Shown: positions 1 through 64,000 of the stretch, piece by piece
How the letters are laid out: each line of letters opens with the position of its first letter
How positions within the stretch are numbered: the first letter of the stretch is position 1
Assembly: GCF_018555685.1 (NCBI RefSeq)
Contig: NZ_JAFLWW010000004.1
Coordinates: forward strand, 62,001 to 126,000
DNA: 64,000 nt
Direction of reading: 5' to 3'
Source of the DNA: Aminobacter anthyllidis
GTDB lineage: Bacteria > Pseudomonadota > Alphaproteobacteria > Rhizobiales > Rhizobiaceae
Translations under genes and position numbers: made by a program
Notes under the pieces: generated by a model
What the model saw: only the letters and a program-made list of their open reading frames with translations
Databases searched by the model: none
What the model was told of the DNA's origin: nothing

Positions 1-104
1 CGCTGCTGGATGCCCCATGCAGGAAAATGATCTGCGCCATGTGATGCCTCGGCTCCTGTTGCGGCGCCGTTTTGTTGCCGCGATATGTCAGGCGTATGAC
101 CGCT

Positions 105-1292
105 TTACTCTGGAGCGTCGTCCATGCCGAAGCGACCACGCCATCGCCCCGCCAGCAGACACACCGCCAGCGCGGCGCATGCCAGGCCTAGCGCCAATGG
201 CAGTCCTTGATGTCCGATCAGTTGCATCGCGAATCCTGTCGTAGGCGAGCCCACGATGCCGCCGACGCCCCACGCAAGCGCGAAGCCTGCATTGCCGGCG
301 ATCAAGGTGTGGCCGGTAAAACGCTCGCCGAGCTGGATCAGCGCCATGGTGTAGATCCCGAACGAGGCCCCGCCCCACAGGAAGACAACGGGCCAGATCA
401 GCCACGCGTCGAAGACGTGTGGCAACACCAGGCAGCCAGCCAGTGAAGCCAGGACACAGAACAGCATGGTTCGCGTCGAGCCTAGCTGCTCGGCCATGCG
501 CCCGAGCAGGATCTGCAGCAAGGCGTTGCCTGCGATGAAGCTGGTGATGAGCGAAGCGACCCTGCCTTCGGTGCTGCCGAGCGCTGCGCCATAGACCGCA
601 AACAGGGAAATCAAGGTCTGCTCGAAGGCGGCGGCGGTGAAAACCGCAAATAATAGCAGCGGCGCAAGTGCGAAGAAGCCGCCGATCGACGTTGCCTCGC
701 CGTCAGGCGGCATTTTTGGCATGCGCGGCACCACAGCAAGTACGATCAGGCCGCAGACAAGGAATGCCACGATGCCGACCATGAAGGGCGGCCAGCCCTC
801 GATGCCGACCAGACCGAGCGATAGCGGGCCGATGGCGAAGCCGCCAGAAACGATCGCTGAATAAAGGCCCATGATGCGACCCCGCCGAGATGCCGGTGTG
901 ATCGCCAGGAGCCAGGTTTCGCTGATCACGTAGAGCGGATTGGCGAAGAAGCCGAGCAGGAAGCGCAGCGGCATCCAGGCCCACACGTCCTGCATCAGGG
1001 CGATGGCGACCAAGGTGGCTGCAGCCAGCACCGAACACAGGATCGCAAGCCGTGCCGCCCCTACGCGCCGGGTCAGCCCAGGAATGACCGGCGAAGACAC
1101 GATGAAACCCAGCGGCGTCATCGCCGCTGACAGGCCGATCAAGCCTGCCGTCGTCCCTTGCCGCGACAGGATGAAGCTGAGCAGCGGGTAGGTCAGTCCC
1201 TGTGCCACGGCAAATACCGTGACGGTCGCAATGACGCCTGCCATCGCGGCCCAGGGGATCTGTCGCCGCGATGTCGTGCTATCGGCCGTCAT
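105..1292 (-). CDS. MFS transporter
   Basis: The 395-residue product is almost entirely hydrophobic, with about twelve membrane segments starting near residue 15 and a hydrophilic break near residue 200, which is the 6+6 layout of the major facilitator superfamily. A degenerate MFS loop motif (GLTRRVGAARL, about residues 72-82) sits between segments 2 and 3. The protein would act in the inner membrane as a proton-coupled exporter or importer. Substrate cannot be read from sequence; the general appearance is that of YcaD/drug-efflux-like members. The ATG at 1292 gives a normal family length. It stands alone, followed downstream only by the window edge. Confidence 0.85.
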   Translation of the reverse strand: MTADSTTSRRQIPWAAMAGVIATVTVFAVAQGLTYPLLSFILSRQGTTAGLIGLSAAMTPLGFIVSSPVIPGLTRRVGAARLAILCSVLAAATLVAIALMQDVWAWMPLRFLLGFFANPLYVISETWLLAITPASRRGRIMGLYSAIVSGGFAIGPLSLGLVGIEGWPPFMVGIVAFLVCGLIVLAVVPRMPKMPPDGEATSIGGFFALAPLLLFAVFTAAAFEQTLISLFAVYGAALGSTEGRVASLITSFIAGNALLQILLGRMAEQLGSTRTMLFCVLASLAGCLVLPHVFDAWLIWPVVFLWGGASFGIYTMALIQLGERFTGHTLIAGNAGFALAWGVGGIVGSPTTGFAMQLIGHQGLPLALGLACAALAVCLLAGRWRGRFGMDDAPE

Positions 1293-1393
1293 GCGGACCT
1301 CGAGGCAGGGTAGGGCACTTCCGGCTCATAGGCGGGCCTGCGAACCACAGCTGCGCGAAGAAACTGGCGGTCAGGTGTCATTGCAGCTGTGCC

Positions 1394-1600
1394 TCACGCT
1401 TGCCAGAGGTGTTTGGCGATCTCCGTCTCGACCTGGCGTCGTGTCAGGCCGATATCGTCGATCAGATGGGGATCGGCTTTCAATTTCTGTTCGAGTTCCC
1501 ATCGGAAGCGTATCCGCCAGCGCCACGTCGCTATGGTGCCTAGCAAGCTCGCCCGCCTTGCCTGAGGCGGAGCCGGTGCAACCTTGCAAATATCGTTCAT
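1394..1600 (-). CDS. DUF1127 family small protein
   Basis: A 68-residue basic protein. Its C-terminal half has the DUF1127 (YjiS-like) signature: an aromatic/arginine-rich helix (WRWRIRFRWELEQKL, about residues 26-40), then a DPHLIDDIGL turn and a second amphipathic helix. Such proteins are common in rhizobia, where some members are linked to RNA turnover and nutrient adaptation. The role of this copy is unknown. It is monocistronic, read from ATG 1600, on the same strand as the upstream MFS gene. Confidence 0.75.
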   Translation of the reverse strand: MNDICKVAPAPPQARRASLLGTIATWRWRIRFRWELEQKLKADPHLIDDIGLTRRQVETEIAKHLWQA

Positions 1601-1726
1601 GGCAACCTCGTCCGGCCTTGAGATGCTGGCCCCCTCGACCTCAATGAGGATGACTTCTGCAGAATTCGAACCGCGTCGTCCTTAAGTCCTGCCAAATAGT
1701 TCCAAAAACTTCCAAACGGGCTATAG

Positions 1727-1837
1727 ATGCGCCGCATGCAGGGAGCGCGTTTTGCCTTTGGTCCGTTCGTGCTTGATCCGGATGCTGGAACGCTGTCCGG
1801 AACGATGGTCCCGTTGCCGTCAGCCACCGCGGGCTGA
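1727..1837 (+). pseudogene. Detached N-terminal fragment of the winged-helix regulator
   Basis: The short frame reads MRRMQGARFAFGPFVLDPDA and onward to LS, then runs into unrelated codons and stops. The first part matches the opening beta strands of an OmpR/PhoB-type winged helix. The continuation of that fold is in the frame used by the gene that follows. One missing base around 1798 explains both halves. It may be a genuine null mutation or a base-calling error. Confidence 0.55.
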
Positions 1838-1890
1838 GGCTGCTTGCAGCGCTGGTCGGGAGGCCGGGCGAAATCCTCGGCAAGGCCGAG

Positions 1891-3246
1891 TTGATGGACG
1901 CGGCGTGGCCGGGTACCTTCGTCGAGGACGGCAACCTCACCGTCCAGATCGCGCAGCTCAGGAAATTGCTTGGTACCGCCGCTGACGGGGGTGAATGGAT
2001 CTCCACGGTCCCGCGCGTCGGCTACCGTTTCACCGGAGCTGTCGAACGGCTGGGCGGCGCGAAGCGAAATCCTCTGCCGCTGCCCGACAAGCCTTCGATA
2101 GCTGTGCTGCCCTTCGTCAATGTCGGCAACGATCCCGAGCAGGGCGCCTTCGCGGACGGCTTGACCGAGGACCTGATCACCGACCTGTCCAGGCACGCCG
2201 GCCTGTTTGTCATCGCGCGCAACTCGACCTTTGCCTACAAGGGCAGGGCGATGGACGTGCGCATGATCGCCGAGGAGCTCGGCGTGCGCTACCTCCTGGA
2301 GGGCAGCGCGAGGCGCGCCGGGGGCCGCGTGCGCATCAATGCCCAGCTCGTTGACGCGGCGAGTGGCGAACAGCTATGGGCAGAACGCTTCGATCGCGGC
2401 CTGGACGATATCTTTGCCGTCCAGGACGAGGTCACCGGCAAGATCGTGGAGGCCTTGCTTGGCCGGCTACGCACGTCGCCGCAGCCGCGCAACCGGCCCA
2501 AAAACCTTGAGGCCTATGATCTCTGCGTGCGGGCGCGCAAGCTGATGGACGATTCACCGCAGATGGCACAGGAAGCGCATCTGATGCTGACGCGCGCGGT
2601 TTCGCTCGATCCTGGCTACGCCGAGGCCTACCGATGGCTTGCCATGAACCACTGGATGGGACGGGTGCATTGGGGCGGGCCCACTCAAGCTGCCCGCAAC
2701 GTTGCCTTGGAACTGGCGCGCAAGGGCGTGGCGATCGATCCCAACGATGCCGGCTGCCGTTGGGTCCTGGCATATCTGCTTGCCTACGAACGCAGCTTCG
2801 CCGAGGCCGATACCGAGTTCGCCAAGGCGATCGAACTCGACCCGAACGAGGCCGATACCTGGGCGGCACTCTCCGACATCTCGGTCCTGGCCGGGCGGGT
2901 CGAGGAGGGCCTCGATCACATCCGCAAGGCGTTCCGGCTCAACCCATTTCCGGCAAGCTGGTACTATCTGACGCTCGGCCAGGCGCAGTATGCGGCCGGC
3001 GACTACGAGGCTGCCGTCAAGACATTGCTCAAGGACGAAACCTACCGCACGAGCTCGCGCCGTTTCCTCGCGGCAAGTTTGGCCCAACTGGGCCGGATCG
3101 ACGAAGCGCGTGCGGAAGCCGAACTGTTTCTCGTCGGCAACCCCGAATACACTACCGGCCACTGGGTGGCGACCGAGCCGTTCCGCGACACGGCCACGCT
3201 CGAGCATTTCATCGATGGCTTCCGCAAGGCCGGCCTCCCGGAGTGA
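1891..3246 (+). CDS. Winged-helix/TPR signalling regulator, N-terminus apparently frameshifted
   Basis: The uninterrupted frame gives 451 residues from TTG 1891, but this start cuts an OmpR-type winged helix in half. The frame is open back to 1777 and continues the same domain. The missing first strand (FGPFVLDPDAGTLS) lies one frame away, from ATG 1727 to a stop at 1835-1837. One extra base near 1798 would join them, so the true gene is probably 1727-3246 with a frameshift or sequencing error. After the DNA-binding domain comes a TolB/adenylate-cyclase-associated segment (PSIAVLPFVNVGND, about residues 70-83), then TPR helices to the C-terminus. Proteins of this design are abundant in rhizobia; target genes are unknown. 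The IS element downstream suggests local decay. Confidence 0.7.
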   Translation: MMDAAWPGTFVEDGNLTVQIAQLRKLLGTAADGGEWISTVPRVGYRFTGAVERLGGAKRNPLPLPDKPSIAVLPFVNVGNDPEQGAFADGLTEDLITDLSRHAGLFVIARNSTFAYKGRAMDVRMIAEELGVRYLLEGSARRAGGRVRINAQLVDAASGEQLWAERFDRGLDDIFAVQDEVTGKIVEALLGRLRTSPQPRNRPKNLEAYDLCVRARKLMDDSPQMAQEAHLMLTRAVSLDPGYAEAYRWLAMNHWMGRVHWGGPTQAARNVALELARKGVAIDPNDAGCRWVLAYLLAYERSFAEADTEFAKAIELDPNEADTWAALSDISVLAGRVEEGLDHIRKAFRLNPFPASWYYLTLGQAQYAAGDYEAAVKTLLKDETYRTSSRRFLAASLAQLGRIDEARAEAELFLVGNPEYTTGHWVATEPFRDTATLEHFIDGFRKAGLPE

Positions 3247-3364
3247 CGTACCATCGTTCCTTCAGTGCTCGATTGGAGTGTGAACCGGCGGTCGAGAAGT
3301 CGATGGAGGTAATCAAATTAATTACCTATGTCACAGCTATTTAAAGAAGAGACATCGTAGTCAA

Positions 3365-5077
3365 TTTAGAAACGCGACATCATCCTATTGTTTATTACTG
3401 TGATTTCAACCAAACATATTTTCGTTATACGCAGACGGAAGCTGCCGAGCGGGTGGAGCTGGTCGGGGTTGCGTAACCCGGTCGGCAGCGGATGGCTTCA
3501 GCTGCATGATAAACCCGTTCACTCCGCCGCCTTTAGCCGCGCGAGGGCTTGCTGTCGCCGGGCGAGGACCACGGGGTCATTGGTAAAATCCGTTTTCCTG
3601 CCAGGCTTCGTGCCGCGCTTTTGGTAGCCATTGCCTTGGCTGCCGTCGCGAATGCCGAACATATGGTCCGTCTGGCCGGAGCGGCTCGGTCCGCCTTTGC
3701 TGCGCCGTTGCTCTCGTCCCGCCTGCATCTCGGCCACCAGAGCGAGCACGTCATCAAGCCGCTTGTTCTCAACCACCTCGGAGCGGTGCACCGAGCGCAA
3801 CGTGTCAAAGGTTCTGTAGGGCAGGGTGGCTTCCCCGTCTGTGATCTCCAGGCGTCCGTCGGGATAGTCGCAAACGACAACCTTCGTACCCGCCAGCGCC
3901 GCTGCGCGATCTGTCGGATCGAGAATGAACATCACCTTGTCATAGCGCAGCGTCAACGAATTCGACAGCTTCCGAACCTCCTTGCGGCACATCGCACCAT
4001 CGAGGTTCTCATGATCGGCAAACGGCCGGTGCATATCCTTCGGATTACGCGGTGCCTTGCCAAAGCGACGATTGAAGTCGGCCATGAACTCCGGCGCGTA
4101 GGCATTGGCCGCCGCGATCGTGTCGATGCCGCGCAGCCGCAATTCCTTGACCAGACGGTCCTGCAGCGTCTGGTTGGCACGCTCGACGCGGCCTTTCGCC
4201 TGCGGGGTGTTGGCGCAGATGATGTCGATGTTGAGCTCGTAAAGCGCTCGCCCAAACTGCGTCAGGCCGCTGGTTCTGTCCTTCTGCGACGCATGCGTGC
4301 TGCGGAAGACGCCATGCTTGTCGCTGTAGAACGCGATCGGCTTGCCCCATTGCTGCAGATACGCCTTCGTCGCGTGTAGATAGTCGAAGGTGTTCTCTGA
4401 AGTCGCAAAGCGCAGATGCAACAGCGTGCCGGTGGCATCGTCGATATAGACGAGCAGAGCGCATTTGGGGCCGCGGTTCTCGAACCACCAGTGATGCGAC
4501 CCATCGATCTGAACGAGCTCGCCGAAACAATCGCGCCGGCCACGGGGCTGGAAAACCCGCTTCTTGCGTTCCCGGCGCGAGACCCAGATACCGGCCTCGG
4601 TCATCCATTGACGCAGCGTTTCCTTCGCCACCGAAATATGATGCAGTTCGATCAACTTCTCGCGCGCCAGCGTCGGACCGAAATCCAGATAACGTTCGCG
4701 GATGAGATCCAGCGCCGCATTGCGAAACTCCTCGCTGTGGCGCCGGTTGCTCGGCCGGCCGCGCGTCTTCGAAACCAGGCCGGCCGCACCGGAATGGTCA
4801 TAGGCCTGCAGCAGCCTGTGCATCTGACTTCGGCTGAGCCCAAGCAGCTCAGCGGCCTGGACGACGCTCAAGCGCTGATCACGGATCTTCTGAATGACTC
4901 CGAGGCGATGCAATTCTTTCTGCGACATGGTGATCAAACAGGACATGACGACTCCGACCGCTCATGGTCTCGACCAGGCTGGAGGTCGTCATCCTTGCTC
5001 CTAACGTTGGCATTGACCAGAACGTCGAGAGGCGAGACTGCCGCATCTCTAACTGGCCCAACTGTCGCATTACTAAA
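3365..5077. mobile_element. ISNCY-type insertion sequence with probable imperfect terminal repeats
   Basis: The single transposase gene is enclosed by imperfect inverted repeats of 15 bp: TTTAGAAACGCGACA at 3365-3379, and TGTCGCATTACTAAA at 5063-5077 (two mismatches in inverse orientation). Inside the right end a related copy (CTGCCGCATCTCTAA, about 5038-5052) lies in direct orientation, as expected for subterminal transposase-binding sites. No target-site duplication could be recognised, so the exact outer ends are uncertain by several bases. The element is about 1.7 kb. Confidence 0.55.
3519..4946 (-). CDS. ISNCY family transposase
   Basis: The 475-residue protein has an N-terminal helix-turn-helix (SVVQAAELLGLSRSQMHRLL, about residues 27-46), a second HTH-like segment, then an RNase-H-fold rve domain. 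The candidate DDE triad is D148 (QIDGSHHWW), D209 (FYSDKHGVF) and E255 (KGRVERANQT), with normal spacing. The C-terminal part resembles the beta-barrel tail of this transposase class. The protein would act as a cut-and-paste or replicative transposase on the flanking inverted repeats. The frame is intact, so the element may still be mobile. A second methionine at residue 7 is a possible start. Confidence 0.88.
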   Translation of the reverse strand: MSCLITMSQKELHRLGVIQKIRDQRLSVVQAAELLGLSRSQMHRLLQAYDHSGAAGLVSKTRGRPSNRRHSEEFRNAALDLIRERYLDFGPTLAREKLIELHHISVAKETLRQWMTEAGIWVSRRERKKRVFQPRGRRDCFGELVQIDGSHHWWFENRGPKCALLVYIDDATGTLLHLRFATSENTFDYLHATKAYLQQWGKPIAFYSDKHGVFRSTHASQKDRTSGLTQFGRALYELNIDIICANTPQAKGRVERANQTLQDRLVKELRLRGIDTIAAANAYAPEFMADFNRRFGKAPRNPKDMHRPFADHENLDGAMCRKEVRKLSNSLTLRYDKVMFILDPTDRAAALAGTKVVVCDYPDGRLEITDGEATLPYRTFDTLRSVHRSEVVENKRLDDVLALVAEMQAGREQRRSKGGPSRSGQTDHMFGIRDGSQGNGYQKRGTKPGRKTDFTNDPVVLARRQQALARLKAAE

Positions 5078-5080
5078 TAG

Positions 5081-5428
5081 CCCCTACAACCTATTGCCGG
5101 GTAACAAACATTATGGAACTATGCCGTTGCGCTGCACCCAGATGCGGTTCGGCATGCCCGCCCCTCTAGGGAGCGGTCTTCCATCAAAGCCCCTGTTCCA
5201 GGCATGCGCACGACGCAGCCACTCGGCGACCGACACGCTAGCGGCGAGCTCAACCGGCCGCCTGATGATGGCGATCGATACCCGCCGCGATCTGCTGTCT
5301 TTGAACGAGTGTGTCGAGTATATATACTGTAAAAATATACTTAAATTACCAAATATCGTAAAAGTAACTTTGTGAATATAAGGCAATTTGATAAATGGTT
5401 TCCTCCATAGGTCGCATGGGGGTGCGGT
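5081..5428. other. Non-coding stretch between IS end and araC-type gene
   Basis: No convincing gene is seen. The right part (about 5310-5390) is strikingly AT-rich and contains a perfect 12-bp palindrome, AGTATATATACT at 5317-5328, followed by a further ATATACT half-site. This is a plausible promoter/operator region for the AraC-type gene that starts at about 5429. Confidence 0.4.
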
Positions 5429-6520
5429 GTGGTCGTGTCAAATATCTTTACCGATATGCAGCAGGCCGGTTCTAATGGTTCAAAAATACAAACTCTCAAT
5501 TATTCAGCTGCGGGCACGACGGATTCAGATCGTTTTACATCTTGGCAAGAACTTCTGGCCTCGCTGTTCAGGGTGACAAGGCCGTTTCATCGGCGAAAGC
5601 ACAGCTTTTTCGCGTCGCTGACCGTCTATCACCTCGGCCTTGCGCTGGTCCTGCACGGAAAGAGCGATGCCGTTCGCTATTCACGATCCGATGCCCGGAC
5701 CCTGCGCGATGACCTGGACCATCTGTTCATTCATGTCTGCAGACAAGATGGCGGACATTTGCGCCGCTCCGGCGAGAACAGGCGCCTGAACCACCTCGAC
5801 GTCGGCATCGTCGACCTGGCAAGTCCGCTCGACTTTGTGGCCTACGCCGGTGAAAGCGTAAGCCTTGTGTTGCCGCGATCGCTGTTGTCTCCCGCTGTTG
5901 GCGGCCTGGGCAGCCAGCACGGCCGAATTCTTTTGCGGGACACGCCGGTTGGCGGTCTGCTGGGGCAGCACATCATGACCCTGTGTCAGACGGCGCCGCG
6001 GCTCTGGCTCCATGAGGCCGTGGCGCTTGCCCGGGTTACGGCAAACCTTGCCGACACCTGCCTGGCCATCGGCGCTTCCTCGCAACCCGCCCCGGCAATT
6101 GCATCTCACCGCAGCCTTGTCAGGTCCATTCGCAGCTACATCGAAGAAAGGCTGCACCAGCCCGAGTTGACGCCCGAAGAGTTGGCCGCCGCGTTCCGGA
6201 TTTCACGAAGCCAGCTCTACAGGCTGTTCGAGGCCTCTGGTGGTGTTCGGCACTATATCAGCCGCCGTCGCCTTCGCCGCGCACTGCTCGACATTTGCAG
6301 CCCGGCGTTGCGCCATCGGCGTATCGGCGACATCGCCTACGACCTCGGTTTCAGGAACGAGGCGCATTTCAGCCGGATATTCCACGAGGCCTTCGGGAAG
6401 TCGCCCCGCGCCGCGCGCGCCGCCGGCCGTCACGGAGACGCCGAATGGCACACGGTCGCCTCCCCTGCGCCTGGTAGCAATCAACTGGAGCATTGGCTCA
6501 AGGAACTGATGGTTGGGTGA
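5429..6520 (+). CDS. AraC family transcriptional regulator
   Basis: The 363-residue product has an N-terminal ligand/cupin-like half of the AraC_binding_2 type (about residues 45-215). Its C-terminal double helix-turn-helix has a first HTH at LTPEELAAAFRISRSQLYRL and a second at IGDIAYDLGFRNEAHFSRIF, ending in the typical FGKSPRAAR box. Members of this class regulate nearby catabolic or stress genes. Start choice is uncertain: GTG 5429 is used here, with alternatives at GTG 5435 and ATG 5456. The unknown gene downstream on the same strand, behind a repeat-bearing 260-bp gap, is a natural candidate target, but that is inference. Confidence 0.85.
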   Translation: MVVSNIFTDMQQAGSNGSKIQTLNYSAAGTTDSDRFTSWQELLASLFRVTRPFHRRKHSFFASLTVYHLGLALVLHGKSDAVRYSRSDARTLRDDLDHLFIHVCRQDGGHLRRSGENRRLNHLDVGIVDLASPLDFVAYAGESVSLVLPRSLLSPAVGGLGSQHGRILLRDTPVGGLLGQHIMTLCQTAPRLWLHEAVALARVTANLADTCLAIGASSQPAPAIASHRSLVRSIRSYIEERLHQPELTPEELAAAFRISRSQLYRLFEASGGVRHYISRRRLRRALLDICSPALRHRRIGDIAYDLGFRNEAHFSRIFHEAFGKSPRAARAAGRHGDAEWHTVASPAPGSNQLEHWLKELMVG

Positions 6521-6564
6521 CCGGGGCGCTGTCGTTTACCGGCGAGACACGGCTGGGTGCGGCC

Positions 6565-6606
6565 TGGGACGAACGGACATCTTTTTGGGACGCCAGCCAT
6601 GGGACG
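6565..6606. promoter_or_regulatory. Three direct TGGGACG repeats, possible activator site
   Basis: The heptamer TGGGACG occurs at 6565-6571, 6586-6592 and 6600-6606, all in the same orientation and 21 and 14 bp apart. They lie between the araC-type gene and the gene it precedes. AraC proteins often bind direct repeats spaced by about two helical turns. Assignment to this regulator is inference only. Confidence 0.3.
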
Positions 6607-6784
6607 CGTTATCGAAACTGGTACAGATTAGAGTCAGCCGTGCGTCGAAGTAATACTTAGAATACTATGCACGTATCCATAAGCGACGTTATCGTCGAGG
6701 GTATTGCGTAGAGTATAAATAAGTCGCGCGGTGATTTTCTCAACTTTCACCTGATTTTTTCAACCAGAGTTCCAGGAGGCCAAG

Positions 6785-7690
6785 ATGGCGAAGCTACACA
6801 TCTACAAGAAGGTCGGCAATACTTGGACGAAGATCGCCAACGGTGACGGCACCGTCAGCACCGACGAGTCGTTCACGGTTGCCATTTCATCCGGTTCCGT
6901 CACCAGCGGAAACACCTACGACATCAGGCAAGGACAGTCGGTAACAGGTGATCTGTGCAATTGCACGGCGGTGAACGGGAAGAACGCGACCTTCAGCGCG
7001 GCGGCCGACGCGGTGGATTCCTATGAACGGGACGCGGCGAGACAGAGCCTGGCGAACTTCTATTCGGCTCTGGACGCCGTATCCAAGGCAGTAACCATTC
7101 TTGTCGATCTCGACGACCTGGCCACGCTCAAGACCAACAACTACGCCATGTGTTTTGCCAAGAAGGTTGCCTCGGGCGGCGACAGCGGCAGCTACAACGT
7201 CGTGTGGCAGTCGCTGACCAAATATGTCTACAGCACCGCCTTCTCGTGGACGCCGCAGTTCTCGCTGTTCGGCACCAACGTCTTCGCCGACACGGTGACG
7301 GTAACGGCCACGACCAACGCGCGGGCGCTCGGGCTTGGCCAGCAGTGCCTGCTCGACCAGAACGGCATCCTGCAGCCTCCGGCGACCGGGGGGCCGGCCA
7401 CCGGGGTTTCCATGCTGAACCAGTTCAGCCTGATCCACCCGGCCCTCAGCCAGATCTCCACGCTGAACGGCGTCCAGCAGACGACACCGCTCTATGTGGC
7501 GCCCCAGGGCATGGTCCAGGGGACGGTCACGCTGACCCCCATCGACACCGTGATGGTTTGGTTCCAGCAGGACATCGCCACCTCGACGATGTTCAGCTCG
7601 GCCCGCTCCAACTACACCGAGATCGACCTCACCATGACCAATACCGCCACGCGCCTCTACAAGGGCGGCCAGTGGTCGACTCCGTCCTGA
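6785..7690 (+). CDS. Hypothetical protein, beta-rich, unrecognised
   Basis: I do not recognise this 301-residue protein. It begins with a strong ribosome site (CAGGAGG at about 6773-6779) five bases before ATG 6785. No signal peptide or membrane segment is visible. The first 70 residues are polar and Ser/Thr/Gly/Asn-rich, with alternating hydrophobics suggesting a small beta-sandwich, and include a CNC pair. The middle holds an amphipathic helical stretch (about 80-115). The remainder again looks beta-structured, with many aromatic and Thr residues. A strong terminator follows directly, so it is a single-gene unit, perhaps controlled by the adjacent AraC-type regulator. Confidence 0.7.
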   Translation: MAKLHIYKKVGNTWTKIANGDGTVSTDESFTVAISSGSVTSGNTYDIRQGQSVTGDLCNCTAVNGKNATFSAAADAVDSYERDAARQSLANFYSALDAVSKAVTILVDLDDLATLKTNNYAMCFAKKVASGGDSGSYNVVWQSLTKYVYSTAFSWTPQFSLFGTNVFADTVTVTATTNARALGLGQQCLLDQNGILQPPATGGPATGVSMLNQFSLIHPALSQISTLNGVQQTTPLYVAPQGMVQGTVTLTPIDTVMVWFQQDIATSTMFSSARSNYTEIDLTMTNTATRLYKGGQWSTPS

Positions 7691-7699
7691 CCTGCAAGG

Positions 7700-7734
7700 C
7701 TTCCCGGGCGGCGCTCGTCGCCCGGGAAGTTTTT
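7700..7734 (+). terminator. Rho-independent terminator
   Basis: A perfect 11-bp stem (CTTCCCGGGCG / CGCCCGGGAAG) with an 8-nt loop is followed by five T residues, ten bases after the stop codon of the 301-aa gene. Confidence 0.9.
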
Positions 7735-7775
7735 GCCGGATGACCTGCATCATCGACCTGGGGCTCGGCGCGCCC

Positions 7776-7804
7776 CTGTCATGAAACCATCATCCTGATG
7801 TCAT
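7776..7804 (+). promoter_or_regulatory. Pho box (PhoB-binding site)
   Basis: Three direct 7-bp repeats are separated by exactly 4 bp: CTGTCAT (7776-7782), CCATCAT (7787-7793) and ATGTCAT (7798-7804). This reproduces the rhizobial PhoB consensus of CTGTCAT units at 11-bp intervals. It lies about 60 bp upstream of the phytase-like esterase gene, which fits induction of that gene by phosphate starvation. Confidence 0.75.
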
Positions 7805-7866
7805 CGCGCTGAAATCTCATTGCCCCAAACGAAGACCGCAATTCCGTTCAGGCAAAGAGGTTTTCC

Positions 7867-10062
7867 ATGTCACGCAAGCTCCTGCTTTTGACGTCCGCGC
7901 TCGCGGCGTCTGCAGCCTTCCCTGCTTATGCCGACCAGGCGTTCAACCGGATCGCCACCTTCCCCGTGGCCACCAATCTGCCGGCTGGCGTCGATGCGGC
8001 GACCCTGACTTCGTCGGAGATCATCGCCGCCACCGAAGACGGCATGACACTGGTCTATTCCGACAGCCCGCTCGGCGCGCTCGGCTTCATCGACATCACC
8101 GACGCCAAGGCACCGAAGGCCGCAGGCATCGTCAAGATCGAAGGCGAGCCGACCTCCGTCACCGTGCTGGGCGGCAAGGTCTTCGCCGGCGTCAACACCT
8201 CGAAGACCAAGCAGGAGCCTTCGGGCAACCTGACCGTCATCGACCTCGCCGCCAAGGCGATCGAGGCTTCCTGCGATCTCGGCGGCCAGCCCGACTCGGT
8301 GGCGCTGAGCAAGGACGGCAAATTCCTCGCCATTGCGATCGAAAACGAGCGCGACGAAGAACTGAATGAAGGCGCGCTGCCGCAGTTGCCAGCTGGCAAC
8401 CTCAAGATCGTCGCCTTGAAGGACGGAGCCCCGGACTGCGCTTCGATCAAGACGGTTGACCTGACCGGCATCGCCACTGTCGCGCCGGAAGATCCGGAAC
8501 CGGAATTCGTCGCCTTCAACGAAGCCGGCGAGATTGCCGTCACGCTGCAGGAAAACAACCACATCGCCATCGTCGACGCCGAAAGCGGCAAGGTCGTCTC
8601 GCATTTTTCGGCAGGTGAAGTGACGCTCGAAAACGTCGATACCAAAAAGGACGGCGCGCTCAGCTTTGCCGGAAAGGTCGAGAATGCGCCGCGTGAACCC
8701 GATGCGGTGAAGTGGCTCGACAACGATCGTCTCGTCGTTGCCAATGAAGGCGACTACAAGGGCGGCGCGCGCGGCTTCACCATCTTCTCCAAGACTGGCG
8801 AAGTGCTCTATGAGTCCGGACCGGCCTTCGAGTACCAGGCGGCCGCCGCTGGCCATTATCCCGACGCCCGCAACAAGAAGGGCATCGAGCCGGAAGGCCT
8901 GGAGTTCGCTCAGTTCGGCGATCAGAAGTACATCTTCGTTGCCGCAGAGCGGGCTTCGCTGATCGGCGTCTACAAGGACACCGGCAAGGCGCCGGAATTC
9001 GTCCAACTCCTGCCCTCGGGCATCGGTCCGGAAGGCCTCGTCGCCATCCCCCAGCGCAACCTGCTGGTCACCGCCAACGAGACCGACCTCGTCGAAGGCG
9101 GTCTCGCGCGCTCGCATGTCATGGTCTATGAACTCGGCGAAGGCGCAGCCGCCTATCCGCAGGTCGTGGCAGCTCCCAGCGAAGACGGCACGCCGCTCGG
9201 CTGGGGCGCGCTCTCGGGCCTCGCCGCCGACCCCAAGGAAGCTGGAAAGCTTTATGCCGTCTCGGATTCGGTCTACCGCTCGGCACCGGCGATCTTCACC
9301 ATCGACATCACCAAGACCCCTGCCCTGATCACCGCAAAGACCGTCGTCACGCGTGACGGCAAGCCGGCGCAAAAGCTCGATCTCGAAGGCCTTGCGCCCG
9401 ACGGCAAGGGCGGCTTCTGGCTCGCCTCCGAAGGCCGTACCGACAAGCTGACCCCGCACGCCATCTTCAACGTCAACGCCAAGGGCGAGATCAAGGAAGA
9501 GATCGCGTTCCCGGCGGAGTTGCTGGCGCACGAGACCCGCTTCGGCCTCGAGGGCATCACCACGCTTGGCGAGGGCGACGACCTGACCCTGGTCATGGCG
9601 ATCCAGCGCGAATGGGCCGACGATCCCAAGGGGCAGGTCAAGCTTCTGGCCTACAAGCCCAAGGACAAGGAATGGTCAGCGGTGCGCTACCCGCTCGAGT
9701 CGACCGAAAAGGGCTGGGTCGGCCTGTCGGAAATATCCGCCCATGAAGGCAAGCTCTTCATCGTCGAGCGCGACAATCTGGTCGGCCGGGAAGCCGTCAA
9801 CAAGCGCCTTTATTCGGTGACGCTCGATGGCTTCAAGCCGGCTAAGCTCGGTGGCGAACTGCCGGTGGTGGCGAAGACCTTGGTGCGGGATCTCGTGCCC
9901 GACCTCAAGGCCACGACCAACGGCTACGTCGTCGACAAGGTCGAGGGCTTTGCCATCGATGCCTCAGGTGAAGCCTTTGTCGTTACGGACAATGATGGCG
10001 TCGACGATTCTTCCGGCGAAACGCTGTTCATCCGCCTGGGCAACATCGCTGCAATCAACTAA
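7867..10062 (+). CDS. Secreted phytase-like esterase (beta-propeller)
   Basis: The 731-residue protein begins with a clear Sec signal peptide (hydrophobic core LLLLTSALAASAAF, cleavage after AYA at about residue 22), so it is periplasmic or released. The first half (about 30-400) is a YncE/choice-of-anchor-I-like propeller. The second half (about 420-720) is the esterase-like phytase family (PF13449), with recurring acidic blade motifs such as GIEPEGLEF, DLEGLAPDGKGGFW, RFGLEGIT and KVEGFAIDASGEAF, which in the family line the phosphate-ester/calcium site. It probably liberates phosphate from organic esters. The upstream Pho box agrees with this. The ATG at 7867 follows AAAGAGG. It is monocistronic with a terminator downstream. 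Confidence 0.85.
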   Translation: MSRKLLLLTSALAASAAFPAYADQAFNRIATFPVATNLPAGVDAATLTSSEIIAATEDGMTLVYSDSPLGALGFIDITDAKAPKAAGIVKIEGEPTSVTVLGGKVFAGVNTSKTKQEPSGNLTVIDLAAKAIEASCDLGGQPDSVALSKDGKFLAIAIENERDEELNEGALPQLPAGNLKIVALKDGAPDCASIKTVDLTGIATVAPEDPEPEFVAFNEAGEIAVTLQENNHIAIVDAESGKVVSHFSAGEVTLENVDTKKDGALSFAGKVENAPREPDAVKWLDNDRLVVANEGDYKGGARGFTIFSKTGEVLYESGPAFEYQAAAAGHYPDARNKKGIEPEGLEFAQFGDQKYIFVAAERASLIGVYKDTGKAPEFVQLLPSGIGPEGLVAIPQRNLLVTANETDLVEGGLARSHVMVYELGEGAAAYPQVVAAPSEDGTPLGWGALSGLAADPKEAGKLYAVSDSVYRSAPAIFTIDITKTPALITAKTVVTRDGKPAQKLDLEGLAPDGKGGFWLASEGRTDKLTPHAIFNVNAKGEIKEEIAFPAELLAHETRFGLEGITTLGEGDDLTLVMAIQREWADDPKGQVKLLAYKPKDKEWSAVRYPLESTEKGWVGLSEISAHEGKLFIVERDNLVGREAVNKRLYSVTLDGFKPAKLGGELPVVAKTLVRDLVPDLKATTNGYVVDKVEGFAIDASGEAFVVTDNDGVDDSSGETLFIRLGNIAAIN

Positions 10063-10081
10063 GTTTGGTGTGGCCGAAATC

Positions 10082-10116
10082 AAAAGGGCCGCGGCGTGGG
10101 TGCCGCGGCCCTTTTT
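10082..10116. terminator. Bidirectional terminator
   Basis: An A-run, a GGGCCGCGGC / GCCGCGGCCC stem and a T-run lie between the converging phytase-like gene and the STAS gene, so it can stop transcription from either side. Confidence 0.85.
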
Positions 10117-10143
10117 GTCGAGCAGTGATTTTCAGAAGCCGCG

Positions 10144-10494
10144 TCAGTCGATCTGGAGGGTCAAGGCCGGGTGCAGCTTCTTCAGGTTCGGCAGTGACTT
10201 GGACTGCCAGGGGATCTCTGAGCTGCCGCGCACGACGAGCTGGACGGCAGGGTGCTTGCGCACCTCGATGGTGAACTTCGCCAGAAGGTTGATTCCGGAC
10301 GAATTGAGAAACTCGAGGTCGGTCAAGTTAAGTGTGATGGTCTGTGGTGTTTCAGCAAGAATGGCAGTCATCAATGCCATGATGGGCGCATAAGCTTCCG
10401 AGCCGGCAAGTCGCATGGAGCCTTCGAAATAGACATCGCTGTTTTCTGTCCAGACGCGATAGTCATCGGTTCTTACTTCCATGGGCGCCTTCAT
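10144..10494 (-). CDS. STAS-fold regulator (slr1659/SiaC-like)
   Basis: The longer upstream frame overlaps the preceding gene. ATG 10494, seven bases after that gene's stop, gives a compact 116-residue protein. It has the STAS-like pattern of the slr1659/SiaC type: [11 protein letters not shown] near residue 20, a central [17 protein letters not shown] segment in which the SSG serines are the expected phosphorylation region, and a [10 protein letters not shown] strand. In such systems a HATPase kinase phosphorylates the STAS protein and a PP2C phosphatase reverses it, switching a binding partner. It is the last gene of the five-gene operon, directly after its likely kinase. Confidence 0.75.
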
Positions 10495-10501
10495 TCTTTC
10501 T

Positions 10502-11059
10502 TTAGTGAGATTGCGAGATCGGGATCGTGGCGTAGGTTTCCACATGAACCCGATTGCTGGATTCAACCGGGCTGAAGATCCAAGCCAGACGTGCGCCATA
10601 ATCGCTCATCAAGGTGAGCAATCCAAGCCCTGAGCCGGTCGCGTCGGGATCGGCGGCATTTGCCTCGATCTGCTGGATCAGCAGGTCGCCCGGGTCGCCG
10701 ATGGTAATCTCGGAGAGAAGCTTCTGAAATGTCGCCGCGGTCTTGTCGCCGACAATGTTGGAGACCTTCACCTTGAAGCAGTCGGAATCCATTGACGCTT
10801 CGACGATGATCTCGCCCGGTTCACGAAACTTGACTGCATTTTCAATCAGTTCGTTGACCAGATAGCCGATGCTGTGACGAACTTCCTTGTAGTCGTTGCG
10901 CGATGCGTGAAAAGGCAGCGCGAAAAGATCGGCAATGAAGTCCGAGGTCGTTGCGCAGTGATGCCATTTCAGATCCAGAGGTCCATCAAACAACCTGACG
11001 CGGCTGATATTGTCTCTCATGCCGATCGCAATGTCGGCCGGTCCATACAAAGTTGTCAT
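10502..11059 (-). CDS. HATPase-type regulator/kinase (slr1658/SiaB-like)
   Basis: The 185-residue cytoplasmic protein has a GHKL ATP-binding fold. An N-box ([19 protein letters not shown], about residues 67-85) carries the magnesium-binding Asn, and a glycine-rich G-box ([16 protein letters not shown], about 140-155) forms the ATP lid. It belongs to the anti-sigma/SpoIIAB-like kinases, closest in design to slr1658 and SiaB. It lies four bases downstream of the phosphatase gene and seven bases before the STAS gene, so kinase, phosphatase and substrate are co-expressed. Confidence 0.75.
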
Positions 11060-11063
11060 GTGC

Positions 11064-13436
11064 TCACCTGTGCCTCATGACGACGAGTGTAATATCGTCG
11101 TGTATCTTCCTTGTGCCGATGTAGGCCATCAGATCGTCGACAACTCCGGTCTTTATCTCTTCGGCGCTGCTGCCATACCGCGTCCGCACGCTTTCGCTAA
11201 GCCGGTCGAGCCCGAAAAGCTTGCCGCCCAAACCTTCTGCTTCGGTCACGCCGTCGGTGTGGAGAACGATGACGTCGCCGCTGCTGAAGGGGATGTCGCG
11301 TGTCGCGACAAAGGGTGCAATGTCGCGTTCGAGACCGACCGGCAGGCCGAGGTCCATGGTATCGATCCGCTCGACATTGCCGCCGGCACGCACGACCAGA
11401 ACCTCCTCGTGCTGGCCCGACAGGACCAGGCGCTCGTCTTCATAGTCGAGGAAGGCCAGGGACAGGTGCTTGTCAGAGTTGGTACGCTCCAGGTTCTTGA
11501 AGATGGCGCGGTTAAGCCGATCGAGGAACTGCCGGGGATTGTCTTCGCCGGTCTCTTGCAGCGCGCGCGCAACCGACTGCACCATCAACATCAGCACGCC
11601 GCTCTCGAGACCGTGTCCGGTGACATCGCCAATGCCGATCTTCAGGCGGTGCCCGTCCTGCAGGACGTCGTAGTAGTCGCCGCCGACTTCGTCGGCCGGC
11701 CGCATGTAGGCCGCGATCTCGATGCCCGGGATCAGCGCCAGTTCGCGCGGCTTGGGCAGCACCATCATCTGTATCTGGCGCGCAACGTCGAGTTCGGCAC
11801 CCAACCGGACGTTTTCGCTGCGCAGCTTTTCGTTAAGCGTCGAGATTTCGACGTTGGCGCTTTCGAGGTCCCTCGTGCGTTCGTCAACGAGCTGTTCAAG
11901 GTTCTCGGTATGGAAGCTGATCTGCTCGGCCATGCGGTTGAAAGCCACGCCGACCTCGCCGACCTCGTCCTTGGACGGGATGTTGACGCGGACTGAGTAG
12001 TCTTTCGCCTGCAGCCGCCGGGCAGCGGTGGCAAGTGCGCTCAAGCCTGCCGTGATACGCTTCGACAACCCGAATACCGCGGCAAACACGATCATCAGCG
12101 AAACGATGATTGCCAGAAGCTGATAGAGCAGGATTCGGTTCGTCGCCTTCGAAATGCTGTCTTGCGCCGCAAACAACGCGGCGTAGATCTCGCGCTCGGG
12201 TACGACAATGCCCACTGACATCGCCTGCTTTTCGATCGGCCCGGCACTCCAAAGGTTGGTCGGCTTGAGCCCTTTCAGAACGACGATGTAAGGAACATTT
12301 TCGCCCTTTTCTTGCAGCATGACATGCTGGATCACGCCATCGTTGCTGCTGTTGAGGTCGAGGGTTGCGATGGCAGGCTGAGTGCTGGCGCGCAGTGATC
12401 GCTCTACGCCGGTCACCCCGTCGGGGGCTCCCTTGTCGCTTGAAGAAACCAGCCCGATCGTCGCTTCGCTCTTGGGGTTGATGGCCACGACGTTGCCGTT
12501 CGGCATGGTCAGGAAACCGAAGCCGGTTTCAGCGATCTTGACGTTCTCGACGATCTCGGCGAGCTGGTCGAGCGTGATATCGGCCCCGGCAGCACCCGCA
12601 ACGCCTGCACGGTCGCGCGTCCACAGCGGATGAAAGAAGCTGACGATCAGCTTGCCGGTGATCGCGTCGGTGTAAGGCGCAGTCTGGGTGATGTCGTTGT
12701 CGGGGATGAAGCGCGACGCCGGATCGAGCGCCCATTTCTGCCACGAGCCATAAATGCCGGGAAAGAAGAATTCCCAGAACTCGGATGTGTTGTGACCGGG
12801 GTAGAGGCGATCGAAGGTCTGGGCCTGGTCGGTGTAGGGCGCTGTCCTGAAGATCGGCCGCTCCTTTGGGCCGATGTAATACATCTGCAGCTTTGACGAA
12901 CCGCTGGTGAGCAGGCTCGGCGCGACGAGGTCCAGCACAGCGCTGTTGTCGATCTCCTCGCGTACCGCCGGCAGTGGTTTGTGGTCGGGACCAAGAAGAT
13001 AGCCCCAGACGCTGACCACCGAGGGCGCGCCGGGCAGGTTCTGCGCCCACTGCCCCTTGGTGTCGTAGACCACATTGACGGAGGCTGCAGCCTGGTTTGC
13101 CAACGTGGCGCCGACCTGCTTTTGCCTGTCGGGATCGTCGATCTGCCCCTGCAGCACGCCAGCCAGCGTCTTGACGTCGGCATGGACGCGGTCGAGCAAC
13201 AGGTCGACGCGCGATGCCGTCGACTCGGCATAGGAGCGGATATACTCTTGATTTGCAGTCGTCAGGCCGGCACCGACCTCCGAAGTTGCGTCCTGCGACA
13301 GCCGCTGCACATTCCACAACGCCAGGCCGCCGCTCATCAAAAGGTCGAACAAAACTGCGCCGCCCACCACCAGCACGAACTTCGCGCGGAAGGAATGCAG
13401 TCCGAAACGTGGAGTGTCCTGCATATCCGTGCTCAT
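11064..13436 (-). CDS. Membrane SpoIIE-type PP2C phosphatase with sensor and HAMP domains
   Basis: The open frame extends further upstream, but ATG 13436 overlaps the previous stop by four bases (ATGA) and begins just before the first membrane helix. It gives 790 residues: TM1 about 18-42, a large periplasmic double-Cache sensor (about 45-440), TM2 about 445-468, HAMP about 470-520, a coiled coil, then a SpoIIE/PP2C catalytic domain from about 580. The metal-binding acidic motifs are intact: EVGGDYYDV, GIGDVTGHG, HTDGVTEA and HDDITLV. The architecture matches SiaA/RsbU-like phosphatases that dephosphorylate STAS proteins in response to an external signal. It is the sensory hub of the operon. 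Confidence 0.88.
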   Translation of the reverse strand: MSTDMQDTPRFGLHSFRAKFVLVVGGAVLFDLLMSGGLALWNVQRLSQDATSEVGAGLTTANQEYIRSYAESTASRVDLLLDRVHADVKTLAGVLQGQIDDPDRQKQVGATLANQAAASVNVVYDTKGQWAQNLPGAPSVVSVWGYLLGPDHKPLPAVREEIDNSAVLDLVAPSLLTSGSSKLQMYYIGPKERPIFRTAPYTDQAQTFDRLYPGHNTSEFWEFFFPGIYGSWQKWALDPASRFIPDNDITQTAPYTDAITGKLIVSFFHPLWTRDRAGVAGAAGADITLDQLAEIVENVKIAETGFGFLTMPNGNVVAINPKSEATIGLVSSSDKGAPDGVTGVERSLRASTQPAIATLDLNSSNDGVIQHVMLQEKGENVPYIVVLKGLKPTNLWSAGPIEKQAMSVGIVVPEREIYAALFAAQDSISKATNRILLYQLLAIIVSLMIVFAAVFGLSKRITAGLSALATAARRLQAKDYSVRVNIPSKDEVGEVGVAFNRMAEQISFHTENLEQLVDERTRDLESANVEISTLNEKLRSENVRLGAELDVARQIQMMVLPKPRELALIPGIEIAAYMRPADEVGGDYYDVLQDGHRLKIGIGDVTGHGLESGVLMLMVQSVARALQETGEDNPRQFLDRLNRAIFKNLERTNSDKHLSLAFLDYEDERLVLSGQHEEVLVVRAGGNVERIDTMDLGLPVGLERDIAPFVATRDIPFSSGDVIVLHTDGVTEAEGLGGKLFGLDRLSESVRTRYGSSAEEIKTGVVDDLMAYIGTRKIHDDITLVVMRHR

Positions 13437-14623
13437 AGCGGTTTCTGCCCAGAGGCAGCCCAGATCGGCCAACCGGCATAACCCTTCGGATGAAGGGCTG
13501 CGGAGATGTGGTCCTTGAAACCTTGGCGGAACTGCTTGATGAACTCCTCGGAATCGCCCCGCTTGACCGCCATGTCGCCGGCATAGACGTCTTCCCAGGC
13601 GGAGATCATGTCGGCAAAGTCCTTTGGGTCGCCGTCGAGATTGGTCACCATGAACGACTCGACGCGTATGTCGTCGAAGCCCGCGTCGGCCAGATAGCGC
13701 CGGCTCTTGGGCCCGAGTTCGACGTCCATGTCGAAGTGTTCGAACAGTTTCGCTACCTCGTTGTAGGTCCAGCGAATGCTTTCGGCGCGCGGTTCGCCCA
13801 GGCAATGCGAGTTCTTCTCATTGGTGATGTAGACCCGTCCTCCAGGCTTACATATCCTATAAAGCTCCTTGAGTATCTGCGCCGGGCGATTGAAGATCTG
13901 CAGCGAGTGCCGGCAGGTGACGAGGTCGAACTGGTCATCGTCGAGCAGCATCTCGGAGGCGTCGCCATAGGTGTATTCGATGCCCGTGATGTCGAACTCG
14001 CTGGCTACCTTCCTGGCGTAGGCAAGGCTCGATTTGGAATGATCGAGCGCGACGATCCGTGCCGGCTCGAATTCCTTCTGCGCCAGAACGGCGAAATCGC
14101 CGATGCCGCAGCAGATGTCGGCCATGACGATACCCGGCCGCATGCCGTGGCGCGGCAGGATCGAGCGTTCGTGGCGCCAGGTCATCTTGGTCTGCGTCCG
14201 CAGGATCGGGATGAAGCCGCCCTCTTCAAGGAAGCTCTGCCCGGGATAAAACTCGCTGTCGTATTCCTCGACACTGATGCTCGGTTCGATCTTGCTGAGG
14301 CGGCCGAATTTGCGCGTCGTCCAGCCGACAACGCTGGAGGTAATGACCACAAATCTAAGTTCAGGCCTGACACGACACGCATCGATGATGACGCGCGAGA
14401 ATGCGTGGAACGCAGTGTTGTTCATCTGCGCAAGGCGCCTGACGTTGATATAAAGCACGCCACGCACGTTATCGATCGACTCTTTCAGCAGCGCCAGGCT
14501 GGGCGCAAGCTCGTCAATGGTTTGCGGGCGCACCGAGCCGGCAATCGAAAACTCCTGATTGTTCAGGTCAAAATGCGCCTTGAAGCGCCCTACGGTGCCA
14601 GTAGGAGAAAGATGCGCGGTCAA
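13433..14623 (-). CDS. STAS-like domain fused to SAM-dependent methyltransferase
   Basis: The 396-residue protein has two parts. Residues about 15-115 align well with the STAS protein at the end of this operon: FSIAGSVRP versus [17 protein letters not shown] versus YAPIMALM, and VVITSSVVGW versus [10 protein letters not shown]. The expected phospho-serine turn is replaced, with QMNNTAF in place of FLNSSGI. Residues about 165-380 are a class I methyltransferase with motif I ADICCGIGDFAVLA, an acidic residue after strand 2 (VALDHS) and DLVTCRHSLQIF as motif IV. Methyl acceptor is unknown. Four-base overlaps with both neighbours imply translational coupling. The fusion suggests a methyltransferase controlled by partner switching. 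Confidence 0.78.
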   Translation of the reverse strand: MTAHLSPTGTVGRFKAHFDLNNQEFSIAGSVRPQTIDELAPSLALLKESIDNVRGVLYINVRRLAQMNNTAFHAFSRVIIDACRVRPELRFVVITSSVVGWTTRKFGRLSKIEPSISVEEYDSEFYPGQSFLEEGGFIPILRTQTKMTWRHERSILPRHGMRPGIVMADICCGIGDFAVLAQKEFEPARIVALDHSKSSLAYARKVASEFDITGIEYTYGDASEMLLDDDQFDLVTCRHSLQIFNRPAQILKELYRICKPGGRVYITNEKNSHCLGEPRAESIRWTYNEVAKLFEHFDMDVELGPKSRRYLADAGFDDIRVESFMVTNLDGDPKDFADMISAWEDVYAGDMAVKRGDSEEFIKQFRQGFKDHISAALHPKGYAGWPIWAASGQKPL

Positions 14624-15129
14624 TTTGCCAGGCCCCCGAGATCGACCACGATCGTAACCGTATCGGCATCAACCTCTTCAAGGCGAAGAGTGGCATTGTA
14701 GTTAACAGTCAGTTCGAGAAGCATCATGTCGCGGCTCGGCGCGACATCGCCTGAAAGCGAGCTCAGATAGCGTGCCTGCCGGTCGACGCCCTGGACCCGG
14801 GCCACCGCGTCTTCCAGGAACGTGCGCTCTTCCTGGCCGCAGGCAAATGTCAGCTCGATCCGGTCCGTTTCGCCGTGGCGGGACAGCCTGCATTCGAGCG
14901 CGCCACCGGAGTGACGTGTCCGGAAGGTGACCTCAAGCAGCTCATTAAGTGCCGACGAAAACAGATTTGAAAACAGGACGGAGTCCGGCCTGTTGTGACT
15001 GATCGTACGCGCCAGATAACTCGAGATGTAGTCGCAATGCGCCCAATTCGAAAGGAAAGACGCGATCTCCATGTCCACCTGGATCATTGTGCGAAAACTT
15101 GGTTCCGCATTCGCGTCTTTCGTTGGCAT
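14620..15129 (-). CDS. Degenerate HATPase-like protein, first gene of the partner-switch operon
   Basis: The 169-residue protein resembles the SiaB/slr1658 class in length and secondary structure. The helix SSALNELLEVTFRTRHSG (about residues 58-75) corresponds to an N-box, but the metal-binding Asn is absent and no glycine-rich lid is visible, so ATP hydrolysis is doubtful. It would then be a binding partner rather than a kinase. Its stop overlaps the start of the STAS-methyltransferase gene by four bases, as if the two form a dedicated pair parallel to the kinase/STAS pair at the other end. Family assignment is tentative. Confidence 0.6.
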   Translation of the reverse strand: MPTKDANAEPSFRTMIQVDMEIASFLSNWAHCDYISSYLARTISHNRPDSVLFSNLFSSALNELLEVTFRTRHSGGALECRLSRHGETDRIELTFACGQEERTFLEDAVARVQGVDRQARYLSSLSGDVAPSRDMMLLELTVNYNATLRLEEVDADTVTIVVDLGGLAN

Positions 15130-15279
15130 CTCACCCTCTTACCGTTCTGGCCAGGCGCGAAAATAGCATCGCTCGGCAAATTTGTGGTGTCCGGTCTGTC
15201 GGTCTGCCGGGACACTATCCGTATGTATGGTCTTCGTCGCCTGCCCCGTCGAGGCAAGCCTACAGGGTGTTGCCAGTTA

Positions 15280-17043
15280 TCATGTTCGGTCTTGTTCTTG
15301 TGGCGTTTTCTGCTCCGCGGGCGAACGGTCCGCAAATTCGCCCGTCGCGTCCGCCCCCATCGGCCGCCCGAGGAAGTTGCCCTGCAGGCAATCGCAGCCC
15401 TCTTCGACCAGCCATTGTGCCTGGCCGGCTGTTTCGACCCCCTCGGCGGTGACACTGATACCCAAGCCATGTGCCAGGCTCATGACCGACCGGACAATGG
15501 CCTGGCTCTTGCGGTCGGCAACTAGGTCCTTGATGAAATACTGGTCGATCTTCAGCGTATCGAATGGGAAATTCTTGAGATAACTCAGTGATGAGTAATG
15601 TGTCCCGAAGTCATCCAGGGAAATTCGTATTCCCAAGACGTTCAGCGTATTGAGTGTGTCGAGGTTGTCGACCGTCTGCTCCAGGAGAACGGTTTCCGTT
15701 ATTTCGAGCTCGACACGATCCGCCCTGATGCCGACCTTGTCTATTATCTGTGCCACGGTATCGGTGAGAGAACCGCTGAGAAACTGCGCCGGCGACAGGT
15801 TCACCGCGATGCTCAGGGAAGACGGCCAGGTCATGGCCTGACGACAGGCTTCCTCAAGCACCCAGCGTCCAATGTCATCCATCAGGCCATCGGCCTCGGC
15901 GATCGGGATGAACACGTTCGGCGGGATGAGACCAACCTCGGGATGATGCCACCTCAACAGCGCCTCAAACCCGACCACCGTTGATGGCGGGCGAATGAGC
16001 GGCTGATATTCGAGATAGAGCTCCTGCCGCTCCAGCGCCATCCGAAGGCTTCGCCTCAGATTCTCCCGCTGCTCCAGCAACAGCATCATCGAGCGATTGA
16101 ACGTGCGTGCGCAGCCCCGGCCATCGCGCTTTGCTGCGTAAAGGGCGATGTCGGCGGCTTTCATCAGTTCTTCGCTTTCGACCCCATGCTGGGGCCCGAA
16201 GGCGATGCCGACGCTTGCACCGACAAAAAGCGGGATGTCGTTGATGATGAAGGGTGCCTTGAAGGCATCGACAATGGCCTGCGCCAGGCGTTCTGCGGCG
16301 CCAGGCTGTTGCTTGCCGCCCTGGATCACCGCGAACTCGTCGCCGGCGTATCTGTAGGCAGCATCACCGTCCTGCAGGGCGCCCCGGATCCTGTTTGCCG
16401 CGAGCTGCAGCAGGGTGTCGCCGGTTCCATGGCCAAGCGTGTCGTTGACCGATTTGAAATCGTCGAGATCAATCTGCAGCAGGGCCGACCTGTCCCGGGA
16501 ATCGCCGCTTTCCGCCAGGACTTCATCCAGGCGCTCGCTGAAACGGCGGCGGTTCTGCAATCCGGTCAAGGCGTCATGTGTCGCCTGATGCTGCAACAAC
16601 TTCACACGGCCTGCTTCTTCGGCGGCGGCGCGACCATCATGCCCCACTTCCGCGGATTCAATGATGCCGACGCCATCCGCCATTCCGAAGCAGAATATGG
16701 TTCCCGCTGGCTGACCCGGTAAAGCCTTGAGCCTGATTTTTGTTGACGAGCCATCGCGCGCGGCAAGCTGCATTGCTGCGCGAAGCTCGTTCTCGCCAAA
16801 GTTCGGGTAAATCTCCCAGGCCGTCGCGCCTGGGGCCATGGCGTTTCCGCGGATGCTTTTCACCCTGGCCGAGCAGTCGGTCAGTCGGAAGTCGTGGTCA
16901 TAAAATGAAACAAGATCGGTGGTGTTTGCCAGGAAGCCTGCAAGGCGTGCATCGCGGACCATGGAAAGATTCGAGGACCCAGGCCTCTCGCCTCTTTTGC
17001 CCCCAGCCTTCGGATACGCAAACCAATTCCAAAAGCGGTACAA
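15280..17043 (-). CDS. GGDEF-EAL cyclic-di-GMP turnover protein
   Basis: The 587-residue protein has an N-terminal PAS-like segment (about 30-135), a GGDEF domain (about 150-305) and an EAL domain (about 325-570), with no membrane segment. The cyclase motif reads YAGDEF, an active-type variant. The EAL domain keeps EALLRW, the Asn in AVNLSP, the Glu in LEITET, DDFG, the Lys in TLKIDQ and EGVET, so phosphodiesterase activity is likely; DDFGTHYSS has His for the usual Gly. It is upstream of the phosphatase/STAS operon on the same strand with a 150-bp gap, and could be the c-di-GMP output, as SiaD is in the Sia system. That link is inference. Confidence 0.88.
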   Translation of the reverse strand: MYRFWNWFAYPKAGGKRGERPGSSNLSMVRDARLAGFLANTTDLVSFYDHDFRLTDCSARVKSIRGNAMAPGATAWEIYPNFGENELRAAMQLAARDGSSTKIRLKALPGQPAGTIFCFGMADGVGIIESAEVGHDGRAAAEEAGRVKLLQHQATHDALTGLQNRRRFSERLDEVLAESGDSRDRSALLQIDLDDFKSVNDTLGHGTGDTLLQLAANRIRGALQDGDAAYRYAGDEFAVIQGGKQQPGAAERLAQAIVDAFKAPFIINDIPLFVGASVGIAFGPQHGVESEELMKAADIALYAAKRDGRGCARTFNRSMMLLLEQRENLRRSLRMALERQELYLEYQPLIRPPSTVVGFEALLRWHHPEVGLIPPNVFIPIAEADGLMDDIGRWVLEEACRQAMTWPSSLSIAVNLSPAQFLSGSLTDTVAQIIDKVGIRADRVELEITETVLLEQTVDNLDTLNTLNVLGIRISLDDFGTHYSSLSYLKNFPFDTLKIDQYFIKDLVADRKSQAIVRSVMSLAHGLGISVTAEGVETAGQAQWLVEEGCDCLQGNFLGRPMGADATGEFADRSPAEQKTPQEQDRT

Positions 17044-17289
17044 GTCCGCATCTCCTTACCGCATGACGTAAAGTTAGCACAGCAGAACAAGGGCTTGCAA
17101 ACTCTCGGCGCGGGAACTCCACAGCCCATCCTTTGATGTCTTCGATTATATTACATTATTCTAACAAAATTCGAGACGGGCCTCTTATCGGGTCCGTCAA
17201 TTGCCGCGTCCAGATCACAAAGCAGCAAGCTGGAAGGAACTGTTAACCACTCGCTTCCTATTGCTCGGGGGACGTTTCATCAGCGAGTC

Positions 17290-19755
17290 TTGAGTATGGG
17301 AAGCACGCGGTTGCCTCGAGTGAATTTTTCGAACCAAGTCTCGCATGATGACGGGCCAGATCGCCCGGAAAACGCACCGCTGCCTTCGCCGGCCGACGGC
17401 CCTGGCTGGCAGGACTATTTCTTCCTGGCGCCCAATGTGCGCTTCACCCGCACGCCCGACTATGATTCGGCAAAACGCCAAGCATACGAGGCGGCGGAGG
17501 CCGCCCACAATGAAACCCAGGCGAATGTTGCCGTCGTTCAGCCACAGGCGACCGAGCGCATGGATGCGCCTGTCGTAAGACATGTTCCGGCCAGGCCGGC
17601 AACCGTTACGACGGGGGCCCAGGTCGTGGAAGCCTTGCAGGCGCAGATCGCCAGCAGGATCGCAGCACAGGCCGTTCAGGCACCCTCGCCCGCGCACCAG
17701 CCCGCCGCAGCCGTGCAGCAACCCACCGCCGCGCCAATGCAGTCCGCAGCCAAACCAGCTGCCACCGGTGAAAGTCCGGCGACCCAGCCGAAGAAGGCAC
17801 GGTGGTCCTATCTTTCCGACCATGCATTTTTCGAGTTGATGGCGCCAAATACTTCGGACGGTCCCTCGCCGGCAGCCTCGGTTGTTGCCGCCCGACCCGC
17901 GCCCGTGGCGGTCCGGGTTGCGCAGACACCCGTCGTCGCCAGGCAGGCCGAGATTCCCGCAGCGGAAATCACCGCGCTGTTCCGGGTCATCGAGTGCATT
18001 CCGCCCCAGCAGGCCAACATTGCGCCAGCGGCACCAGCCAATTCCAACGAGGCGAGGCTCGAAGCGCCGGCGAGTGCCAAGCGCGATCAGCCGGCTCCAG
18101 TCGTCGAAGCGGTACCGGAGCCAGCCATTGCAGCCGAGCCATTGTCCCCCGTGCGCGCAGCGTCGCCCTTGCCGCTGATGGGCAGGATCGTGCCGGCGAC
18201 CACTGGCGATGCCTATGAGCTGCCTTCCGAGGAGTTGCTGCAGCTGCCGCCGGCAGGCCAGGGCTTCTACATGTCGCAGGAGCGGCTGGAGCAGAACGCC
18301 GATCTCCTGGAAAGCGTACTCGAAGACTTCGGCGTCCGCGGCGAGATCATCCATGTTCGCCCGGGGCCTGTGGTGACGCTCTACGAATTCGAGCCGGCGC
18401 CCGGTGTCAAATCCTCGCGGGTCATCGGCCTTGCCGATGACATCGCCCGCTCGATGTCGGCGATTTCCGCTCGTGTGGCGGTGATTCCGGGCCGCAACGT
18501 CATCGGCATCGAACTGCCCAACGAAACGCGCGAAACGGTCTATTTCCGCGAACTCATCGAGTCCGACGGCTTCCGCAACACCTCCTGCAAGCTGGCGCTC
18601 TGCCTGGGCAAGACGATCGGTGGCGAGCCAGTCATCGCCGAGCTTGCCAAGATGCCGCATTTGCTCGTCGCCGGCACCACCGGCTCAGGCAAGTCGGTCG
18701 CCATCAACACCATGATCCTGTCGCTGCTCTACCGGCTGAAGCCGGAAGAGTGCCGGCTGATCATGGTCGATCCCAAGATGCTCGAACTCTCGATCTATGA
18801 TGGCATCCCGCATCTTTTGACGCCCGTCGTCACCGATCCCAAGAAGGCGGTCACCGCGCTGAAGTGGGCGGTGCGCGAGATGGAGGACCGTTACCGCAAG
18901 ATGGCGCGGCTCGGCGTGCGCAACATCGATGGCTATAACGAGCGTGCCGCGATCGCCCGCGACAAGGGCGAGACGGTGGTGATGCAGGTGCAGATAGGCT
19001 TCGAGAAGGGCACCGGCGTGCCGCTGTTCGAGGAGCAGGAGATCGATCTCGCGCCGATGCCCTACATCGTCGTCATCGTCGACGAGATGGCCGATCTGAT
19101 GATGGTCGCCGGCAAGGAGATCGAAGGTGCCATCCAGCGCCTGGCGCAGATGGCGCGCGCTGCCGGCATTCACCTGATCATGGCGACGCAGCGCCCGTCG
19201 GTCGACGTCATCACCGGCACCATCAAGGCCAATTTCCCGACCCGCATCTCGTTCCAGGTGACGTCGAAGATCGACAGCCGCACGATCCTGGGCGAGCAAG
19301 GCGCCGAACAGCTGCTCGGCCAGGGCGATATGTTGCACATGGCCGGCGGCGGCCGCATCTCCCGCGTCCACGGCCCGTTTGTCTCGGACGCCGAGGTGGA
19401 GCATGTCGTCACCCATCTCAAGGCGCAGGGACGTCCCGAATATCTCGAGACCGTCACCGCCGACGAGGACGATGAGGTTCCGGAAGTCGAAGACACGCCG
19501 GTCTTCGACAAGGGGGCTGTCGCTGCCGAGGATGGCGACTCGATCTATGATGAGGCGGTGAAGGTGGTTCAGCGCGACAAGAAGTGCTCGACCTCCTACA
19601 TCCAGCGCCGTCTTGGCATCGGCTACAACCGTGCCGCTTCTCTGGTCGAGCGCATGGAAAAGGAAGGCCTTGTCGGCGCGCCCAACCATGTCGGCAAGCG
19701 CGAGATCATGGCCGGTCGCCGCGACCACGCGCAGACGAACGACGATCAGGATTGA
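17290..19755 (+). CDS. FtsK/SpoIIIE-type DNA translocase without membrane domain
   Basis: The 821-residue protein has a Pro/Ala/Gln-rich N-terminal half (about 60-310) with no transmembrane helix, followed by the complete FtsK motor. The alpha/beta part has Walker [10 protein letters not shown] (about 460-468) and Walker [13 protein letters not shown] (about 593-604). The C-terminal gamma winged helix ([19 protein letters not shown]) normally reads polar KOPS/SRS sequences. Standard FtsK carries four N-terminal membrane helices for septal anchoring; these are missing, so this is probably a second, cytosolic translocase. TTG 17290 and ATG 17296 are alternative starts. It is transcribed divergently from the GGDEF-EAL gene. 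Confidence 0.88.
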
Positions 19756-19774
19756 TCGCAGGCCTTGTTGAAAG

Positions 19775-19798
19775 GCAGGGCGGGACGAACCGCCCTGC
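19775..19798. terminator. Hairpin between converging ftsK-like and ialB-like genes
   Basis: A perfect 9-bp stem (GCAGGGCGG / CCGCCCTGC) with a 6-nt loop lies between two convergent stop codons. There is no strong T-run, so efficiency is uncertain. Confidence 0.55.
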
Positions 19799-19810
19799 TC
19801 CTGCTTGCCG

Positions 19811-20359
19811 CTACTTGATGGCCTGCAGCTTGTCGATCGCCGCGGTGAAGCCCGCTAGCGAGACCGGTATCGCCACCGGCTTGCGCGTGACTGATTCCAT
19901 GCCGACGTTCAGATTCGTGCCGGCCTTCATCGCCGTGATCAGTTCCGGCGTCAGCGGCGCGGCGGCATACGCGCCATTCTGGTCGCTCGTCTGGATCGCG
20001 ATGACGACCTTTTCACCCTGATCGATCTGGTAGGACGCGCCCGAAGGCAGGAACAGGCCATGTGGCAGCGCAAGCAGCATTGCCAGACCGCCCTTGTCGT
20101 TTTCCTTGCGAATAGTGACCGTCAACACGCGCTGACCTGTCTTCGACTCGGTCAGGTTTTGCGACACCTGGCATTGTAGTTCGTTGATCGTCGCACCGCT
20201 GGCACAGTTGACCGCCCAAGGATTGGCTTCTGCCGGCTTGGGGTCGGCGGGCTTCGTCTCCTGGGCGAAAGCTGCGCTGGTGAACAACAGCGAAAGCATA
20301 GCAGCGCCGATGTTGATGGCTCGGCATGGCATTGTTGTTCGCACGGGTGTGGAGTTCAT
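19811..20359 (-). CDS. Invasion-associated locus B (IalB) family protein
   Basis: The 182-residue protein has an N-terminal signal peptide (hydrophobic NIGAAMLSLLFTSAAFA, cleavage at about residue 32). The mature domain of the IalB family contains WAVNCASG, the LQCQVSQ strand, and the LPHGLFLPSGASYQID segment typical of the fold. Two cysteines (CASG and LQC) could form a disulfide. Homologues are periplasmic or outer-membrane-associated proteins found throughout the Rhizobiales, best known from Bartonella erythrocyte invasion. In free-living relatives the role is unknown. It is encoded alone, opposite to the giant adhesin gene. Confidence 0.85.
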   Translation of the reverse strand: MNSTPVRTTMPCRAINIGAAMLSLLFTSAAFAQETKPADPKPAEANPWAVNCASGATINELQCQVSQNLTESKTGQRVLTVTIRKENDKGGLAMLLALPHGLFLPSGASYQIDQGEKVVIAIQTSDQNGAYAAAPLTPELITAMKAGTNLNVGMESVTRKPVAIPVSLAGFTAAIDKLQAIK

Positions 20360-20560
20360 ATTGCTTGCCTTCGCTGGGGATAAACTGGTTCGACCTGGAT
20401 CAACTTAGGCTGAAAAAAGTGCGGGTTCTGTTGCTCTACTGCAACATGACTCCTTTTTATGCCAATGCACGCAATGGTGGCATAAAATCCTCTTGCAAGC
20501 CGCGCGCATTGGTAGACCTATCAGCAAAACTAAGAACGCCCCCCTTGGCATGGATCTTTG

Positions 20561-23500
20561 ATGCACTCGCGTTTTCTGCCCAACAACGCAAGGCATACCG
20601 ATGCGGCTATCGCTCTGACGAGCGGACCGCAAGTTTCGCTCGAGTATAGTCTGGCATGGCGCGCCAGAAATCTCTTGCGGACGTCGGCCTTGTCGACGAT
20701 CGCCTTCGCCTTGTCGGGCATGGCGGCTTATGGCGGGCAGGATGGGCTGTGGCAGCCGCAGGTCCGCGCCATCGTCGGCGCCAACAGTGACGGTGCCACC
20801 GCCGCCCTCGAGGGTTTTGTTCCGCTCAAGCAGACAGCCGAATCCGTTCTGTTCCTCGATGTCAGGGCCAAGCACGACTTTGAAGACGGCTTTGGCCAGG
20901 ATTTCGGCCTCGGCATTCGCCGGATCGTCAATCCCGACCTGATGCTAGGCGGCTACGCCTACATCAACACCCAGAGACAGGACGGGCACCAGTTCACCGG
21001 AGCGACACTGGGAGTCGAGGCGATCACCGCGAATTTCGACGCGCATGTGAACGTCTACTTGCCGATTAGCGGAGACAAGGCCGAACAGTCGGTCAATTCG
21101 AGCCTGTCACTGGTCGGCAACCAGTTGCTCGAGCAGATATCCGTCATCGACCGGCGCAACTATGCCGCCTGGGGTATTGAGGGCGAAATCGGCGTGCAGG
21201 TGCCGGTCGCTCTGCCTGAACATCACGCATTGCGGCTTGATGTCGGCGCATACCACTTCGGCGACCCCGAAGGCGACGACGACAGCATCACCGGCGGCAA
21301 GGCGGGTTTCGAGTACTCGATCGGCGATGTCTTCGGCAGCGGCGCGTCCGTCGCTTTCACCGGGGAGGTTCGCAACGACAATCGCGACGACACCCAGTTT
21401 GCCGGCAGTGTCAGGCTGACGATCCCGTTCAACTCCGGCAGTGAAGCCGAGGGTGATGCCGACGGGGATGAGCCGGTCTACGCGGTGAGCGAGGGCTTGC
21501 GCAAACGCGTCAACGAGCGCGTGCGCGGCGATATCGGCGTCCGCATCGAAGGCGATGAAACACTCGCCAGCTCGACGACGCGCGTGGCGATCAATGCCGC
21601 CACGGGCGCGGCGTTTGGCAAGTTCTTCTTCGCTGACGGCGCCAACACGCTCGGTCTCGGCACATTCGGCGACCCAACCACACTGGACGATGCGGTAGCG
21701 GATGCCGGTGCGAATGGTTTCGTGGTCGCCCTTGGCGGCAGCGGCAATCTGCTGACGGCGGGCGTAACACTTGCCAACGGTCAGACGGTCATCGGCGGCG
21801 GTGAAAGCGTGACGGCCCTGCTCTTTGGTGGCGGCACCGGCACCTACAATCTGGGCGGCAGCAACGGCACCATCGCGGGAACCAATCCGGGCAGCAATGT
21901 CATCACGCTTGGCAACGGCAATACGCTCAAGGGGATTACGGTCACCGGCGGCGCCGACGGCATCTTCGGCAACAACGTCACTGGCGCGACGCTCACCAAT
22001 GTCACCGTTACCGGTGTGGGCGGCAGCGGTGCCCACTTCACCGGCACCTCGACTGGAATCAAGGGCTCGAACCTCACCTCGACGGGCAATGGTGTCGACG
22101 GCCTCAACATCCAGAGCGACGGCACCTTCAACTTCACCGGCACGACGCTCCTGTCAGGCAATACCGATGATGGCCTCGATATCACCGGTAAGGGCAGCTA
22201 TTCGTTCGCCACGCTGAACGCCACAAACAACGGCGATGCCGGCATCCATGTTACCGGCACGGCGCCGACCGGCAGCTTCAGCACCACCGGCGGCACGGTT
22301 TCGGGCAATGGAGGCGTCGCCGTCTTCATCGACCCGATCGCCGCCAATGTGACGCTGACGTCGATCAGTCACAATGGCGGCACGTCGGGCGTGGTGCTCG
22401 ACAATGTGTCGGGCAGCTTCACCGTTACCGGCCAGACCTCGATCTCCAACACCTCAGCTTCGGCGATTGCGATATCCAGTTCGCCGGCCACCATCCGCTT
22501 CGGCGGCATCGACATCACAAATCCGGGCGGCGACGGCATCTCGTTTGCCGGCGTCAATGCCGCGGTGATTGCAGGTGGCATCGTCATTTCCGGATTGGGT
22601 GCTGGGGACACCGGCCTCGACTTCTCGGGCAGCCAGACAAATTTCACCGCGCAGTCGGTCAACATCACCGGCACCGGCGCCGGTTCGATCGGCATCGACC
22701 TCGCCCAGACCATCGGCGGCTCGTCGATTGTCATCACCAATGGCGGCGTGATTGCCAATGTCGGCACCGGCGTGCGCTTCGGCATTTCCGGCTCGCTGCT
22801 CAATTCGGCGAATGCCCAGTTCACATTCGGCGGCGGATCGATTTCAGGTGTCACCGCTTCGCTCGACGCACGCGGTCTCAACCAGACGCTCGGCAACTAT
22901 GCCTTTGGATCGACGACCTTTGTCGGTGCGCAACTGTTCGACGCCCAGAACCTGATCTTCGTCGGCGCGGCGGCCACTGGATCGGGCACGGGCTCGTCGC
23001 TTCTTGACCTCGCCTCGATCGCCACTGCCGATGCCAACACCGACGGCACAGCGATCTTCGTTCTGGTCAACCGTGGCACTGACATCGACGACACGGACGG
23101 CTTCTCGCTCGGTGCCGGCCAGACGCTAGCGTCGTTTGGCAATGGCCGCCAGTTCTCGCTCGGCGGCGTGCCGATCAATGTGACGGGCGCAAATGTCCAG
23201 CACAGCACCACCATTTCGGATGCCGGTGGTGCTGCAACGCTGACCAACACCGGCAGCGGCGACACCGTCACCCTTGCCAGCAACACGTCGCTGCTCGACT
23301 TCAAACTGTCCAATGCTGGTGGCGGCAACGGCGTCTATGGCAATGGCGTCAGCAATGCCACGCTGACGGGCCTGACAGTTTCCGGTGCCGACCTCAGCGG
23401 CCTGGTGTTTGCCGGAACCAGCACCGTTTCCGGCAGCAACCTGACGTCTTCAAACAACGGCGCCACAGGCCTTTCGATCCAGGGCGGCGGCACCTACACT

Positions 23501-26500
23501 TTCACCGGTACCACCACCCTCGCCGACAACATTGGAAGCGGCTTGGCGATCAGCGGCGGGACCGGTGCCTACAGCTTCGACACGCTCAACGCGACCGGCA
23601 ATGACGGTAACAACGTTAGTGCCTCGGGAACGTCGGCCGGCGAACTTTCGATCGCCAGCGGAACGATTTCCGGCGGTGGCTTGAACGGCTTTTTGGCAGG
23701 CGGCATCGGGCTTGACGTCACGCTGACCAGCCTGAGCCAGACCGGCGGCTCGACCGGGATCAGCCTCGCCGGCGTTTCGGGCAACTTTACCGTTTCAGGC
23801 GCGACGACAATCTCTGGCACGGCTTTCAACGGCATCGTGATCAGTGGCAGCTCGGCAAATGTCGGCTTTGCCGGCGCTACCACCATCACCGGCGCTGCCG
23901 GCAACGGCATTTCGCTCGATGGCAACACGGGTACGATCAGCTTCGCCGACGTTACAATCAGCCAGCCCGGCCAGAACGGCATCGACGTCCAGGGCGTCAA
24001 CGGGACCATCAGTTTCCGGAACGTCGACATCACCAACCTGTCGGCCACCGCGACCGGCCTCGACCTGTCGGGCAGCCGTTCGACCTTCACCGCGACGACG
24101 CTCGATATCTCAGGCCTTGGCGGCACTTCGACCGGCATCGATCTGTCGGGTACCACCGGCGGGACGGTGACAATCGGTAGCGGCGTCATTGCGGGCGTCG
24201 GCACCGGCGTCCAGATGGGCGACCACGGTGCGGGTGCGGCGAGCGCCAACACGGCATTCTCGTTTGGCGGCGGTTCAATCACCGGCTCGACCGCCTCGCT
24301 CGACATGCGCGGTCTTCTGGCTGGCAGCGGCACTTATGCTTTTGGCGCAACGGCGCTGGTCGGGCCGCAACTGTTCGACACCGCCAATCTCATCTTCGTC
24401 GGTTCTGGCAACACCGGCTCGGGCGACGGCTCGAGCGTTGGCAATCTCATCAATGCCGCCGCCGCCGATGACCTCACCACGGACGCCAACACGATCTTCG
24501 TCCTCGTCAAGTCCTCGGCTGTCGATGTCATCAACACCGACGGCGACGGTTTCACCTTGGCCAATGGCCAGTCGGTCGTCTCCTTCGCCAATGGCGCGAC
24601 CGTGGATCTGGGCGCGCCGCCCGCCAATGTGACCGGCACAAATGTTGTCACTGGTGCAACGCAGGCGGATCCGTTTAGTCACGGCGGCGCGACGCTCAAC
24701 AATGGCGCCGGCAGCGCCATCAACCTTGCCAATGGCAACCTCATCCAGAACCTGACCGTCAGCAACGCCGGTTCGGGTGCGGCCATCGACGGGACGAGCA
24801 TCTCCGGCCTGAACGTTGCAGGGGTTACGATCGCCAGCGCTGTCACCGGCATAGACCTGACCAGCGCTGCCGGCGCGATCGGTGTGGCCAATCTCAGCAT
24901 CCAGTCCGCGCAAGCCGGCATCTTGCTGGCCAACTCGGCTACGACGGTCACCTTCACCGGCGCCAACACGATTGGCAGCGTTGCCGGAACCGCGCTGTCG
25001 TTCAACAATTACAGCGGCACCGCGACATTCGCCAATCTCGACATCACCGGCGCGGCCACGGGCATCGGCATAACCGGCGGCTCCACCGGTACGCTGAACT
25101 TCGATGCGGCGAGTTCGATCGCCAACACGTCGGGCATCGCGTTCAACATCGATACCGCTACGCCCAACCTGACCTACAACGGCACCATCAACCAGACCAG
25201 CGCGGCAACCGCTGTCCGCATCAATGCGATGACCGGCGGCAGCGCAACTTTCGGTGGGGCGATCACCGCCAATACTGGCGCTGCGAATGCCATCGACCTT
25301 ACCGGCAATGCTGGCGGCAGCATCAATTTCACTGGAGCGCTCAGCCTCACCACCGACGGCGGGTTCGGTTTCAGGGCCATCGACGGCGGCACGGTGTCGG
25401 TTACGGCGGCTGGCAACACAATCGGGACCGGTGCGGGCCCGACGGAACGCGGCATCCAGCTCGGTGGCACTGGCCTGACGATAGGTGCCGCCGGCATCAA
25501 TTTCGCCAGCGTGACCGTCGACGGTTCGGGCGGGTCGGTACCAACGGGCATCCTCATCGAGAACACCAGCGGCGGCAACGTCACCTTTGGTGCCGTCAAC
25601 ATCAGTCGCGTCATGGGCGACGCAATCCGGCTGACAAATGTCCAGAGCGGCACCTATACCTTTGGTGGAACGACGACCCTTGCGACGGTGGGCGGGACAG
25701 GTCCGGGCTTTGCCGTCCAGGAAAGTGCCGCCACCGTCAACGTTACCAACCTCGTCACGTCAAATGTCGCCGGGGCCGATGTCAGCCTGACCAACAACAC
25801 CGGCACGATATCGATCGGCGGCACGATCAACAATGGCGGCTCTGGCGACGGCGTCGTCGTTGCGGGCGGCAGCGCCGCAATCTCCATCGGCGCCACGATC
25901 AACAGCTCCGCCGGGATCGGCGGCAATGCGGTCAAGATCGACGGCACTACTGGCGGTTCTGTTGCCTTCACCGGGCCTGTCTCGTCGACCAGCTTCGGCG
26001 ATCTTCTGGCGGTCGGCACCATCACCGCGCCGACAGGCGGCACGATCAGCTTCAGCGGTTCGGCGCTGACCGCGACGAGCGGCGGAACTGTAATCATTGC
26101 CGGGCTCGGCGCCGGCGCGACCTTCAACGCCAGCGCGCCCTTGTCGATCTCCAACACGACCGGAACCGGCCTGTCGGTCGCCAATGTCGCCGGCAGTGCC
26201 ACTTTTGGCGCGGTCACAGTCAGTGGAGCCCTGTACGGCGTCGGCCTTGCGAACAATACCGGCACAGTTGCGTTCGGCGCCACCAGCGTGACCAATGTCG
26301 GGCTGGGACAGACCGGCGTCATCGTTTCCGGAACCAATGCCGGTACGATGTCCTTCGCCAGCCTCGACATCGCGATGACCGGCAATGGTGCTACCGGTAT
26401 CAGCTTCGCCAATGCGGTGATCAACGGCAGCGTCACGGCGACGGACTTCGACCTGACCAGCGACAGCTCCCTCGGCACGACGGCGGTCGACCTTTCCAAA

Positions 26501-29500
26501 ACGACAGGCAGCGGGACGATCCAGCTCGGCGACGCGGGCGCGCCCGGCAACACTACGGCCGCCACCATCGGCGGCAGCGGAAACGGTCCGGCCGTCGGCT
26601 TCCAGTTCACCAGCACGACCGCCGTCAACTTCACCTATGGCGATGGCGAAGGAACCATCGACAAGCTGTCCACGGTCAAGGCCGTCGACATCATGGCTTC
26701 GCCGGGAGGCGTCTTCCCTGCCGCCGGAACCTACAATTTCAAGGACGTCGACGGTGCCAATGGCGGCTTTGTCGGCGACATTTCCGAGGCGCAGGGTCCG
26801 ACGGTCTATTACGTCGACAGCCAGGGCGACGGCAATGGAACCGCGGCGAACCCCGGATCGATCGCCGGCGCCGAAGCCTCGGGCGCCGATGTCATCGTGT
26901 TCATAGACACCACTGTCAACGGTACCAGCGACTTCATCGACATGATGCAGGCGCAGCACAATGACGGCGTGAACAACACCTTCAACCTTGCCAATGGCCA
27001 AGTGCTCATAGGCCTCAAGGCCGGCGAATCCATCGACACCGCACCGCTTGGCGCCGTTGGCGGGGGCCTGGGTAATGCGTTCCAGTTCAGCGGTATCAGT
27101 TCGTCGACGATCATCGATGCGCCGACGGGCATCGACACCGTGCTGCCGACTTTGACCACGGCCCTTGGGAACACGATCGACTTCACAGTCAACGCCAGCA
27201 TCGACAACGTCATCATAGCCAACACGGGCTCGGGCATCGGCATTTCCGGTTCTGACATCACCAAGCTCATCCTGAGCCGGGCGACGGTATCGGGCGCTGG
27301 CGGTGGTGCGCTGTCGTTGACCGATGGCGTGGCCAATGGCGAGATCGCACTGTCGGACCTGATCCTGTCGGCGACCGGCGGCAACGTCGGCGTGGTTGAT
27401 GGTACGGTGGGTGCGGGCGTGTTGAAGGTCAGCGCCTTCTCCGACATCACGCTGCTGGGCAACAATGGCGAGATTGGCGGCTTCATCCTCGGCGGCGTCG
27501 TCTTCGACGCCAATGCGGCGACGGCCGGCATTGACCAGGTCAACGGCGGCGCCTTCATCGCGGGCACCACGGCCAATCGTGTTGGCGGCTTCGGCCTTCT
27601 CTTGGACGACACGATCTCCGGCAACCTCAAGTTCGACACCACGAACATTGCCGTCCAGCAGGCATCAAACGTCATCTTCCTCGGCAATGTTGCGCTCGGC
27701 ATCTATGCCAATGCCGTCAACGGCTCGAACAGTAGGCTGGACTTTGGCACAGCTACGATCGACGTCTCAGGCAGTGGATCCTCAGGCAGCTTCTTCAACG
27801 GCGCTCATCTGCTCGTCAACGACACCAACAAAATAGGGTTCTCCGGCGCCACCAGCTTCACCGGCACGAACGGTGTCGGCGGCCTCTACGCCAACAGGGG
27901 CGCAGCTACTGGCGGCGAACTGTTCTTCACCAGCGCCAACAATACGTTCAATGTCGACGAGGCCGCGCTGGGTATCTCCAACATCGCGCTCACCAACGGC
28001 TCTGGTGGCTCGGCGCAGTTTGGCGCTGTCAATGTGACCGGCGGCCAGAACGGCATCAAGCTGCTCAACCTGATCGCTTCGCCGACGATCCAGTTCAACG
28101 GCTCGGTGACGATCAGCGATACCACCCTCAACGCCATCGATCTCACCAGCGCCGTCAATGGAACGTCGGTGACATTTGCCGGCGCAGTTTCGATCACCAA
28201 CGCCACTGGCGGTGGCGTCAAATGGCAGCAAGCGGTCGGCAACGCGGACACGCTGACATTCGCCGGTGGCCTCGACATCCAAAACAATGGCGGCATTGGA
28301 TTCTACGCCAGGAACGGCAATGTCGTGCTCTCAGGTGTCGATGCGAAGAATATTGCCACCACCAATGGACGTGCGCTGGTCATCGACGGCGCGAATGTCA
28401 GCAACGGTGCTGCAGGCGCCGGCGTCTTCAACAACGTTAGCGCCAGCGGCTATCTCAGTGGCGGTGGCATCGACGTCAATGCCGGATCTGGCGCGATGCG
28501 CTTCGCTGGAACCGTCAACCTGACGCCTGATGCCGCGACGGTCGGAACCGCATACGGCATCAGCATCGGTGGCGGCACCACCGGTACCTATACCTTCGCC
28601 GGCACCACCACCATCACCGGCGGTATCGACGACAACGGCGTCTACATCAGGAACACGGGCGCGGGCTTGACCGTCGACTTTACCGGTCCGCTGAACGTCA
28701 CCACCGGCCTGAATGCCGTCGACCTCAACGACACGACCGGCAATCTGGCCTTCTCGATCCAGCATGCCTCGAGCAGCCTGACCACCACCGCCTCGACCGG
28801 CACCGCATTCCTTGCGGTTGGCGGCAACGGTACGATCAGCAGCGCTGCATCCATCTCGAGCGTCGGCCTTGGTGCGTCGATCACTGGCCGCACCGGCGGG
28901 TTCGTGACGCTGTCGGGCAACATCACCCAGGCGCTGCGTGGCGTCGAAGTCAATGGCGGCACCGGCGGCAGCGTCGTGTTCTCGGGTGCCCAGAAGACCC
29001 TGAACACAGGCGCAACCGATGCCGTTCGGGTGTTCTCGCCGACTGCGGTCAGCTTCATCAATGGCGGCCTCGACATCGATACGACGACCGGGCGCGGTAT
29101 CGTCGTCAATGGTACCGGCGGCACTGCCAACGTTACCGTCTCGGGTGCTGGCAACACGATCACCACCGGTGCCGGCACAGGTGTCGATGTCATTGGCGGC
29201 ATCGGCGCCACAACTGTCGCCATCAATTCTTCGATCACCTCGACCGCCGGCCTTGCCGCCGGCATCCAGTCCGTCACCTCCGGCACGATCACGTTGTCCG
29301 GCAATCTGAGTGCGACCGGTATCGCTGTAAACAGCAACACCGGTGGCACGTTCGACTTCTCGGGCGTGACGAAGACGCTGACCTCGGGTGTTGCGACAGC
29401 CGTCAACCTGACCAACAACACCGGCGCGACGATTAATTTCAGCAATGGCGGCCTGGTGATCAACACCACCAGCGGCACCGGTTTCAACGCCAGCGGCGGC

Positions 29501-32500
29501 GGCACGGTCAGTGTCGGCACCGGCGGCAACGCCAACACGATCACGACAACGACCGGTACGTCGCTGAACCTTGACGGTGTCACCGTCGGCTCAGCGGGCC
29601 TAAACTTTGCAACCGTTTTGACGAATGGTGCGGCCACCGGCATTTCGCTGGGCAATGTCGGTTCGAGCGGCGGCGGCGCCATCGCGCTGGGTACGGTGAA
29701 CCTCCAAGGCATCACCTCGCGGGGCGTCGACGTTTCCGGCACGCTCGGTGCCGCCCTGTCCTTCAGCGATCTCGATATCGGCCTGAACAACAGTTCGGCA
29801 GTCGCCTTCGACCTCAATGGTGCTGTGATCAATTCGGCGGTGACGGCCAATGATTTCGACGTGACCAATGCGGCGGCGGCCGGAACCTCGATCGGTGTCG
29901 ACCTTCGCGGTGCCACAGGTGGCCAGATCGTGCGCCTGGGTGATACCGTGGCGGGTGGAAACAGTTCGAGCATCGCCGGGGTCAACACCGGCGTGTTCCT
30001 GAACAGCGCGACGAACCTTGCATTCACCTATGGCGATGGCGAGTCTGGCGACCAGCTGTCGACGATCGGCGCCAATGTCGCCATCGACGCCAGCAGCGCG
30101 CCTGCGGCCGGCAGCTACAATTTCCAGGATGTCAATTTCCAGGCGAGCCCGGGTCTCGGCTTCGGCATAGGCAAGGTCTATTTCGTCGACAGCGACGGCG
30201 CCACCGGCGGCGGCAATGGTTCGGGCATCGACGGCAACAATCCGATGACACTGGCGGCGGCCGAAGCTGTGGCGAGCGTCAACGACATCATCGTGCTGAT
30301 CAACAACGGCAGCGTTATCACCGCAGCCGGCACCAACCTCGACAACACGCTGAACCTCGCCGCCGGCACGCAGGTGCGCGGCTTCGGCAACGGCGCGATC
30401 AACCTCGCCATGACGGTGCCGAGCACGATCCAACTGGCCAGCAACACGATCTCCATCGCTGCCATCGGCAGTGGTGCTGCGACGCTGACAAGCAGCGTCG
30501 GCAGCAATGTCATCACGCTTGGCGCCAGCGGCAACATCATCGACGGCTTCATCCTCGATGGCAGCCCGGCAGGCGCGGTCCGCGGCATCAAGGACGATGG
30601 CTCCGGCGCCTCCGGTACTGCCATCACCAACATGACGATCAGGAATTTCCTGACCGCCGGCATCGAGATCACGCCGTCCGCCAGCACGACGATCAACAAC
30701 GTGGTGTTCTCGTCGAACGGTTCCGACGCGGTCCTCAACGCGTCCAACACCACCATCAGCAATGTCACCAGCACCGGGGCGACCGGTATCGCCTTCGACA
30801 TCCGCAATGCCAGCGGCACGACGACGCTCAGCAACATTTCGATCACGGGTGCCGGCACTGGCGGCATCTTGTTTGGTGGGGGTTCCGGCCCGGCCGGCAC
30901 GATCACCGGCACCAATGTTGATATCGGCGGGGCAAACGCGCTTGCCGTCACCGGCGGCAACGCCGCGGTCAGTTTCGACGCCGCAAGTTCCATCGCCAAC
31001 ACCTCGGGCACGGCGGTCGCTATCACCAACCGCACTGGCGGCAGCTTCACCTTCGCCGGCTCGGTCGTCGCCAACGGTGTCGCGAGCGGCATCAGCGTCT
31101 CGGGCGCCACGGCGGCAAGCTCGGTCAGCTTCACCGGGACTGTCGATCTCGGCACGACGACTGCGATGACCGGCACCGCCGTTGCGATCAACAACAACGG
31201 CCAGACGTCAACCGTCAGCTTCGCCAATCTCGATATCGTCACCAGCGGCACGACGAGCTTCTCGGCCAGCAATGGTGGCACCATCAATGTCACGACGGGC
31301 ACGATCAATGCCGGCTCGGCGCAGGCCATCTCGCTCAATGGCGTTGCCGCCAACGTCAACCTCGTTTCGACCACGTCGTCCGGCGGCACGAACAATGTCG
31401 GCCTGACCAACGTGACCGGCACCGTCAATCTGGGTTCGGGGGTCCTTTCGGGCGCCACAGGCGTGGCGTTCATGGTCAGCGGTGGTTTGGCCAATGTCGA
31501 CTATGCCGGCACCATCACCAAGACGACGGCCGGCAATGTCGTCAACGTCTCCAGCCGCACGGGCGGAACGTTGACGCTGTCAGGCAACATCAGCGCGACG
31601 GGCGCCGTTGGGAACGGCATCTCGGTGGCCGGCAACAGCGGCGGCACGATCACCTTCTCGGGCTCTAGCAAGACCTTGACGACGGGCGCGAACGCGGCAG
31701 TCAGCCTCGTAAACAACACGGGCACGACGATCAATTTCAACTCCGGCGGGCTGGCCATCTCGACGACCTCAGGCGCCGGCTTCAGCGCTACGGGTGGCGG
31801 CACGATCAACGTCCAGGGTTCGAACAACACGATCTCCTCGACGACCGGCACGGCGCTCAACGTCACCAACACGACGATTGGCGCGAGCGACATGACCTTC
31901 CGCAGCCTCTCTTCCAATGGTGCGGCAAACGGCATCGTGCTCAACAACACCGGCGCTCTTGGCGGCCTGACGGTGACCGGCGATGGCGGCGGCAGCAACA
32001 ACGGCTCGGGCGGAACGATTCAGAACTCGACCGGTGATGGTATCAGTCTGACAAACACCGCGCAGGTGCGGCTGGCCCGCATGAACATCACGAACAATCT
32101 GGGCAACGGCATCGGCGGCTCGACTATCAATGGTCTCTTGATCGAGCGGTTCAACATCAGTGGCAACGGCGACAATGCGGCCACCGACGAATCCGGCGTC
32201 AATGTCTCCGAGCTGACCGGATCCGCCTTTGGCGGGACAAACGCCACCGGCATCGTCGATTCAGTCATCAGCAACAACTACGAATTCGAAGTCCAGGTCA
32301 CGAACACGACAGGCACGCTTACCGATTTCCGATTGACCACCAACACGATCAGCAGCAACGGCCCGGCCGCCGGCGCGCATGGCAACCTCGTCAACTTCCT
32401 GGGGCTCGGCAACGCCAACATGACGCTGAACGCGAGCGGCGGCAGCTACACCGGCGCGGCACCAGACACTGCGACGGGGCTGCATATCGACCATTCGGGC

Positions 32501-33199
32501 ACCGGCGGACTGATGACGGCCAACGTCAACGGCGGCACGTTCACAAACAACAATGTGGCCGTGTCGGTGTCGGCGGCCAATGGCGGCAGTCTCGATTTCG
32601 ACATCAATGGCGTCACTGCGACCGGAAACCGCTCGCATGGCCTCAATCTGTTCGTTGCGGCATCGAGCACGGGAGCGGTCACGGGTACCTTCCGCAACAA
32701 CATCATCGGTACGGCCGGCGTCACCGGATCTGGCGCCAGCCTTGGTTTCGGCATTCGTGTCCAGAACGAAGGCAGCACCAGCACCAGCAACGCGGTAACA
32801 GTGCTGATTGAAAATAACGTCGTCCGTGAACTCGCCAATTTCGCGGCGATCAATGTCAACCAGGGCATTGTCGGCCAGACGTTTACGCGCACCCAGAACG
32901 TTACCATCAGAAACAACACCATTTCCGACGTGGACAACAGTCGCGGCGTCGTCATCCAGCAGAACAACACCACGGCACCCGGCATCATGAATGCGACCAT
33001 ACACGGCAACACCTTCGCCAATGTCGCGGGCAATGTCGGCGACGGCACCGATATCCGGCTTCGCCAGTTGGCCGGCGGAACCTTCAATCTGACGCAGCTC
33101 AGCGCTGCCGACCTCGCGACACAAAACGGTCTGACGCCAACGGACATCAGCATCGGCGGCACGATTACCTTTGGGGCCGCACCACCACCACTGCCCTGA
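20561..33199 (+). CDS. Giant inverse-autotransporter-like adhesin with modular beta-helix passenger
   Basis: The 4,212-residue protein starts at ATG 20561 (an in-frame TTG lies three bases before). A signal sequence with core TSALSTIAFALSGMAA (about 40-57) is preceded by an extended N-terminus. Residues about 67-292 form an intimin/invasin-type beta-barrel domain with alternating strands (QVRAIVGANSD through LTIPFNSG) and a following helix (GLRKRVNERVRGD). The remaining 3,900 residues are Gly/Ser/Thr/Asn-rich turns such as ITGTG, GNGIS and TLTNVTVTG, as in right-handed beta-helices. They are divided by five header repeats near 21626, 22953, 24387, 26803 and 30175. No LysM or Ig-like domain is seen. 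It should be exported through its own N-terminal barrel and displayed as a long adhesin or carbohydrate-binding fibre. Ligand unknown. Confidence 0.85.
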   Translation: MHSRFLPNNARHTDAAIALTSGPQVSLEYSLAWRARNLLRTSALSTIAFALSGMAAYGGQDGLWQPQVRAIVGANSDGATAALEGFVPLKQTAESVLFLDVRAKHDFEDGFGQDFGLGIRRIVNPDLMLGGYAYINTQRQDGHQFTGATLGVEAITANFDAHVNVYLPISGDKAEQSVNSSLSLVGNQLLEQISVIDRRNYAAWGIEGEIGVQVPVALPEHHALRLDVGAYHFGDPEGDDDSITGGKAGFEYSIGDVFGSGASVAFTGEVRNDNRDDTQFAGSVRLTIPFNSGSEAEGDADGDEPVYAVSEGLRKRVNERVRGDIGVRIEGDETLASSTTRVAINAATGAAFGKFFFADGANTLGLGTFGDPTTLDDAVADAGANGFVVALGGSGNLLTAGVTLANGQTVIGGGESVTALLFGGGTGTYNLGGSNGTIAGTNPGSNVITLGNGNTLKGITVTGGADGIFGNNVTGATLTNVTVTGVGGSGAHFTGTSTGIKGSNLTSTGNGVDGLNIQSDGTFNFTGTTLLSGNTDDGLDITGKGSYSFATLNATNNGDAGIHVTGTAPTGSFSTTGGTVSGNGGVAVFIDPIAANVTLTSISHNGGTSGVVLDNVSGSFTVTGQTSISNTSASAIAISSSPATIRFGGIDITNPGGDGISFAGVNAAVIAGGIVISGLGAGDTGLDFSGSQTNFTAQSVNITGTGAGSIGIDLAQTIGGSSIVITNGGVIANVGTGVRFGISGSLLNSANAQFTFGGGSISGVTASLDARGLNQTLGNYAFGSTTFVGAQLFDAQNLIFVGAAATGSGTGSSLLDLASIATADANTDGTAIFVLVNRGTDIDDTDGFSLGAGQTLASFGNGRQFSLGGVPINVTGANVQHSTTISDAGGAATLTNTGSGDTVTLASNTSLLDFKLSNAGGGNGVYGNGVSNATLTGLTVSGADLSGLVFAGTSTVSGSNLTSSNNGATGLSIQGGGTYTFTGTTTLADNIGSGLAISGGTGAYSFDTLNATGNDGNNVSASGTSAGELSIASGTISGGGLNGFLAGGIGLDVTLTSLSQTGGSTGISLAGVSGNFTVSGATTISGTAFNGIVISGSSANVGFAGATTITGAAGNGISLDGNTGTISFADVTISQPGQNGIDVQGVNGTISFRNVDITNLSATATGLDLSGSRSTFTATTLDISGLGGTSTGIDLSGTTGGTVTIGSGVIAGVGTGVQMGDHGAGAASANTAFSFGGGSITGSTASLDMRGLLAGSGTYAFGATALVGPQLFDTANLIFVGSGNTGSGDGSSVGNLINAAAADDLTTDANTIFVLVKSSAVDVINTDGDGFTLANGQSVVSFANGATVDLGAPPANVTGTNVVTGATQADPFSHGGATLNNGAGSAINLANGNLIQNLTVSNAGSGAAIDGTSISGLNVAGVTIASAVTGIDLTSAAGAIGVANLSIQSAQAGILLANSATTVTFTGANTIGSVAGTALSFNNYSGTATFANLDITGAATGIGITGGSTGTLNFDAASSIANTSGIAFNIDTATPNLTYNGTINQTSAATAVRINAMTGGSATFGGAITANTGAANAIDLTGNAGGSINFTGALSLTTDGGFGFRAIDGGTVSVTAAGNTIGTGAGPTERGIQLGGTGLTIGAAGINFASVTVDGSGGSVPTGILIENTSGGNVTFGAVNISRVMGDAIRLTNVQSGTYTFGGTTTLATVGGTGPGFAVQESAATVNVTNLVTSNVAGADVSLTNNTGTISIGGTINNGGSGDGVVVAGGSAAISIGATINSSAGIGGNAVKIDGTTGGSVAFTGPVSSTSFGDLLAVGTITAPTGGTISFSGSALTATSGGTVIIAGLGAGATFNASAPLSISNTTGTGLSVANVAGSATFGAVTVSGALYGVGLANNTGTVAFGATSVTNVGLGQTGVIVSGTNAGTMSFASLDIAMTGNGATGISFANAVINGSVTATDFDLTSDSSLGTTAVDLSKTTGSGTIQLGDAGAPGNTTAATIGGSGNGPAVGFQFTSTTAVNFTYGDGEGTIDKLSTVKAVDIMASPGGVFPAAGTYNFKDVDGANGGFVGDISEAQGPTVYYVDSQGDGNGTAANPGSIAGAEASGADVIVFIDTTVNGTSDFIDMMQAQHNDGVNNTFNLANGQVLIGLKAGESIDTAPLGAVGGGLGNAFQFSGISSSTIIDAPTGIDTVLPTLTTALGNTIDFTVNASIDNVIIANTGSGIGISGSDITKLILSRATVSGAGGGALSLTDGVANGEIALSDLILSATGGNVGVVDGTVGAGVLKVSAFSDITLLGNNGEIGGFILGGVVFDANAATAGIDQVNGGAFIAGTTANRVGGFGLLLDDTISGNLKFDTTNIAVQQASNVIFLGNVALGIYANAVNGSNSRLDFGTATIDVSGSGSSGSFFNGAHLLVNDTNKIGFSGATSFTGTNGVGGLYANRGAATGGELFFTSANNTFNVDEAALGISNIALTNGSGGSAQFGAVNVTGGQNGIKLLNLIASPTIQFNGSVTISDTTLNAIDLTSAVNGTSVTFAGAVSITNATGGGVKWQQAVGNADTLTFAGGLDIQNNGGIGFYARNGNVVLSGVDAKNIATTNGRALVIDGANVSNGAAGAGVFNNVSASGYLSGGGIDVNAGSGAMRFAGTVNLTPDAATVGTAYGISIGGGTTGTYTFAGTTTITGGIDDNGVYIRNTGAGLTVDFTGPLNVTTGLNAVDLNDTTGNLAFSIQHASSSLTTTASTGTAFLAVGGNGTISSAASISSVGLGASITGRTGGFVTLSGNITQALRGVEVNGGTGGSVVFSGAQKTLNTGATDAVRVFSPTAVSFINGGLDIDTTTGRGIVVNGTGGTANVTVSGAGNTITTGAGTGVDVIGGIGATTVAINSSITSTAGLAAGIQSVTSGTITLSGNLSATGIAVNSNTGGTFDFSGVTKTLTSGVATAVNLTNNTGATINFSNGGLVINTTSGTGFNASGGGTVSVGTGGNANTITTTTGTSLNLDGVTVGSAGLNFATVLTNGAATGISLGNVGSSGGGAIALGTVNLQGITSRGVDVSGTLGAALSFSDLDIGLNNSSAVAFDLNGAVINSAVTANDFDVTNAAAAGTSIGVDLRGATGGQIVRLGDTVAGGNSSSIAGVNTGVFLNSATNLAFTYGDGESGDQLSTIGANVAIDASSAPAAGSYNFQDVNFQASPGLGFGIGKVYFVDSDGATGGGNGSGIDGNNPMTLAAAEAVASVNDIIVLINNGSVITAAGTNLDNTLNLAAGTQVRGFGNGAINLAMTVPSTIQLASNTISIAAIGSGAATLTSSVGSNVITLGASGNIIDGFILDGSPAGAVRGIKDDGSGASGTAITNMTIRNFLTAGIEITPSASTTINNVVFSSNGSDAVLNASNTTISNVTSTGATGIAFDIRNASGTTTLSNISITGAGTGGILFGGGSGPAGTITGTNVDIGGANALAVTGGNAAVSFDAASSIANTSGTAVAITNRTGGSFTFAGSVVANGVASGISVSGATAASSVSFTGTVDLGTTTAMTGTAVAINNNGQTSTVSFANLDIVTSGTTSFSASNGGTINVTTGTINAGSAQAISLNGVAANVNLVSTTSSGGTNNVGLTNVTGTVNLGSGVLSGATGVAFMVSGGLANVDYAGTITKTTAGNVVNVSSRTGGTLTLSGNISATGAVGNGISVAGNSGGTITFSGSSKTLTTGANAAVSLVNNTGTTINFNSGGLAISTTSGAGFSATGGGTINVQGSNNTISSTTGTALNVTNTTIGASDMTFRSLSSNGAANGIVLNNTGALGGLTVTGDGGGSNNGSGGTIQNSTGDGISLTNTAQVRLARMNITNNLGNGIGGSTINGLLIERFNISGNGDNAATDESGVNVSELTGSAFGGTNATGIVDSVISNNYEFEVQVTNTTGTLTDFRLTTNTISSNGPAAGAHGNLVNFLGLGNANMTLNASGGSYTGAAPDTATGLHIDHSGTGGLMTANVNGGTFTNNNVAVSVSAANGGSLDFDINGVTATGNRSHGLNLFVAASSTGAVTGTFRNNIIGTAGVTGSGASLGFGIRVQNEGSTSTSNAVTVLIENNVVRELANFAAINVNQGIVGQTFTRTQNVTIRNNTISDVDNSRGVVIQQNNTTAPGIMNATIHGNTFANVAGNVGDGTDIRLRQLAGGTFNLTQLSAADLATQNGLTPTDISIGGTITFGAAPPPLP
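21614..30330 (+). repeat. Five header repeats dividing the giant passenger into modules
   Basis: Each header has the order FVDxxGxGxG, NPxxLxxAxA, DxIxVLV and then LANGQxVxGFGNG. Copies start near 21626 (FFADGANTLGLG), 22953 (IFVGAAATGSG), 24387 (IFVGSGNTGSG), 26803 (YYVDSQGDGNG) and 30175 (YFVDSDGATGGG). Most are preceded by a conserved F-T-Y/F-G-D/G-G tail segment. Module lengths are about 440, 480, 805, 1,125 and 1,010 residues. The pattern points to growth by in-frame duplication. Confidence 0.65.
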
Positions 33200-33337
33200 T
33201 CCGCCAAATTCTGGGGGAAGAACGAGAATGCTAGAGAGAATAAAAGTGAAATATTATTTCATGATACTTCAAGCTGGTGGTTCCAATAGACAACGCTAAT
33301 TGTTTTCGATAGTTTTTGGTGAGTTGAGGGGCAAGAA

Positions 33338-33856
33338 ATGGCGGAACCGTTTCTATCTGAAATTCGCATTATGTCTTTCGCCTTTGCTCCAAGGGGCTGG
33401 GCATTGTGCAATGGGCAACTTCTGCCCATCAATCAGAACCAGGGTTTGTTCTCTCTGCTCGGAACGACGTTCGGTGGCGACGGCCGTGTGAATTTCGCTC
33501 TCCCAGACTATCGCGGACGTCTGCCGATACATGTCGGTTCGAGCCATACACTTGGTGAGCGCGGCGGTGAGCCGTCGCACACCCTCTCGATTTCCGAGAT
33601 CCCCCAGCACACGCATGTTCTGAATGGTTCGAGTTTGAACGGCAACGCGGTCAACCCACGACCGCAGAGCAGCAATGGCACCGTCTTCGCCAAGGATCCT
33701 GGCAATGCCTACTCGTCGAGCACCCAAAATTTGGTGGCGTTGAATGCTGGCAGCGTCGCCAATGTCGGTGGCAGCCAGGCGCATCTCAACATGCAACCAT
33801 TCCTGACGCTCAGCTTTTGCATCGCCCTTCAGGGCATCTTCCCTTCGCCTACCTGA
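33338..33856 (+). CDS. Tail-collar domain protein (microcystin-dependent protein family), copy 1
   Basis: The 172-residue protein has the MDP/tail-collar layout. An N-terminal segment reads FAPRGWALCNGQLLPINQNQ, followed by LFSLLGTTFGGDG, FALPDYRGRLPIH, the histidine-rich SEIPQHTH loop, and the C-terminal NMQPFLTLSFCIALQGIFP. In phages this fold is a short tail-fibre/collar. In bacteria, tandem MDP genes occur outside prophages, and some are exported; the function is unclear. ATG 33338 follows GAGGGGCAAGAA. It is the first of three adjacent paralogues just after the giant adhesin gene. Confidence 0.88.
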   Translation: MAEPFLSEIRIMSFAFAPRGWALCNGQLLPINQNQGLFSLLGTTFGGDGRVNFALPDYRGRLPIHVGSSHTLGERGGEPSHTLSISEIPQHTHVLNGSSLNGNAVNPRPQSSNGTVFAKDPGNAYSSSTQNLVALNAGSVANVGGSQAHLNMQPFLTLSFCIALQGIFPSPT

Positions 33857-33868
33857 GGAGGCACAGCT

Positions 33869-34372
33869 ATGGCACAGCCTTATGTCGGCGAAGTCCGCAT
33901 GTTTGCCGGTAACTTCGCACCCGCGGGATGGATGTTCTGCGAGGGGCAGTTGCTGCCGATCTCCGAGAACGAGACACTGTTCAACCTGATCGGCACGACC
34001 TATGGCGGCGATGGGGAGAGCACGTTTGCGCTGCCCGACCTGCGCGGCCGGGTGCCGCTGCACCAGGGCAACGGCTTCATCCTGGCGGAAACCGGTGGCG
34101 CCGAGGAGATCAATCTCACCGTCGGCCAGATTCCCGCGCATAGCCACCCGCTACTCGGCTCTATGGCGAATGGCGCACAGGCCGCGCCCGACGGTGCTGT
34201 TTTGGCCAGTTCGACAGTCATAACTCCTTACGCTCCGGAAACGGCGAATGTTGCCATGGCCCAGGCAGCAGTTCTTTCGATCGGCGGCAGCCAGCCGCAC
34301 ACCAATTTCCAGCCCTACCTCTGTATCAACTTCATTATCTCGCTTTTCGGGATATTCCCGTCGCCGACCTGA
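33869..34372 (+). CDS. Tail-collar domain protein (MDP family), copy 2
   Basis: The 167-residue paralogue begins 12 bases after the previous stop, with AGGAGG at 33855-33860 as ribosome site. It keeps FAPAGWMFCEGQLLPI, LFNLIGTTYGGDG, FALPDLRGRVPLHQG, GQIPAHSHP and the terminal NFQPYLCINFIISLFGIFP. The middle loop differs most from the neighbours, as expected if it carries ligand specificity. The three genes are probably co-transcribed and their products may co-assemble. Confidence 0.88.
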   Translation: MAQPYVGEVRMFAGNFAPAGWMFCEGQLLPISENETLFNLIGTTYGGDGESTFALPDLRGRVPLHQGNGFILAETGGAEEINLTVGQIPAHSHPLLGSMANGAQAAPDGAVLASSTVITPYAPETANVAMAQAAVLSIGGSQPHTNFQPYLCINFIISLFGIFPSPT

Positions 34373-34381
34373 GAGGAAGCA

Positions 34382-34909
34382 ATGGCCGACCCCTTCGTCG
34401 CCGAAATCCGCATCTTTCCCTTCAACTTCGCGCCCAGGGGCTGGGCGTGGTGCGACGGCCAGCTGCTGCCGCTCTCGCAGAACACAGCCCTGTTCTCGCT
34501 GCTTGGCACCACATATGGCGGCAATGGCAAGTCCAACTTCGCCTTGCCCGATCTTCAGGGGCGGACGCCAATGCATCCTGGCCAGGGACCGGGTCTGTCA
34601 CTCCATGATCTTGGCGAAACTGGTGGATCGGAGACGGTTACGCTGCTCGAATCGGAGATTCCGATGCATGCGCACGCCCTGATGGCCTCGAACGAGGACG
34701 GTACCCAGGGCTCGCTGACGGCAGGTGTCACGATGGCAAACTCTGTTGGTGGCATGCTGTACCAGACCAATGTTTCCAGCAATCTGACGCCCATGAATGC
34801 GTCTGCCCTCGCTCCCGCCGGCGGCGACGCGCCGCACAACAATCTGCAGCCCTACCTTACCTGCTATTTCTGTATCGCGCTGCAGGGCGTCTTCCCGCCG
34901 AGAACCTGA
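34382..34909 (+). CDS. Tail-collar domain protein (MDP family), copy 3
   Basis: The 175-residue third copy starts 9 bases after copy 2, with GAGAGGAAGC as ribosome site. It reads FAPRGWAWCDGQLLPLSQN, LFSLLGTTYGGNG, FALPDLQGRTPMHPGQG, SEIPMHAHAL and NNLQPYLTCYFCIALQGVFP. It has a longer distal loop than the other two. Together the three form a compact cassette of divergent paralogues (clear protein similarity but different loops), pointing to old duplications followed by specialisation. Confidence 0.88.
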   Translation: MADPFVAEIRIFPFNFAPRGWAWCDGQLLPLSQNTALFSLLGTTYGGNGKSNFALPDLQGRTPMHPGQGPGLSLHDLGETGGSETVTLLESEIPMHAHALMASNEDGTQGSLTAGVTMANSVGGMLYQTNVSSNLTPMNASALAPAGGDAPHNNLQPYLTCYFCIALQGVFPPRT

Positions 34910-34938
34910 CGAATTCCGAGCCAAGCAGGACCAACATC

Positions 34939-36393
34939 ATGGCCAAGAAGGCAGCTCCAAAGTTGAAGTCGAAGGTGACGGCCGGCGCAGCCAAGAAGGC
35001 CGCTCCTGCCGCCGCGGTTGCTGCGAAGAAACCAACCGCGGTTGCAGCCAAGGCATCCACCGCAAAGGCGGCGTCTACTTCGGCGACGAAGAAGGCTGCT
35101 CTCAAGGCGTCGAGCCCGAAAGCGAAAGCCGCAACGCCCCAACCCAGGAAGGCTCCAACGGCACGCGCGAAAAGGTCGAGCGTTCCGGCGCTGCGGCACC
35201 TGCCGCCTGGAACCAAATTCTTCGAGCTGTCGCGGCTGATGGTTGTTGCCATCGACGGCGGCAACAAGCTGGTCCAGAAGGCGCAAAGCGGGCCCAACGG
35301 CCCTTGGGCCAAGGCATGGGAGCCGATCGCTCCGGGCACTTACGCGATCATGGCGACGGGCCTGACGCGCGATGGCCGCGTTGCCGTGGTGGCACAGCCA
35401 TCGGGTGGTCCGCAGCTGGTCTTCATCACCGAAGATGCCAACCAGGTCGGCCCCGTCGAGAAATGGAATGCGCCGGTCAACATCGGCGCTGTGCCGGGCG
35501 CCATAGGCTATCAGAGCATGTCGATGGCGCGGGACACCGACGGCCTGATCGAAGTCTTTGTCGTCACCAGCGTCGGGCAGATCTGGTGGATACGGCAGAA
35601 CCCGCCCAAGCTCGTCGACAAGCGGGTCACCATCACGCCGCCCGGCACCGATAGGCCGATAACGGTAACGGTTCAGGAGCAAGCGCCGCCCGACAAGCCC
35701 TGGAGCGACTGGCAGCAGATTCCGGGCGGCCTAGTCGCCATTTCCGCCCGGCGCCAGGGCGACGGCCGCATCGTCCTGTTCGGCATCAATTCGACGCTCA
35801 ATCTCTACCGCTGCCAGCAATCAGTCGCGCGCACGACCAATTCAGGCGAATGGACGCCGTGGGTGATGATGAACACACCCACGACGGGCACGTTCATCGC
35901 CATGGCGCCGGTGCTCGGTCCGAGTGGAGGGCTCAACTTCTTCGGCCTGACCAGTAACGGCCAAGTGGTGCACACAAGGCAGCAGCCGGCGGGCTCGGAG
36001 ACCTGGACGCCATGGGCGACGCCGGGTTTCTCGCGCACCGGCATCAACACGCTCGCCAGCGGCATACAGGGCGACAACGATATCGTGCTTGTCGCCAGCG
36101 ATCACAACCTCATCCACCAGTTCAACGCGCAAAACAGCGCCCGCACCCAGAACTGGACCGGCTGGCGTGATTTCTCCAGGTCGGACGCGCGTGTCGAGTT
36201 CAAGCTCGACTACAATGCCGACGGGCGGCTGATGCTGTTCAGCCACGCGGCCGCGGCGCCGGCCGGGGGCGGATTGTGGGCCAAACGCCAGACCGCGCTG
36301 GACGGCACGGAATGGGACATCGATTGGGAGCAACTGGCCGATGGCGGTATCCGTCGCTTCTCGGTGGTGCGCGACCTGACGCCGCCGAGCTGA
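34939..36393 (+). CDS. Lectin-like beta-propeller with histone-H1-like basic tail
   Basis: The 484-residue protein starts with about 80 residues made almost only of Lys, Ala, Pro, Ser and Thr, resembling histone H1-like tails. From about residue 90 it has seven similar blades marked by W-x-x-W or W-x-P motifs: WAKAWEPI, EKWNAPVNI, WSDWQQIPG, WTPWVMM, WTPWATPG, WTGWRDF and DIDWEQL. This is the pattern of PLL/tectonin-like sugar-binding propellers. No signal peptide is seen. It is 29 bases after the MDP genes and overlaps the GNAT start, so it belongs to the same operon. A role in glycan or surface binding is likely; the basic tail is unusual. Confidence 0.72.
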   Translation: MAKKAAPKLKSKVTAGAAKKAAPAAAVAAKKPTAVAAKASTAKAASTSATKKAALKASSPKAKAATPQPRKAPTARAKRSSVPALRHLPPGTKFFELSRLMVVAIDGGNKLVQKAQSGPNGPWAKAWEPIAPGTYAIMATGLTRDGRVAVVAQPSGGPQLVFITEDANQVGPVEKWNAPVNIGAVPGAIGYQSMSMARDTDGLIEVFVVTSVGQIWWIRQNPPKLVDKRVTITPPGTDRPITVTVQEQAPPDKPWSDWQQIPGGLVAISARRQGDGRIVLFGINSTLNLYRCQQSVARTTNSGEWTPWVMMNTPTTGTFIAMAPVLGPSGGLNFFGLTSNGQVVHTRQQPAGSETWTPWATPGFSRTGINTLASGIQGDNDIVLVASDHNLIHQFNAQNSARTQNWTGWRDFSRSDARVEFKLDYNADGRLMLFSHAAAAPAGGGLWAKRQTALDGTEWDIDWEQLADGGIRRFSVVRDLTPPS

Positions 36394-36950
36394 TGACCGC
36401 GAGCCTGGCACGCAAAGCCGAGGCGGGTTCGGCGAGCGGTCTTCAATCCTGGCGTAGGTCGCGAGAGGCCGGGCTGAGCTTTTGGCCAGCCGGCGACGCG
36501 GACCTGCCCTTCCTGTCGCAGCTTTACGCCTCGACACGCCGTGAAGAGCTAGCGTTGACGGGCTGGTCCGAGGAGCAGAAGCGCTTTTTCCTGGCTCAGC
36601 AGTTCGCGGCCCAGCACAGCCACTACACGCAACATTATGCCGGCGCTGAGCGGCTCGTCATAAATGTTGGCGGGAGCTCTATCGGCCGGCTCTATCTCGC
36701 GCGCTGGCACGACGAGCACCGCATCGTCGACGTTGCCCTGATGCCGGAGGCGTGCGGCCGGGGCTATGGAACGGCAATTCTCGGGGATGCCCTCGACGAA
36801 GCTTTCGAGGCGGGCAAGCGTGCCTCGATCCATGTCGAAAAGAACAACCCGGCGAAGCGGCTTTATCTACGGCTGGGTTTCCAGGTTATCGAGGACAAGG
36901 GCGTCTACGATCTGATGGCCTGCTTCCCGTCCGGCCCACAGCCGTCATGA
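36393..36950 (+). CDS. GNAT family N-acetyltransferase
   Basis: The frame is open further upstream, but ATG 36393 overlaps the preceding TGA (TGATG). It gives 185 residues matching the GNAT fold: SFWPAGDADLPFLSQLYAST at the start, a RLYLARWHDEHRIVDVALMP beta sheet, the acetyl-CoA loop ACGRGYGTAIL (Q/R-x-x-G-x-G/A class) and the late VEKNNPAKRLYLRLGF motif. It transfers an acetyl group from acetyl-CoA to an amine. Acceptor unknown. Genes like this often accompany MDP clusters, so a modification of the neighbouring proteins or of a small precursor is possible. Confidence 0.85.
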   Translation: MTASLARKAEAGSASGLQSWRRSREAGLSFWPAGDADLPFLSQLYASTRREELALTGWSEEQKRFFLAQQFAAQHSHYTQHYAGAERLVINVGGSSIGRLYLARWHDEHRIVDVALMPEACGRGYGTAILGDALDEAFEAGKRASIHVEKNNPAKRLYLRLGFQVIEDKGVYDLMACFPSGPQPS

Positions 36951-36955
36951 CGACG

Positions 36956-37270
36956 TCAGTTGAATACGGCTTCGTAGAACAAAGCCGTCGCGTCAGCCGA
37001 CACGGGCACGATGAAGATGTCGTCGGCGAAACCGTTGCCGACAAACCGGTAGGTCGCCTGCTGCAGGGCCGCGTCGCGGGGGCCCTTGAAGAGCAGCGAG
37101 AAGCCGCCACCCGCGCGGGAACTCGAGGAGAGCGAGCGGACCGCGTTCAGTTCGAGCTGAAGCTGCGTGCCGCCGGTATCGACGGTGAATGTCTGCCCGA
37201 CAGAGCTTTCGAAGTCCGAAGCCGAAATCATCTGGTCCGCCCTGTAGCGTATCATTTGCGAAACACCCAA
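36956..37270 (-). CDS. DUF6916 domain protein
   Basis: A 104-residue protein with the DUF6916 pattern: SASDFESSVGQTFTV at the start, LQLELNAVRSL, a GGGFSLLFKGPRDAALQQATY core and the YRFVGNGFADDIFIVPVSAD end. It is a small beta-rich domain of unknown function that recurs next to MDP/tail-collar genes. It faces the GNAT gene tail-to-tail, so it is transcribed separately from the MDP operon. Confidence 0.7.
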   Translation of the reverse strand: MGVSQMIRYRADQMISASDFESSVGQTFTVDTGGTQLQLELNAVRSLSSSSRAGGGFSLLFKGPRDAALQQATYRFVGNGFADDIFIVPVSADATALFYEAVFN

Positions 37271-37395
37271 TCTTGCTGCTTGCTAGTGTCCTGTCCATAG
37301 CCGCAGTACAGTTTTGCGACGTTGCCAACTCATGAGAGCATATCAAGACGATCGCACTGTCGCCTTGCGATCCGAGCCGCCGAAGGACTTGAACG

Positions 37396-38193
37396 ATGAC
37401 TGAATCGACGACCGAAACGAAAGCCGTGGAAGATGCCGCGGCCGCCGGCTTGCCGCTGTTTTATTCCAGGCCCGAGGCGCTCAACCCGGCACGGCACGGC
37501 TCGCTCGGCCTGGCGGCACGCAGCGATTTTTCCTTCGCGCGCCAGGCCCATGCGATCCCTGTCGTGGCGTCCGAAATGCCGGCGGCGATGCGCTCCTATC
37601 CGATCGTCTTCATCGGAGCCGCCAAGGCGCCTGTCGTCATCACCGGATTGCGCCAGAACGAGAACCTCTTCGTCGAGGCAAGCGGCAAGTGGCTCGAGCC
37701 GCATTACATTCCGGCCTATGTCCGTCGCTATCCCTTCATTCTCGCGGACGATGCGGGAGCGGGCACCGGTCGGCTGACCTTGTGCGTCGACCGCGCCAGC
37801 GAGCGCGTCGCCGAAATTTCGTCTGGCGCGAGCAAGGTCGCGCCCTTTTTCGACGGCTCGGGGGCCAGCGAGGCGAGCAAGCAGGCCCTCGCATTTTGCA
37901 ACCAGTTCCAGATCGATTTCAACGCCACGCGCGCCATGGTCGACAAGATCGACGCGCACGGCCTGTTCGCGCCGCGCCAGAGCACTGTCACACTGGAAGG
38001 TGGCGAAGTGCTGAACGTCACCGATTTCCAGGTCATCGACGAGCCGGCGTTCAACAAGCTCCCCGATGAGGCGTTCGTTGACCTGCGCAAGTCCGGTGCG
38101 CTCGGGCTGGTCTATTGCCACCTGGCTTCGACCAACAGCTGGACCTCGCTTGTTTTCCAGGCCTCGCTGCGGCGCCTGGGCACTGCTGCCTGA
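37396..38193 (+). CDS. SapC family protein
   Basis: The 265-residue protein matches the SapC family: LFYSRPEALNPARHG near the N-terminus, FAR and HAIPVVASE, YPIVFIGAAKAPVVITGL, YIPAYVRRYPFIL and the late TDFQVIDEPAFNKLPDE segment. SapC was named from Campylobacter S-layer clusters, but most bacterial members are of unknown function and are found near surface or secretion genes. No signal peptide is visible. It is a single-gene unit between DUF6916 and the sigma-EcfG-controlled pair. Confidence 0.85.
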   Translation: MTESTTETKAVEDAAAAGLPLFYSRPEALNPARHGSLGLAARSDFSFARQAHAIPVVASEMPAAMRSYPIVFIGAAKAPVVITGLRQNENLFVEASGKWLEPHYIPAYVRRYPFILADDAGAGTGRLTLCVDRASERVAEISSGASKVAPFFDGSGASEASKQALAFCNQFQIDFNATRAMVDKIDAHGLFAPRQSTVTLEGGEVLNVTDFQVIDEPAFNKLPDEAFVDLRKSGALGLVYCHLASTNSWTSLVFQASLRRLGTAA

Positions 38194-38290
38194 TTTTCGG
38201 TGTCACGGTGAAGTTGTAAGAGCTGCTGTCCTAGCGGGCTCTTGTTAGCGCCGTACTGATCCCCAAAGCTTGTTGGCGCGGCCATTGAAC

Positions 38291-38315
38291 GGAACGAATT
38301 CCTGTCTGCACCGTT
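38291..38315 (+). promoter_or_regulatory. Sigma-EcfG (general stress) promoter
   Basis: GGAAC (38291-38295), a 16-bp spacer and CGTT (38312-38315) reproduce the alphaproteobacterial sigma-EcfG/RpoE2 consensus GGAAC-N16/17-CGTT. It lies 27 bp upstream of the DUF883 gene, a gene type often found in the general stress regulon. Confidence 0.8.
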
Positions 38316-38341
38316 CCCATTTGGTTGCAGAAGGAAAAATC

Positions 38342-38698
38342 ATGGCTGACACCCCTAAGACCGAAGTCCCGAGCATCGATGGCATCCAAAAGTCGGTCGA
38401 AAAGCAAATCTCCGAGCTGCGCAAAGAGATCGCCAAAATCAACAAATCCCTTGCCGACCGCAGCGTCGAGCTTGCCGCCGAAGCACGCGACACCGCCAAT
38501 GTGGCCATTGAGGAGGCGTCGACGCGAGCGTCGCGAGCGGCTCAGCAACTTCGTACCCAGGCCCAGTCCGTTTCCGAGGCCGCCCGTGAGAACCCGGGCA
38601 CAACTGGTCTCGTGGTTGGCCTGGCGGGTTTCGTTGGGTTCATGATCGGCTTTGCCATCGCGAAAGGCTCAAACGATCAGCATGGCCGCTGGTATTGA
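38342..38698 (+). CDS. DUF883 (ElaB/YqjD-like) membrane-anchored protein
   Basis: The 118-residue protein has a polar N-terminus, a long charged coiled-coil helix (about 15-85; KQISELRKEIAKINKSL) and one C-terminal membrane helix (GLVVGLAGFVGFMIGFAIA, about 91-109). This is the layout of ElaB/YqjD proteins that tether stationary-phase ribosomes to the inner membrane in E. coli. AGAAGG precedes ATG 38342. The sigma-EcfG promoter just upstream places it in the general stress response. Confidence 0.85.
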   Translation: MADTPKTEVPSIDGIQKSVEKQISELRKEIAKINKSLADRSVELAAEARDTANVAIEEASTRASRAAQQLRTQAQSVSEAARENPGTTGLVVGLAGFVGFMIGFAIAKGSNDQHGRWY

Positions 38699-38756
38699 GC
38701 GTACCACCGCGCCATGAGCAGGCGCGCCAATCCATTCACTCCCCTAGGAGAACCAC

Positions 38757-38924
38757 ATGGCCTCATCAGTCCTCATAGGCATTCTGATTACATTCCTGGT
38801 GATCGTGCTTGTGCTCTATCTGGTTCAGCGCCTGCCGATCGACGCCAAGATGCGGCAGATTGCTCAGATAATAGTGATCATCATCGGCATCATCTCGCTG
38901 CTCAAATACCTGGCTGTCTTTTAG
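38757..38924 (+). CDS. Small membrane protein (Thivi_2564-like)
   Basis: A 55-residue protein with two hydrophobic helices: LIGILITFLVIVLVLYLV (about 6-23), a short polar turn with QRLPIDAKMRQ, and IAQIIVIIIGIISLLKYLA. A good ribosome site (CTAGGAG) precedes ATG 38757. The arrangement resembles the Thivi_2564 family of small inner-membrane proteins. It follows the DUF883 gene by 58 bp and ends at a terminator, so both are probably read from the same stress promoter. Confidence 0.75.
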   Translation: MASSVLIGILITFLVIVLVLYLVQRLPIDAKMRQIAQIIVIIIGIISLLKYLAVF

Positions 38925-38942
38925 CCAGCAGCGGCACGACGA

Positions 38943-38974
38943 TAAAAAGGGGCGGCTGTCGAGCCGCCTTTTTC
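38943..38974 (+). terminator. Rho-independent terminator
   Basis: An A-run, the stem GGCGGCT / AGCCGCC with a GTCG loop, and a T-run follow the small membrane protein gene. Confidence 0.85.
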
Positions 38975-39058
38975 ATAATCAAACATAGGTCAGATATTGC
39001 CCTGCGGCGCGCAGGGCTGGTGCATGGTTCACCTGATATCCGTCGGTCGATCCTATTG

Positions 39059-39858
<800 letters not shown>

Positions 39859-39862
<4 letters not shown>

Positions 39863-40782
39863 GCCGGCTGTGCCACCCGTCCGAACCTGAAGGCGCGTTT
39901 CAGCATACCGGCCAATGAGACGCCCTGCTGCTGGTCGCTCCTGCCGTAATACTGTTCGATGTAGTGCTGGCCGATCGACAGGATGGTGACGACGAACAGA
40001 TACCAGAACGCCACCACGATCAGCAGCGGGATCGTCTCGAAGGTGCGGGCATAGATGCTCTGCGCCGCATAAAGCAGGTCGTTGACCGCGATGATGGTGA
40101 CCAGCGATGTCGTCTTCAAAAGGTTGATCGTCTCATTGCCGGTTGGTGGCACGATGAAGCGCATCGCCTGGGGCAGCGTGATGCGGCGCAGGATCAGCCG
40201 GTGGTTCATGCCGAGGCTGCCGGCGGCCTCTGTCTGCCCTGATGCCACCGAGTTGATGCCGGCGCGCACGATCTCGGCCATGTAGCCGGCTTCATGCAGC
40301 GACAGTGCCACAACCGCGGCAACGAATGGCGTCATGAAGTCGTTGGTCTTGACCGTGAACAGCGTGCCGACGAACGGCAGCGTGAGTGAAAACTCGCGCA
40401 CGATCAGCGACAGGTTGAACCAGAAGATCAGCTGGATCAGCGCCGGTGCGCCGCGGAAGAACCAGATATAGGCGCTGGCGAATGCGTTGAGGATGCGGCT
40501 CGGCGACAGCCGCATGATGGCGACAATGGTGCCGATGATGATGGCCAGCACCATAATGGTGACCGTCAGCACCAACGTCTGGCCAAGGCCGCGCAGGATC
40601 GAGGGATGGAACAGGTACTTGCCGACGGTCGGCCAGTCGAACGCCGGGTTGGTGGCGAGCGCCTTGAGGATGAGCGCAAGTATGGCCAGCGTGATCGCGG
40701 TTCCGACCCACAGGCCGTAATGGCGCAGCGGAACGACGGTCAGCGCCTCCGGCGGCGGTGCTTGCGTTTCGGCCCGGTTCAT
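39859..40782 (-). CDS. Polar amino acid ABC transporter, permease
   Basis: The 307-residue protein has a cytoplasmic N-terminus, a first hydrophobic helix at about 28-48 and a HisM/GlnP-type core with [19 protein letters not shown]. The EAA coupling loop ([20 protein letters not shown], about 195-214) contacts the ATPase. The arrangement of helices is standard for the His/Glu/Gln/Arg/opine family. It would form a homodimer, as no second permease gene is present. Confidence 0.9.
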
Positions 40783-40809
40783 TCAGCCGCCCTCTCAAAC
40801 AGTATGGGT

Positions 40810-40838
40810 GGCCGGCGAGCAGTCCTGCCTCGCCGGCC
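40810..40838 (-). terminator. Intercistronic hairpin below substrate-binding protein gene
   Basis: A perfect 10-bp GC-rich stem (GGCCGGCGAG / CTCGCCGGCC) lies between the binding-protein gene and the permease gene. Such hairpins often protect or partially terminate transcripts so that the binding protein is made in excess. Confidence 0.6.
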
Positions 40839-40845
40839 TTGTCGA

Positions 40846-41712
40846 TTATTTGCGGATCTTGTCGGCGCTGTCGACGACGTAGGCTTCCTCGATCATCGCG
40901 CTCGTCATGCCGTACTTGGCCATGATCGTCTTGTAGGTGCCGTTCTTGATCAGCTCGTTGACGCCGGCGGCCAGCATGTCGCCCGTTTCCTTGTCGCCCT
41001 TCGGGATGGCGATGCCGAGCGGGGCCACGTCATACAGACCCGGAACGACCACCATCTGGCCCTTGCTTGTCACTTCGAAGTAGCCCGACGCGGTGGCGTC
41101 GTCGAGGCGGGCGTCGATGCGATCGGAAAGTGCTGCCTGGATGATGTCCTTGCCTTCCGGGAAGATGCTCTTGGCGATCTCGGGCAGGCCCTTTTCCTTG
41201 CATTCGCCGCTCAGCCGGTCGGCGATGAAGTCCGACACCGCGCCGCCGATGACGCCGACGCGCTTGCCGCACAGATTGTTCTCGCCCTGGAACTGCGACG
41301 TCTTGTCGGCGGTCGTCGAGGCGACGATGCCGGACTTGATGAACATCACGAAATCGACCTGCTTCAGACGCTCGTCGGTGGCGGCGAAGGTTTCCCAGGC
41401 TACCTTGAAGCGGCCAGCGGCAAGACCGGGCACCATCGATGGGAAAGGAATGCGGGTGACTTCAAGCTCGGCGCCGAGCAGGTTGGCCGTCTCCTCAGCC
41501 AGTTCGATGTTGATGCCGACCTGCTTGCCGTTCTCGTCGATGAATTCAAACGGCGCGTATTCGAGCGTATTGGCGATGATCAGCTTGCCGGTGTCCTTGA
41601 CCTCGGCCGACTTCGGCAGTTCGGCAGCGGCAAGCGTGCCGGCGCCTGCAACCAGGGCCGTGGCAGCCTTCGCGGCAAATGTCGTGCCGCGCAGAAGCGA
41701 AAGTTGATGCAT
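40846..41712 (-). CDS. Polar amino acid ABC transporter, substrate-binding protein
   Basis: The 288-residue protein has an N-terminal export signal (about 1-30, ending in GTLAAAE) and a family-3 solute-binding domain. Typical stretches are NTLEYAPFEFIDENGKQVG, INIELAEETANLLG, the arginine/aspartate binding region with DERLKQVDFV, and CGKRVGVIGG. One Cys pair (NLCGK and GECKE) may form a disulfide. Substrate is probably a polar amino acid or opine-like compound. It is the first gene of the operon, with a TTGACA promoter at 41875-41880 on the minus strand. Confidence 0.88.
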   Translation of the reverse strand: MHQLSLLRGTTFAAKAATALVAGAGTLAAAELPKSAEVKDTGKLIIANTLEYAPFEFIDENGKQVGINIELAEETANLLGAELEVTRIPFPSMVPGLAAGRFKVAWETFAATDERLKQVDFVMFIKSGIVASTTADKTSQFQGENNLCGKRVGVIGGAVSDFIADRLSGECKEKGLPEIAKSIFPEGKDIIQAALSDRIDARLDDATASGYFEVTSKGQMVVVPGLYDVAPLGIAIPKGDKETGDMLAAGVNELIKNGTYKTIMAKYGMTSAMIEEAYVVDSADKIRK

Positions 41713-41830
41713 CTAGTTCCTCCTCATGATGCTGGGATGACCGGCGGCGGTTGCCCCTGGCTTCGTCCTTGTGACTGCATTCCCCTCGAACGGCGCGGAA
41801 CGCGCTTCTTGTCTGGTGGCCGTCACGTCA

Positions 41831-41880
41831 GAACTAAATTCTGATATTGAAATGTATTTTTACAGTCGATGAATTGTCAA
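41831..41880 (-). promoter_or_regulatory. Promoter and AT-rich operator candidate of amino acid ABC operon
   Basis: On the minus strand a TTGACA (complement of 41875-41880), an 18-bp spacer and TACATT form a good sigma-70 promoter. Overlapping it is the AT-rich sequence CTGATATTGAAATG (41841-41854). A similar GATATTG/AATATTGAAAT stretch occurs beside the GntR gene at 45973-45992. Confidence 0.5.
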
Positions 41881-41950
41881 GCGAGCAGCCCTGCCCGGCA
41901 CCATATTTCGCGCCGCGATCGCGCGGTTTTCCTGTCGCTTCGCCTGCCCG

Positions 41951-42766
41951 TCAGAACCGCAGCGACCTCAGTCCTACCGTCCGGTCGATGATCAGGATCG
42001 CGGCAAAGGTCATGAAGATGCTGAGCGAGGCGATGGCTGCGGCGGTCGGATCGAAATTAAAGCGCAGATAGTCGAACAGTTCGAGCGGCAGCGTGTTCTT
42101 GCCGAGCGATTTCAGCAGCAGCGAAATGTTGAAGATGTCGAAGGAGATGACGAAGGCAAACAGGCAACCGGTGATGATGCCGGGCTTGATGGCCGGCAGC
42201 GTCACGCGCCTGAAGGTCATCCAGCCGCCGGCGCCGAGGCTGCGCGCTGCTTCCTCCTGCGAACGGTCGAAGTTGAACAGTGCTGAGGACACGTTGAGGA
42301 AGACATAAGGGAAGGTGACCACGATGTGGCCGATCTGGATGCCGATCGAATAGTCGGTGCCAATGCGGATTTCGTAGAAGTAGAACAGCAGCGCGATCGC
42401 CGTCAGGATCTCGGGCACCAGAAGCGGCGATGTCATCAGCAGGCGGATGTAATCGCGGGCGACCGTCGCATGTCGCGCGACGTAGATCGCGGCCAGCGTG
42501 CCGATGACGCCATTGACGATTGTCGACGTCGCGGCGATCTGGAGCGAATAGAGCGTGGCATCGAGGAAGCGCTTGTTTGAAAACAGCGCCTCGAACCAGC
42601 GCAGCGAAAAGCCTTCGAGCGGGAAGGCGAGGAACTCGCCCGAATTGAACGACAGCACGACCACCAGCACGATCGGGAACATCAGGAAGATGTAGATCGC
42701 CGCGACCAGCGCCGTGAACAACCGGTCCCAGATGGTCTTTTCGACGCCGCTCGATGCGCGTGTCAT
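41951..42766 (-). CDS. Polyamine-type ABC transporter, permease (PotC-like)
   Basis: The 271-residue protein has six membrane helices. It has the PotC/YdcV-type features FPIVLVVVLSFNSGEFLAFP, LRWFEALFSN near residue 52 and the EAA loop RSQEEAARSLGAGGWMTFRR (about 170-190). With the PotB-like partner, overlapped by four bases, it forms a heterodimeric channel. Substrate class is spermidine/putrescine, 2-aminoethylphosphonate or a related cation; sequence alone does not decide. Confidence 0.88.
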   Translation of the reverse strand: MTRASSGVEKTIWDRLFTALVAAIYIFLMFPIVLVVVLSFNSGEFLAFPLEGFSLRWFEALFSNKRFLDATLYSLQIAATSTIVNGVIGTLAAIYVARHATVARDYIRLLMTSPLLVPEILTAIALLFYFYEIRIGTDYSIGIQIGHIVVTFPYVFLNVSSALFNFDRSQEEAARSLGAGGWMTFRRVTLPAIKPGIITGCLFAFVISFDIFNISLLLKSLGKNTLPLELFDYLRFNFDPTAAAIASLSIFMTFAAILIIDRTVGLRSLRF

Positions 42767-43665
42767 GGCAGCCTCCGCATCGCACGTGCCGTGAGCCGGA
42801 GATAGAGCCCGACGAAGAGGACGGCCACCGCCGCCATGATGATGGCGAGCGCGGCACCTGCCGGCCAGCGGAAATTGTCGACCAGATACTGCACCACCAG
42901 CACCGACATGGTGCGCCCACCCGTGCCGCCGAGCATGGCGGGCGTGACATAGGCGCTGATCGACAGCACGAACACCAGGATTGTGCCGGCCTGGATGCCG
43001 GGCATGCTGAGTGGCAACGTCACCTTCCAGAAGGTGCGCATGCGCGAGGCGCCGAGCGAGCGCGACGCCATGGCAAGGTCCGGGCTGATCGCCTGCAGGT
43101 TGCCGAGCAAAGGCAGGATGATGAAGGGCAGGAAGACATGCGTCAGCGCGATTGTCACGCCGAGCGGATTGTTCATCAGCTGGAGCGGGAAGTTGATCAG
43201 GCCGACTGCCTGAAGCGCCTGGTTGGCGACGCCGTTGTTGGACAGGATGATCATCCAGGCAAAGGTCCGCACCACCAGCCCGACGAGCAGCGGCGACAAG
43301 ACGAAGATGTAGAGCAGGCTCGTCCAGCGCGACCGCGACTTTGCGAGGTGATAGGCGACGGGGTAGCCGAGCAGCAGCGAAATGACGGTGACGGTGGCGC
43401 CGATCAGCAAGGTCCGGCCGAGGATGCCCCAGATGTAGAGGTCGCCAAGAGCGGTGGTGTAATGCGCCAGTGTGAAGCCGTCGCCATAGACGGCGCGGGT
43501 CGAGGCCTCGCGCAGGCTCATGGTGATGATCGTCAGGTACGGAAGCGCAAAGAAGCCGATGAGCAGCACTAGCGCCGGCACGACCATCCAGCTGGCACTG
43601 CCGCGATTGCCGCGGCCTTCGAGGCGCGGAGCTGCTCCGACCGCACTCATGATGCGAGCAGCCAT
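42763..43665 (-). CDS. Polyamine-type ABC transporter, permease (PotB-like)
   Basis: The 300-residue protein has a first helix at about 25-45 (WMVVPALVLLIGFFALPYL), a long periplasmic stretch with FTLAHYTTAL and the EAA loop (SRSLGASRMRTFWKVTLPL, about 210-228). This is the PotB/YdcU design. Its start overlaps the 3' end of the ATPase gene by 19 bases and its stop overlaps the next permease by four, so translation is coupled along the operon. Confidence 0.88.
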   Translation of the reverse strand: MAARIMSAVGAAPRLEGRGNRGSASWMVVPALVLLIGFFALPYLTIITMSLREASTRAVYGDGFTLAHYTTALGDLYIWGILGRTLLIGATVTVISLLLGYPVAYHLAKSRSRWTSLLYIFVLSPLLVGLVVRTFAWMIILSNNGVANQALQAVGLINFPLQLMNNPLGVTIALTHVFLPFIILPLLGNLQAISPDLAMASRSLGASRMRTFWKVTLPLSMPGIQAGTILVFVLSISAYVTPAMLGGTGGRTMSVLVVQYLVDNFRWPAGAALAIIMAAVAVLFVGLYLRLTARAMRRLP

Positions 43666-44747
43666 GTGTCGCGCGCGGCGAAGCGCAGCGTGACCTGTTC
43701 GCCGACGTCGAGCGGGTTGCGGCCGCCGACGTCGACGACGATGCGGTCGCCGCTGCCGAGCTTGACGGCGAGCTGGTTGGCGCTGCCCTGGTAGATCGAG
43801 TTGATCACGGCGCCGGCGAGCGCGTTCTCGCCGTGGCCGGCCTCCCCTGCCCCTTGCTGATGGCCTGTGCCGGCCTCATGCCTGAGCGTGCGGATGTTCT
43901 CCGGCCGGATCATGATCCTGACGTCGGTGCCCTTGGCCAGGCCCGCCGGGCCTGTCGTGCCGAGGCTGCCGCAAGGCGTGTCGACCTTGTAGCTGTCCTG
44001 GCCGAGCGCCTCGGCGATCTTGCCCGATATGGTGTTGGAGCGGCCGATGAAGCCGGCAACAGATTGCGAGGTGGGCCGTTCATAGATCTCGCGCGGCGAG
44101 CCGAACTGCGAAATCGTGCCAGCACTCATCACCACGATCTTGTCCGACATGACCATCGCCTCGGCCTGGTCATGGGTGACGTAGATGCTGGTGATGCCGA
44201 CGCGCTGCTGCAGGTCGCGGATGAAGAAGCGCATCTCGTCGCGCAAGGTTGCGTCGAGATTGGCCAGCGGCTCGTCGAGCAGCAGCACCGAGGGTTCGAT
44301 GACAAGCGCACGGGCCAGCGCCACGCGCTGCTGCTGGCCTCCGGAAAGCTCGCGCGGATAGCGCTTGTCGTAGCCTTCGAGGCGCACCATGGCGAGAACG
44401 TCGGCGATGCGCCGCTGGCGGTTGGGCACCGAGACCTTGCGCACTTCAAGCCCGAAGCTGAGGTTTTCGGCAACCGTCATGTGTGGAAACAGCGCGTAGG
44501 ACTGGAACACCATGCCGATGTCGCGCTGCTCGGGCAATGCGCGCGTCACGTCGCGGTCGCCGAACAGGATGCGGCCGCTGTCTGGTTGCTCGAAGCCGGC
44601 GATGCAGCGCAGCGTCGTCGTCTTGCCGCAGCCGCTTGGCCCCAGCAGGGAAACGAACTCGCCCTGGCCGATCGGGATCGATATGTCCTTCAGGATGTGC
44701 AGGTTGCCATACCGCTTGTTGATACGGTCGATGGTCAGTGCGGTCAT
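43647..44747 (-). CDS. Polyamine-type ABC transporter, ATP-binding protein (PotA-like)
   Basis: The 366-residue protein has Walker A GPSGCGKTTTL (about 36-46), Q-loop GMVFQSYALFPHM, signature [15 protein letters not shown], Walker B VLLLDEPLANLD and switch His in YVTHDQAEAM. It ends in a C-terminal TOBE domain (about 280-360) with IMIRPENIRTL and DIGG-like VVDVGGRNPLD. This is the CUT1/PotA type used for polyamine, iron or phosphonate uptake. An extra Gly/His/Glu-rich insertion lies near residue 290. It follows the binding-protein gene after a strong hairpin. Confidence 0.9.
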   Translation of the reverse strand: MTALTIDRINKRYGNLHILKDISIPIGQGEFVSLLGPSGCGKTTTLRCIAGFEQPDSGRILFGDRDVTRALPEQRDIGMVFQSYALFPHMTVAENLSFGLEVRKVSVPNRQRRIADVLAMVRLEGYDKRYPRELSGGQQQRVALARALVIEPSVLLLDEPLANLDATLRDEMRFFIRDLQQRVGITSIYVTHDQAEAMVMSDKIVVMSAGTISQFGSPREIYERPTSQSVAGFIGRSNTISGKIAEALGQDSYKVDTPCGSLGTTGPAGLAKGTDVRIMIRPENIRTLRHEAGTGHQQGAGEAGHGENALAGAVINSIYQGSANQLAVKLGSGDRIVVDVGGRNPLDVGEQVTLRFAARDTWLLAS

Positions 44748-44767
44748 CCGATGTCCTCGCGGTTCGC

Positions 44768-44795
44768 GGCCGGGAGGTGGGGGCCCCTCCCGGCC
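44768..44795 (-). terminator. Intercistronic hairpin below PotD-like gene
   Basis: A perfect 10-bp stem (GGCCGGGAGG / CCTCCCGGCC) with an 8-nt loop lies between the binding-protein and ATPase genes. Its position is equivalent to the hairpin in the other importer operon, suggesting the same role in raising binding-protein expression. Confidence 0.6.
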
Positions 44796-44822
44796 ATTAC
44801 GTCGTTGCCGGTCGTGGCGTGG

Positions 44823-45857
44823 CTACGCCATCTCCCGGTTCCAGCGGTCGGCGATTTCGGCCGCCCTGTCGACGTAGCTGTCCCAGTCGTAGCTCTTGAT
44901 CTCGGCCATGCGCGGGCCGACGATCGGGGTGCGTGCCTTCATCGCGTCGTCCACCACGGACTCGCTGTTGCTGGGCGAGGTGTAGAAGGCCTTGGCCATG
45001 TCCTGCTGGACCTTGGCGTCTAGGATGTAGTTCAGGTAGGCGTGCGCGGCGTCCTTCTCGGCGCCGCTGGCAACCAGGTTGAACGATTGCTCGAAGGCCA
45101 GCACGCCCTCCTTGGGAGCAACGATCGCAACCGGCGCGCCCTTGTCCTGCAGCGTCATGATCTCGGTCCAGTCGACCGGGGCGATGATGGCGTCGCCGCG
45201 GATCAGGGCGGTCGCCACCTCGCCGCTCCACGAGGCCTGCGTGAAGGGCAGCAGTTCCTTGATCTTGGCAAAGGCGGTGTCGAAATCGTCGGGTCCGCTG
45301 CCAAACAGCTCGGCGACCAGGCGCAGGAACAGCACCGCGCCGGTGTTGCCGATCTGGTAGAGGCCGGTCTTGCCCTTGAACTCGGGGTTTTCCCAGAGGT
45401 CGTGCCAGGAGGTCGGCGCGGTCTTCACCAGGTCGGTGCGGTAGGCCAGGCCGATAGGCGAAACGATGGCGCGGATGCCCTTGGCGTCCTTGTTGATGAA
45501 CTGCGGGAATGTCTTCGCCGCGTTCGGCACCTTGGCGAGGTCGAAGGGCTCGAAGAAACCCTCGGCGCGCAGCACCGCGGCGATATTCTCGTTGCCCATG
45601 AAGATGCTGTAGGGAGAGCGACCGCCGCCGGCTCGGATCTTGGCGACGAAGTCCTTGCCAAGCCCGACGTCGAGCTGTGGCTGGATGCCGGTGGCCGAGG
45701 TGAGGCCAGGCAGCAGCTTCTCTTCCCAGAATTTGGCCCACAGCCCGCCATAGGTCGGAACGACCAGTGGGGACTGCGCCGCGGCAAGCCGCGGCAGGGT
45801 CATCGAGGCAATAGCCGTCGTCATACCGACGGCGAATTCACGCCTTGTCAGCTTCAT
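44823..45857 (-). CDS. Polyamine-type ABC transporter, substrate-binding protein
   Basis: ATG 45857, preceded by GGGAGAT, gives 344 residues; the longer upstream frame is not needed. The N-terminus LTRREFAVGMTTAIASMTLP is a twin-arginine signal peptide, cleaved near AAAQ (about 27). The mature domain is of the PotD/extracellular binding-protein 1 type: VPTYGGLWAKFWEEKLLPGL, the IGLAYRTDLV and PTSWHDLWENPEFKGKTGLY region, and WSGEVATALIRGDAI. It would bind the imported cation in the periplasm. Divergent from a FadR/GntR regulator gene. Confidence 0.88.
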   Translation of the reverse strand: MKLTRREFAVGMTTAIASMTLPRLAAAQSPLVVPTYGGLWAKFWEEKLLPGLTSATGIQPQLDVGLGKDFVAKIRAGGGRSPYSIFMGNENIAAVLRAEGFFEPFDLAKVPNAAKTFPQFINKDAKGIRAIVSPIGLAYRTDLVKTAPTSWHDLWENPEFKGKTGLYQIGNTGAVLFLRLVAELFGSGPDDFDTAFAKIKELLPFTQASWSGEVATALIRGDAIIAPVDWTEIMTLQDKGAPVAIVAPKEGVLAFEQSFNLVASGAEKDAAHAYLNYILDAKVQQDMAKAFYTSPSNSESVVDDAMKARTPIVGPRMAEIKSYDWDSYVDRAAEIADRWNREMA

Positions 45858-45967
45858 CGGAATTATCTCCCATGTTCCCACTGAAGTTCTTATTGTGGCT
45901 TGCGTCGCGGGTCGAAAGCGCAGCCCTATTGGATCGAAGGCTTGCATTTTCCGATCAGGCGGTCAAC

Positions 45968-46000
45968 AATTTAGATATTGTAATATTGAAATAATAAGAA
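45968..46000. promoter_or_regulatory. AT-rich operator candidate between importer and GntR gene
   Basis: A dense AT stretch in an otherwise GC-rich region contains GATATTG and AATATTGAAATAAT. It lies between the divergent PotD-like and FadR-like genes, where an autoregulatory GntR operator is expected. The motif partly recurs near 41841 and near 51155. Confidence 0.4.
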
Positions 46001-46027
46001 GCGGCCAACGAGGGAGAGTTTAAGGGC

Positions 46028-46786
46028 ATGGAGGACGCCAAGCAGGCAGTCCAGGCGACCAAGAGCCTGGCACATCAGATCGCGACGGCGCTCCAGCAGG
46101 AGATCGTGCAGGGTACGCTCAGTGTCGAGGCGCGGCTGCCGTCCGAAGCCGAGATCGCACAGCGCTTCGGCGTTTCGCAGCCGACCGTGCGCGAGGCGCT
46201 CAAGATCCTGGCTGCGAAGAAGCTTGTGCGTTCCAAGCGTGGTCCCAATGGCGGCGTCTTCGTCAACGCGCCGTCGCTGACCGCCGCCAGCCAGATGCTG
46301 CAGGAGATGACGACCTGGTTCGTCGGCCTGGGCGTGTTCGGCTTGAGCGAGATTGTTGAGGCGCGCCTGCTGCTGGGCCGCACCTGCGTCCAGCTGGCCG
46401 CTGAGCGAGCCACGCCGGAGGACCTTGAGTCGATCGAAGCGACGCTGGAGGCCTTCGAGCGCGACGACATTTCCGATGAGGAATTTTGCCGGCTCGATGT
46501 CGCCTTTCACCACGCCATCGCCCAGGCGACCGGCAACAATGAACTGCGTTTCATCATGCTTGTCGTCAACGATTCGCTGATCCCGGCGACCAACATGATC
46601 TCCTTCCGCTTCCGCGAGCGTGGCCGTGTGGTGTCGCTGCACGCCGACATTCTGGAAGCACTGCGTGCCCGCGACGCCTCGGCCGCCACCGCGGCTTTCG
46701 AGGAACTCATCGCCTATCAGTCGAGCGTCTACGAAAAGGCGCTGTCAGCTCGCCAGGATGTCGCCGCCCAGAGGCAGGAAGCCTGA
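46028..46786 (+). CDS. FadR/GntR family transcriptional regulator
   Basis: The 252-residue protein has an N-terminal winged helix (ARLPSEAEIAQRFGVSQPTV followed by REALKILAAKKLV, about 36-68) and a C-terminal all-helical FCD ligand domain (about 95-235). The FCD metal/ligand residues are visible in LDVAFHHAIAQATGN and the later SLHADILEAL. FCD regulators usually respond to organic acids or acyl-CoA. It is divergent from the polyamine-type importer and overlaps the CoA ligase gene by one base, so it probably controls both. Confidence 0.9.
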   Translation: MEDAKQAVQATKSLAHQIATALQQEIVQGTLSVEARLPSEAEIAQRFGVSQPTVREALKILAAKKLVRSKRGPNGGVFVNAPSLTAASQMLQEMTTWFVGLGVFGLSEIVEARLLLGRTCVQLAAERATPEDLESIEATLEAFERDDISDEEFCRLDVAFHHAIAQATGNNELRFIMLVVNDSLIPATNMISFRFRERGRVVSLHADILEALRARDASAATAAFEELIAYQSSVYEKALSARQDVAAQRQEA

Positions 46787-48483
46787 TGAGCCAACTCGTG
46801 GCGCCTGGGCAGAAGCTGATCGAAGAGCAGCTGCCGGACGGGCGCCGCGTCTATCGCAGCGCGATCCCCCTGCCCGGCAATCTGCCCGACATTCTTGCAC
46901 GGCTTGTCAAATGGGCGGTCGAGCAGCCGGACAAGGTGCTGCTGTCCGAACCCGGCGAAGGCGCCAGGCGCTCCATCAGCTATGGCGAGGCACTTGCCCG
47001 CGCTCGTGCCATGCGAGGGCTGCTGGTGGGCCTCTACGGCCTTTCCAAGGGCGATTGCGTCGCGACTTTGGGTCCGGCGGGCGTCGACGCGCTGGTGCTC
47101 AAGCTCGCCTGCCTGTCGGGCGGGCTCGTTCATGCCGCCCTGCCGCCCTTCCCTTTCCGCGACGGCGTCGAAGGTGAAGCGACAAGGCCATTTCTTGACG
47201 CCGCCAAACCCAAGCTGATTGTCGCGCCGGCGGGCCATCCGGCCATCGAAGGCATGGGGGCGATTTCGCTAATCGATCTGGCGCGCGAAAGCACTGGCGA
47301 AGCGGCGCTCGATGCCGACGAACAAACCGCGCCCGATGATTGGGCGGCGATCTTCTTCACGTCCGGCAGCACCGGAGCCCCCAAGGGCGTGCCGATCACG
47401 CGCGGCATGATTTCGTCCAACCAGGGCGCCATCGCCGCGATGTGGCCGTTCGTGGCCGAAACCCCGCCCGTCCTTGTCGACTGGCTGCCCTGGCATCACG
47501 TCTTCGGCGGCCTCGACAACATCTTCAAGGTGATCTGGAACGGCGGCGCCATGCACGTCGACTCGGCGCCCACTCCCTCGACCATGGACGCAAGCATAGT
47601 GCTCATGGCGGAGGTCTCCCCGACCATGCATATCGCCGTGCCGCTCGGCTTGAAACTGCTGCTTGACCGTCTGGAAAACGATGAGGTGGCAGCCGCAGCC
47701 TTCACGCGCAATCTGCGCGCCATCTTCTTTGCCGGCGCCGGCATCGATGCCGGGCTCTGGCGCCGGCTGGCCAGCTTCCGCGACAGGCATGGCGATTTCC
47801 AGATCCTGTCCGGTTATGGCGCAACCGAGGCCGCCTCGACGATCACGCTGTCGCCAGCGCCGCTGGAGCGCCCAGGCGAACTCGGTCACCCCCTGCCCGG
47901 CCATCGCATCGCGCTGGTCGACGTCGACGGCCGAAGCGAATTGCGCGTCTCAGGGCCTAACATCGCGCCCTGCTACCTGATCGAAGGCCGCAGGGTCGAA
48001 TTGCCGATGGACGAGTTGGGCTTCTACCGCACTGGCGACGCTGCGGTCATTCGCCCGCGCTCGGACGGCATTCCAGTGTTCGGTTTCGATGGCCGGCTTG
48101 CCGAGGACTTCAAGCTGTCGAGCGGGGTCAAGGTCCGCACCGGCCCGCTGCGCGCCGGCCTGATGGCGCAGTGCGCACCGCTCGCCGACGACATCGTCAT
48201 TTCGGGTGAGGACCGCGACCGGCTCGTGGCGCTGGTTTTTCCGTCGGCGGCAGGCAGGGATCGCATCGACGAGATCAGCGCGCGCATCGCTGGCTGGAAC
48301 GCCGCCAATTCAGGCGGCTCGACAACGATCGCTCGCTTCGGTCTGGCGACGACACCGGCCGACCGCGCCAAGGGCGAACTGTCGGACAAGGGGCAGATCG
48401 TGCAGTCGCGCTATCTGCGCAACAACGCCGAACTGTTCGAGGCACTGCAGGCAGGTGGAGGTCAGGCGCCCAAGAGCGCCTGA
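46786..48483 (+). CDS. AMP-dependent acyl-CoA ligase (feruloyl-CoA synthase-like)
   Basis: The 565-residue ligase has the P-loop TSGSTGAPKGVPIT (about 192-205), the LPWHHVFGG motif, YGATEAAS (about 344-351) and GDAAVI. In place of the usual catalytic-lysine region it has AKGELSDKGQ near residue 527. The middle (TMDASIVLMAEVSPTMHIAV) resembles feruloyl-CoA synthases and related aryl-CoA ligases. It activates a carboxylic acid, probably aromatic, to its CoA ester with ATP. It overlaps the regulator gene (TGATG). The adjacent hydratase gene, which faces it, would use the product if it is a 2-enoyl-CoA. Confidence 0.85.
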   Translation: MSQLVAPGQKLIEEQLPDGRRVYRSAIPLPGNLPDILARLVKWAVEQPDKVLLSEPGEGARRSISYGEALARARAMRGLLVGLYGLSKGDCVATLGPAGVDALVLKLACLSGGLVHAALPPFPFRDGVEGEATRPFLDAAKPKLIVAPAGHPAIEGMGAISLIDLARESTGEAALDADEQTAPDDWAAIFFTSGSTGAPKGVPITRGMISSNQGAIAAMWPFVAETPPVLVDWLPWHHVFGGLDNIFKVIWNGGAMHVDSAPTPSTMDASIVLMAEVSPTMHIAVPLGLKLLLDRLENDEVAAAAFTRNLRAIFFAGAGIDAGLWRRLASFRDRHGDFQILSGYGATEAASTITLSPAPLERPGELGHPLPGHRIALVDVDGRSELRVSGPNIAPCYLIEGRRVELPMDELGFYRTGDAAVIRPRSDGIPVFGFDGRLAEDFKLSSGVKVRTGPLRAGLMAQCAPLADDIVISGEDRDRLVALVFPSAAGRDRIDEISARIAGWNAANSGGSTTIARFGLATTPADRAKGELSDKGQIVQSRYLRNNAELFEALQAGGGQAPKSA

Positions 48484-48495
48484 CGCACTTGACGC

Positions 48496-49305
48496 TCAGT
48501 CGAGATCGCGGAACGGCTTCTCGCGGATGTCGAGGAACTCCTTCAGCGAATGCTCCTTGAGCAGCCGCATCCAGTAACGTCCTTCTTCAGAGCCGTGCAG
48601 GATCGCCGTGGTCTCGCGATTATAAGTCCACGAGCTTTCCAAGCCCGCGGTCTGCTGCTGGTGGTTGAGCGCTGCCTTGGCGAACTTGATCGAAGCGCCC
48701 GGCATGCGAGCGCATTTGCGCGCCAGCTTCTCGGCTTCCGCCTTCAGCTGGTCGCGCGGCACCGCCTTGTTGACGAGATGGATGCGCGCCGCCTCGCGGC
48801 CATCGATCAGGTCGCCGGTGTACATCAGGTGGCGTGCGTGGATCATCGGCACCGTCCAGGGCAGCATCAGCGTCGGCGGCGCCGAGACGTGGCGCACTTC
48901 AGGTTCGCCCAGCATCGCGTCTTCGGCGGCGATCGTCATGTCGCAGCACATCATCAATTCCAGCCCGCCGGCGAGCGCAAAGCCGTTGACGGCGGCAATG
49001 ATCGGGATCGGCGCTTCGCGAATGAACCTCATGCGGCGCATGTTGGCGCCGATGTCCTCGCGCCAGGCTTCGGTGTCCATCTCGAAATCCTCGCCGCCGA
49101 GATCGAAGCCGGCGGTGAAGGCGCGCCCCGCGCCGGTGATGATGACCGCGCGGATGTCGGGATCCTTTATCGCGCGATCGATCGCCGCCTCGAGCGCGTC
49201 GCCGAGCTCCTGGTTCATGGCGTTCATCTTGTCGGGACGGTTGAGCGTCAGGGTAACGAACGCGTCCTCGGCGTCCTTTTCCCAGAGTACGACTTCGCTG
49301 CTCAT
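48496..49305 (-). CDS. Enoyl-CoA hydratase/isomerase family protein
   Basis: The 269-residue protein is a crotonase. The oxyanion-hole segments are AFTAGFDLGGEDFE (about 70-83) and NGFALAGGLELMMCCDMTIA (about 117-136), and the second catalytic acid region is LGEPEVRHVSAP. Residue pattern at the first Glu position is atypical, so hydratase, hydrolase or isomerase activity cannot be separated. It acts on a 2-enoyl or aromatic acyl-CoA. It is 11 bp downstream of the AcuI-like reductase gene and convergent with the CoA ligase gene. Confidence 0.87.
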   Translation of the reverse strand: MSSEVVLWEKDAEDAFVTLTLNRPDKMNAMNQELGDALEAAIDRAIKDPDIRAVIITGAGRAFTAGFDLGGEDFEMDTEAWREDIGANMRRMRFIREAPIPIIAAVNGFALAGGLELMMCCDMTIAAEDAMLGEPEVRHVSAPPTLMLPWTVPMIHARHLMYTGDLIDGREAARIHLVNKAVPRDQLKAEAEKLARKCARMPGASIKFAKAALNHQQQTAGLESSWTYNRETTAILHGSEEGRYWMRLLKEHSLKEFLDIREKPFRDLD

Positions 49306-49316
49306 GGTCTCTCCCC

Positions 49317-50309
49317 TTACGCGATTTCGATGACGATGCGGCCGCGCACCTGGCCGGCCACGATGCGGTTGGCGAGCTCGGGCAGTTCCGACATCTTGTG
49401 AACTTCGGTCATTGTCGAAAGCTTAGCGCGGTCGAGATGTTCGGCCAGCGTCTGCCAGGCCTTCTGGCGCCTGGCGAGCGGCGCGAAGACGGAATCGACG
49501 CCGATCAGTGCCACGCTGCGCAGGATGTGCGGCATCACGGTTCCGGGGAGGTTGTGGCCCCCGGCCAGGCCGCAGGCAGCGACAGCACCGCCATAGACGG
49601 TCTGGGCCAGCGCATTGGCAAGCGTCGTCGAACCGACCGAGTCCACAGCCCCGCTCCAGCGTTCCTTTTGCAGCGGCTTGACCTCGGCGGCGAGCTCGGC
49701 CCGGTCGAGGAAGGACGTTGCGCCCAGTGACCGCAGATAGTCGTGCGTCTCAGTGCGGCCGGTCGAGGCAACGACAGTGTAGCCCTTGGAGGACAGCAGG
49801 CTGACCGCCGTCGAGCCAACGCCGCCAGCCGCGCCGGTCACCAGTACCTCGCCCTTTCCGGGCTGGATGCTGCCCCAGGCCTCGAGCGCGTCGACGCAGA
49901 GGGCGGCAGTGTAGCCCGCAGTGCCGATCGCCATCGCCTGCTGCATGGAAAACGCGTCCGGCAATCGGATCAGCCATTCCGGCTTCAGCCGCTGGAAGCG
50001 CGTGTAGGCGCCCCACTCGGTCTCAGACATGCCCCAGCCATTGGCCACGACCTTGTCGCCCACTTTCCACGCCGGCGAGCGCGACTCGACGACTGTGCCG
50101 GCGATATCGATGCCGGCGATCATCGGCAGGCGCCGCGCTATGCGGCCCTTGCCCGAAACGGAGAGCCCGTCCTTGTAGTTCAGGCTCGAATAGGCGACCT
50201 CGATCAGCACGTCATGATCCGGCAGGTCGGCCTTGGTGATCTCGCGGAAGCCGGCGCGCGGCTTGCCATCGACATCTTCCAGCATCAACGCCGTAAAAGT
50301 CTCGCTCAT
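49317..50309 (-). CDS. AcuI/YhdH-type quinone oxidoreductase (acryloyl-CoA reductase-like)
   Basis: The 330-residue medium-chain dehydrogenase/reductase lacks zinc ligands and has the YhdH/AcuI signatures SSLNYKDGLSVSGKGRI (about 41-57), MIAGIDIAGTVVES, and the NADPH-binding loop GAAGGVGSTAVSLL. AcuI enzymes reduce acryloyl-CoA to propionyl-CoA using NADPH and detoxify reactive enoyl-CoA intermediates. Here it lies between a GntR gene and an enoyl-CoA hydratase gene, consistent with this role in an acyl-CoA pathway. Confidence 0.87.
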   Translation of the reverse strand: MSETFTALMLEDVDGKPRAGFREITKADLPDHDVLIEVAYSSLNYKDGLSVSGKGRIARRLPMIAGIDIAGTVVESRSPAWKVGDKVVANGWGMSETEWGAYTRFQRLKPEWLIRLPDAFSMQQAMAIGTAGYTAALCVDALEAWGSIQPGKGEVLVTGAAGGVGSTAVSLLSSKGYTVVASTGRTETHDYLRSLGATSFLDRAELAAEVKPLQKERWSGAVDSVGSTTLANALAQTVYGGAVAACGLAGGHNLPGTVMPHILRSVALIGVDSVFAPLARRQKAWQTLAEHLDRAKLSTMTEVHKMSELPELANRIVAGQVRGRIVIEIA

Positions 50310-50338
50310 GAAAGTCTCCAGTCAGGGGTAAGAGTTCG

Positions 50339-51088
50339 TCAGCCGCGCTTGGCTTCGCGTTCGGCGCGTCGTGCCAGGCTGACGGCATAGCTGTCGCGCA
50401 CATAGGCCAGGAGTTCTCCGAGCACGGCGGTCGCTGCCGCTGCGTCGCGCGCGTCAAGTGCGGCGACGAGGCGCTCGTGGAAATTGGCGACCGTGCTGCG
50501 CTCGCGTACGTGCGACACGATCATGTTGGTGATCGGCATGAAGGCCTCGACCACCGTGTACATCATCAGGCTGAGCGGGCCGTTGCCCGCGGCCTTGACC
50601 ACGGCGCGATGGAAACGCACGTCGGAGGCACAAAAATCCTCGTCGCTGAGCAGTTTGGAGCGCTGCACTGCGATCTCGGCGCGCATCGCCGTCAGGTCGG
50701 CTTCGCTGCGGCGTTCGCAGGCAAGCCGGGCGCAGATCGCTTCGGTTTCCAGCCGCGCACTGATGATCTCGTCGATGTCGAAGGCGCCGACGCCAACCAG
50801 AAGAGTGGCAGCCCCGGTGATCGCCGACGACAGGCCTTCAGGGTCGGGGCGGCTGACGAAGGTGCCGCCGGTCGGTCCGCGCTGCGAGCGGATGAGGTTT
50901 TGGGCCGCGAGCCGTTTCAGCGCCTCGCGCACGGTCGGGCGCGAGATGCCAAAGCTCTTGGCCAGGTCTTCTTCGGTCGGCAGGCGCTCGTCGATCTGCA
51001 GGCGGCCGTCGAGAATGGCCGCGCGGATCTTGTCGGCGACCTGCCGGGCAACGCCTGTGCGCACCACGTCCTGATATTCGATCGGCAT
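50339..51088 (-). CDS. FadR/GntR family transcriptional regulator
   Basis: The frame is open to 51148, but GGAGGA five bases before ATG 51088 favours a 249-residue protein starting MPIEYQDVV. It has a winged helix (ERLPTEEDLAKSFGISRPTV, then REALKRLAAQNLI) and an FCD domain with SDVRFHRAVVKAAGN and NFHERLVAAL. It is a paralogue of the regulator at 46 kb. It is 29 bp upstream of the AcuI-like gene on the same strand and divergent from the FAD dehydrogenase/ferredoxin oxidoreductase genes, so it probably represses both units. Confidence 0.88.
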   Translation of the reverse strand: MPIEYQDVVRTGVARQVADKIRAAILDGRLQIDERLPTEEDLAKSFGISRPTVREALKRLAAQNLIRSQRGPTGGTFVSRPDPEGLSSAITGAATLLVGVGAFDIDEIISARLETEAICARLACERRSEADLTAMRAEIAVQRSKLLSDEDFCASDVRFHRAVVKAAGNGPLSLMMYTVVEAFMPITNMIVSHVRERSTVANFHERLVAALDARDAAAATAVLGELLAYVRDSYAVSLARRAEREAKRG

Positions 51089-51231
51089 TCGTCCTCCGTC
51101 GGCGCGACCACTATCGGCGCTCGTCCGTTTCGACATGGAGATAAACAATATAGGTTTGACAAATATTGCAAGCGAAATAAGCTGATCCGAGACAGCGCCC
51201 GGAAAGGCTTCCTCCGGGCCATCCAGGCATC

Positions 51232-52635
51232 ATGGCGCGACCGACCGATCAGGTTCTATCCTCCCTTCAGACGCGGCTCGACAAGGCCGCGATCCTGGCA
51301 GGTGATGCCATCGATCCGCGCTACAGCGACGATCTTTCCGGCGTGCCAGGTGCGAGGCCCGAACTTGTTCTGCGGCCGCGCAACACCCACGAAGTCGCCG
51401 AGATCCTCAACGCCTGCAACGCCGCCCGCCTGCCGCTGGTCGTCCAGGGCGGCCGTACCGGCCTGTCAGGCGGGGCGAGGGTGCTGGCCGGCGAGGCGGT
51501 ACTTTCGCTCGAACGCATGACCGCCCTTGGAGACGTCGAGCCGACCGCCAGCACCATCATCGCCGAGGCCGGCGTGCCCTTGCAGATCGTGCAGGAAAAA
51601 GCCGATGCGGCGGGGCTGGTTTTCGGCGTCGACATAGGCGCGCGCGGCACCGCGACCATCGGCGGCAACATCGCCACCAATGCCGGCGGCATCCGCGTAC
51701 TGCGCTATGGCAATTTTCGCGCCCAGGTGCTGGGGCTCGAAGCGGTGCTGGCGGACGGCACAGTGCTGTCCTCGCTCAAGGGTCTCGCCAAGGACAATTC
51801 CGGCTACGATCTGAGCCAGCTTTTCATCGGCAGCGAAGGCACGCTCGGCGTCGTCACCCGCGCCTGCCTCAAGCTTCACCCCAAGCCGGTCACCCAGTCG
51901 GCAGCCTTCTGTTCGCTGCCCTCGCTCGACGCTGCCTTTGGCCTGCTCAAATTCCTGCGCGGCCGCCTCGGCAACCTGCTGTCCGGTTTCGAGGTGATCC
52001 TGGCGCCGCTGATGGGCGACATGGTGGCGGCACTCGGCTTCACCTCGCCGGTCGCACTGTCGTCGCCGGTCTATGTGCTGGCCGACATCCAGGGCATGAC
52101 TCCGGGCGCCGACGAGGAGGTTTTTGTCGAGACACTGTCTCAGGCAATCGAGAACGGGCTGGTCGAGGACGTCGTGGTCTCGCAGTCGGAACGCGAGTTC
52201 CATGCGCTGTGGACGCTGCGCGACGACGTCAACCGCTTCCTCTTTGCCGAGGACGCGATGCTCAGCCTCGACGTCAGCCTGCCGCTGCCCAGGATGGGCG
52301 CCTTCCTCGCCATGGCGCGGGCGGCCCAGGGGCGTGCCGACCCGGCGGCGCAGGACTATGTCTTCGGCCATCTCGGCGACGGCAACCTGCACTACGTCGT
52401 CCGCACCGACCGGCCCGACGAGGTCGCCAGTGCCGTGTTCGACTGCGTCGCGAAGAACGGCGGCTCGATCTCGGCCGAACATGGCATCGGGCTCGACAAG
52501 AAGGCCTATCTGCACCTGACGCGCGACCCTGCCGAACTGGCTGCGATGCGCCGGCTCAAGGCAGCGCTCGACCCGCGCAACATCCTCAATCCGGGCCGTA
52601 TCTTCGACATGCCGCCTGCCCCGCTCAACGTCTGA
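51232..52635 (+). CDS. FAD-linked 2-hydroxyacid dehydrogenase (GlcD/D-2-hydroxyglutarate dehydrogenase type)
   Basis: The 467-residue protein has a PCMH/FAD_binding_4 domain with PLVVQGGRTGLSGGARVL (about 64-81) and TIGGNIATNAGGIRVLRYGN, and a FAD-oxidase_C domain with the substrate/metal motifs FGHLGDGNLHYVV and SAEHGIGLDKKAYL. It oxidises a D-2-hydroxyacid to a 2-oxoacid, passing electrons to an acceptor protein or quinone. The gene just downstream encodes a 2-oxoacid oxidoreductase, so product and substrate fit. The ten-base gap suggests one operon. Confidence 0.9.
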   Translation: MARPTDQVLSSLQTRLDKAAILAGDAIDPRYSDDLSGVPGARPELVLRPRNTHEVAEILNACNAARLPLVVQGGRTGLSGGARVLAGEAVLSLERMTALGDVEPTASTIIAEAGVPLQIVQEKADAAGLVFGVDIGARGTATIGGNIATNAGGIRVLRYGNFRAQVLGLEAVLADGTVLSSLKGLAKDNSGYDLSQLFIGSEGTLGVVTRACLKLHPKPVTQSAAFCSLPSLDAAFGLLKFLRGRLGNLLSGFEVILAPLMGDMVAALGFTSPVALSSPVYVLADIQGMTPGADEEVFVETLSQAIENGLVEDVVVSQSEREFHALWTLRDDVNRFLFAEDAMLSLDVSLPLPRMGAFLAMARAAQGRADPAAQDYVFGHLGDGNLHYVVRTDRPDEVASAVFDCVAKNGGSISAEHGIGLDKKAYLHLTRDPAELAAMRRLKAALDPRNILNPGRIFDMPPAPLNV

Positions 52636-52644
52636 GAATCCATC

Positions 52645-55600
52645 ATGACTGCAGTGAAGTCCCCCGATAATGGCGCCCAACAGGTCGACATGCCCTCAGC
52701 GCTGGACGAGCGCTACACGCTCGAGCGCGGCCGCATCCTGGTGTCGGGCACGCAGGCGCTGGTGCGCCTGCCGATGGTCCAGCGCCAGCGCGACCTTGCG
52801 GCCGGGCTCAATACTGCGGGTTACGTGTCGGGCTATCGCGGCTCTCCCTTGGCCGGCTTCGATCGCGAGATGGGCAGTGCCAAGAAATATCTCAAGGCCA
52901 GCCATATCGTTTTCCAGCCTGGCCTCAACGAGGACATGGCGGCGACCGCCGTGTGGGGCACCCAGCAGACCGGCATGTTCCCCGGCTCGCGTTACGACGG
53001 CGTGTTTTCGATGTGGTATGGCAAGGGTCCCGGCGTCGACCGCACCATGGATGTCATCCGCCACGCCAATGCGGTCGGCACCAGCCAGCATGGTGGCGTG
53101 TTGCTGCTCGTTGGTGACGACCACGGCGCGGTCTCCTCCACCTTGCCGCACCAGAGCGAGCACAATCTGATTTCGGCCATGGTGCCGCTGCTGTCGCCGG
53201 CGGGTGTTGGCGAATACATTGACTTCGGCCTGCTCGGCTGGGCGATGAGCCGCTATTCCGGCGCCTGGGTCGGCTTCAAGTGCCAGACCGAAACAGTCGA
53301 ATGCTCCGCGACCGTCGATCTCGATCCAAGCCGGCTGGAGATCGTCACCCCTGCCCTGCCGCTTCCCGCCGACGGGCTTTCGATGCGCTGGCCCGACGGG
53401 CAGCAGGCGATGGAGCGCCGGCTCGAGACCAAGCTTGCGGCGGTGCTTGCCTTCGCCCGGGCCAACCATCTCGACAGGCAGGTCTGGCCCTCCCCCAAGG
53501 CCAGGCTCGGTATTGTCTCGACTGGAAAGTCATGGCTCGATCTCAAGGGCGCTCTGTCGCTGCTCGGCATCGACGAGGCCCGCGCCGCCGAACTCGGCAT
53601 CCGCCTCTACAAGGTCGGCATGGTTTGGCCGCTGGAGCCGGAGGGCTTGCGTGAGTTCGCCGACGGGCTTGAACAGGTATTCGTCGTTGAGGAAAAGCGT
53701 CCCGTCATCGAAGAGCAGATCAAGTCGCTTCTCTTCAACCTGCCAGGCGACCGCCGGCCACAGGTGTTCGGCAAGTCTGGCCCGGACGGGTCCCCTCTCC
53801 TGCCCTCGATCGGCGAAATCGGCGCGCTTTCAGTAGCGCGCGCCATCCTGCAATGGCTCGGCACGAAAGATGCCGGCCTCGCCGCGCGTGCTGTACAGCT
53901 GTCAACGGTCGGGCTCCCCTCCCCTGCCGAACCTGGGTTGCTCAACCGTGAGCCCTATTTCTGCTCGGGCTGCCCGCACTCGACCTCGACAGTCGTGCCC
54001 AAGGGCAGCCGCGCCTCCACCGGAATCGGCTGCCACATGATGGTGATCGGCATGGAGCGCGACACCTCGACCTTCACCCAGATGGGCGGCGAAGGCGGCT
54101 CGTGGATCGGCCTGTCGCCCTTCACCGACGAGAAGCACATCTTCGTCAATATGGGCGACGGCACCTATTTCCATTCCGGCCTGCTGGCCATCCGCGCCGG
54201 TATCGCTGCCAAGGTCAACGCCACCTACAAGATCCTCTACAACGACGCTGTCGCCATGACCGGTGGCCAGCGCCATGATGGTGAATTGTCGGTGCCCTCC
54301 ATCGTCGGCCAGGTTCTCGCCGAAGGCGCAAAGCAGGTGGTCGTCGTCTCCGAACGCCCTCACCTGCTGGCCGGCCAGCTGCCGCGCTCGGTGAATGTGC
54401 ACCATCGCGACGAGCTCGATCAGGTCCAGCGCGAACTGCGCGAAGTCGAGGGCGTAACGGTCCTGGTCTACGATCAGGTCTGCGCCGCCGAAAAACGCCG
54501 CCGGCGCAAGCGCGGCACTTACCCCGTCTCGCCCAAGCGCGCCTTCATCAACGAACTGGTCTGCGAAGGCTGCGGCGACTGCTCGGCCGTGTCGAACTGC
54601 ATCTCGATCGAACCGCGCGAGACCGAGTTCGGCCGCAAGCGCGCCATCAACCAGTCGAGCTGCAACACCGACCTGTCCTGCATCAAGGGTTTTTGCCCGA
54701 GCTTCGTCACCGTCGAAGGTGGGCGCTTGCGCAAGCCACAGGCCAAGGCGGTCGGCGGCGTGGATGCCGGCCTTGCCGAGCCAGCTCGCCCTGCCCTTGG
54801 AAATGAGCCCTACAGCGTGTTGCTCACCGGCATCGGTGGCACGGGTGTCATCACCGTAAGTGCCATCCTGTCACAAGCTGCACATCTCGACGGGCTGTCG
54901 TTGGTCACGCTCGACCAGACCGGTCTCGCCCAGAAGAACGGCGCAGTGGTTTCGCATATCCGGCTTGCGCGGGAACCCGAGATGCTGAACGCCGCTCGGA
55001 TCGGACCCGGCGAGGCCGATCTCGTGCTGGGTTTCGACCTCGTGGTTGCCGCGTCCCAGAATGTCATCGCCACCTTCGGCAAGGACCGGACCAGGACAGT
55101 GGTCGACGATCATTTCGCGCCGACAGCCTCTTTCGTGAAAGACACGGCGATTGACTTCCGCGAAGGCGCCACCATGCGCCGGTTGCGCAATGCCGGCGGC
55201 GCGGACGCATTGACCACCTTGCCAGCCATGAAGCTTGCGACAGCACTGTTCGGCGACGCGATTGCCGCCAACATGTTCCTGCTCGGCCATGCCTGGCAGA
55301 AGGGGCTCGTGCCGATCAGCCGCGAGGCGATCGAAAAGGCCATCGCCCTCAACGGCGCCGGCATCGCGATGAACCGTGCCGCCTTCGCCTGGGGAAGACG
55401 CTCGGCCGAGGATATGGACTTCGTCAGCCGCCAGGCGGGCAGCGTTTCGGCGCCTGCGCCCGCTTTGACGCTGGACGAGATCGTGAGGCATCGCGCCGAC
55501 TTCCTCACCGGCTATCAGAATGCTGTCTATGCCGAGCGCTACCGAAAGCTCGTCGATAGCGCGCGTGAAGCCGAGGCGAGGGTCGCACCGGGGCAGGAGG

Positions 55601-56127
55601 CATTCAGCCGTGCCGTCGCCAGCGCCGCCTTCAAGCTGATGGCCTACAAGGATGAGTACGAAGTGGCGAGGCTGCATCGCGATCCGGCGTTCAGGCGAAA
55701 GCTTGCCGAACAGTTCGAAGGAGACTTCAAGCTCCAGTACAATCTGGCGCCACCGATGCTGACTCGGACCGATCCGCGTACCGGCCATCCCGCCAAGATC
55801 GCGATCGCCAGCCGCTGGATCGAGCCAGCCTTCGCCGTGCTTGCCCGGCTCAAAGGCCTGCGCGGCACGCGCTTCGATCCGTTCGGCCGCACCGCGGAGC
55901 GCAAGATGGAGCGGCGGCTGGCCGCTGATTACTTCACGCTCGTCGAGGAGCTTGCCATCCGACTGTCGGCTTCGAACCTGGCGATGGCCACTGAACTTGC
56001 CAGCCTGGCCGAAAGTGTCCGCGGCTACGGCCATGTAAAGCTTGCCGCCATCGAGCGCTACGAACAGCGCAAGTCGGAATTGCTCACCGCCTTGTCGAGA
56101 GCCACGCCAGTGGGGCAGGCGGCCTGA
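52645..56127 (+). CDS. Indolepyruvate ferredoxin oxidoreductase family protein (fused alpha/beta)
   Basis: The 1,160-residue protein fuses the subunits that are separate as IorA/IorB in archaea. The N-terminal pyrimidine-binding part (about 20-400) is followed by the thiamine diphosphate domain with FCSGCPHSTSTV (about 440), GGEGGSWIG and MGDGTYFHSGLLAIR. A cysteine cluster CEGCGDCSAVSNC (about 639-651) plus CNTDLSCIKGFC holds iron-sulfur centres. The gamma domain starts with LLTGIGGTGVITVSAILSQA (about 725), and a C-terminal DUF6537 region closes the protein. It converts an aryl or branched 2-oxoacid and CoA to acyl-CoA and CO2. It probably uses the product of the preceding dehydrogenase. 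Confidence 0.92.
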   Translation: MTAVKSPDNGAQQVDMPSALDERYTLERGRILVSGTQALVRLPMVQRQRDLAAGLNTAGYVSGYRGSPLAGFDREMGSAKKYLKASHIVFQPGLNEDMAATAVWGTQQTGMFPGSRYDGVFSMWYGKGPGVDRTMDVIRHANAVGTSQHGGVLLLVGDDHGAVSSTLPHQSEHNLISAMVPLLSPAGVGEYIDFGLLGWAMSRYSGAWVGFKCQTETVECSATVDLDPSRLEIVTPALPLPADGLSMRWPDGQQAMERRLETKLAAVLAFARANHLDRQVWPSPKARLGIVSTGKSWLDLKGALSLLGIDEARAAELGIRLYKVGMVWPLEPEGLREFADGLEQVFVVEEKRPVIEEQIKSLLFNLPGDRRPQVFGKSGPDGSPLLPSIGEIGALSVARAILQWLGTKDAGLAARAVQLSTVGLPSPAEPGLLNREPYFCSGCPHSTSTVVPKGSRASTGIGCHMMVIGMERDTSTFTQMGGEGGSWIGLSPFTDEKHIFVNMGDGTYFHSGLLAIRAGIAAKVNATYKILYNDAVAMTGGQRHDGELSVPSIVGQVLAEGAKQVVVVSERPHLLAGQLPRSVNVHHRDELDQVQRELREVEGVTVLVYDQVCAAEKRRRRKRGTYPVSPKRAFINELVCEGCGDCSAVSNCISIEPRETEFGRKRAINQSSCNTDLSCIKGFCPSFVTVEGGRLRKPQAKAVGGVDAGLAEPARPALGNEPYSVLLTGIGGTGVITVSAILSQAAHLDGLSLVTLDQTGLAQKNGAVVSHIRLAREPEMLNAARIGPGEADLVLGFDLVVAASQNVIATFGKDRTRTVVDDHFAPTASFVKDTAIDFREGATMRRLRNAGGADALTTLPAMKLATALFGDAIAANMFLLGHAWQKGLVPISREAIEKAIALNGAGIAMNRAAFAWGRRSAEDMDFVSRQAGSVSAPAPALTLDEIVRHRADFLTGYQNAVYAERYRKLVDSAREAEARVAPGQEAFSRAVASAAFKLMAYKDEYEVARLHRDPAFRRKLAEQFEGDFKLQYNLAPPMLTRTDPRTGHPAKIAIASRWIEPAFAVLARLKGLRGTRFDPFGRTAERKMERRLAADYFTLVEELAIRLSASNLAMATELASLAESVRGYGHVKLAAIERYEQRKSELLTALSRATPVGQAA

Positions 56128-56150
56128 ACTACCCTCCGTAGCATCAACAG

Positions 56151-56180
56151 GCTGAATCGATCCTGGCTGATCGATTCAGC
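56151..56180. repeat. Perfect 12-bp inverted repeat
   Basis: GCTGAATCGATC (56151-56162) and GATCGATTCAGC (56169-56180) are separated by six bases, 23 bp after the ferredoxin oxidoreductase gene. There is no T-run, so it may be a weak terminator, an mRNA 3'-stabilising hairpin or a copy of a dispersed rhizobial palindrome. Confidence 0.6.
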
Positions 56181-56224
56181 ACTTTCATTGGACGGTGGAA
56201 TCGCAGCGCGCGATTCTGCCTTTC

Positions 56225-56470
56225 ATGGAACAGCCAACCTCGCGACTGCATCTCCAGCGCCGTGATCCGAGCCGAAACATGGCGCGGTTCTATTGCCTGT
56301 CGCTCGAAAGCTCGCTGTTCGGCGACGCGGTGCTGGTGCGGGAATGGGGCCGCATCGGCACGCTGGGCACGAGACGTCTCGATCTCTACGCCGATGCCGT
56401 TCAGGCGCAGGAGGCCTTGCGGCGTCTGGCCGCCTCCAAGTTCCTGCGCGGCTACTGCTCAGTCGGTTGA
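56225..56470 (+). CDS. WGR domain protein
   Basis: An 81-residue protein consisting of a single WGR domain: LHLQRRDPSRNMARFYCLS at the start, VREWGRIGTLGTRRLDLYAD (the W-G-R core) and LAASKFLRGY at the end. WGR domains bind nucleic acid in PARPs and, in bacteria, occur as small stand-alone proteins on rhizobial plasmids and next to DNA-processing genes. ATG 56225 is chosen over GTG 56195. The gene ends a few bases into the upstream parS palindrome (56466-56481), linking it physically to the repABC locus. Confidence 0.82.
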   Translation: MEQPTSRLHLQRRDPSRNMARFYCLSLESSLFGDAVLVREWGRIGTLGTRRLDLYADAVQAQEALRRLAASKFLRGYCSVG

Positions 56471-56481
56471 CAGCTGTCAAC
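56466..56481. other. parS partition site, copy 1
   Basis: The perfect 16-bp palindrome GTTGACAGCTGTCAAC matches the repABC parS consensus GTTNNNNGCNNNNAAC. It lies 365 bp upstream of repA and overlaps the end of the WGR gene. RepB should load here. An identical copy lies in the 3' part of repA. Confidence 0.85.
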
Positions 56482-56845
56482 GACCTGACGACGGCTCCGA
56501 AACGTCCGCCGTCGCCGGCCGTTTCGCTTCCGTCACAATGGTTAATTTCCGTTAACTATAAACAAGTTGACTCGACTCGGCCGCTCCCGCACCCTTGTTA
56601 CGGTAAATGGTCGTAATTCGATGCGTCCAGCGTAACCGCCTCATCAATCCGTTATCCACGCTCTGTCACGTTAAAATGTGCGAAGGCGTAACCCGGATTC
56701 GGATTCTGCAGCGAATCGGCGCATAAATCTTAACGAAGCCTGACTGCGTGTCGCTCATGCGTCCGCCTGATGGCGAGAAGGGACTAAAGACTTGGTTGGG
56801 GCAGTTCAAGCACGGGCGGAAAACGCGAGCGAAGAGGCCGAGGTC
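56482..56845 (+). promoter_or_regulatory. repA upstream control region with DnaA-box-like site
   Basis: No gene is supported in these 364 bases. Base composition shifts toward AT near 56535-56620. A short inverted repeat GTTAA-N6-TTAAC lies at about 56540-56555. TTATCCACG at 56652-56660 differs from the DnaA box TTATCCACA at one position. The region precedes repA and follows parS, so it should hold the repABC promoter(s); an exact start point cannot be assigned. Confidence 0.5.
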
Positions 56846-58039
56846 ATGGCGACTGATCGTGCTATTGCGCGCGACGCCGAGATGTTGTCGGCGCAATTGC
56901 AGGCGATGCGCGACCGGTTGTTTTCGCCGACGTCGAAGAAGGCCTTGCGCAAGTTCTCGAGCGGCGAAGCGGCTCGTCTGATTGGCGTCACCGACGGTTA
57001 TCTGCGCCAGCTCTCCATAGCAGGCGAGGGGCCGCAGCCCGAGACCGGGGCAGGGGGGCGCCGCTACTACGCGCTCGACGACATCAACGGACTGCGCCGG
57101 CACCTTGCCGAGCAGAACCCGACCAAGGCGCGCCACTACCTGCCGCGCCGCGATGCAGCGCGCGGCGAGCATATGCAGGTCATCGCCGTGACCAACTTCA
57201 AGGGCGGCTCGGGCAAGACCACGACCAGCACCCATCTCGCCCAGCATCTGGCACTCGCCGGTTATCGCGTACTAGCCATCGACCTCGATCCGCAGGCCTC
57301 GATGTCGGCGCTGTTCGGCTATCAGCCCGAACTCGACTTGAACGGCAATGACACGCTGTACGGCGCGATCCGCTACGACGAGGAGCGCCGGCCGCTTAGC
57401 GACATCATCCGCCGCACCTATTTCGACGGGCTCGACTTCGTGCCTGGCAATCTCGAGCTGCAGGAGTTTGAGCACACCACGCCGCAGATGCTGGCGGCAC
57501 GCCAGGCAGGCGACAGCAAGGCGATGTTTTTCGCCCGGGTGCAGGAGGCGCTGCGGACAGTGGCCGACGACTACGACATCGTCGTCATGGACTGCCCGCC
57601 ACAGCTTGGCTTCCTGACGCTGTCGGCACTGTGTGCGGCGACGTCGGTGCTTGTGACGATCCATCCGCAGATGCTCGATGTCGCGTCGATGAGCCAGTTC
57701 CTGTTCATGACCGCCGACCTTTTGTCGGTGGTGCGCGAGGCGGGCGGTGAGCTTAACTTCGATTTCATGCGCTACTTGATCACGCGCTACGAGCCCAATG
57801 ATGGCCCCCAGACACAGATAGTCGGCTTCCTGCGCTCGCTGTTTGGCGATCGCGTGCTGACCGCGCCTCTGGTCAAGTCGACGGCGTTCTCCGATGCCGG
57901 CCTGACCAAACAGACGCTTTACGAAGTGTCGCGCGAGAGCTTCAGCCGCGCCACCTATGACCGCGCCATGGAGTCGTTGACAGCTGTCAACGGCGAGATC
58001 GAGGGCCTGATGCTCAAGGCCTGGAACCGGGCAGCGTGA
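56846..58039 (+). CDS. repA: Plasmid partitioning protein RepA (ParA family)
   Basis: ATG 56846, preceded by GAGGCCGAGG, gives 397 residues, the usual RepA length; the frame is open to TTG 56792. An N-terminal helix-turn-helix (SGEAARLIGVTDGYLRQL, about 38-55) precedes the ParA ATPase with deviant Walker A FKGGSGKTTTS (about 118-128), the DLDPQASM strand and Walker B-like VVMDCPPQLGFLT. RepA with RepB segregates the replicon and represses the operon. A perfect parS site is embedded at 57976-57991 in codons for SLTAVN. Translationally adjacent to repB. Confidence 0.95.
   Translation: MATDRAIARDAEMLSAQLQAMRDRLFSPTSKKALRKFSSGEAARLIGVTDGYLRQLSIAGEGPQPETGAGGRRYYALDDINGLRRHLAEQNPTKARHYLPRRDAARGEHMQVIAVTNFKGGSGKTTTSTHLAQHLALAGYRVLAIDLDPQASMSALFGYQPELDLNGNDTLYGAIRYDEERRPLSDIIRRTYFDGLDFVPGNLELQEFEHTTPQMLAARQAGDSKAMFFARVQEALRTVADDYDIVVMDCPPQLGFLTLSALCAATSVLVTIHPQMLDVASMSQFLFMTADLLSVVREAGGELNFDFMRYLITRYEPNDGPQTQIVGFLRSLFGDRVLTAPLVKSTAFSDAGLTKQTLYEVSRESFSRATYDRAMESLTAVNGEIEGLMLKAWNRAA
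57976..57991. other. parS partition site, copy 2 (inside repA)
   Basis: GTTGACAGCTGTCAAC recurs here, identical in all 16 bases to the copy at 56466. It is within the last 25 codons of repA. In repABC replicons parS copies can lie within or beside the operon, and such a position lets RepB binding influence repBC transcription as well as partition. Confidence 0.85.
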
Positions 58040-58050
58040 GGGAGGCTGGC

Positions 58051-59106
58051 ATGGCATTGAACCGCAAGGACCAGCTCAAGGCGTTGTTCGGCACCGTTGA
58101 ACCAGCACCGGTGCCCGCAGCTCCGGCCGACAAGGCACCGGAAACGAAATCGGCCGAGCCGGACGCGGCACGCCCGCGCAGCGCTTCGGGTGCCGTCAAG
58201 GCGATGGGGCTGTCGCTCGGGGGGCTGTCCAAGGAGGTCGAGGAGGCGCGCAGGCTGAAGGAAAGCCTGGATGCCTCCGAACGCGTGTCCCAGGTGGATG
58301 CGACGCTCATCGAGGCGTCGTTTGTTGCCGACCGGCTCGACAATGGCGCGCAGGATGCGGATTTCGACGCACTGGTCAGCAGCATCGAGACGTCAGGCCA
58401 GCAGGTTCCCGTGCTGCTCAGGCCGCATCCCGACAAGCCGGGGCGCTACCAGACGGCCTATGGCCATCGTCGCGTCCGCGCGGCAGGCAAGCTTGGCATT
58501 CCCGTCCTGGCGATCGTCCGGCCGCTGTCCGATGTCGAGCTGGTGCTTGCCCAGGGCAAGGAAAACAGCGAGCGGCGCGATCTGTCCTTCATCGAGCGGG
58601 CGCTGTTCGCGCACGAATTGATCGGCCGAGGCTTCGAGCGTGGCCTGGTGCAGGATGCGTTGTCACTGCACAAGGCCGAGATGACACGCTTCCTGCAGGT
58701 CGCGGATGCCGTGCCGGAACATATCGTGCGCGCCATAGGCGCCGCGCCCAAGGTCGGTCGGCCGCGCTGGATGGCGCTCGCCGAGCTGCTGAAGGGCGAG
58801 GCGGCGCGCGTCAAGGCCGACGACGAGACCACCAGCGAACGGTTTCGCGCAGCGACGAGCGACGAGCGCTTCAACCTTTTGTTCACGCGGCTGCAGCGCA
58901 GGGGCCAGCCGGTTGTCGGCGCCGCTCGCGAAATCCGTGACGGCAAGGGCAGGGCGGTGGCGAATCTGATTGTTACCAAGGGCAAGGCCAGGGTCGATTT
59001 TCTGGAAAAGATTGCCGATGGCTTCGAGGATTTCCTCGGCGAGGAACTGCCCAGGCTGTTGGAAAGGTTCAAACAGGAGCGCGGCCCAGCGGCCGGGCAA
59101 GACTAG
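58051..59106 (+). CDS. repB: Plasmid partitioning protein RepB (ParB family)
   Basis: ATG 58051 is preceded by GGAGG at the right distance and gives 351 residues; an earlier GTG at 58036 overlaps the repA stop. The protein has the RepB N-terminal arm with MALNRKDQLKALFG, an alanine/proline linker, the ParB nuclease-like domain (GQQVPVLLRPHPDKPGRY, TAYGHRRVRAAGKLGIPVLA, QGKENSERRDLSFIERALF) and an HTH region (LVQDALSLHKAEMTRFLQVA, about 208-227) that recognises parS. It spreads from parS and stimulates RepA ATPase. Confidence 0.94.
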   Translation: MALNRKDQLKALFGTVEPAPVPAAPADKAPETKSAEPDAARPRSASGAVKAMGLSLGGLSKEVEEARRLKESLDASERVSQVDATLIEASFVADRLDNGAQDADFDALVSSIETSGQQVPVLLRPHPDKPGRYQTAYGHRRVRAAGKLGIPVLAIVRPLSDVELVLAQGKENSERRDLSFIERALFAHELIGRGFERGLVQDALSLHKAEMTRFLQVADAVPEHIVRAIGAAPKVGRPRWMALAELLKGEAARVKADDETTSERFRAATSDERFNLLFTRLQRRGQPVVGAAREIRDGKGRAVANLIVTKGKARVDFLEKIADGFEDFLGEELPRLLERFKQERGPAAGQD

Positions 59107-59225
59107 ATTTGTTCACGGCTAGCGAGACAGGCGCATGCTTCACCGCAGCGCCGCCCGCGAAACGGGGAGCGTAAAGCGTCCGTGCCAATGTGTAGAGGAT
59201 CGGAATAAGAAGGATAACCGGCAAG

Positions 59226-59310
59226 AAAAAGGCCCCCGAAACGTCGCCATTCCGGAAGCCCTCATCAATGTAGCAATTGTGAGAGAATCATTTCCGGGCT
59301 GACTTGTCAA
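59226..59310 (-). ncRNA. repABC antisense RNA (inc-alpha ctRNA) with promoter
   Basis: In the repB-repC gap, on the minus strand, TTGACA (complement of 59305-59310) and a -10-like TTCTCT 17 bp further (59287-59282) precede about 50 bases that end in a strong terminator. Its stem GGCTTCCGGAA / TTTCGGGGGCC includes G-U pairs and is followed by TTTTT (complement of 59226-59230). Position, size and structure match the ctRNA that controls repC translation and incompatibility in repABC plasmids. The mature transcript is expected at about 59226-59276. Confidence 0.75.
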
Positions 59311-59365
59311 CCACTGGACGCGTTCCGGAACGCCTTTGGCTTGCCTCCAAGTGAGGTAAACGAAG

Positions 59366-60577
59366 ATGATCGAGCATATTTCGACGACGCCCTTTGGGCG
59401 GCGGTCGCTGTCGCTTGCCATGGTGGCAGGTCAGATGGCGGCCGGCAGCTGTGCGCCTGGCGCCAGCACCAATAAATGGCAGGTGTTTCGCGCCGTCTGC
59501 GAGGCCAAGGGATTGCTTGGCGCCAGCGATCGCGCGCTTGCCGTACTCAACGCGCTGCTGAGTTTCCATCCCGACACGGATCTCGTGGAAGGGGAGGGGC
59601 TGGTGGTGTTTCCTTCCAATGCCCAGCTGGCGCTCAGGGCGCATGGCATGGCGCCGGCGACATTGCGACGGCATCTGTCGGTGCTCGTCGATTGCGGCCT
59701 TGTGGTGCGCCGCGACAGCCCCAATGGGAAGCGTTACGCCCGCAAGGGCTATGACGGGGCAATCGAGCAGGCCTTCGGCTTCGACCTGACGCCACTACTG
59801 GCCCGGGCGCAAGAGTTCGAACGTTTGGCCGAGGCTGTCAGGGCTGAAAGGCGGGCGCTGTTGCTCGTACGCGAGCGCATCACCATCCTGCGCCGTGACA
59901 TCGCCAAGATGATCGCCTTTGGCCTTGAGGAGGGGATTGCGGCCGACTGGCAGCGCCTGCATCTCGAATATCGCGAGATCGCGGCGACGATTCCACGCAC
60001 GGCGAGCCGGCTTGAGCTCGAGCCGATTGCCGAAGAACTCGCTCTGCTTGCCCAGGAGGTGCGCAAGACGCTGGAAAGTCACGTTAAAACTGAAGAAACA
60101 AGCGCCAATGAGTCTCATTTCGAGCGCCACATACAGAATTCAAATACACACCTTCATGAACTTGAACCCGGCCTCGAAAAAGGCCAAGGGACGACCGCTG
60201 CGGTGAAACTGGAGACGAAGAGCCAGCCGCCAACGGGTTATCCGCTTGGCATGGTGCTGCGTGCCTGCCCTGATATTGCCGATTACGCACGCAACGGCAT
60301 TTCGGGCTGGGCGGATCTGGTTGAAACGGCAAACCTGGTGCGCGGCGCGCTCGGCGTCAGTCCGGATGCGTGGAACCAGGCCTGCGAGGCGATGGGGGCG
60401 GTGGATGCCGCGATCATGGTGGCGGCGATGCTGCAGAAGGGGGAGGCGATTGCGAGCCCCGGCGGCTATCTGCGCAGCCTGACCGCCAAGGCAAGGGCCG
60501 GCGAATTCTCGATCGGGCCGGTGCTGATGGCGCTGCTGCGCGGCAAGGGGGGTGATGCACGGGCGAGGGCAGGGTGA
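59366..60577 (+). CDS. repC: Replication initiation protein RepC
   Basis: The 403-residue initiator starts at ATG 59366 after AAGTGAGGT. It has the RepC N-terminal domain with TPFGRRSLSLAMVAGQ, KWQVFRAVCEAKGLLGASDR, ALAVLNALLSFHP and the winged-helix VFPSNAQLALRAHGMAPATL (about 93-112). The C-terminal domain has LGMVLRACPDIADYARNGI and SPGGYLRSLTAKARAGEFS. RepC binds the origin within its own gene and is rate-limiting for replication. Its leader is the target of the antisense RNA just upstream. Confidence 0.95.
   Translation: MIEHISTTPFGRRSLSLAMVAGQMAAGSCAPGASTNKWQVFRAVCEAKGLLGASDRALAVLNALLSFHPDTDLVEGEGLVVFPSNAQLALRAHGMAPATLRRHLSVLVDCGLVVRRDSPNGKRYARKGYDGAIEQAFGFDLTPLLARAQEFERLAEAVRAERRALLLVRERITILRRDIAKMIAFGLEEGIAADWQRLHLEYREIAATIPRTASRLELEPIAEELALLAQEVRKTLESHVKTEETSANESHFERHIQNSNTHLHELEPGLEKGQGTTAAVKLETKSQPPTGYPLGMVLRACPDIADYARNGISGWADLVETANLVRGALGVSPDAWNQACEAMGAVDAAIMVAAMLQKGEAIASPGGYLRSLTAKARAGEFSIGPVLMALLRGKGGDARARAG
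60073..60175. other. Probable replication origin (oriV) within repC
   Basis: This is the only AT-rich segment inside repC, spanning codons for about residues 237-270 between the two conserved domains. In studied repABC plasmids the origin lies in an AT-rich central part of repC that RepC binds. The exact binding repeats cannot be resolved by eye here. Confidence 0.5.
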
Positions 60578-60642
60578 TATCCACGCTCGAGGCGAGGCTG
60601 GTTGAGCTTGAATTGCGCTCGAAATGAGCACATATTGACGTC

Positions 60643-61044
60643 ATGGATATCAAATTGAGACAGGAGCGTGTCATGGCAGCTCAGAGTCTGGGAATGTCGG
60701 CGGCCCATTTCGGTGAGGCCCGGTCGCAGTTCCTGTCGGCCCGCCGCGTGTCGGAATTGCTGGGCGTGACCCAGGCAGACCTGGCCCGGCTCGTCGGCGT
60801 TGCTCGCAACACGCTGACGGCACGTTCGGGTGCGCGCAAGGTCGACCAGGCACTCAGCCCCGTCGTCCGCATCCTGGCAATGGCTGCCGAAATGGCCGGC
60901 GACGAAAACCGCGCGGCGATCTGGTTCAAGCATCAGCCTATCCCCGGCTGGGCCGGCAAGACCGCCTATGACCTGGTTGGCGAGGGCAAGGCCGACAAGG
61001 TCCTGGCCTATCTGGAGGCGGTGCGCTCCGGCGTTTATGCCTGA
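60643..61044 (+). CDS. Xre/MbcA/ParS-type antitoxin (DUF2384)
   Basis: A 133-residue protein with an N-terminal HTH-like helix bundle (SARRVSELLGVTQADLARLV, about 36-55, then RNTLTARSGARKV) and a C-terminal toxin-binding DUF2384 domain with AAIWFKHQPIPGWAGKTAYD and LVGEGKADKVLAYLEAVRSG. It is the usual antitoxin partner of RES toxins and represses its own operon. It lies 65 bp downstream of repC and overlaps the toxin gene by eight bases. Confidence 0.9.
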   Translation: MDIKLRQERVMAAQSLGMSAAHFGEARSQFLSARRVSELLGVTQADLARLVGVARNTLTARSGARKVDQALSPVVRILAMAAEMAGDENRAAIWFKHQPIPGWAGKTAYDLVGEGKADKVLAYLEAVRSGVYA

Positions 61045-61555
61045 AGCGAGCTCGCGGCAGCGTCGTACGTTGTGGCGGGCCTTCGTGCCGCGCTGGGCCC
61101 ATATGCCACTTTCAGGCGAGGGTGCAGCGCGTTTTGGCGGGCGCTGGAATCCGGTCGGTGCGCCAACGCTATATGCGGCCTGCGAGTTGTCGACGGCCTG
61201 GGCCGAATACAATCAGGGTTTCGTCCAGCATCCGGCGCTGATCGCACAACTCGAACTTGCCGATGCGGCCCTGGCCGAGTTGACCGATCCGACGGCGCTG
61301 CAGGAACTCGGCGTGGATCCGGCCATTCACCGATGCGAGTGGCGGGCCGATCTCGACGAGGGCAGGACGCCTGAAACCCACCTACTGCGGCAGCGCCTGC
61401 TGGCCGAAGGTTTCGACGGCGTCGTCTACCCCTCCTTCATGTCGCCTGGCGGCAATTGTGTTGCCCTGTGGCGCTGGAACGGTCCGGACCAGCCATCGCT
61501 CAAGGTCATCGATCCCGATCAGCGTCTTCCAAAGACCCCGGCATCCTGGCTTTAG
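61037..61555 (+). CDS. RES domain toxin
   Basis: A 172-residue protein with the RES fold. The conserved Arg, Glu and Ser residues that name the family are in LWRAFVPRW, GGRWNPVGAPTLYAACELS and the late YPSFMSPGGNCVALW. RES toxins are NAD-degrading or ADP-ribosylating enzymes that arrest growth when the Xre antitoxin is lost. ATG 61037 overlaps the antitoxin stop by eight bases. Next to repABC, the pair should act in post-segregational maintenance of the replicon. Confidence 0.9.
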   Translation: MPEASSRQRRTLWRAFVPRWAHMPLSGEGAARFGGRWNPVGAPTLYAACELSTAWAEYNQGFVQHPALIAQLELADAALAELTDPTALQELGVDPAIHRCEWRADLDEGRTPETHLLRQRLLAEGFDGVVYPSFMSPGGNCVALWRWNGPDQPSLKVIDPDQRLPKTPASWL

Positions 61556-61563
61556 ACCAGAGG

Positions 61564-62748
61564 TTACACGACCAGCCGCGCGGCGCGGCCAAGCTTGCGT
61601 TCGGCGTCGTTGTAGTAGTGCGAGGCCTGGCTGACCGAGCGGTGCAAAGACTGTTGCATGGCATCGAGCAGCGGGATGCCGTGGCGGCCGGCCTCGGTGA
61701 GATAGCCCGAACGCAGGCCATGCGCCGAGAATTCGGCTGGATCCAGTCCAGCTTCGGCGATGCGGCGCTTGAGGATGAGGTTGACTGCCTGCGGGGTCAG
61801 CGCGCGGCGCTGGACATGGCCCCAGCGGTCGATGGCGCGGAACACTGCACCTTCGACGAGTTCGGCCCGGGAAATCCAGTCCTTGAGAGCCAGGACCGGG
61901 CGGCCGATCAGGAATACAGCCGTATCCGTATCGGCGTTGGTGGTTTTGGTGCGACCGAGGCGGATCTTCAGGCACGGCAGCGTGTCGCCGTTGGTATCTT
62001 GCGGGTCGGATAGCACCGGCGTTTCCTCGACCAGCTGTTCGAGCCTCAAGGCGGCGACCTCGCTGCGGCGACGGCCGCCGGAGGCAAAGGCGAAAAGCAG
62101 CAGGGCCCGGTCGCGGCAATCAGTCATGCTGTCGCCAGCGCAGGCCTGCAGGACAGCTGCCAGTACGTCCGCCGTGACCGCCTTCTGGCTCTTGCGGAGG
62201 CGCGGCCGGCCGGCGGCGCGGACCGCGAGTTTGATCGCGCTGTTGAGCCCGGGTGCGTTGAAGTGGCCCGTCAGGCCGCGCCATCTGGTCAAGGTCGACC
62301 AGCTCGACAGCTTGCGCCGGACGGTTGCCGGAGCGTGCGGCTTTTTTGTTACCCGCAACACACCCTGAGCTGCCAATGCCGAAGCGACTTCGGCGGGCAT
62401 GCCGTGTGCCGCGTCGCTTTCGCGGCGGGAAAAATCCCATAGATGGTGGGCGACAAACTTCAGCAGCAGCGGCTCGGGTGCCGGCCACGGCAGCACGGTG
62501 CCGGTCGCAGCCAGGCACCAGGCCTCGATGTAGAACAGGTCCGAAGCCAGAGCGCGCAGCGAGTTTTCGCCCAGGCCCTGGTTGGCGAGGTGGCGCAAGG
62601 TGGCGACGTCGTCGTCGCTGAGCACCAACGCCAGGCGGTCGCGGCGGTCGAAGGGCAGAATGCCGTCAAGCGCATCGAGTGCCTCGGCGCGGCGGGCGAT
62701 GCTTTGCGCCTCGTCGCGGTTGGTGCCGGGTTTTGGACGTTTGGCCAT
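61564..62748 (-). CDS. Tyrosine-type site-specific recombinase
   Basis: The 394-residue protein has an N-terminal SAM-like core-binding domain (about 50-170) and a C-terminal catalytic domain. Catalytic residues are visible: the first Arg in SGGRRRSEVAAL (about 222-233), H-x-x-R in SAHGLRSGYLTEAG (about 344-357), a later His in LHRSVSQASHYY and the nucleophile Tyr in that same segment. Close to repABC and the TA pair, it may resolve replicon multimers or integrate a mobile unit. It converges with the toxin gene with only eight bases between. Confidence 0.87.
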   Translation of the reverse strand: MAKRPKPGTNRDEAQSIARRAEALDALDGILPFDRRDRLALVLSDDDVATLRHLANQGLGENSLRALASDLFYIEAWCLAATGTVLPWPAPEPLLLKFVAHHLWDFSRRESDAAHGMPAEVASALAAQGVLRVTKKPHAPATVRRKLSSWSTLTRWRGLTGHFNAPGLNSAIKLAVRAAGRPRLRKSQKAVTADVLAAVLQACAGDSMTDCRDRALLLFAFASGGRRRSEVAALRLEQLVEETPVLSDPQDTNGDTLPCLKIRLGRTKTTNADTDTAVFLIGRPVLALKDWISRAELVEGAVFRAIDRWGHVQRRALTPQAVNLILKRRIAEAGLDPAEFSAHGLRSGYLTEAGRHGIPLLDAMQQSLHRSVSQASHYYNDAERKLGRAARLVV

Positions 62749-62838
62749 GAGGCCCCATTTTTCAGCGCAATTTCGTGCCGCAAACGGCTGGGTTCGGGCC
62801 TGATTCTAGCGATTTTGAGCCTGAAATCCATCACTATC

Positions 62839-62876
62839 GATAAGAAGACATTATCGTTAGTTAATTTCGAGAAATC
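62839..62876. promoter_or_regulatory. AT-rich divergent promoter region with two short palindromes
   Basis: Between the recombinase and the DUF1612 gene lie CGATAA-N7-TTATCG (62839-62857) and ATTTC-GA-GAAAT (62865-62876). Both are in an AT-rich stretch that must hold two divergent promoters. They could be operators or recombinase sites; no assignment is made. Confidence 0.4.
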
Positions 62877-62945
62877 GACGATCCCGCATGACTCAAGTAA
62901 ACAGCGAGATGGCTTTATAATCGACTATTGTGTTAAGGTTAATCA

Positions 62946-64000
62946 ATGCCTTACGCGCTAACCGATTTGCCTCTAGGAGACCTCGTCGGACCCGCCATGC
63001 GGGCATCCGAGGCGCTGGTGCGTCTCGATGAACGCACCAGCCGCTCGCCGGTCGGACCGGGCTTTGTCGAACGCGCGCACTTCGCCGATGCGGTCTCGGC
63101 ACTGTGGCTCGATGGTGAACTGGTGCATGTCGAGGACCTGGTGCTGCACGACGCCCACATGGATCTGCGGGCGCCGACGCATGAACTCACCCGCGCCCAT
63201 GAAATCCTGCGGCTCAGGCGCCAGATCCTGGCCAACAAGCCGGACTGGGCTCTTGGCCGCGACGGGCTTGCCGTATTGTGCGGAAGGTTTGCTGCGGCGG
63301 GGCCGATGCGGCCGGATTCGCAGTTGCCGGGGGAGGGCAGCGCTGCCGACGGCCAGGATCACGAGCAGGAACCGGAGGACGACAGCCTCGGCTCAGGGAG
63401 CCTCAGCGCCGAACTGGCGGCGCTGGATGCAGCGCTTGGCCGCGCCAATGCAGTGCTCGACGCGGCACGGGCGCCCGCCACGGCCGGACGCGATGCAACG
63501 GTGCGTGCAGAGGCGGGGACCGCCACGAAGGGCGATGCTGCAGCTGACCGGAATCCGCTGCTCTATGACAGCGACTGGGACGAGCCGGAGCGGCTGGCCG
63601 AGTGGAAGGCCGTGCTTGCCAAAGTCGAGGGTTTGCCGGCGATGCTGCGCGGTGCGGTCGCCTTTGACGCCTGGACCGCGATTGCGCCGCTGCAGCACGC
63701 GCCGTGGCTCGGACGTCTGCTCGTCAGCGCATTGTTGCGGCAGGCCGGCACGACCACCGGCCAGCTTGCGGCGCTATATGTCGGGGCGCGAGCTATTGGA
63801 CGCGAGCGCCGGCAATCGCGCGACCGCACGACGAGATTGATCGCCTTTCTCGACGGTGCCCACGAAGGTGCGGCGGCGGGGATCAGGGAGCATGACCGGC
63901 TGATGCTTGCCAGGGCGCAGATGGAGCGGCGGCTCAAGGGCCGGCGCTCGACGTCGAGACTGCCAAAGCTCATTGACCTGGTGTTGTCGCGACCGCTGGT
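62946..64000 (+). CDS. DUF1612 / RHE_PE00001-like plasmid protein (partial, runs off window)
   Basis: The frame is open from ATG 62946 to the end (351 codons visible). The N-terminal part (about 35-95) has the conserved VERAHFADAVSALWLDGELV and DLVLHDAHMDLRAPTHELTR segments. The middle (about 115-205) is acidic/alanine-rich and variable. The C-terminal part visible here contains SDWDEPERLAEW and the RLLVSALLRQAGTTTGQLAA helix of a DUF1612 domain; a terminal HTH is expected beyond the edge. This family is common near repABC loci in rhizobia. Its function is unknown; a DNA-binding role is presumed. Confidence 0.82.
   Translation, partial: MPYALTDLPLGDLVGPAMRASEALVRLDERTSRSPVGPGFVERAHFADAVSALWLDGELVHVEDLVLHDAHMDLRAPTHELTRAHEILRLRRQILANKPDWALGRDGLAVLCGRFAAAGPMRPDSQLPGEGSAADGQDHEQEPEDDSLGSGSLSAELAALDAALGRANAVLDAARAPATAGRDATVRAEAGTATKGDAAADRNPLLYDSDWDEPERLAEWKAVLAKVEGLPAMLRGAVAFDAWTAIAPLQHAPWLGRLLVSALLRQAGTTTGQLAALYVGARAIGRERRQSRDRTTRLIAFLDGAHEGAAAGIREHDRLMLARAQMERRLKGRRSTSRLPKLIDLVLSRPL

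Follow-up and report, generated by a model that had tools for sequence, protein, structure and literature searches.

The seven genes between positions 46028 and 56127 of the window (the whole stretch of 64,000 nucleotides from Aminobacter anthyllidis that was analysed) form one conserved system, which Aminobacter plasmids carry whole and other Rhizobiales in reassembled form. Tentatively, and with somewhat less than even confidence, we read this block as the side-chain part of a pathway degrading aminocarboxypropyl (acp) pyrimidine nucleosides or bases, such as acp3U and m1acp3-pseudouridine. Stated more fully, and a shade less firmly, it may be a previously undescribed rhizobial regulon which consumes the acp side chain of modified RNA nucleosides by way of a ferredoxin-dependent 2-oxoacid oxidoreductase of the indolepyruvate type (IOR) and a uracil-ejecting crotonase.

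Layout, conservation and putative operators

The block described by the earlier note is real. In this plasmid-borne region of a soil bacterium all seven genes, encoding two GntR regulators of the FCD type, a CoA ligase, a crotonase, an AcuI-like reductase, a GlcD-like dehydrogenase and a fused IOR, proved to be uninterrupted open reading frames, and Pfam and NCBIfam profile searches fit the families which the note had given them. The gene of regulator 1 (46028..46786, forward strand; ORF and Pfam) overlaps the start of the gene of the AMP-forming acyl-CoA ligase (46786..48483, forward strand; AMP-binding family) and is divergent from the importer. The genes of the crotonase-fold hydratase/lyase (48496..49305; ECH_1), the AcuI-like acrylyl-CoA reductase (49317..50309) and regulator 2 (50339..51088; ORF and Pfam) lie together on the reverse strand, separated by 11 and 29 bases, and have a divergent promoter region in common with the forward-strand genes of the GlcD-like flavoenzyme (51232..52635; FAD_binding_4/FAD-oxidase_C) and the fused IOR (52645..56127). 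For regulator 2 the open reading frame was given as beginning with a TTG at 51148; annotated homologues measure 750 bases, in agreement with the ATG at 51088. The two regulators share 42% identity across 237 residues.

Two ABC importers are encoded beside the block on the reverse strand. The PotABCD-type importer (41951..45857; ORFs and family profiles) comprises two permeases (41951-42766 and 42763-43665), an ATPase (43647-44747) and a binding protein (44823-45857). The amino-acid type importer (39059..41712; Pfam, homologues at 82-99%) comprises an ATPase (39059-39862), a permease (39859-40782) and a family-3 binding protein (40846-41712), to which the nearest solved structures are amino-acid binding proteins.

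The 14.2-kb stretch 41951-56127 was covered to at least 80% in nine PLSDB records, all of them from Aminobacter and two from one strain, and the gene order is repeated in Mesorhizobium sp. L-8-3, so that the arrangement recurs far beyond chance. Among 247 genomes of the family regulator 2 was found in 16 (E <= 1e-85) and the CoA ligase in 11 (E <= 1e-100). Twenty full clusters, some from closely related genomes, were tabulated (25 rows in all): the crotonase and a homologue of the PotABCD-type binding protein (at least 39% identity) occur in all 20, AcuI in 19, the remaining cluster ending at a contig edge, and IOR and GlcD in 18 each. The amino-acid type importer adjoins the block in Aminobacter, Mesorhizobium L-8-3, G802 and G840 and a split module in G028; it was not found next to the clusters of G106 or G858. 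The proposal of one catabolic unit, served by an importer of its own and by a pair of FCD regulators, is supported.

Each regulator has a putative operator. Of 13 genomes searched, nine contain the candidate for regulator 1, GATATTGTAATATTGAAATA (45974..45993, no strand assigned), each with a single match. Similar sites, with 3 and 4 mismatches of 20, are present in both divergent promoters of G106 and G858, which are without regulator 2. The 16-bp candidate for regulator 2, ATAGGTTTGACAAATA, lies at the glcD promoter (51150..51165, forward strand), and 18 such sites were found in 15 of 20 genomes searched, 15 of them beside regulator 2 and three upstream of a crotonase; these three are second sites in genomes with an extra crotonase module elsewhere. 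The reversed control gave 0 sites. Copies of the putative operators link the modules in both directions. A Cereibacter plasmid carries regulator 2, GlcD and a ATAGGTTTGACAAATA-type operator without the other core genes, so that the regulator may sense something more general than the proposed substrate, a point which also speaks against the acp reading.

Predicted oxoacid and acyl-CoA chemistry of the core

The fused IOR scores 1634.1 bits against the NF009589 subfamily model (cut-off 816). The cluster-borne IORs compared form one clade (support 1.0), and a second IOR of the same genome falls into a different one. Two clusters lacking the IOR bear a thiamine-diphosphate enzyme of the 2-oxoacid kind instead, beside the same GlcD, and are the only rows of the 25 tabulated to carry that enzyme. 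This replacement supports a 2-oxoacid step; the order from hydroxyacid to oxoacid to acyl-CoA which the earlier note had suggested is supported as well. At the Cereibacter locus the thiamine-diphosphate gene matches its counterpart in G795/G821 only weakly and in part. Among solved structures the GlcD-like enzyme best matches 3pm9, an oxidoreductase without a specific name, and D-2-hydroxyglutarate dehydrogenase (6lpn); assignment as a glycolate oxidase was rejected at 256.1 bits against a TIGR00387 cut-off of 567.9.

Both catalytic glutamates of the crotonase, at positions which we presume to correspond to those of the rat hydratase, are invariant in all 22 aligned sequences, and the protein has the enoyl-CoA hydratase fold; its second-best solved match is the 3-hydroxypropionyl-CoA dehydratase 5zai. 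The reductase belongs to the YhdH/AcuI family (TIGR02823, 413.7 bits, cut-off 297.25) and scores just under the AcuI equivalog cut-off of NF051456 (426.9 versus 440 bits).

The substrates originally suggested, aryl-lactates and aryl-pyruvates, with ligase and crotonase serving hydroxycinnamates, now appear very improbable. They are in keeping with the name of the IOR family and its preference for aryl-pyruvates, and the ligase is distantly similar (about 30-35% identity) to proteins annotated as feruloyl-CoA synthase. However, it reaches only 336.7 of the 777 bits demanded by NF009232, a model named acyl-CoA synthetase which we take to represent feruloyl-CoA-synthase-like ligases, and the crotonase only 131.8 of 276 bits for the p-hydroxycinnamoyl-CoA hydratase/lyase model NF006588. 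Catabolism of aryl acids would also leave AcuI without a role, the genome keeps its separate IOR of the other clade, no aromatic-ring enzyme was found among the annotated genes of the related clusters examined, and the companions are pyrimidine-nucleoside enzymes and acrylyl-CoA chemistry.

Outside the order, relatives of the crotonase were found in seven other genomes of 385, four with a ligase-crotonase pair lacking the other core genes and three with a crotonase lacking the ligase. Ten neighbours tested at the four pair loci gave Pfam hits to hydantoinases, to TRAP, MFS and oligopeptide transport, to a peptidase and to a CoA-transferase, two being without a family, and these neighbourhoods did not narrow the substrate.

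Nucleoside enzymes and a candidate pathway

Across the relatives the core is accompanied by pyrimidine-nucleoside enzymes in either of two arrangements. One is a string of a uridine-type nucleoside hydrolase, a TetR regulator and a HisC-like aminotransferase, located beside the core in G802, G840 and Mesorhizobium L-8-3 and beside the split module in G028. The same string occurs on the window's own contig about 243 kb away from the block (hydrolase and aminotransferase at contig positions 361211-363889), with neither putative operator found in the 20 kb around it. The aminotransferase is present in seven of the 247 genomes of the family, all of which are among the 11 with the CoA ligase (P = 3e-11 assuming independent genomes, which related genomes are not). 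The other is a pseudouridine variant, variant B, with PsuK, PsuG and a thymine-dioxygenase-like oxygenase; among the 20 full clusters 11 hold PsuK, 10 PsuG and eight a RihA-like hydrolase, with the family tests run on the R. johnstonii proteins. The R. johnstonii PsuG matches the solved PsuG 4gij at 3e-94, and the oxygenase of this species is closest to ethylene-forming enzyme and thymine dioxygenase. N-demethylation is ascribed to thymine dioxygenases, though the portion of PMC4787775 consulted did not confirm it. In the window block psuG and psuK were not found; one PsuG-like protein (56%) is encoded elsewhere in the genome. A search for phenotypes of the R. johnstonii pRL12 cluster under guessed old locus-tag prefixes gave no match in PMC3333776 or PMC11103875, a negative of little weight.

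m1acp3-Pseudouridine stems from eukaryotic 18S rRNA. acp3U derives from tRNA and is described as widely conserved in bacteria and eukaryotes, the acp nucleosides bearing a 3-amino-3-carboxypropyl side chain, i.e., a 4-substituted 2-aminobutyrate (in the part of PMC6895100 consulted). A 4-substituted 2-amino- or 2-hydroxybutyrate would suit a pathway in which aminotransferase and hydroxyacid dehydrogenase supply a common oxoacid and the end is acrylyl-CoA chemistry. This fit counts in favour of the acp reading, as do the make-up of the 20 clusters, the nucleoside enzymes joined to the core, the confinement of the aminotransferase to genomes with the CoA ligase, the operator copies and the nearest relatives of the variant-B oxygenase. 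Gene content, IOR clade, conserved linkage and operator distribution are observed; the substrate and every reaction, above all the elimination step, we infer. Both ABC systems would import the compound, and the uridine-type hydrolase would remove ribose, a task that would fall to kinase and PsuG in the pseudouridine variant. The HisC-like aminotransferase would convert the amino to an oxo group, GlcD would form the same 2-oxo acid from a D-hydroxy analogue, and the IOR would decarboxylate it oxidatively to 3-(uracil-3-yl)propionyl-CoA. From this the crotonase might release uracil by beta-elimination, leaving acryloyl-CoA for reduction to propionyl-CoA by AcuI. Where the same acid comes in not yet bound to CoA, its activation would be the task of the CoA ligase.

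Several observations stand against the acp reading. GlcD is found in 18 of the 20 clusters and the aminotransferase beside just three, and we know of no D-hydroxy analogue of acp nucleosides. The ligase is unneeded where the IOR is present. No nucleoside enzyme was found within the stretch read of the R. lusitanum and R. bangladeshense clusters, and neither nucleosidase nor aminotransferase in those of G106 and G858. The genome's own string is distant from the block, with no putative operator found in the 20 kb around it, and nucleoside hydrolases are common, the window's genome alone giving five matches.

The main rival, which we regard as unlikely, though clearly less so than the aryl acids, has two substrates in one regulon converging on 3-hydroxypropionyl-CoA: pyrimidine nucleosides would yield uracil and then 3-hydroxypropionate for the CoA ligase, and 2,4-dihydroxybutyrate or homoserine would yield 2-oxo-4-hydroxybutyrate for the IOR, with crotonase dehydrating the product and AcuI forming propionyl-CoA. 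Such a convergence accounts for the ligase, for the crotonase's likeness to 5zai and for that of the variant-B synthetase to models for 4- and 3-hydroxyacid CoA ligases (412 and 344 bits against cut-offs of 1300; 394 of 1200 for acetate-CoA ligase), and the portion of PMC12632250 seen describes a reductive 3-hydroxypropionate route with AcuI as established in Cereibacter. However, no recurrent uracil-ring degradation gene was found in the clusters annotated or tabulated, hydrolase and aminotransferase in one gene string point to a single molecule with both features, and the thymine-dioxygenase-like oxygenase is left unexplained.

Other uridine derivatives with a ring-borne hydroxyacid, e.g., carboxyhydroxymethyl-uridine, which GlcD would turn into a ring-glyoxylate and the IOR into a ring-carbonyl-CoA, would give a function to GlcD, IOR and the accompanying nucleosidases but no clear one to the crotonase and AcuI, which 20 and 19 of the 20 clusters contain, and are a remote prospect. 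Two further candidates were considered and seem unsuitable: Willardiine-type uracilyl-alanines would yield uracilyl-acetyl-CoA and leave AcuI idle, and mugineic-acid-like substrates, prompted by the polyamine-like importer, leave the nucleosidases unexplained.

Relation to known systems

The phenylacetate route starts from aryl-pyruvates by a fused indolepyruvate:ferredoxin oxidoreductase of the same family as the window's IOR, presumably catalysing the same step from 2-oxoacid to acyl-CoA, whereas the window's IOR is in a separate clade and linked with GlcD, the crotonase and AcuI, and in relatives also with nucleoside enzymes. Reductive 3-hydroxypropionate assimilation in Cereibacter sphaeroides is outlined in the text seen of PMC12632250 as CoA activation, dehydration and AcuI, and the window's ligase, crotonase and AcuI could form the same tail from acryloyl-CoA to propionyl-CoA; the block differs by adding importer, GlcD, IOR and two FCD regulators, and relatives by adding nucleosidases and aminotransferase. 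PsuK/PsuG pseudouridine catabolism has a parallel in the PsuG and PsuK-like kinase of variant B, which stand within an acyl-CoA pathway that includes an oxygenase, whereas the window block lacks both. That modified free nucleosides can have a catabolic route of their own is exemplified by the 2-oxoglutarate-dependent breakdown of 2'-O-methyl nucleosides by FJS/PHYHD1, where the oxygenase is phytanoyl-CoA-dioxygenase-related and the abstract mentions no acyl-CoA steps (PMC12709175). According to the portions seen of the respective papers, a role of pyrimidine nucleoside hydrolases in hypermodified nucleoside breakdown was raised in 2010 without a pathway (PMC2898832), and acp3U has been linked to RNA glycosylation (PMC11603334). 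No pathway of the proposed kind was found among the search listings of an open-access library.

The fate of hypermodified nucleosides after RNA turnover is a largely open question, and the gene set defined here, with its two putative operators and the named strains that carry it, makes this question directly testable. Should the acp reading be true, enzymes acting on acp3U would be obtained.

Layout of the block and its two forms

The seven genes at 46028–56127, which the earlier note had presented as a catabolic block with two FadR-type regulators, are all intact and belong to the families assigned to them there. The AMP-forming CoA ligase gene overlaps with regulator 1 at its start. Crotonase, AcuI and regulator 2 are grouped on the minus strand, and across the same gap from regulator 2 start, on the plus strand, glcD (D-2-hydroxyacid dehydrogenase-like) and then ior, encoding a fused indolepyruvate-type 2-oxoacid:ferredoxin oxidoreductase (IOR). 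To the left lies a PotABCD-type importer, followed by an amino-acid-type importer. The right side directly adjoins repABC-type plasmid replication genes (56792–60577), identified through similarity to annotated plasmids of Aminobacter, and repA comes after ior in six of the seven Aminobacter loci compared, L008 being the exception. The contig has 670,596 bases in a genome of 6.7 Mb. A gene for a SapC-family protein (37396–38193) is located between a tail-fibre region and the amino-acid importer. An open reading frame of 4213 residues and three further frames occupy 20558–34909; in the annotation of the Aminobacter plasmid pMET1 the matching layout reads as a 12.5-kb hypothetical protein and three tail fiber proteins.

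The segment 41951–56127 (14.2 kb) was matched over at least 80% of its length in nine plasmid records, all from Aminobacter, with identities of 86.7–87.9%. The chromosome of Mesorhizobium sp. L-8-3 repeats the order of the block, as do the family genomes G802 (without GlcD), G840, G106 and G858, the last two lacking regulator 2; this window-like order is termed variant A. The cluster form of Rhizobium, Neorhizobium and others, variant B, shares AcuI (about 68–78% identity), regulator 2, GlcD and IOR (about 70–75%) with the window, apart from exceptions in a table of 25 rows, and also contains a homologous crotonase, a homologous importer and a 2-oxoglutarate oxygenase. In most variant B clusters an ADP-forming acyl-CoA synthetase replaces the AMP-forming ligase and PsuG and PsuK are added, often together with a nucleoside hydrolase; in the stretches read, the clusters of R. 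lusitanum and R. bangladeshense were without these extras, the hydrolase included.

The table, with identity thresholds set by us gene by gene, comprises 20 full clusters, three split modules and one locus each from Terrarubrum and Cereibacter; locus L004 appears in it under the label G051. Its rows are not independent, several coming from one genus, and among the 20 full clusters crotonase and binding protein occurred in all, AcuI in 19, IOR, GlcD and regulator 2 in 18 each, oxygenase in 13, PsuK in 11, PsuG in 10, the variant B nucleoside hydrolase in eight and the aminotransferase in three. The ADP-forming synthetase was found in 11 and the AMP-forming ligase in seven, neither in two and both together in none. 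The Terrarubrum locus has binding protein, oxygenase, PsuK, PsuG, crotonase and synthetase and lacks IOR, GlcD and AcuI.

The proposed 2-oxoacid step and putative operators

A thiamine-diphosphate enzyme of 543–553 residues is present in only two of the 25 rows, G795 and G821, which are the two full clusters without IOR. The G795 enzyme matches models of acetolactate synthase and 2-oxoacid decarboxylase, below every cut-off shown, as well as solved structures of this kind. As one 2-oxoacid enzyme is exchanged for another with GlcD kept, the proposed sequence from hydroxyacid to oxoacid gains support. Two clusters have IOR and no ligase, and two others combine a ligase with the decarboxylase-type enzyme, which suggests that both routes yield the same acyl-CoA.

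Of 43 IOR sequences placed in a tree (two genes entered twice), the 20 cluster-borne ones form one clade with a support of 1.0 and the remaining 23 fall outside; the joining of the G106 and G858 sequences inside the clade has a support of 0.088. The window's genome has a second fused IOR (G000:C5:179839-183267; loci L002 and L062), 50% identical, which lies outside the clade. The core was absent around the four out-of-clade genes read, this copy and those of G143, G031 and G086, and around the second IOR of G051, a gene outside the tree sample (loci L057, L058, L060, L062 and L061).

The putative operator of regulator 2 (51150–51165), ATARGTTTGACAAATA, was found in the gap beside this regulator in the scanned loci of both variants that carry it, with two mismatches in G036. 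Genome-wide, with one mismatch allowed, 18 sites were detected in 15 of 20 genomes, and the reversed motif gave none. Fifteen lie beside regulator 2; the other three are located about 110, 110 and 440 bases upstream of crotonase in G028, G127 and G074, the three genomes with the variant A crotonase module apart from regulator 2. The motif was derived from regulator-2 gaps, independently of these three sites. On a plasmid of Cereibacter sphaeroides KD131, regulator 2 and GlcD stand with a perfect operator copy (L015:8750-11143) and without IOR, AcuI and crotonase, next to genes annotated as sugar kinase, aldolase and CoA-transferase.

Sites resembling the putative 20-bp operator of regulator 1 (45974–45993) occur in G106 and G858 in both divergent promoters, of the importer and of glcD-acuI (3 and 4 mismatches of 20). 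The corresponding pattern matched once per genome in nine of 13 genomes and, since it was designed to include such sites, only this uniqueness is informative. The placement of these putative sites suggests that both halves of the block are within reach of either regulator, an argument in favour of a single pathway.

Nucleoside genes and candidate substrates

In G802, G840 and Mesorhizobium L-8-3 (hydrolase truncated by the locus edge) a string of nucleoside hydrolase, TetR and aminotransferase genes continues the variant A cluster, and in G028 it adjoins a split module of ligase and crotonase. For the G840 hydrolase the closest models are UriH and RihA, which prefer uridine (scores below the cut-offs), and the closest solved structure is a cytidine/uridine hydrolase; the aminotransferase is HisC-like, below the model cut-off. 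The window's genome has the string about 243 kb from the block on one contig, adjoined by an FAD amine-oxidase-like gene (family tested on the G051 copy). Two stop codons were counted within the matched stretch of the aminotransferase there; direct reading shows an open frame 365 codons long. An FAD amine-oxidase/ThiO-like gene (L092:12035-13357) is divergent from the string; such a gene was found in four of nine loci compared, including that of the window's genome. The aminotransferase occurs in seven of 247 family genomes, all seven among the 11 holding the ligase. The variant B genes were judged by the copies from R. johnstonii: a RihA-like hydrolase that scores below the cut-off, a PsuG with a match of 3e-94 to solved PsuG, and an oxygenase whose closest matches are ethylene-forming enzyme and thymine dioxygenase.

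From this gene content the 3-amino-3-carboxypropyl (acp) nucleosides acp3U and m1acp3-pseudouridine are tentatively put forward as the best-matching substrates, since they would fit a uridine-type nucleosidase, an amino-acid aminotransferase, a D-hydroxy acid as alternative source of the oxo acid, and conversion of the latter to an acyl-CoA with acrylyl-CoA chemistry at the end. The structures and occurrence of acp3U in tRNA and m1acp3-pseudouridine in 18S rRNA are described in PMC6895100. Several points speak against acp nucleosides. GlcD is more constant across clusters than the aminotransferase, yet we know of no hydroxy analogue of acp nucleosides. Clusters with IOR would have no need of the ligase, nucleosidases are missing from some clusters in the stretches read, and a search around the window genome's own aminotransferase string found neither of the two operators. 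The Cereibacter plasmid has regulator 2, GlcD and operator without the remainder. The enzyme families are all known; no description of the combination turned up in the open-access papers searched. Convergence of separate acids on 3-hydroxypropionyl-CoA, which we consider less likely than the acp reading, would account equally well for ligase, crotonase and AcuI (PMC12632250).

Elimination or hydration by crotonase would need both catalytic glutamates, and both are retained in 22 of 22 sequences. The extra genes of variant B would fit m1acp3-pseudouridine in particular, because this C-nucleoside with an N-methyl group would require PsuK/PsuG and a demethylating oxygenase.
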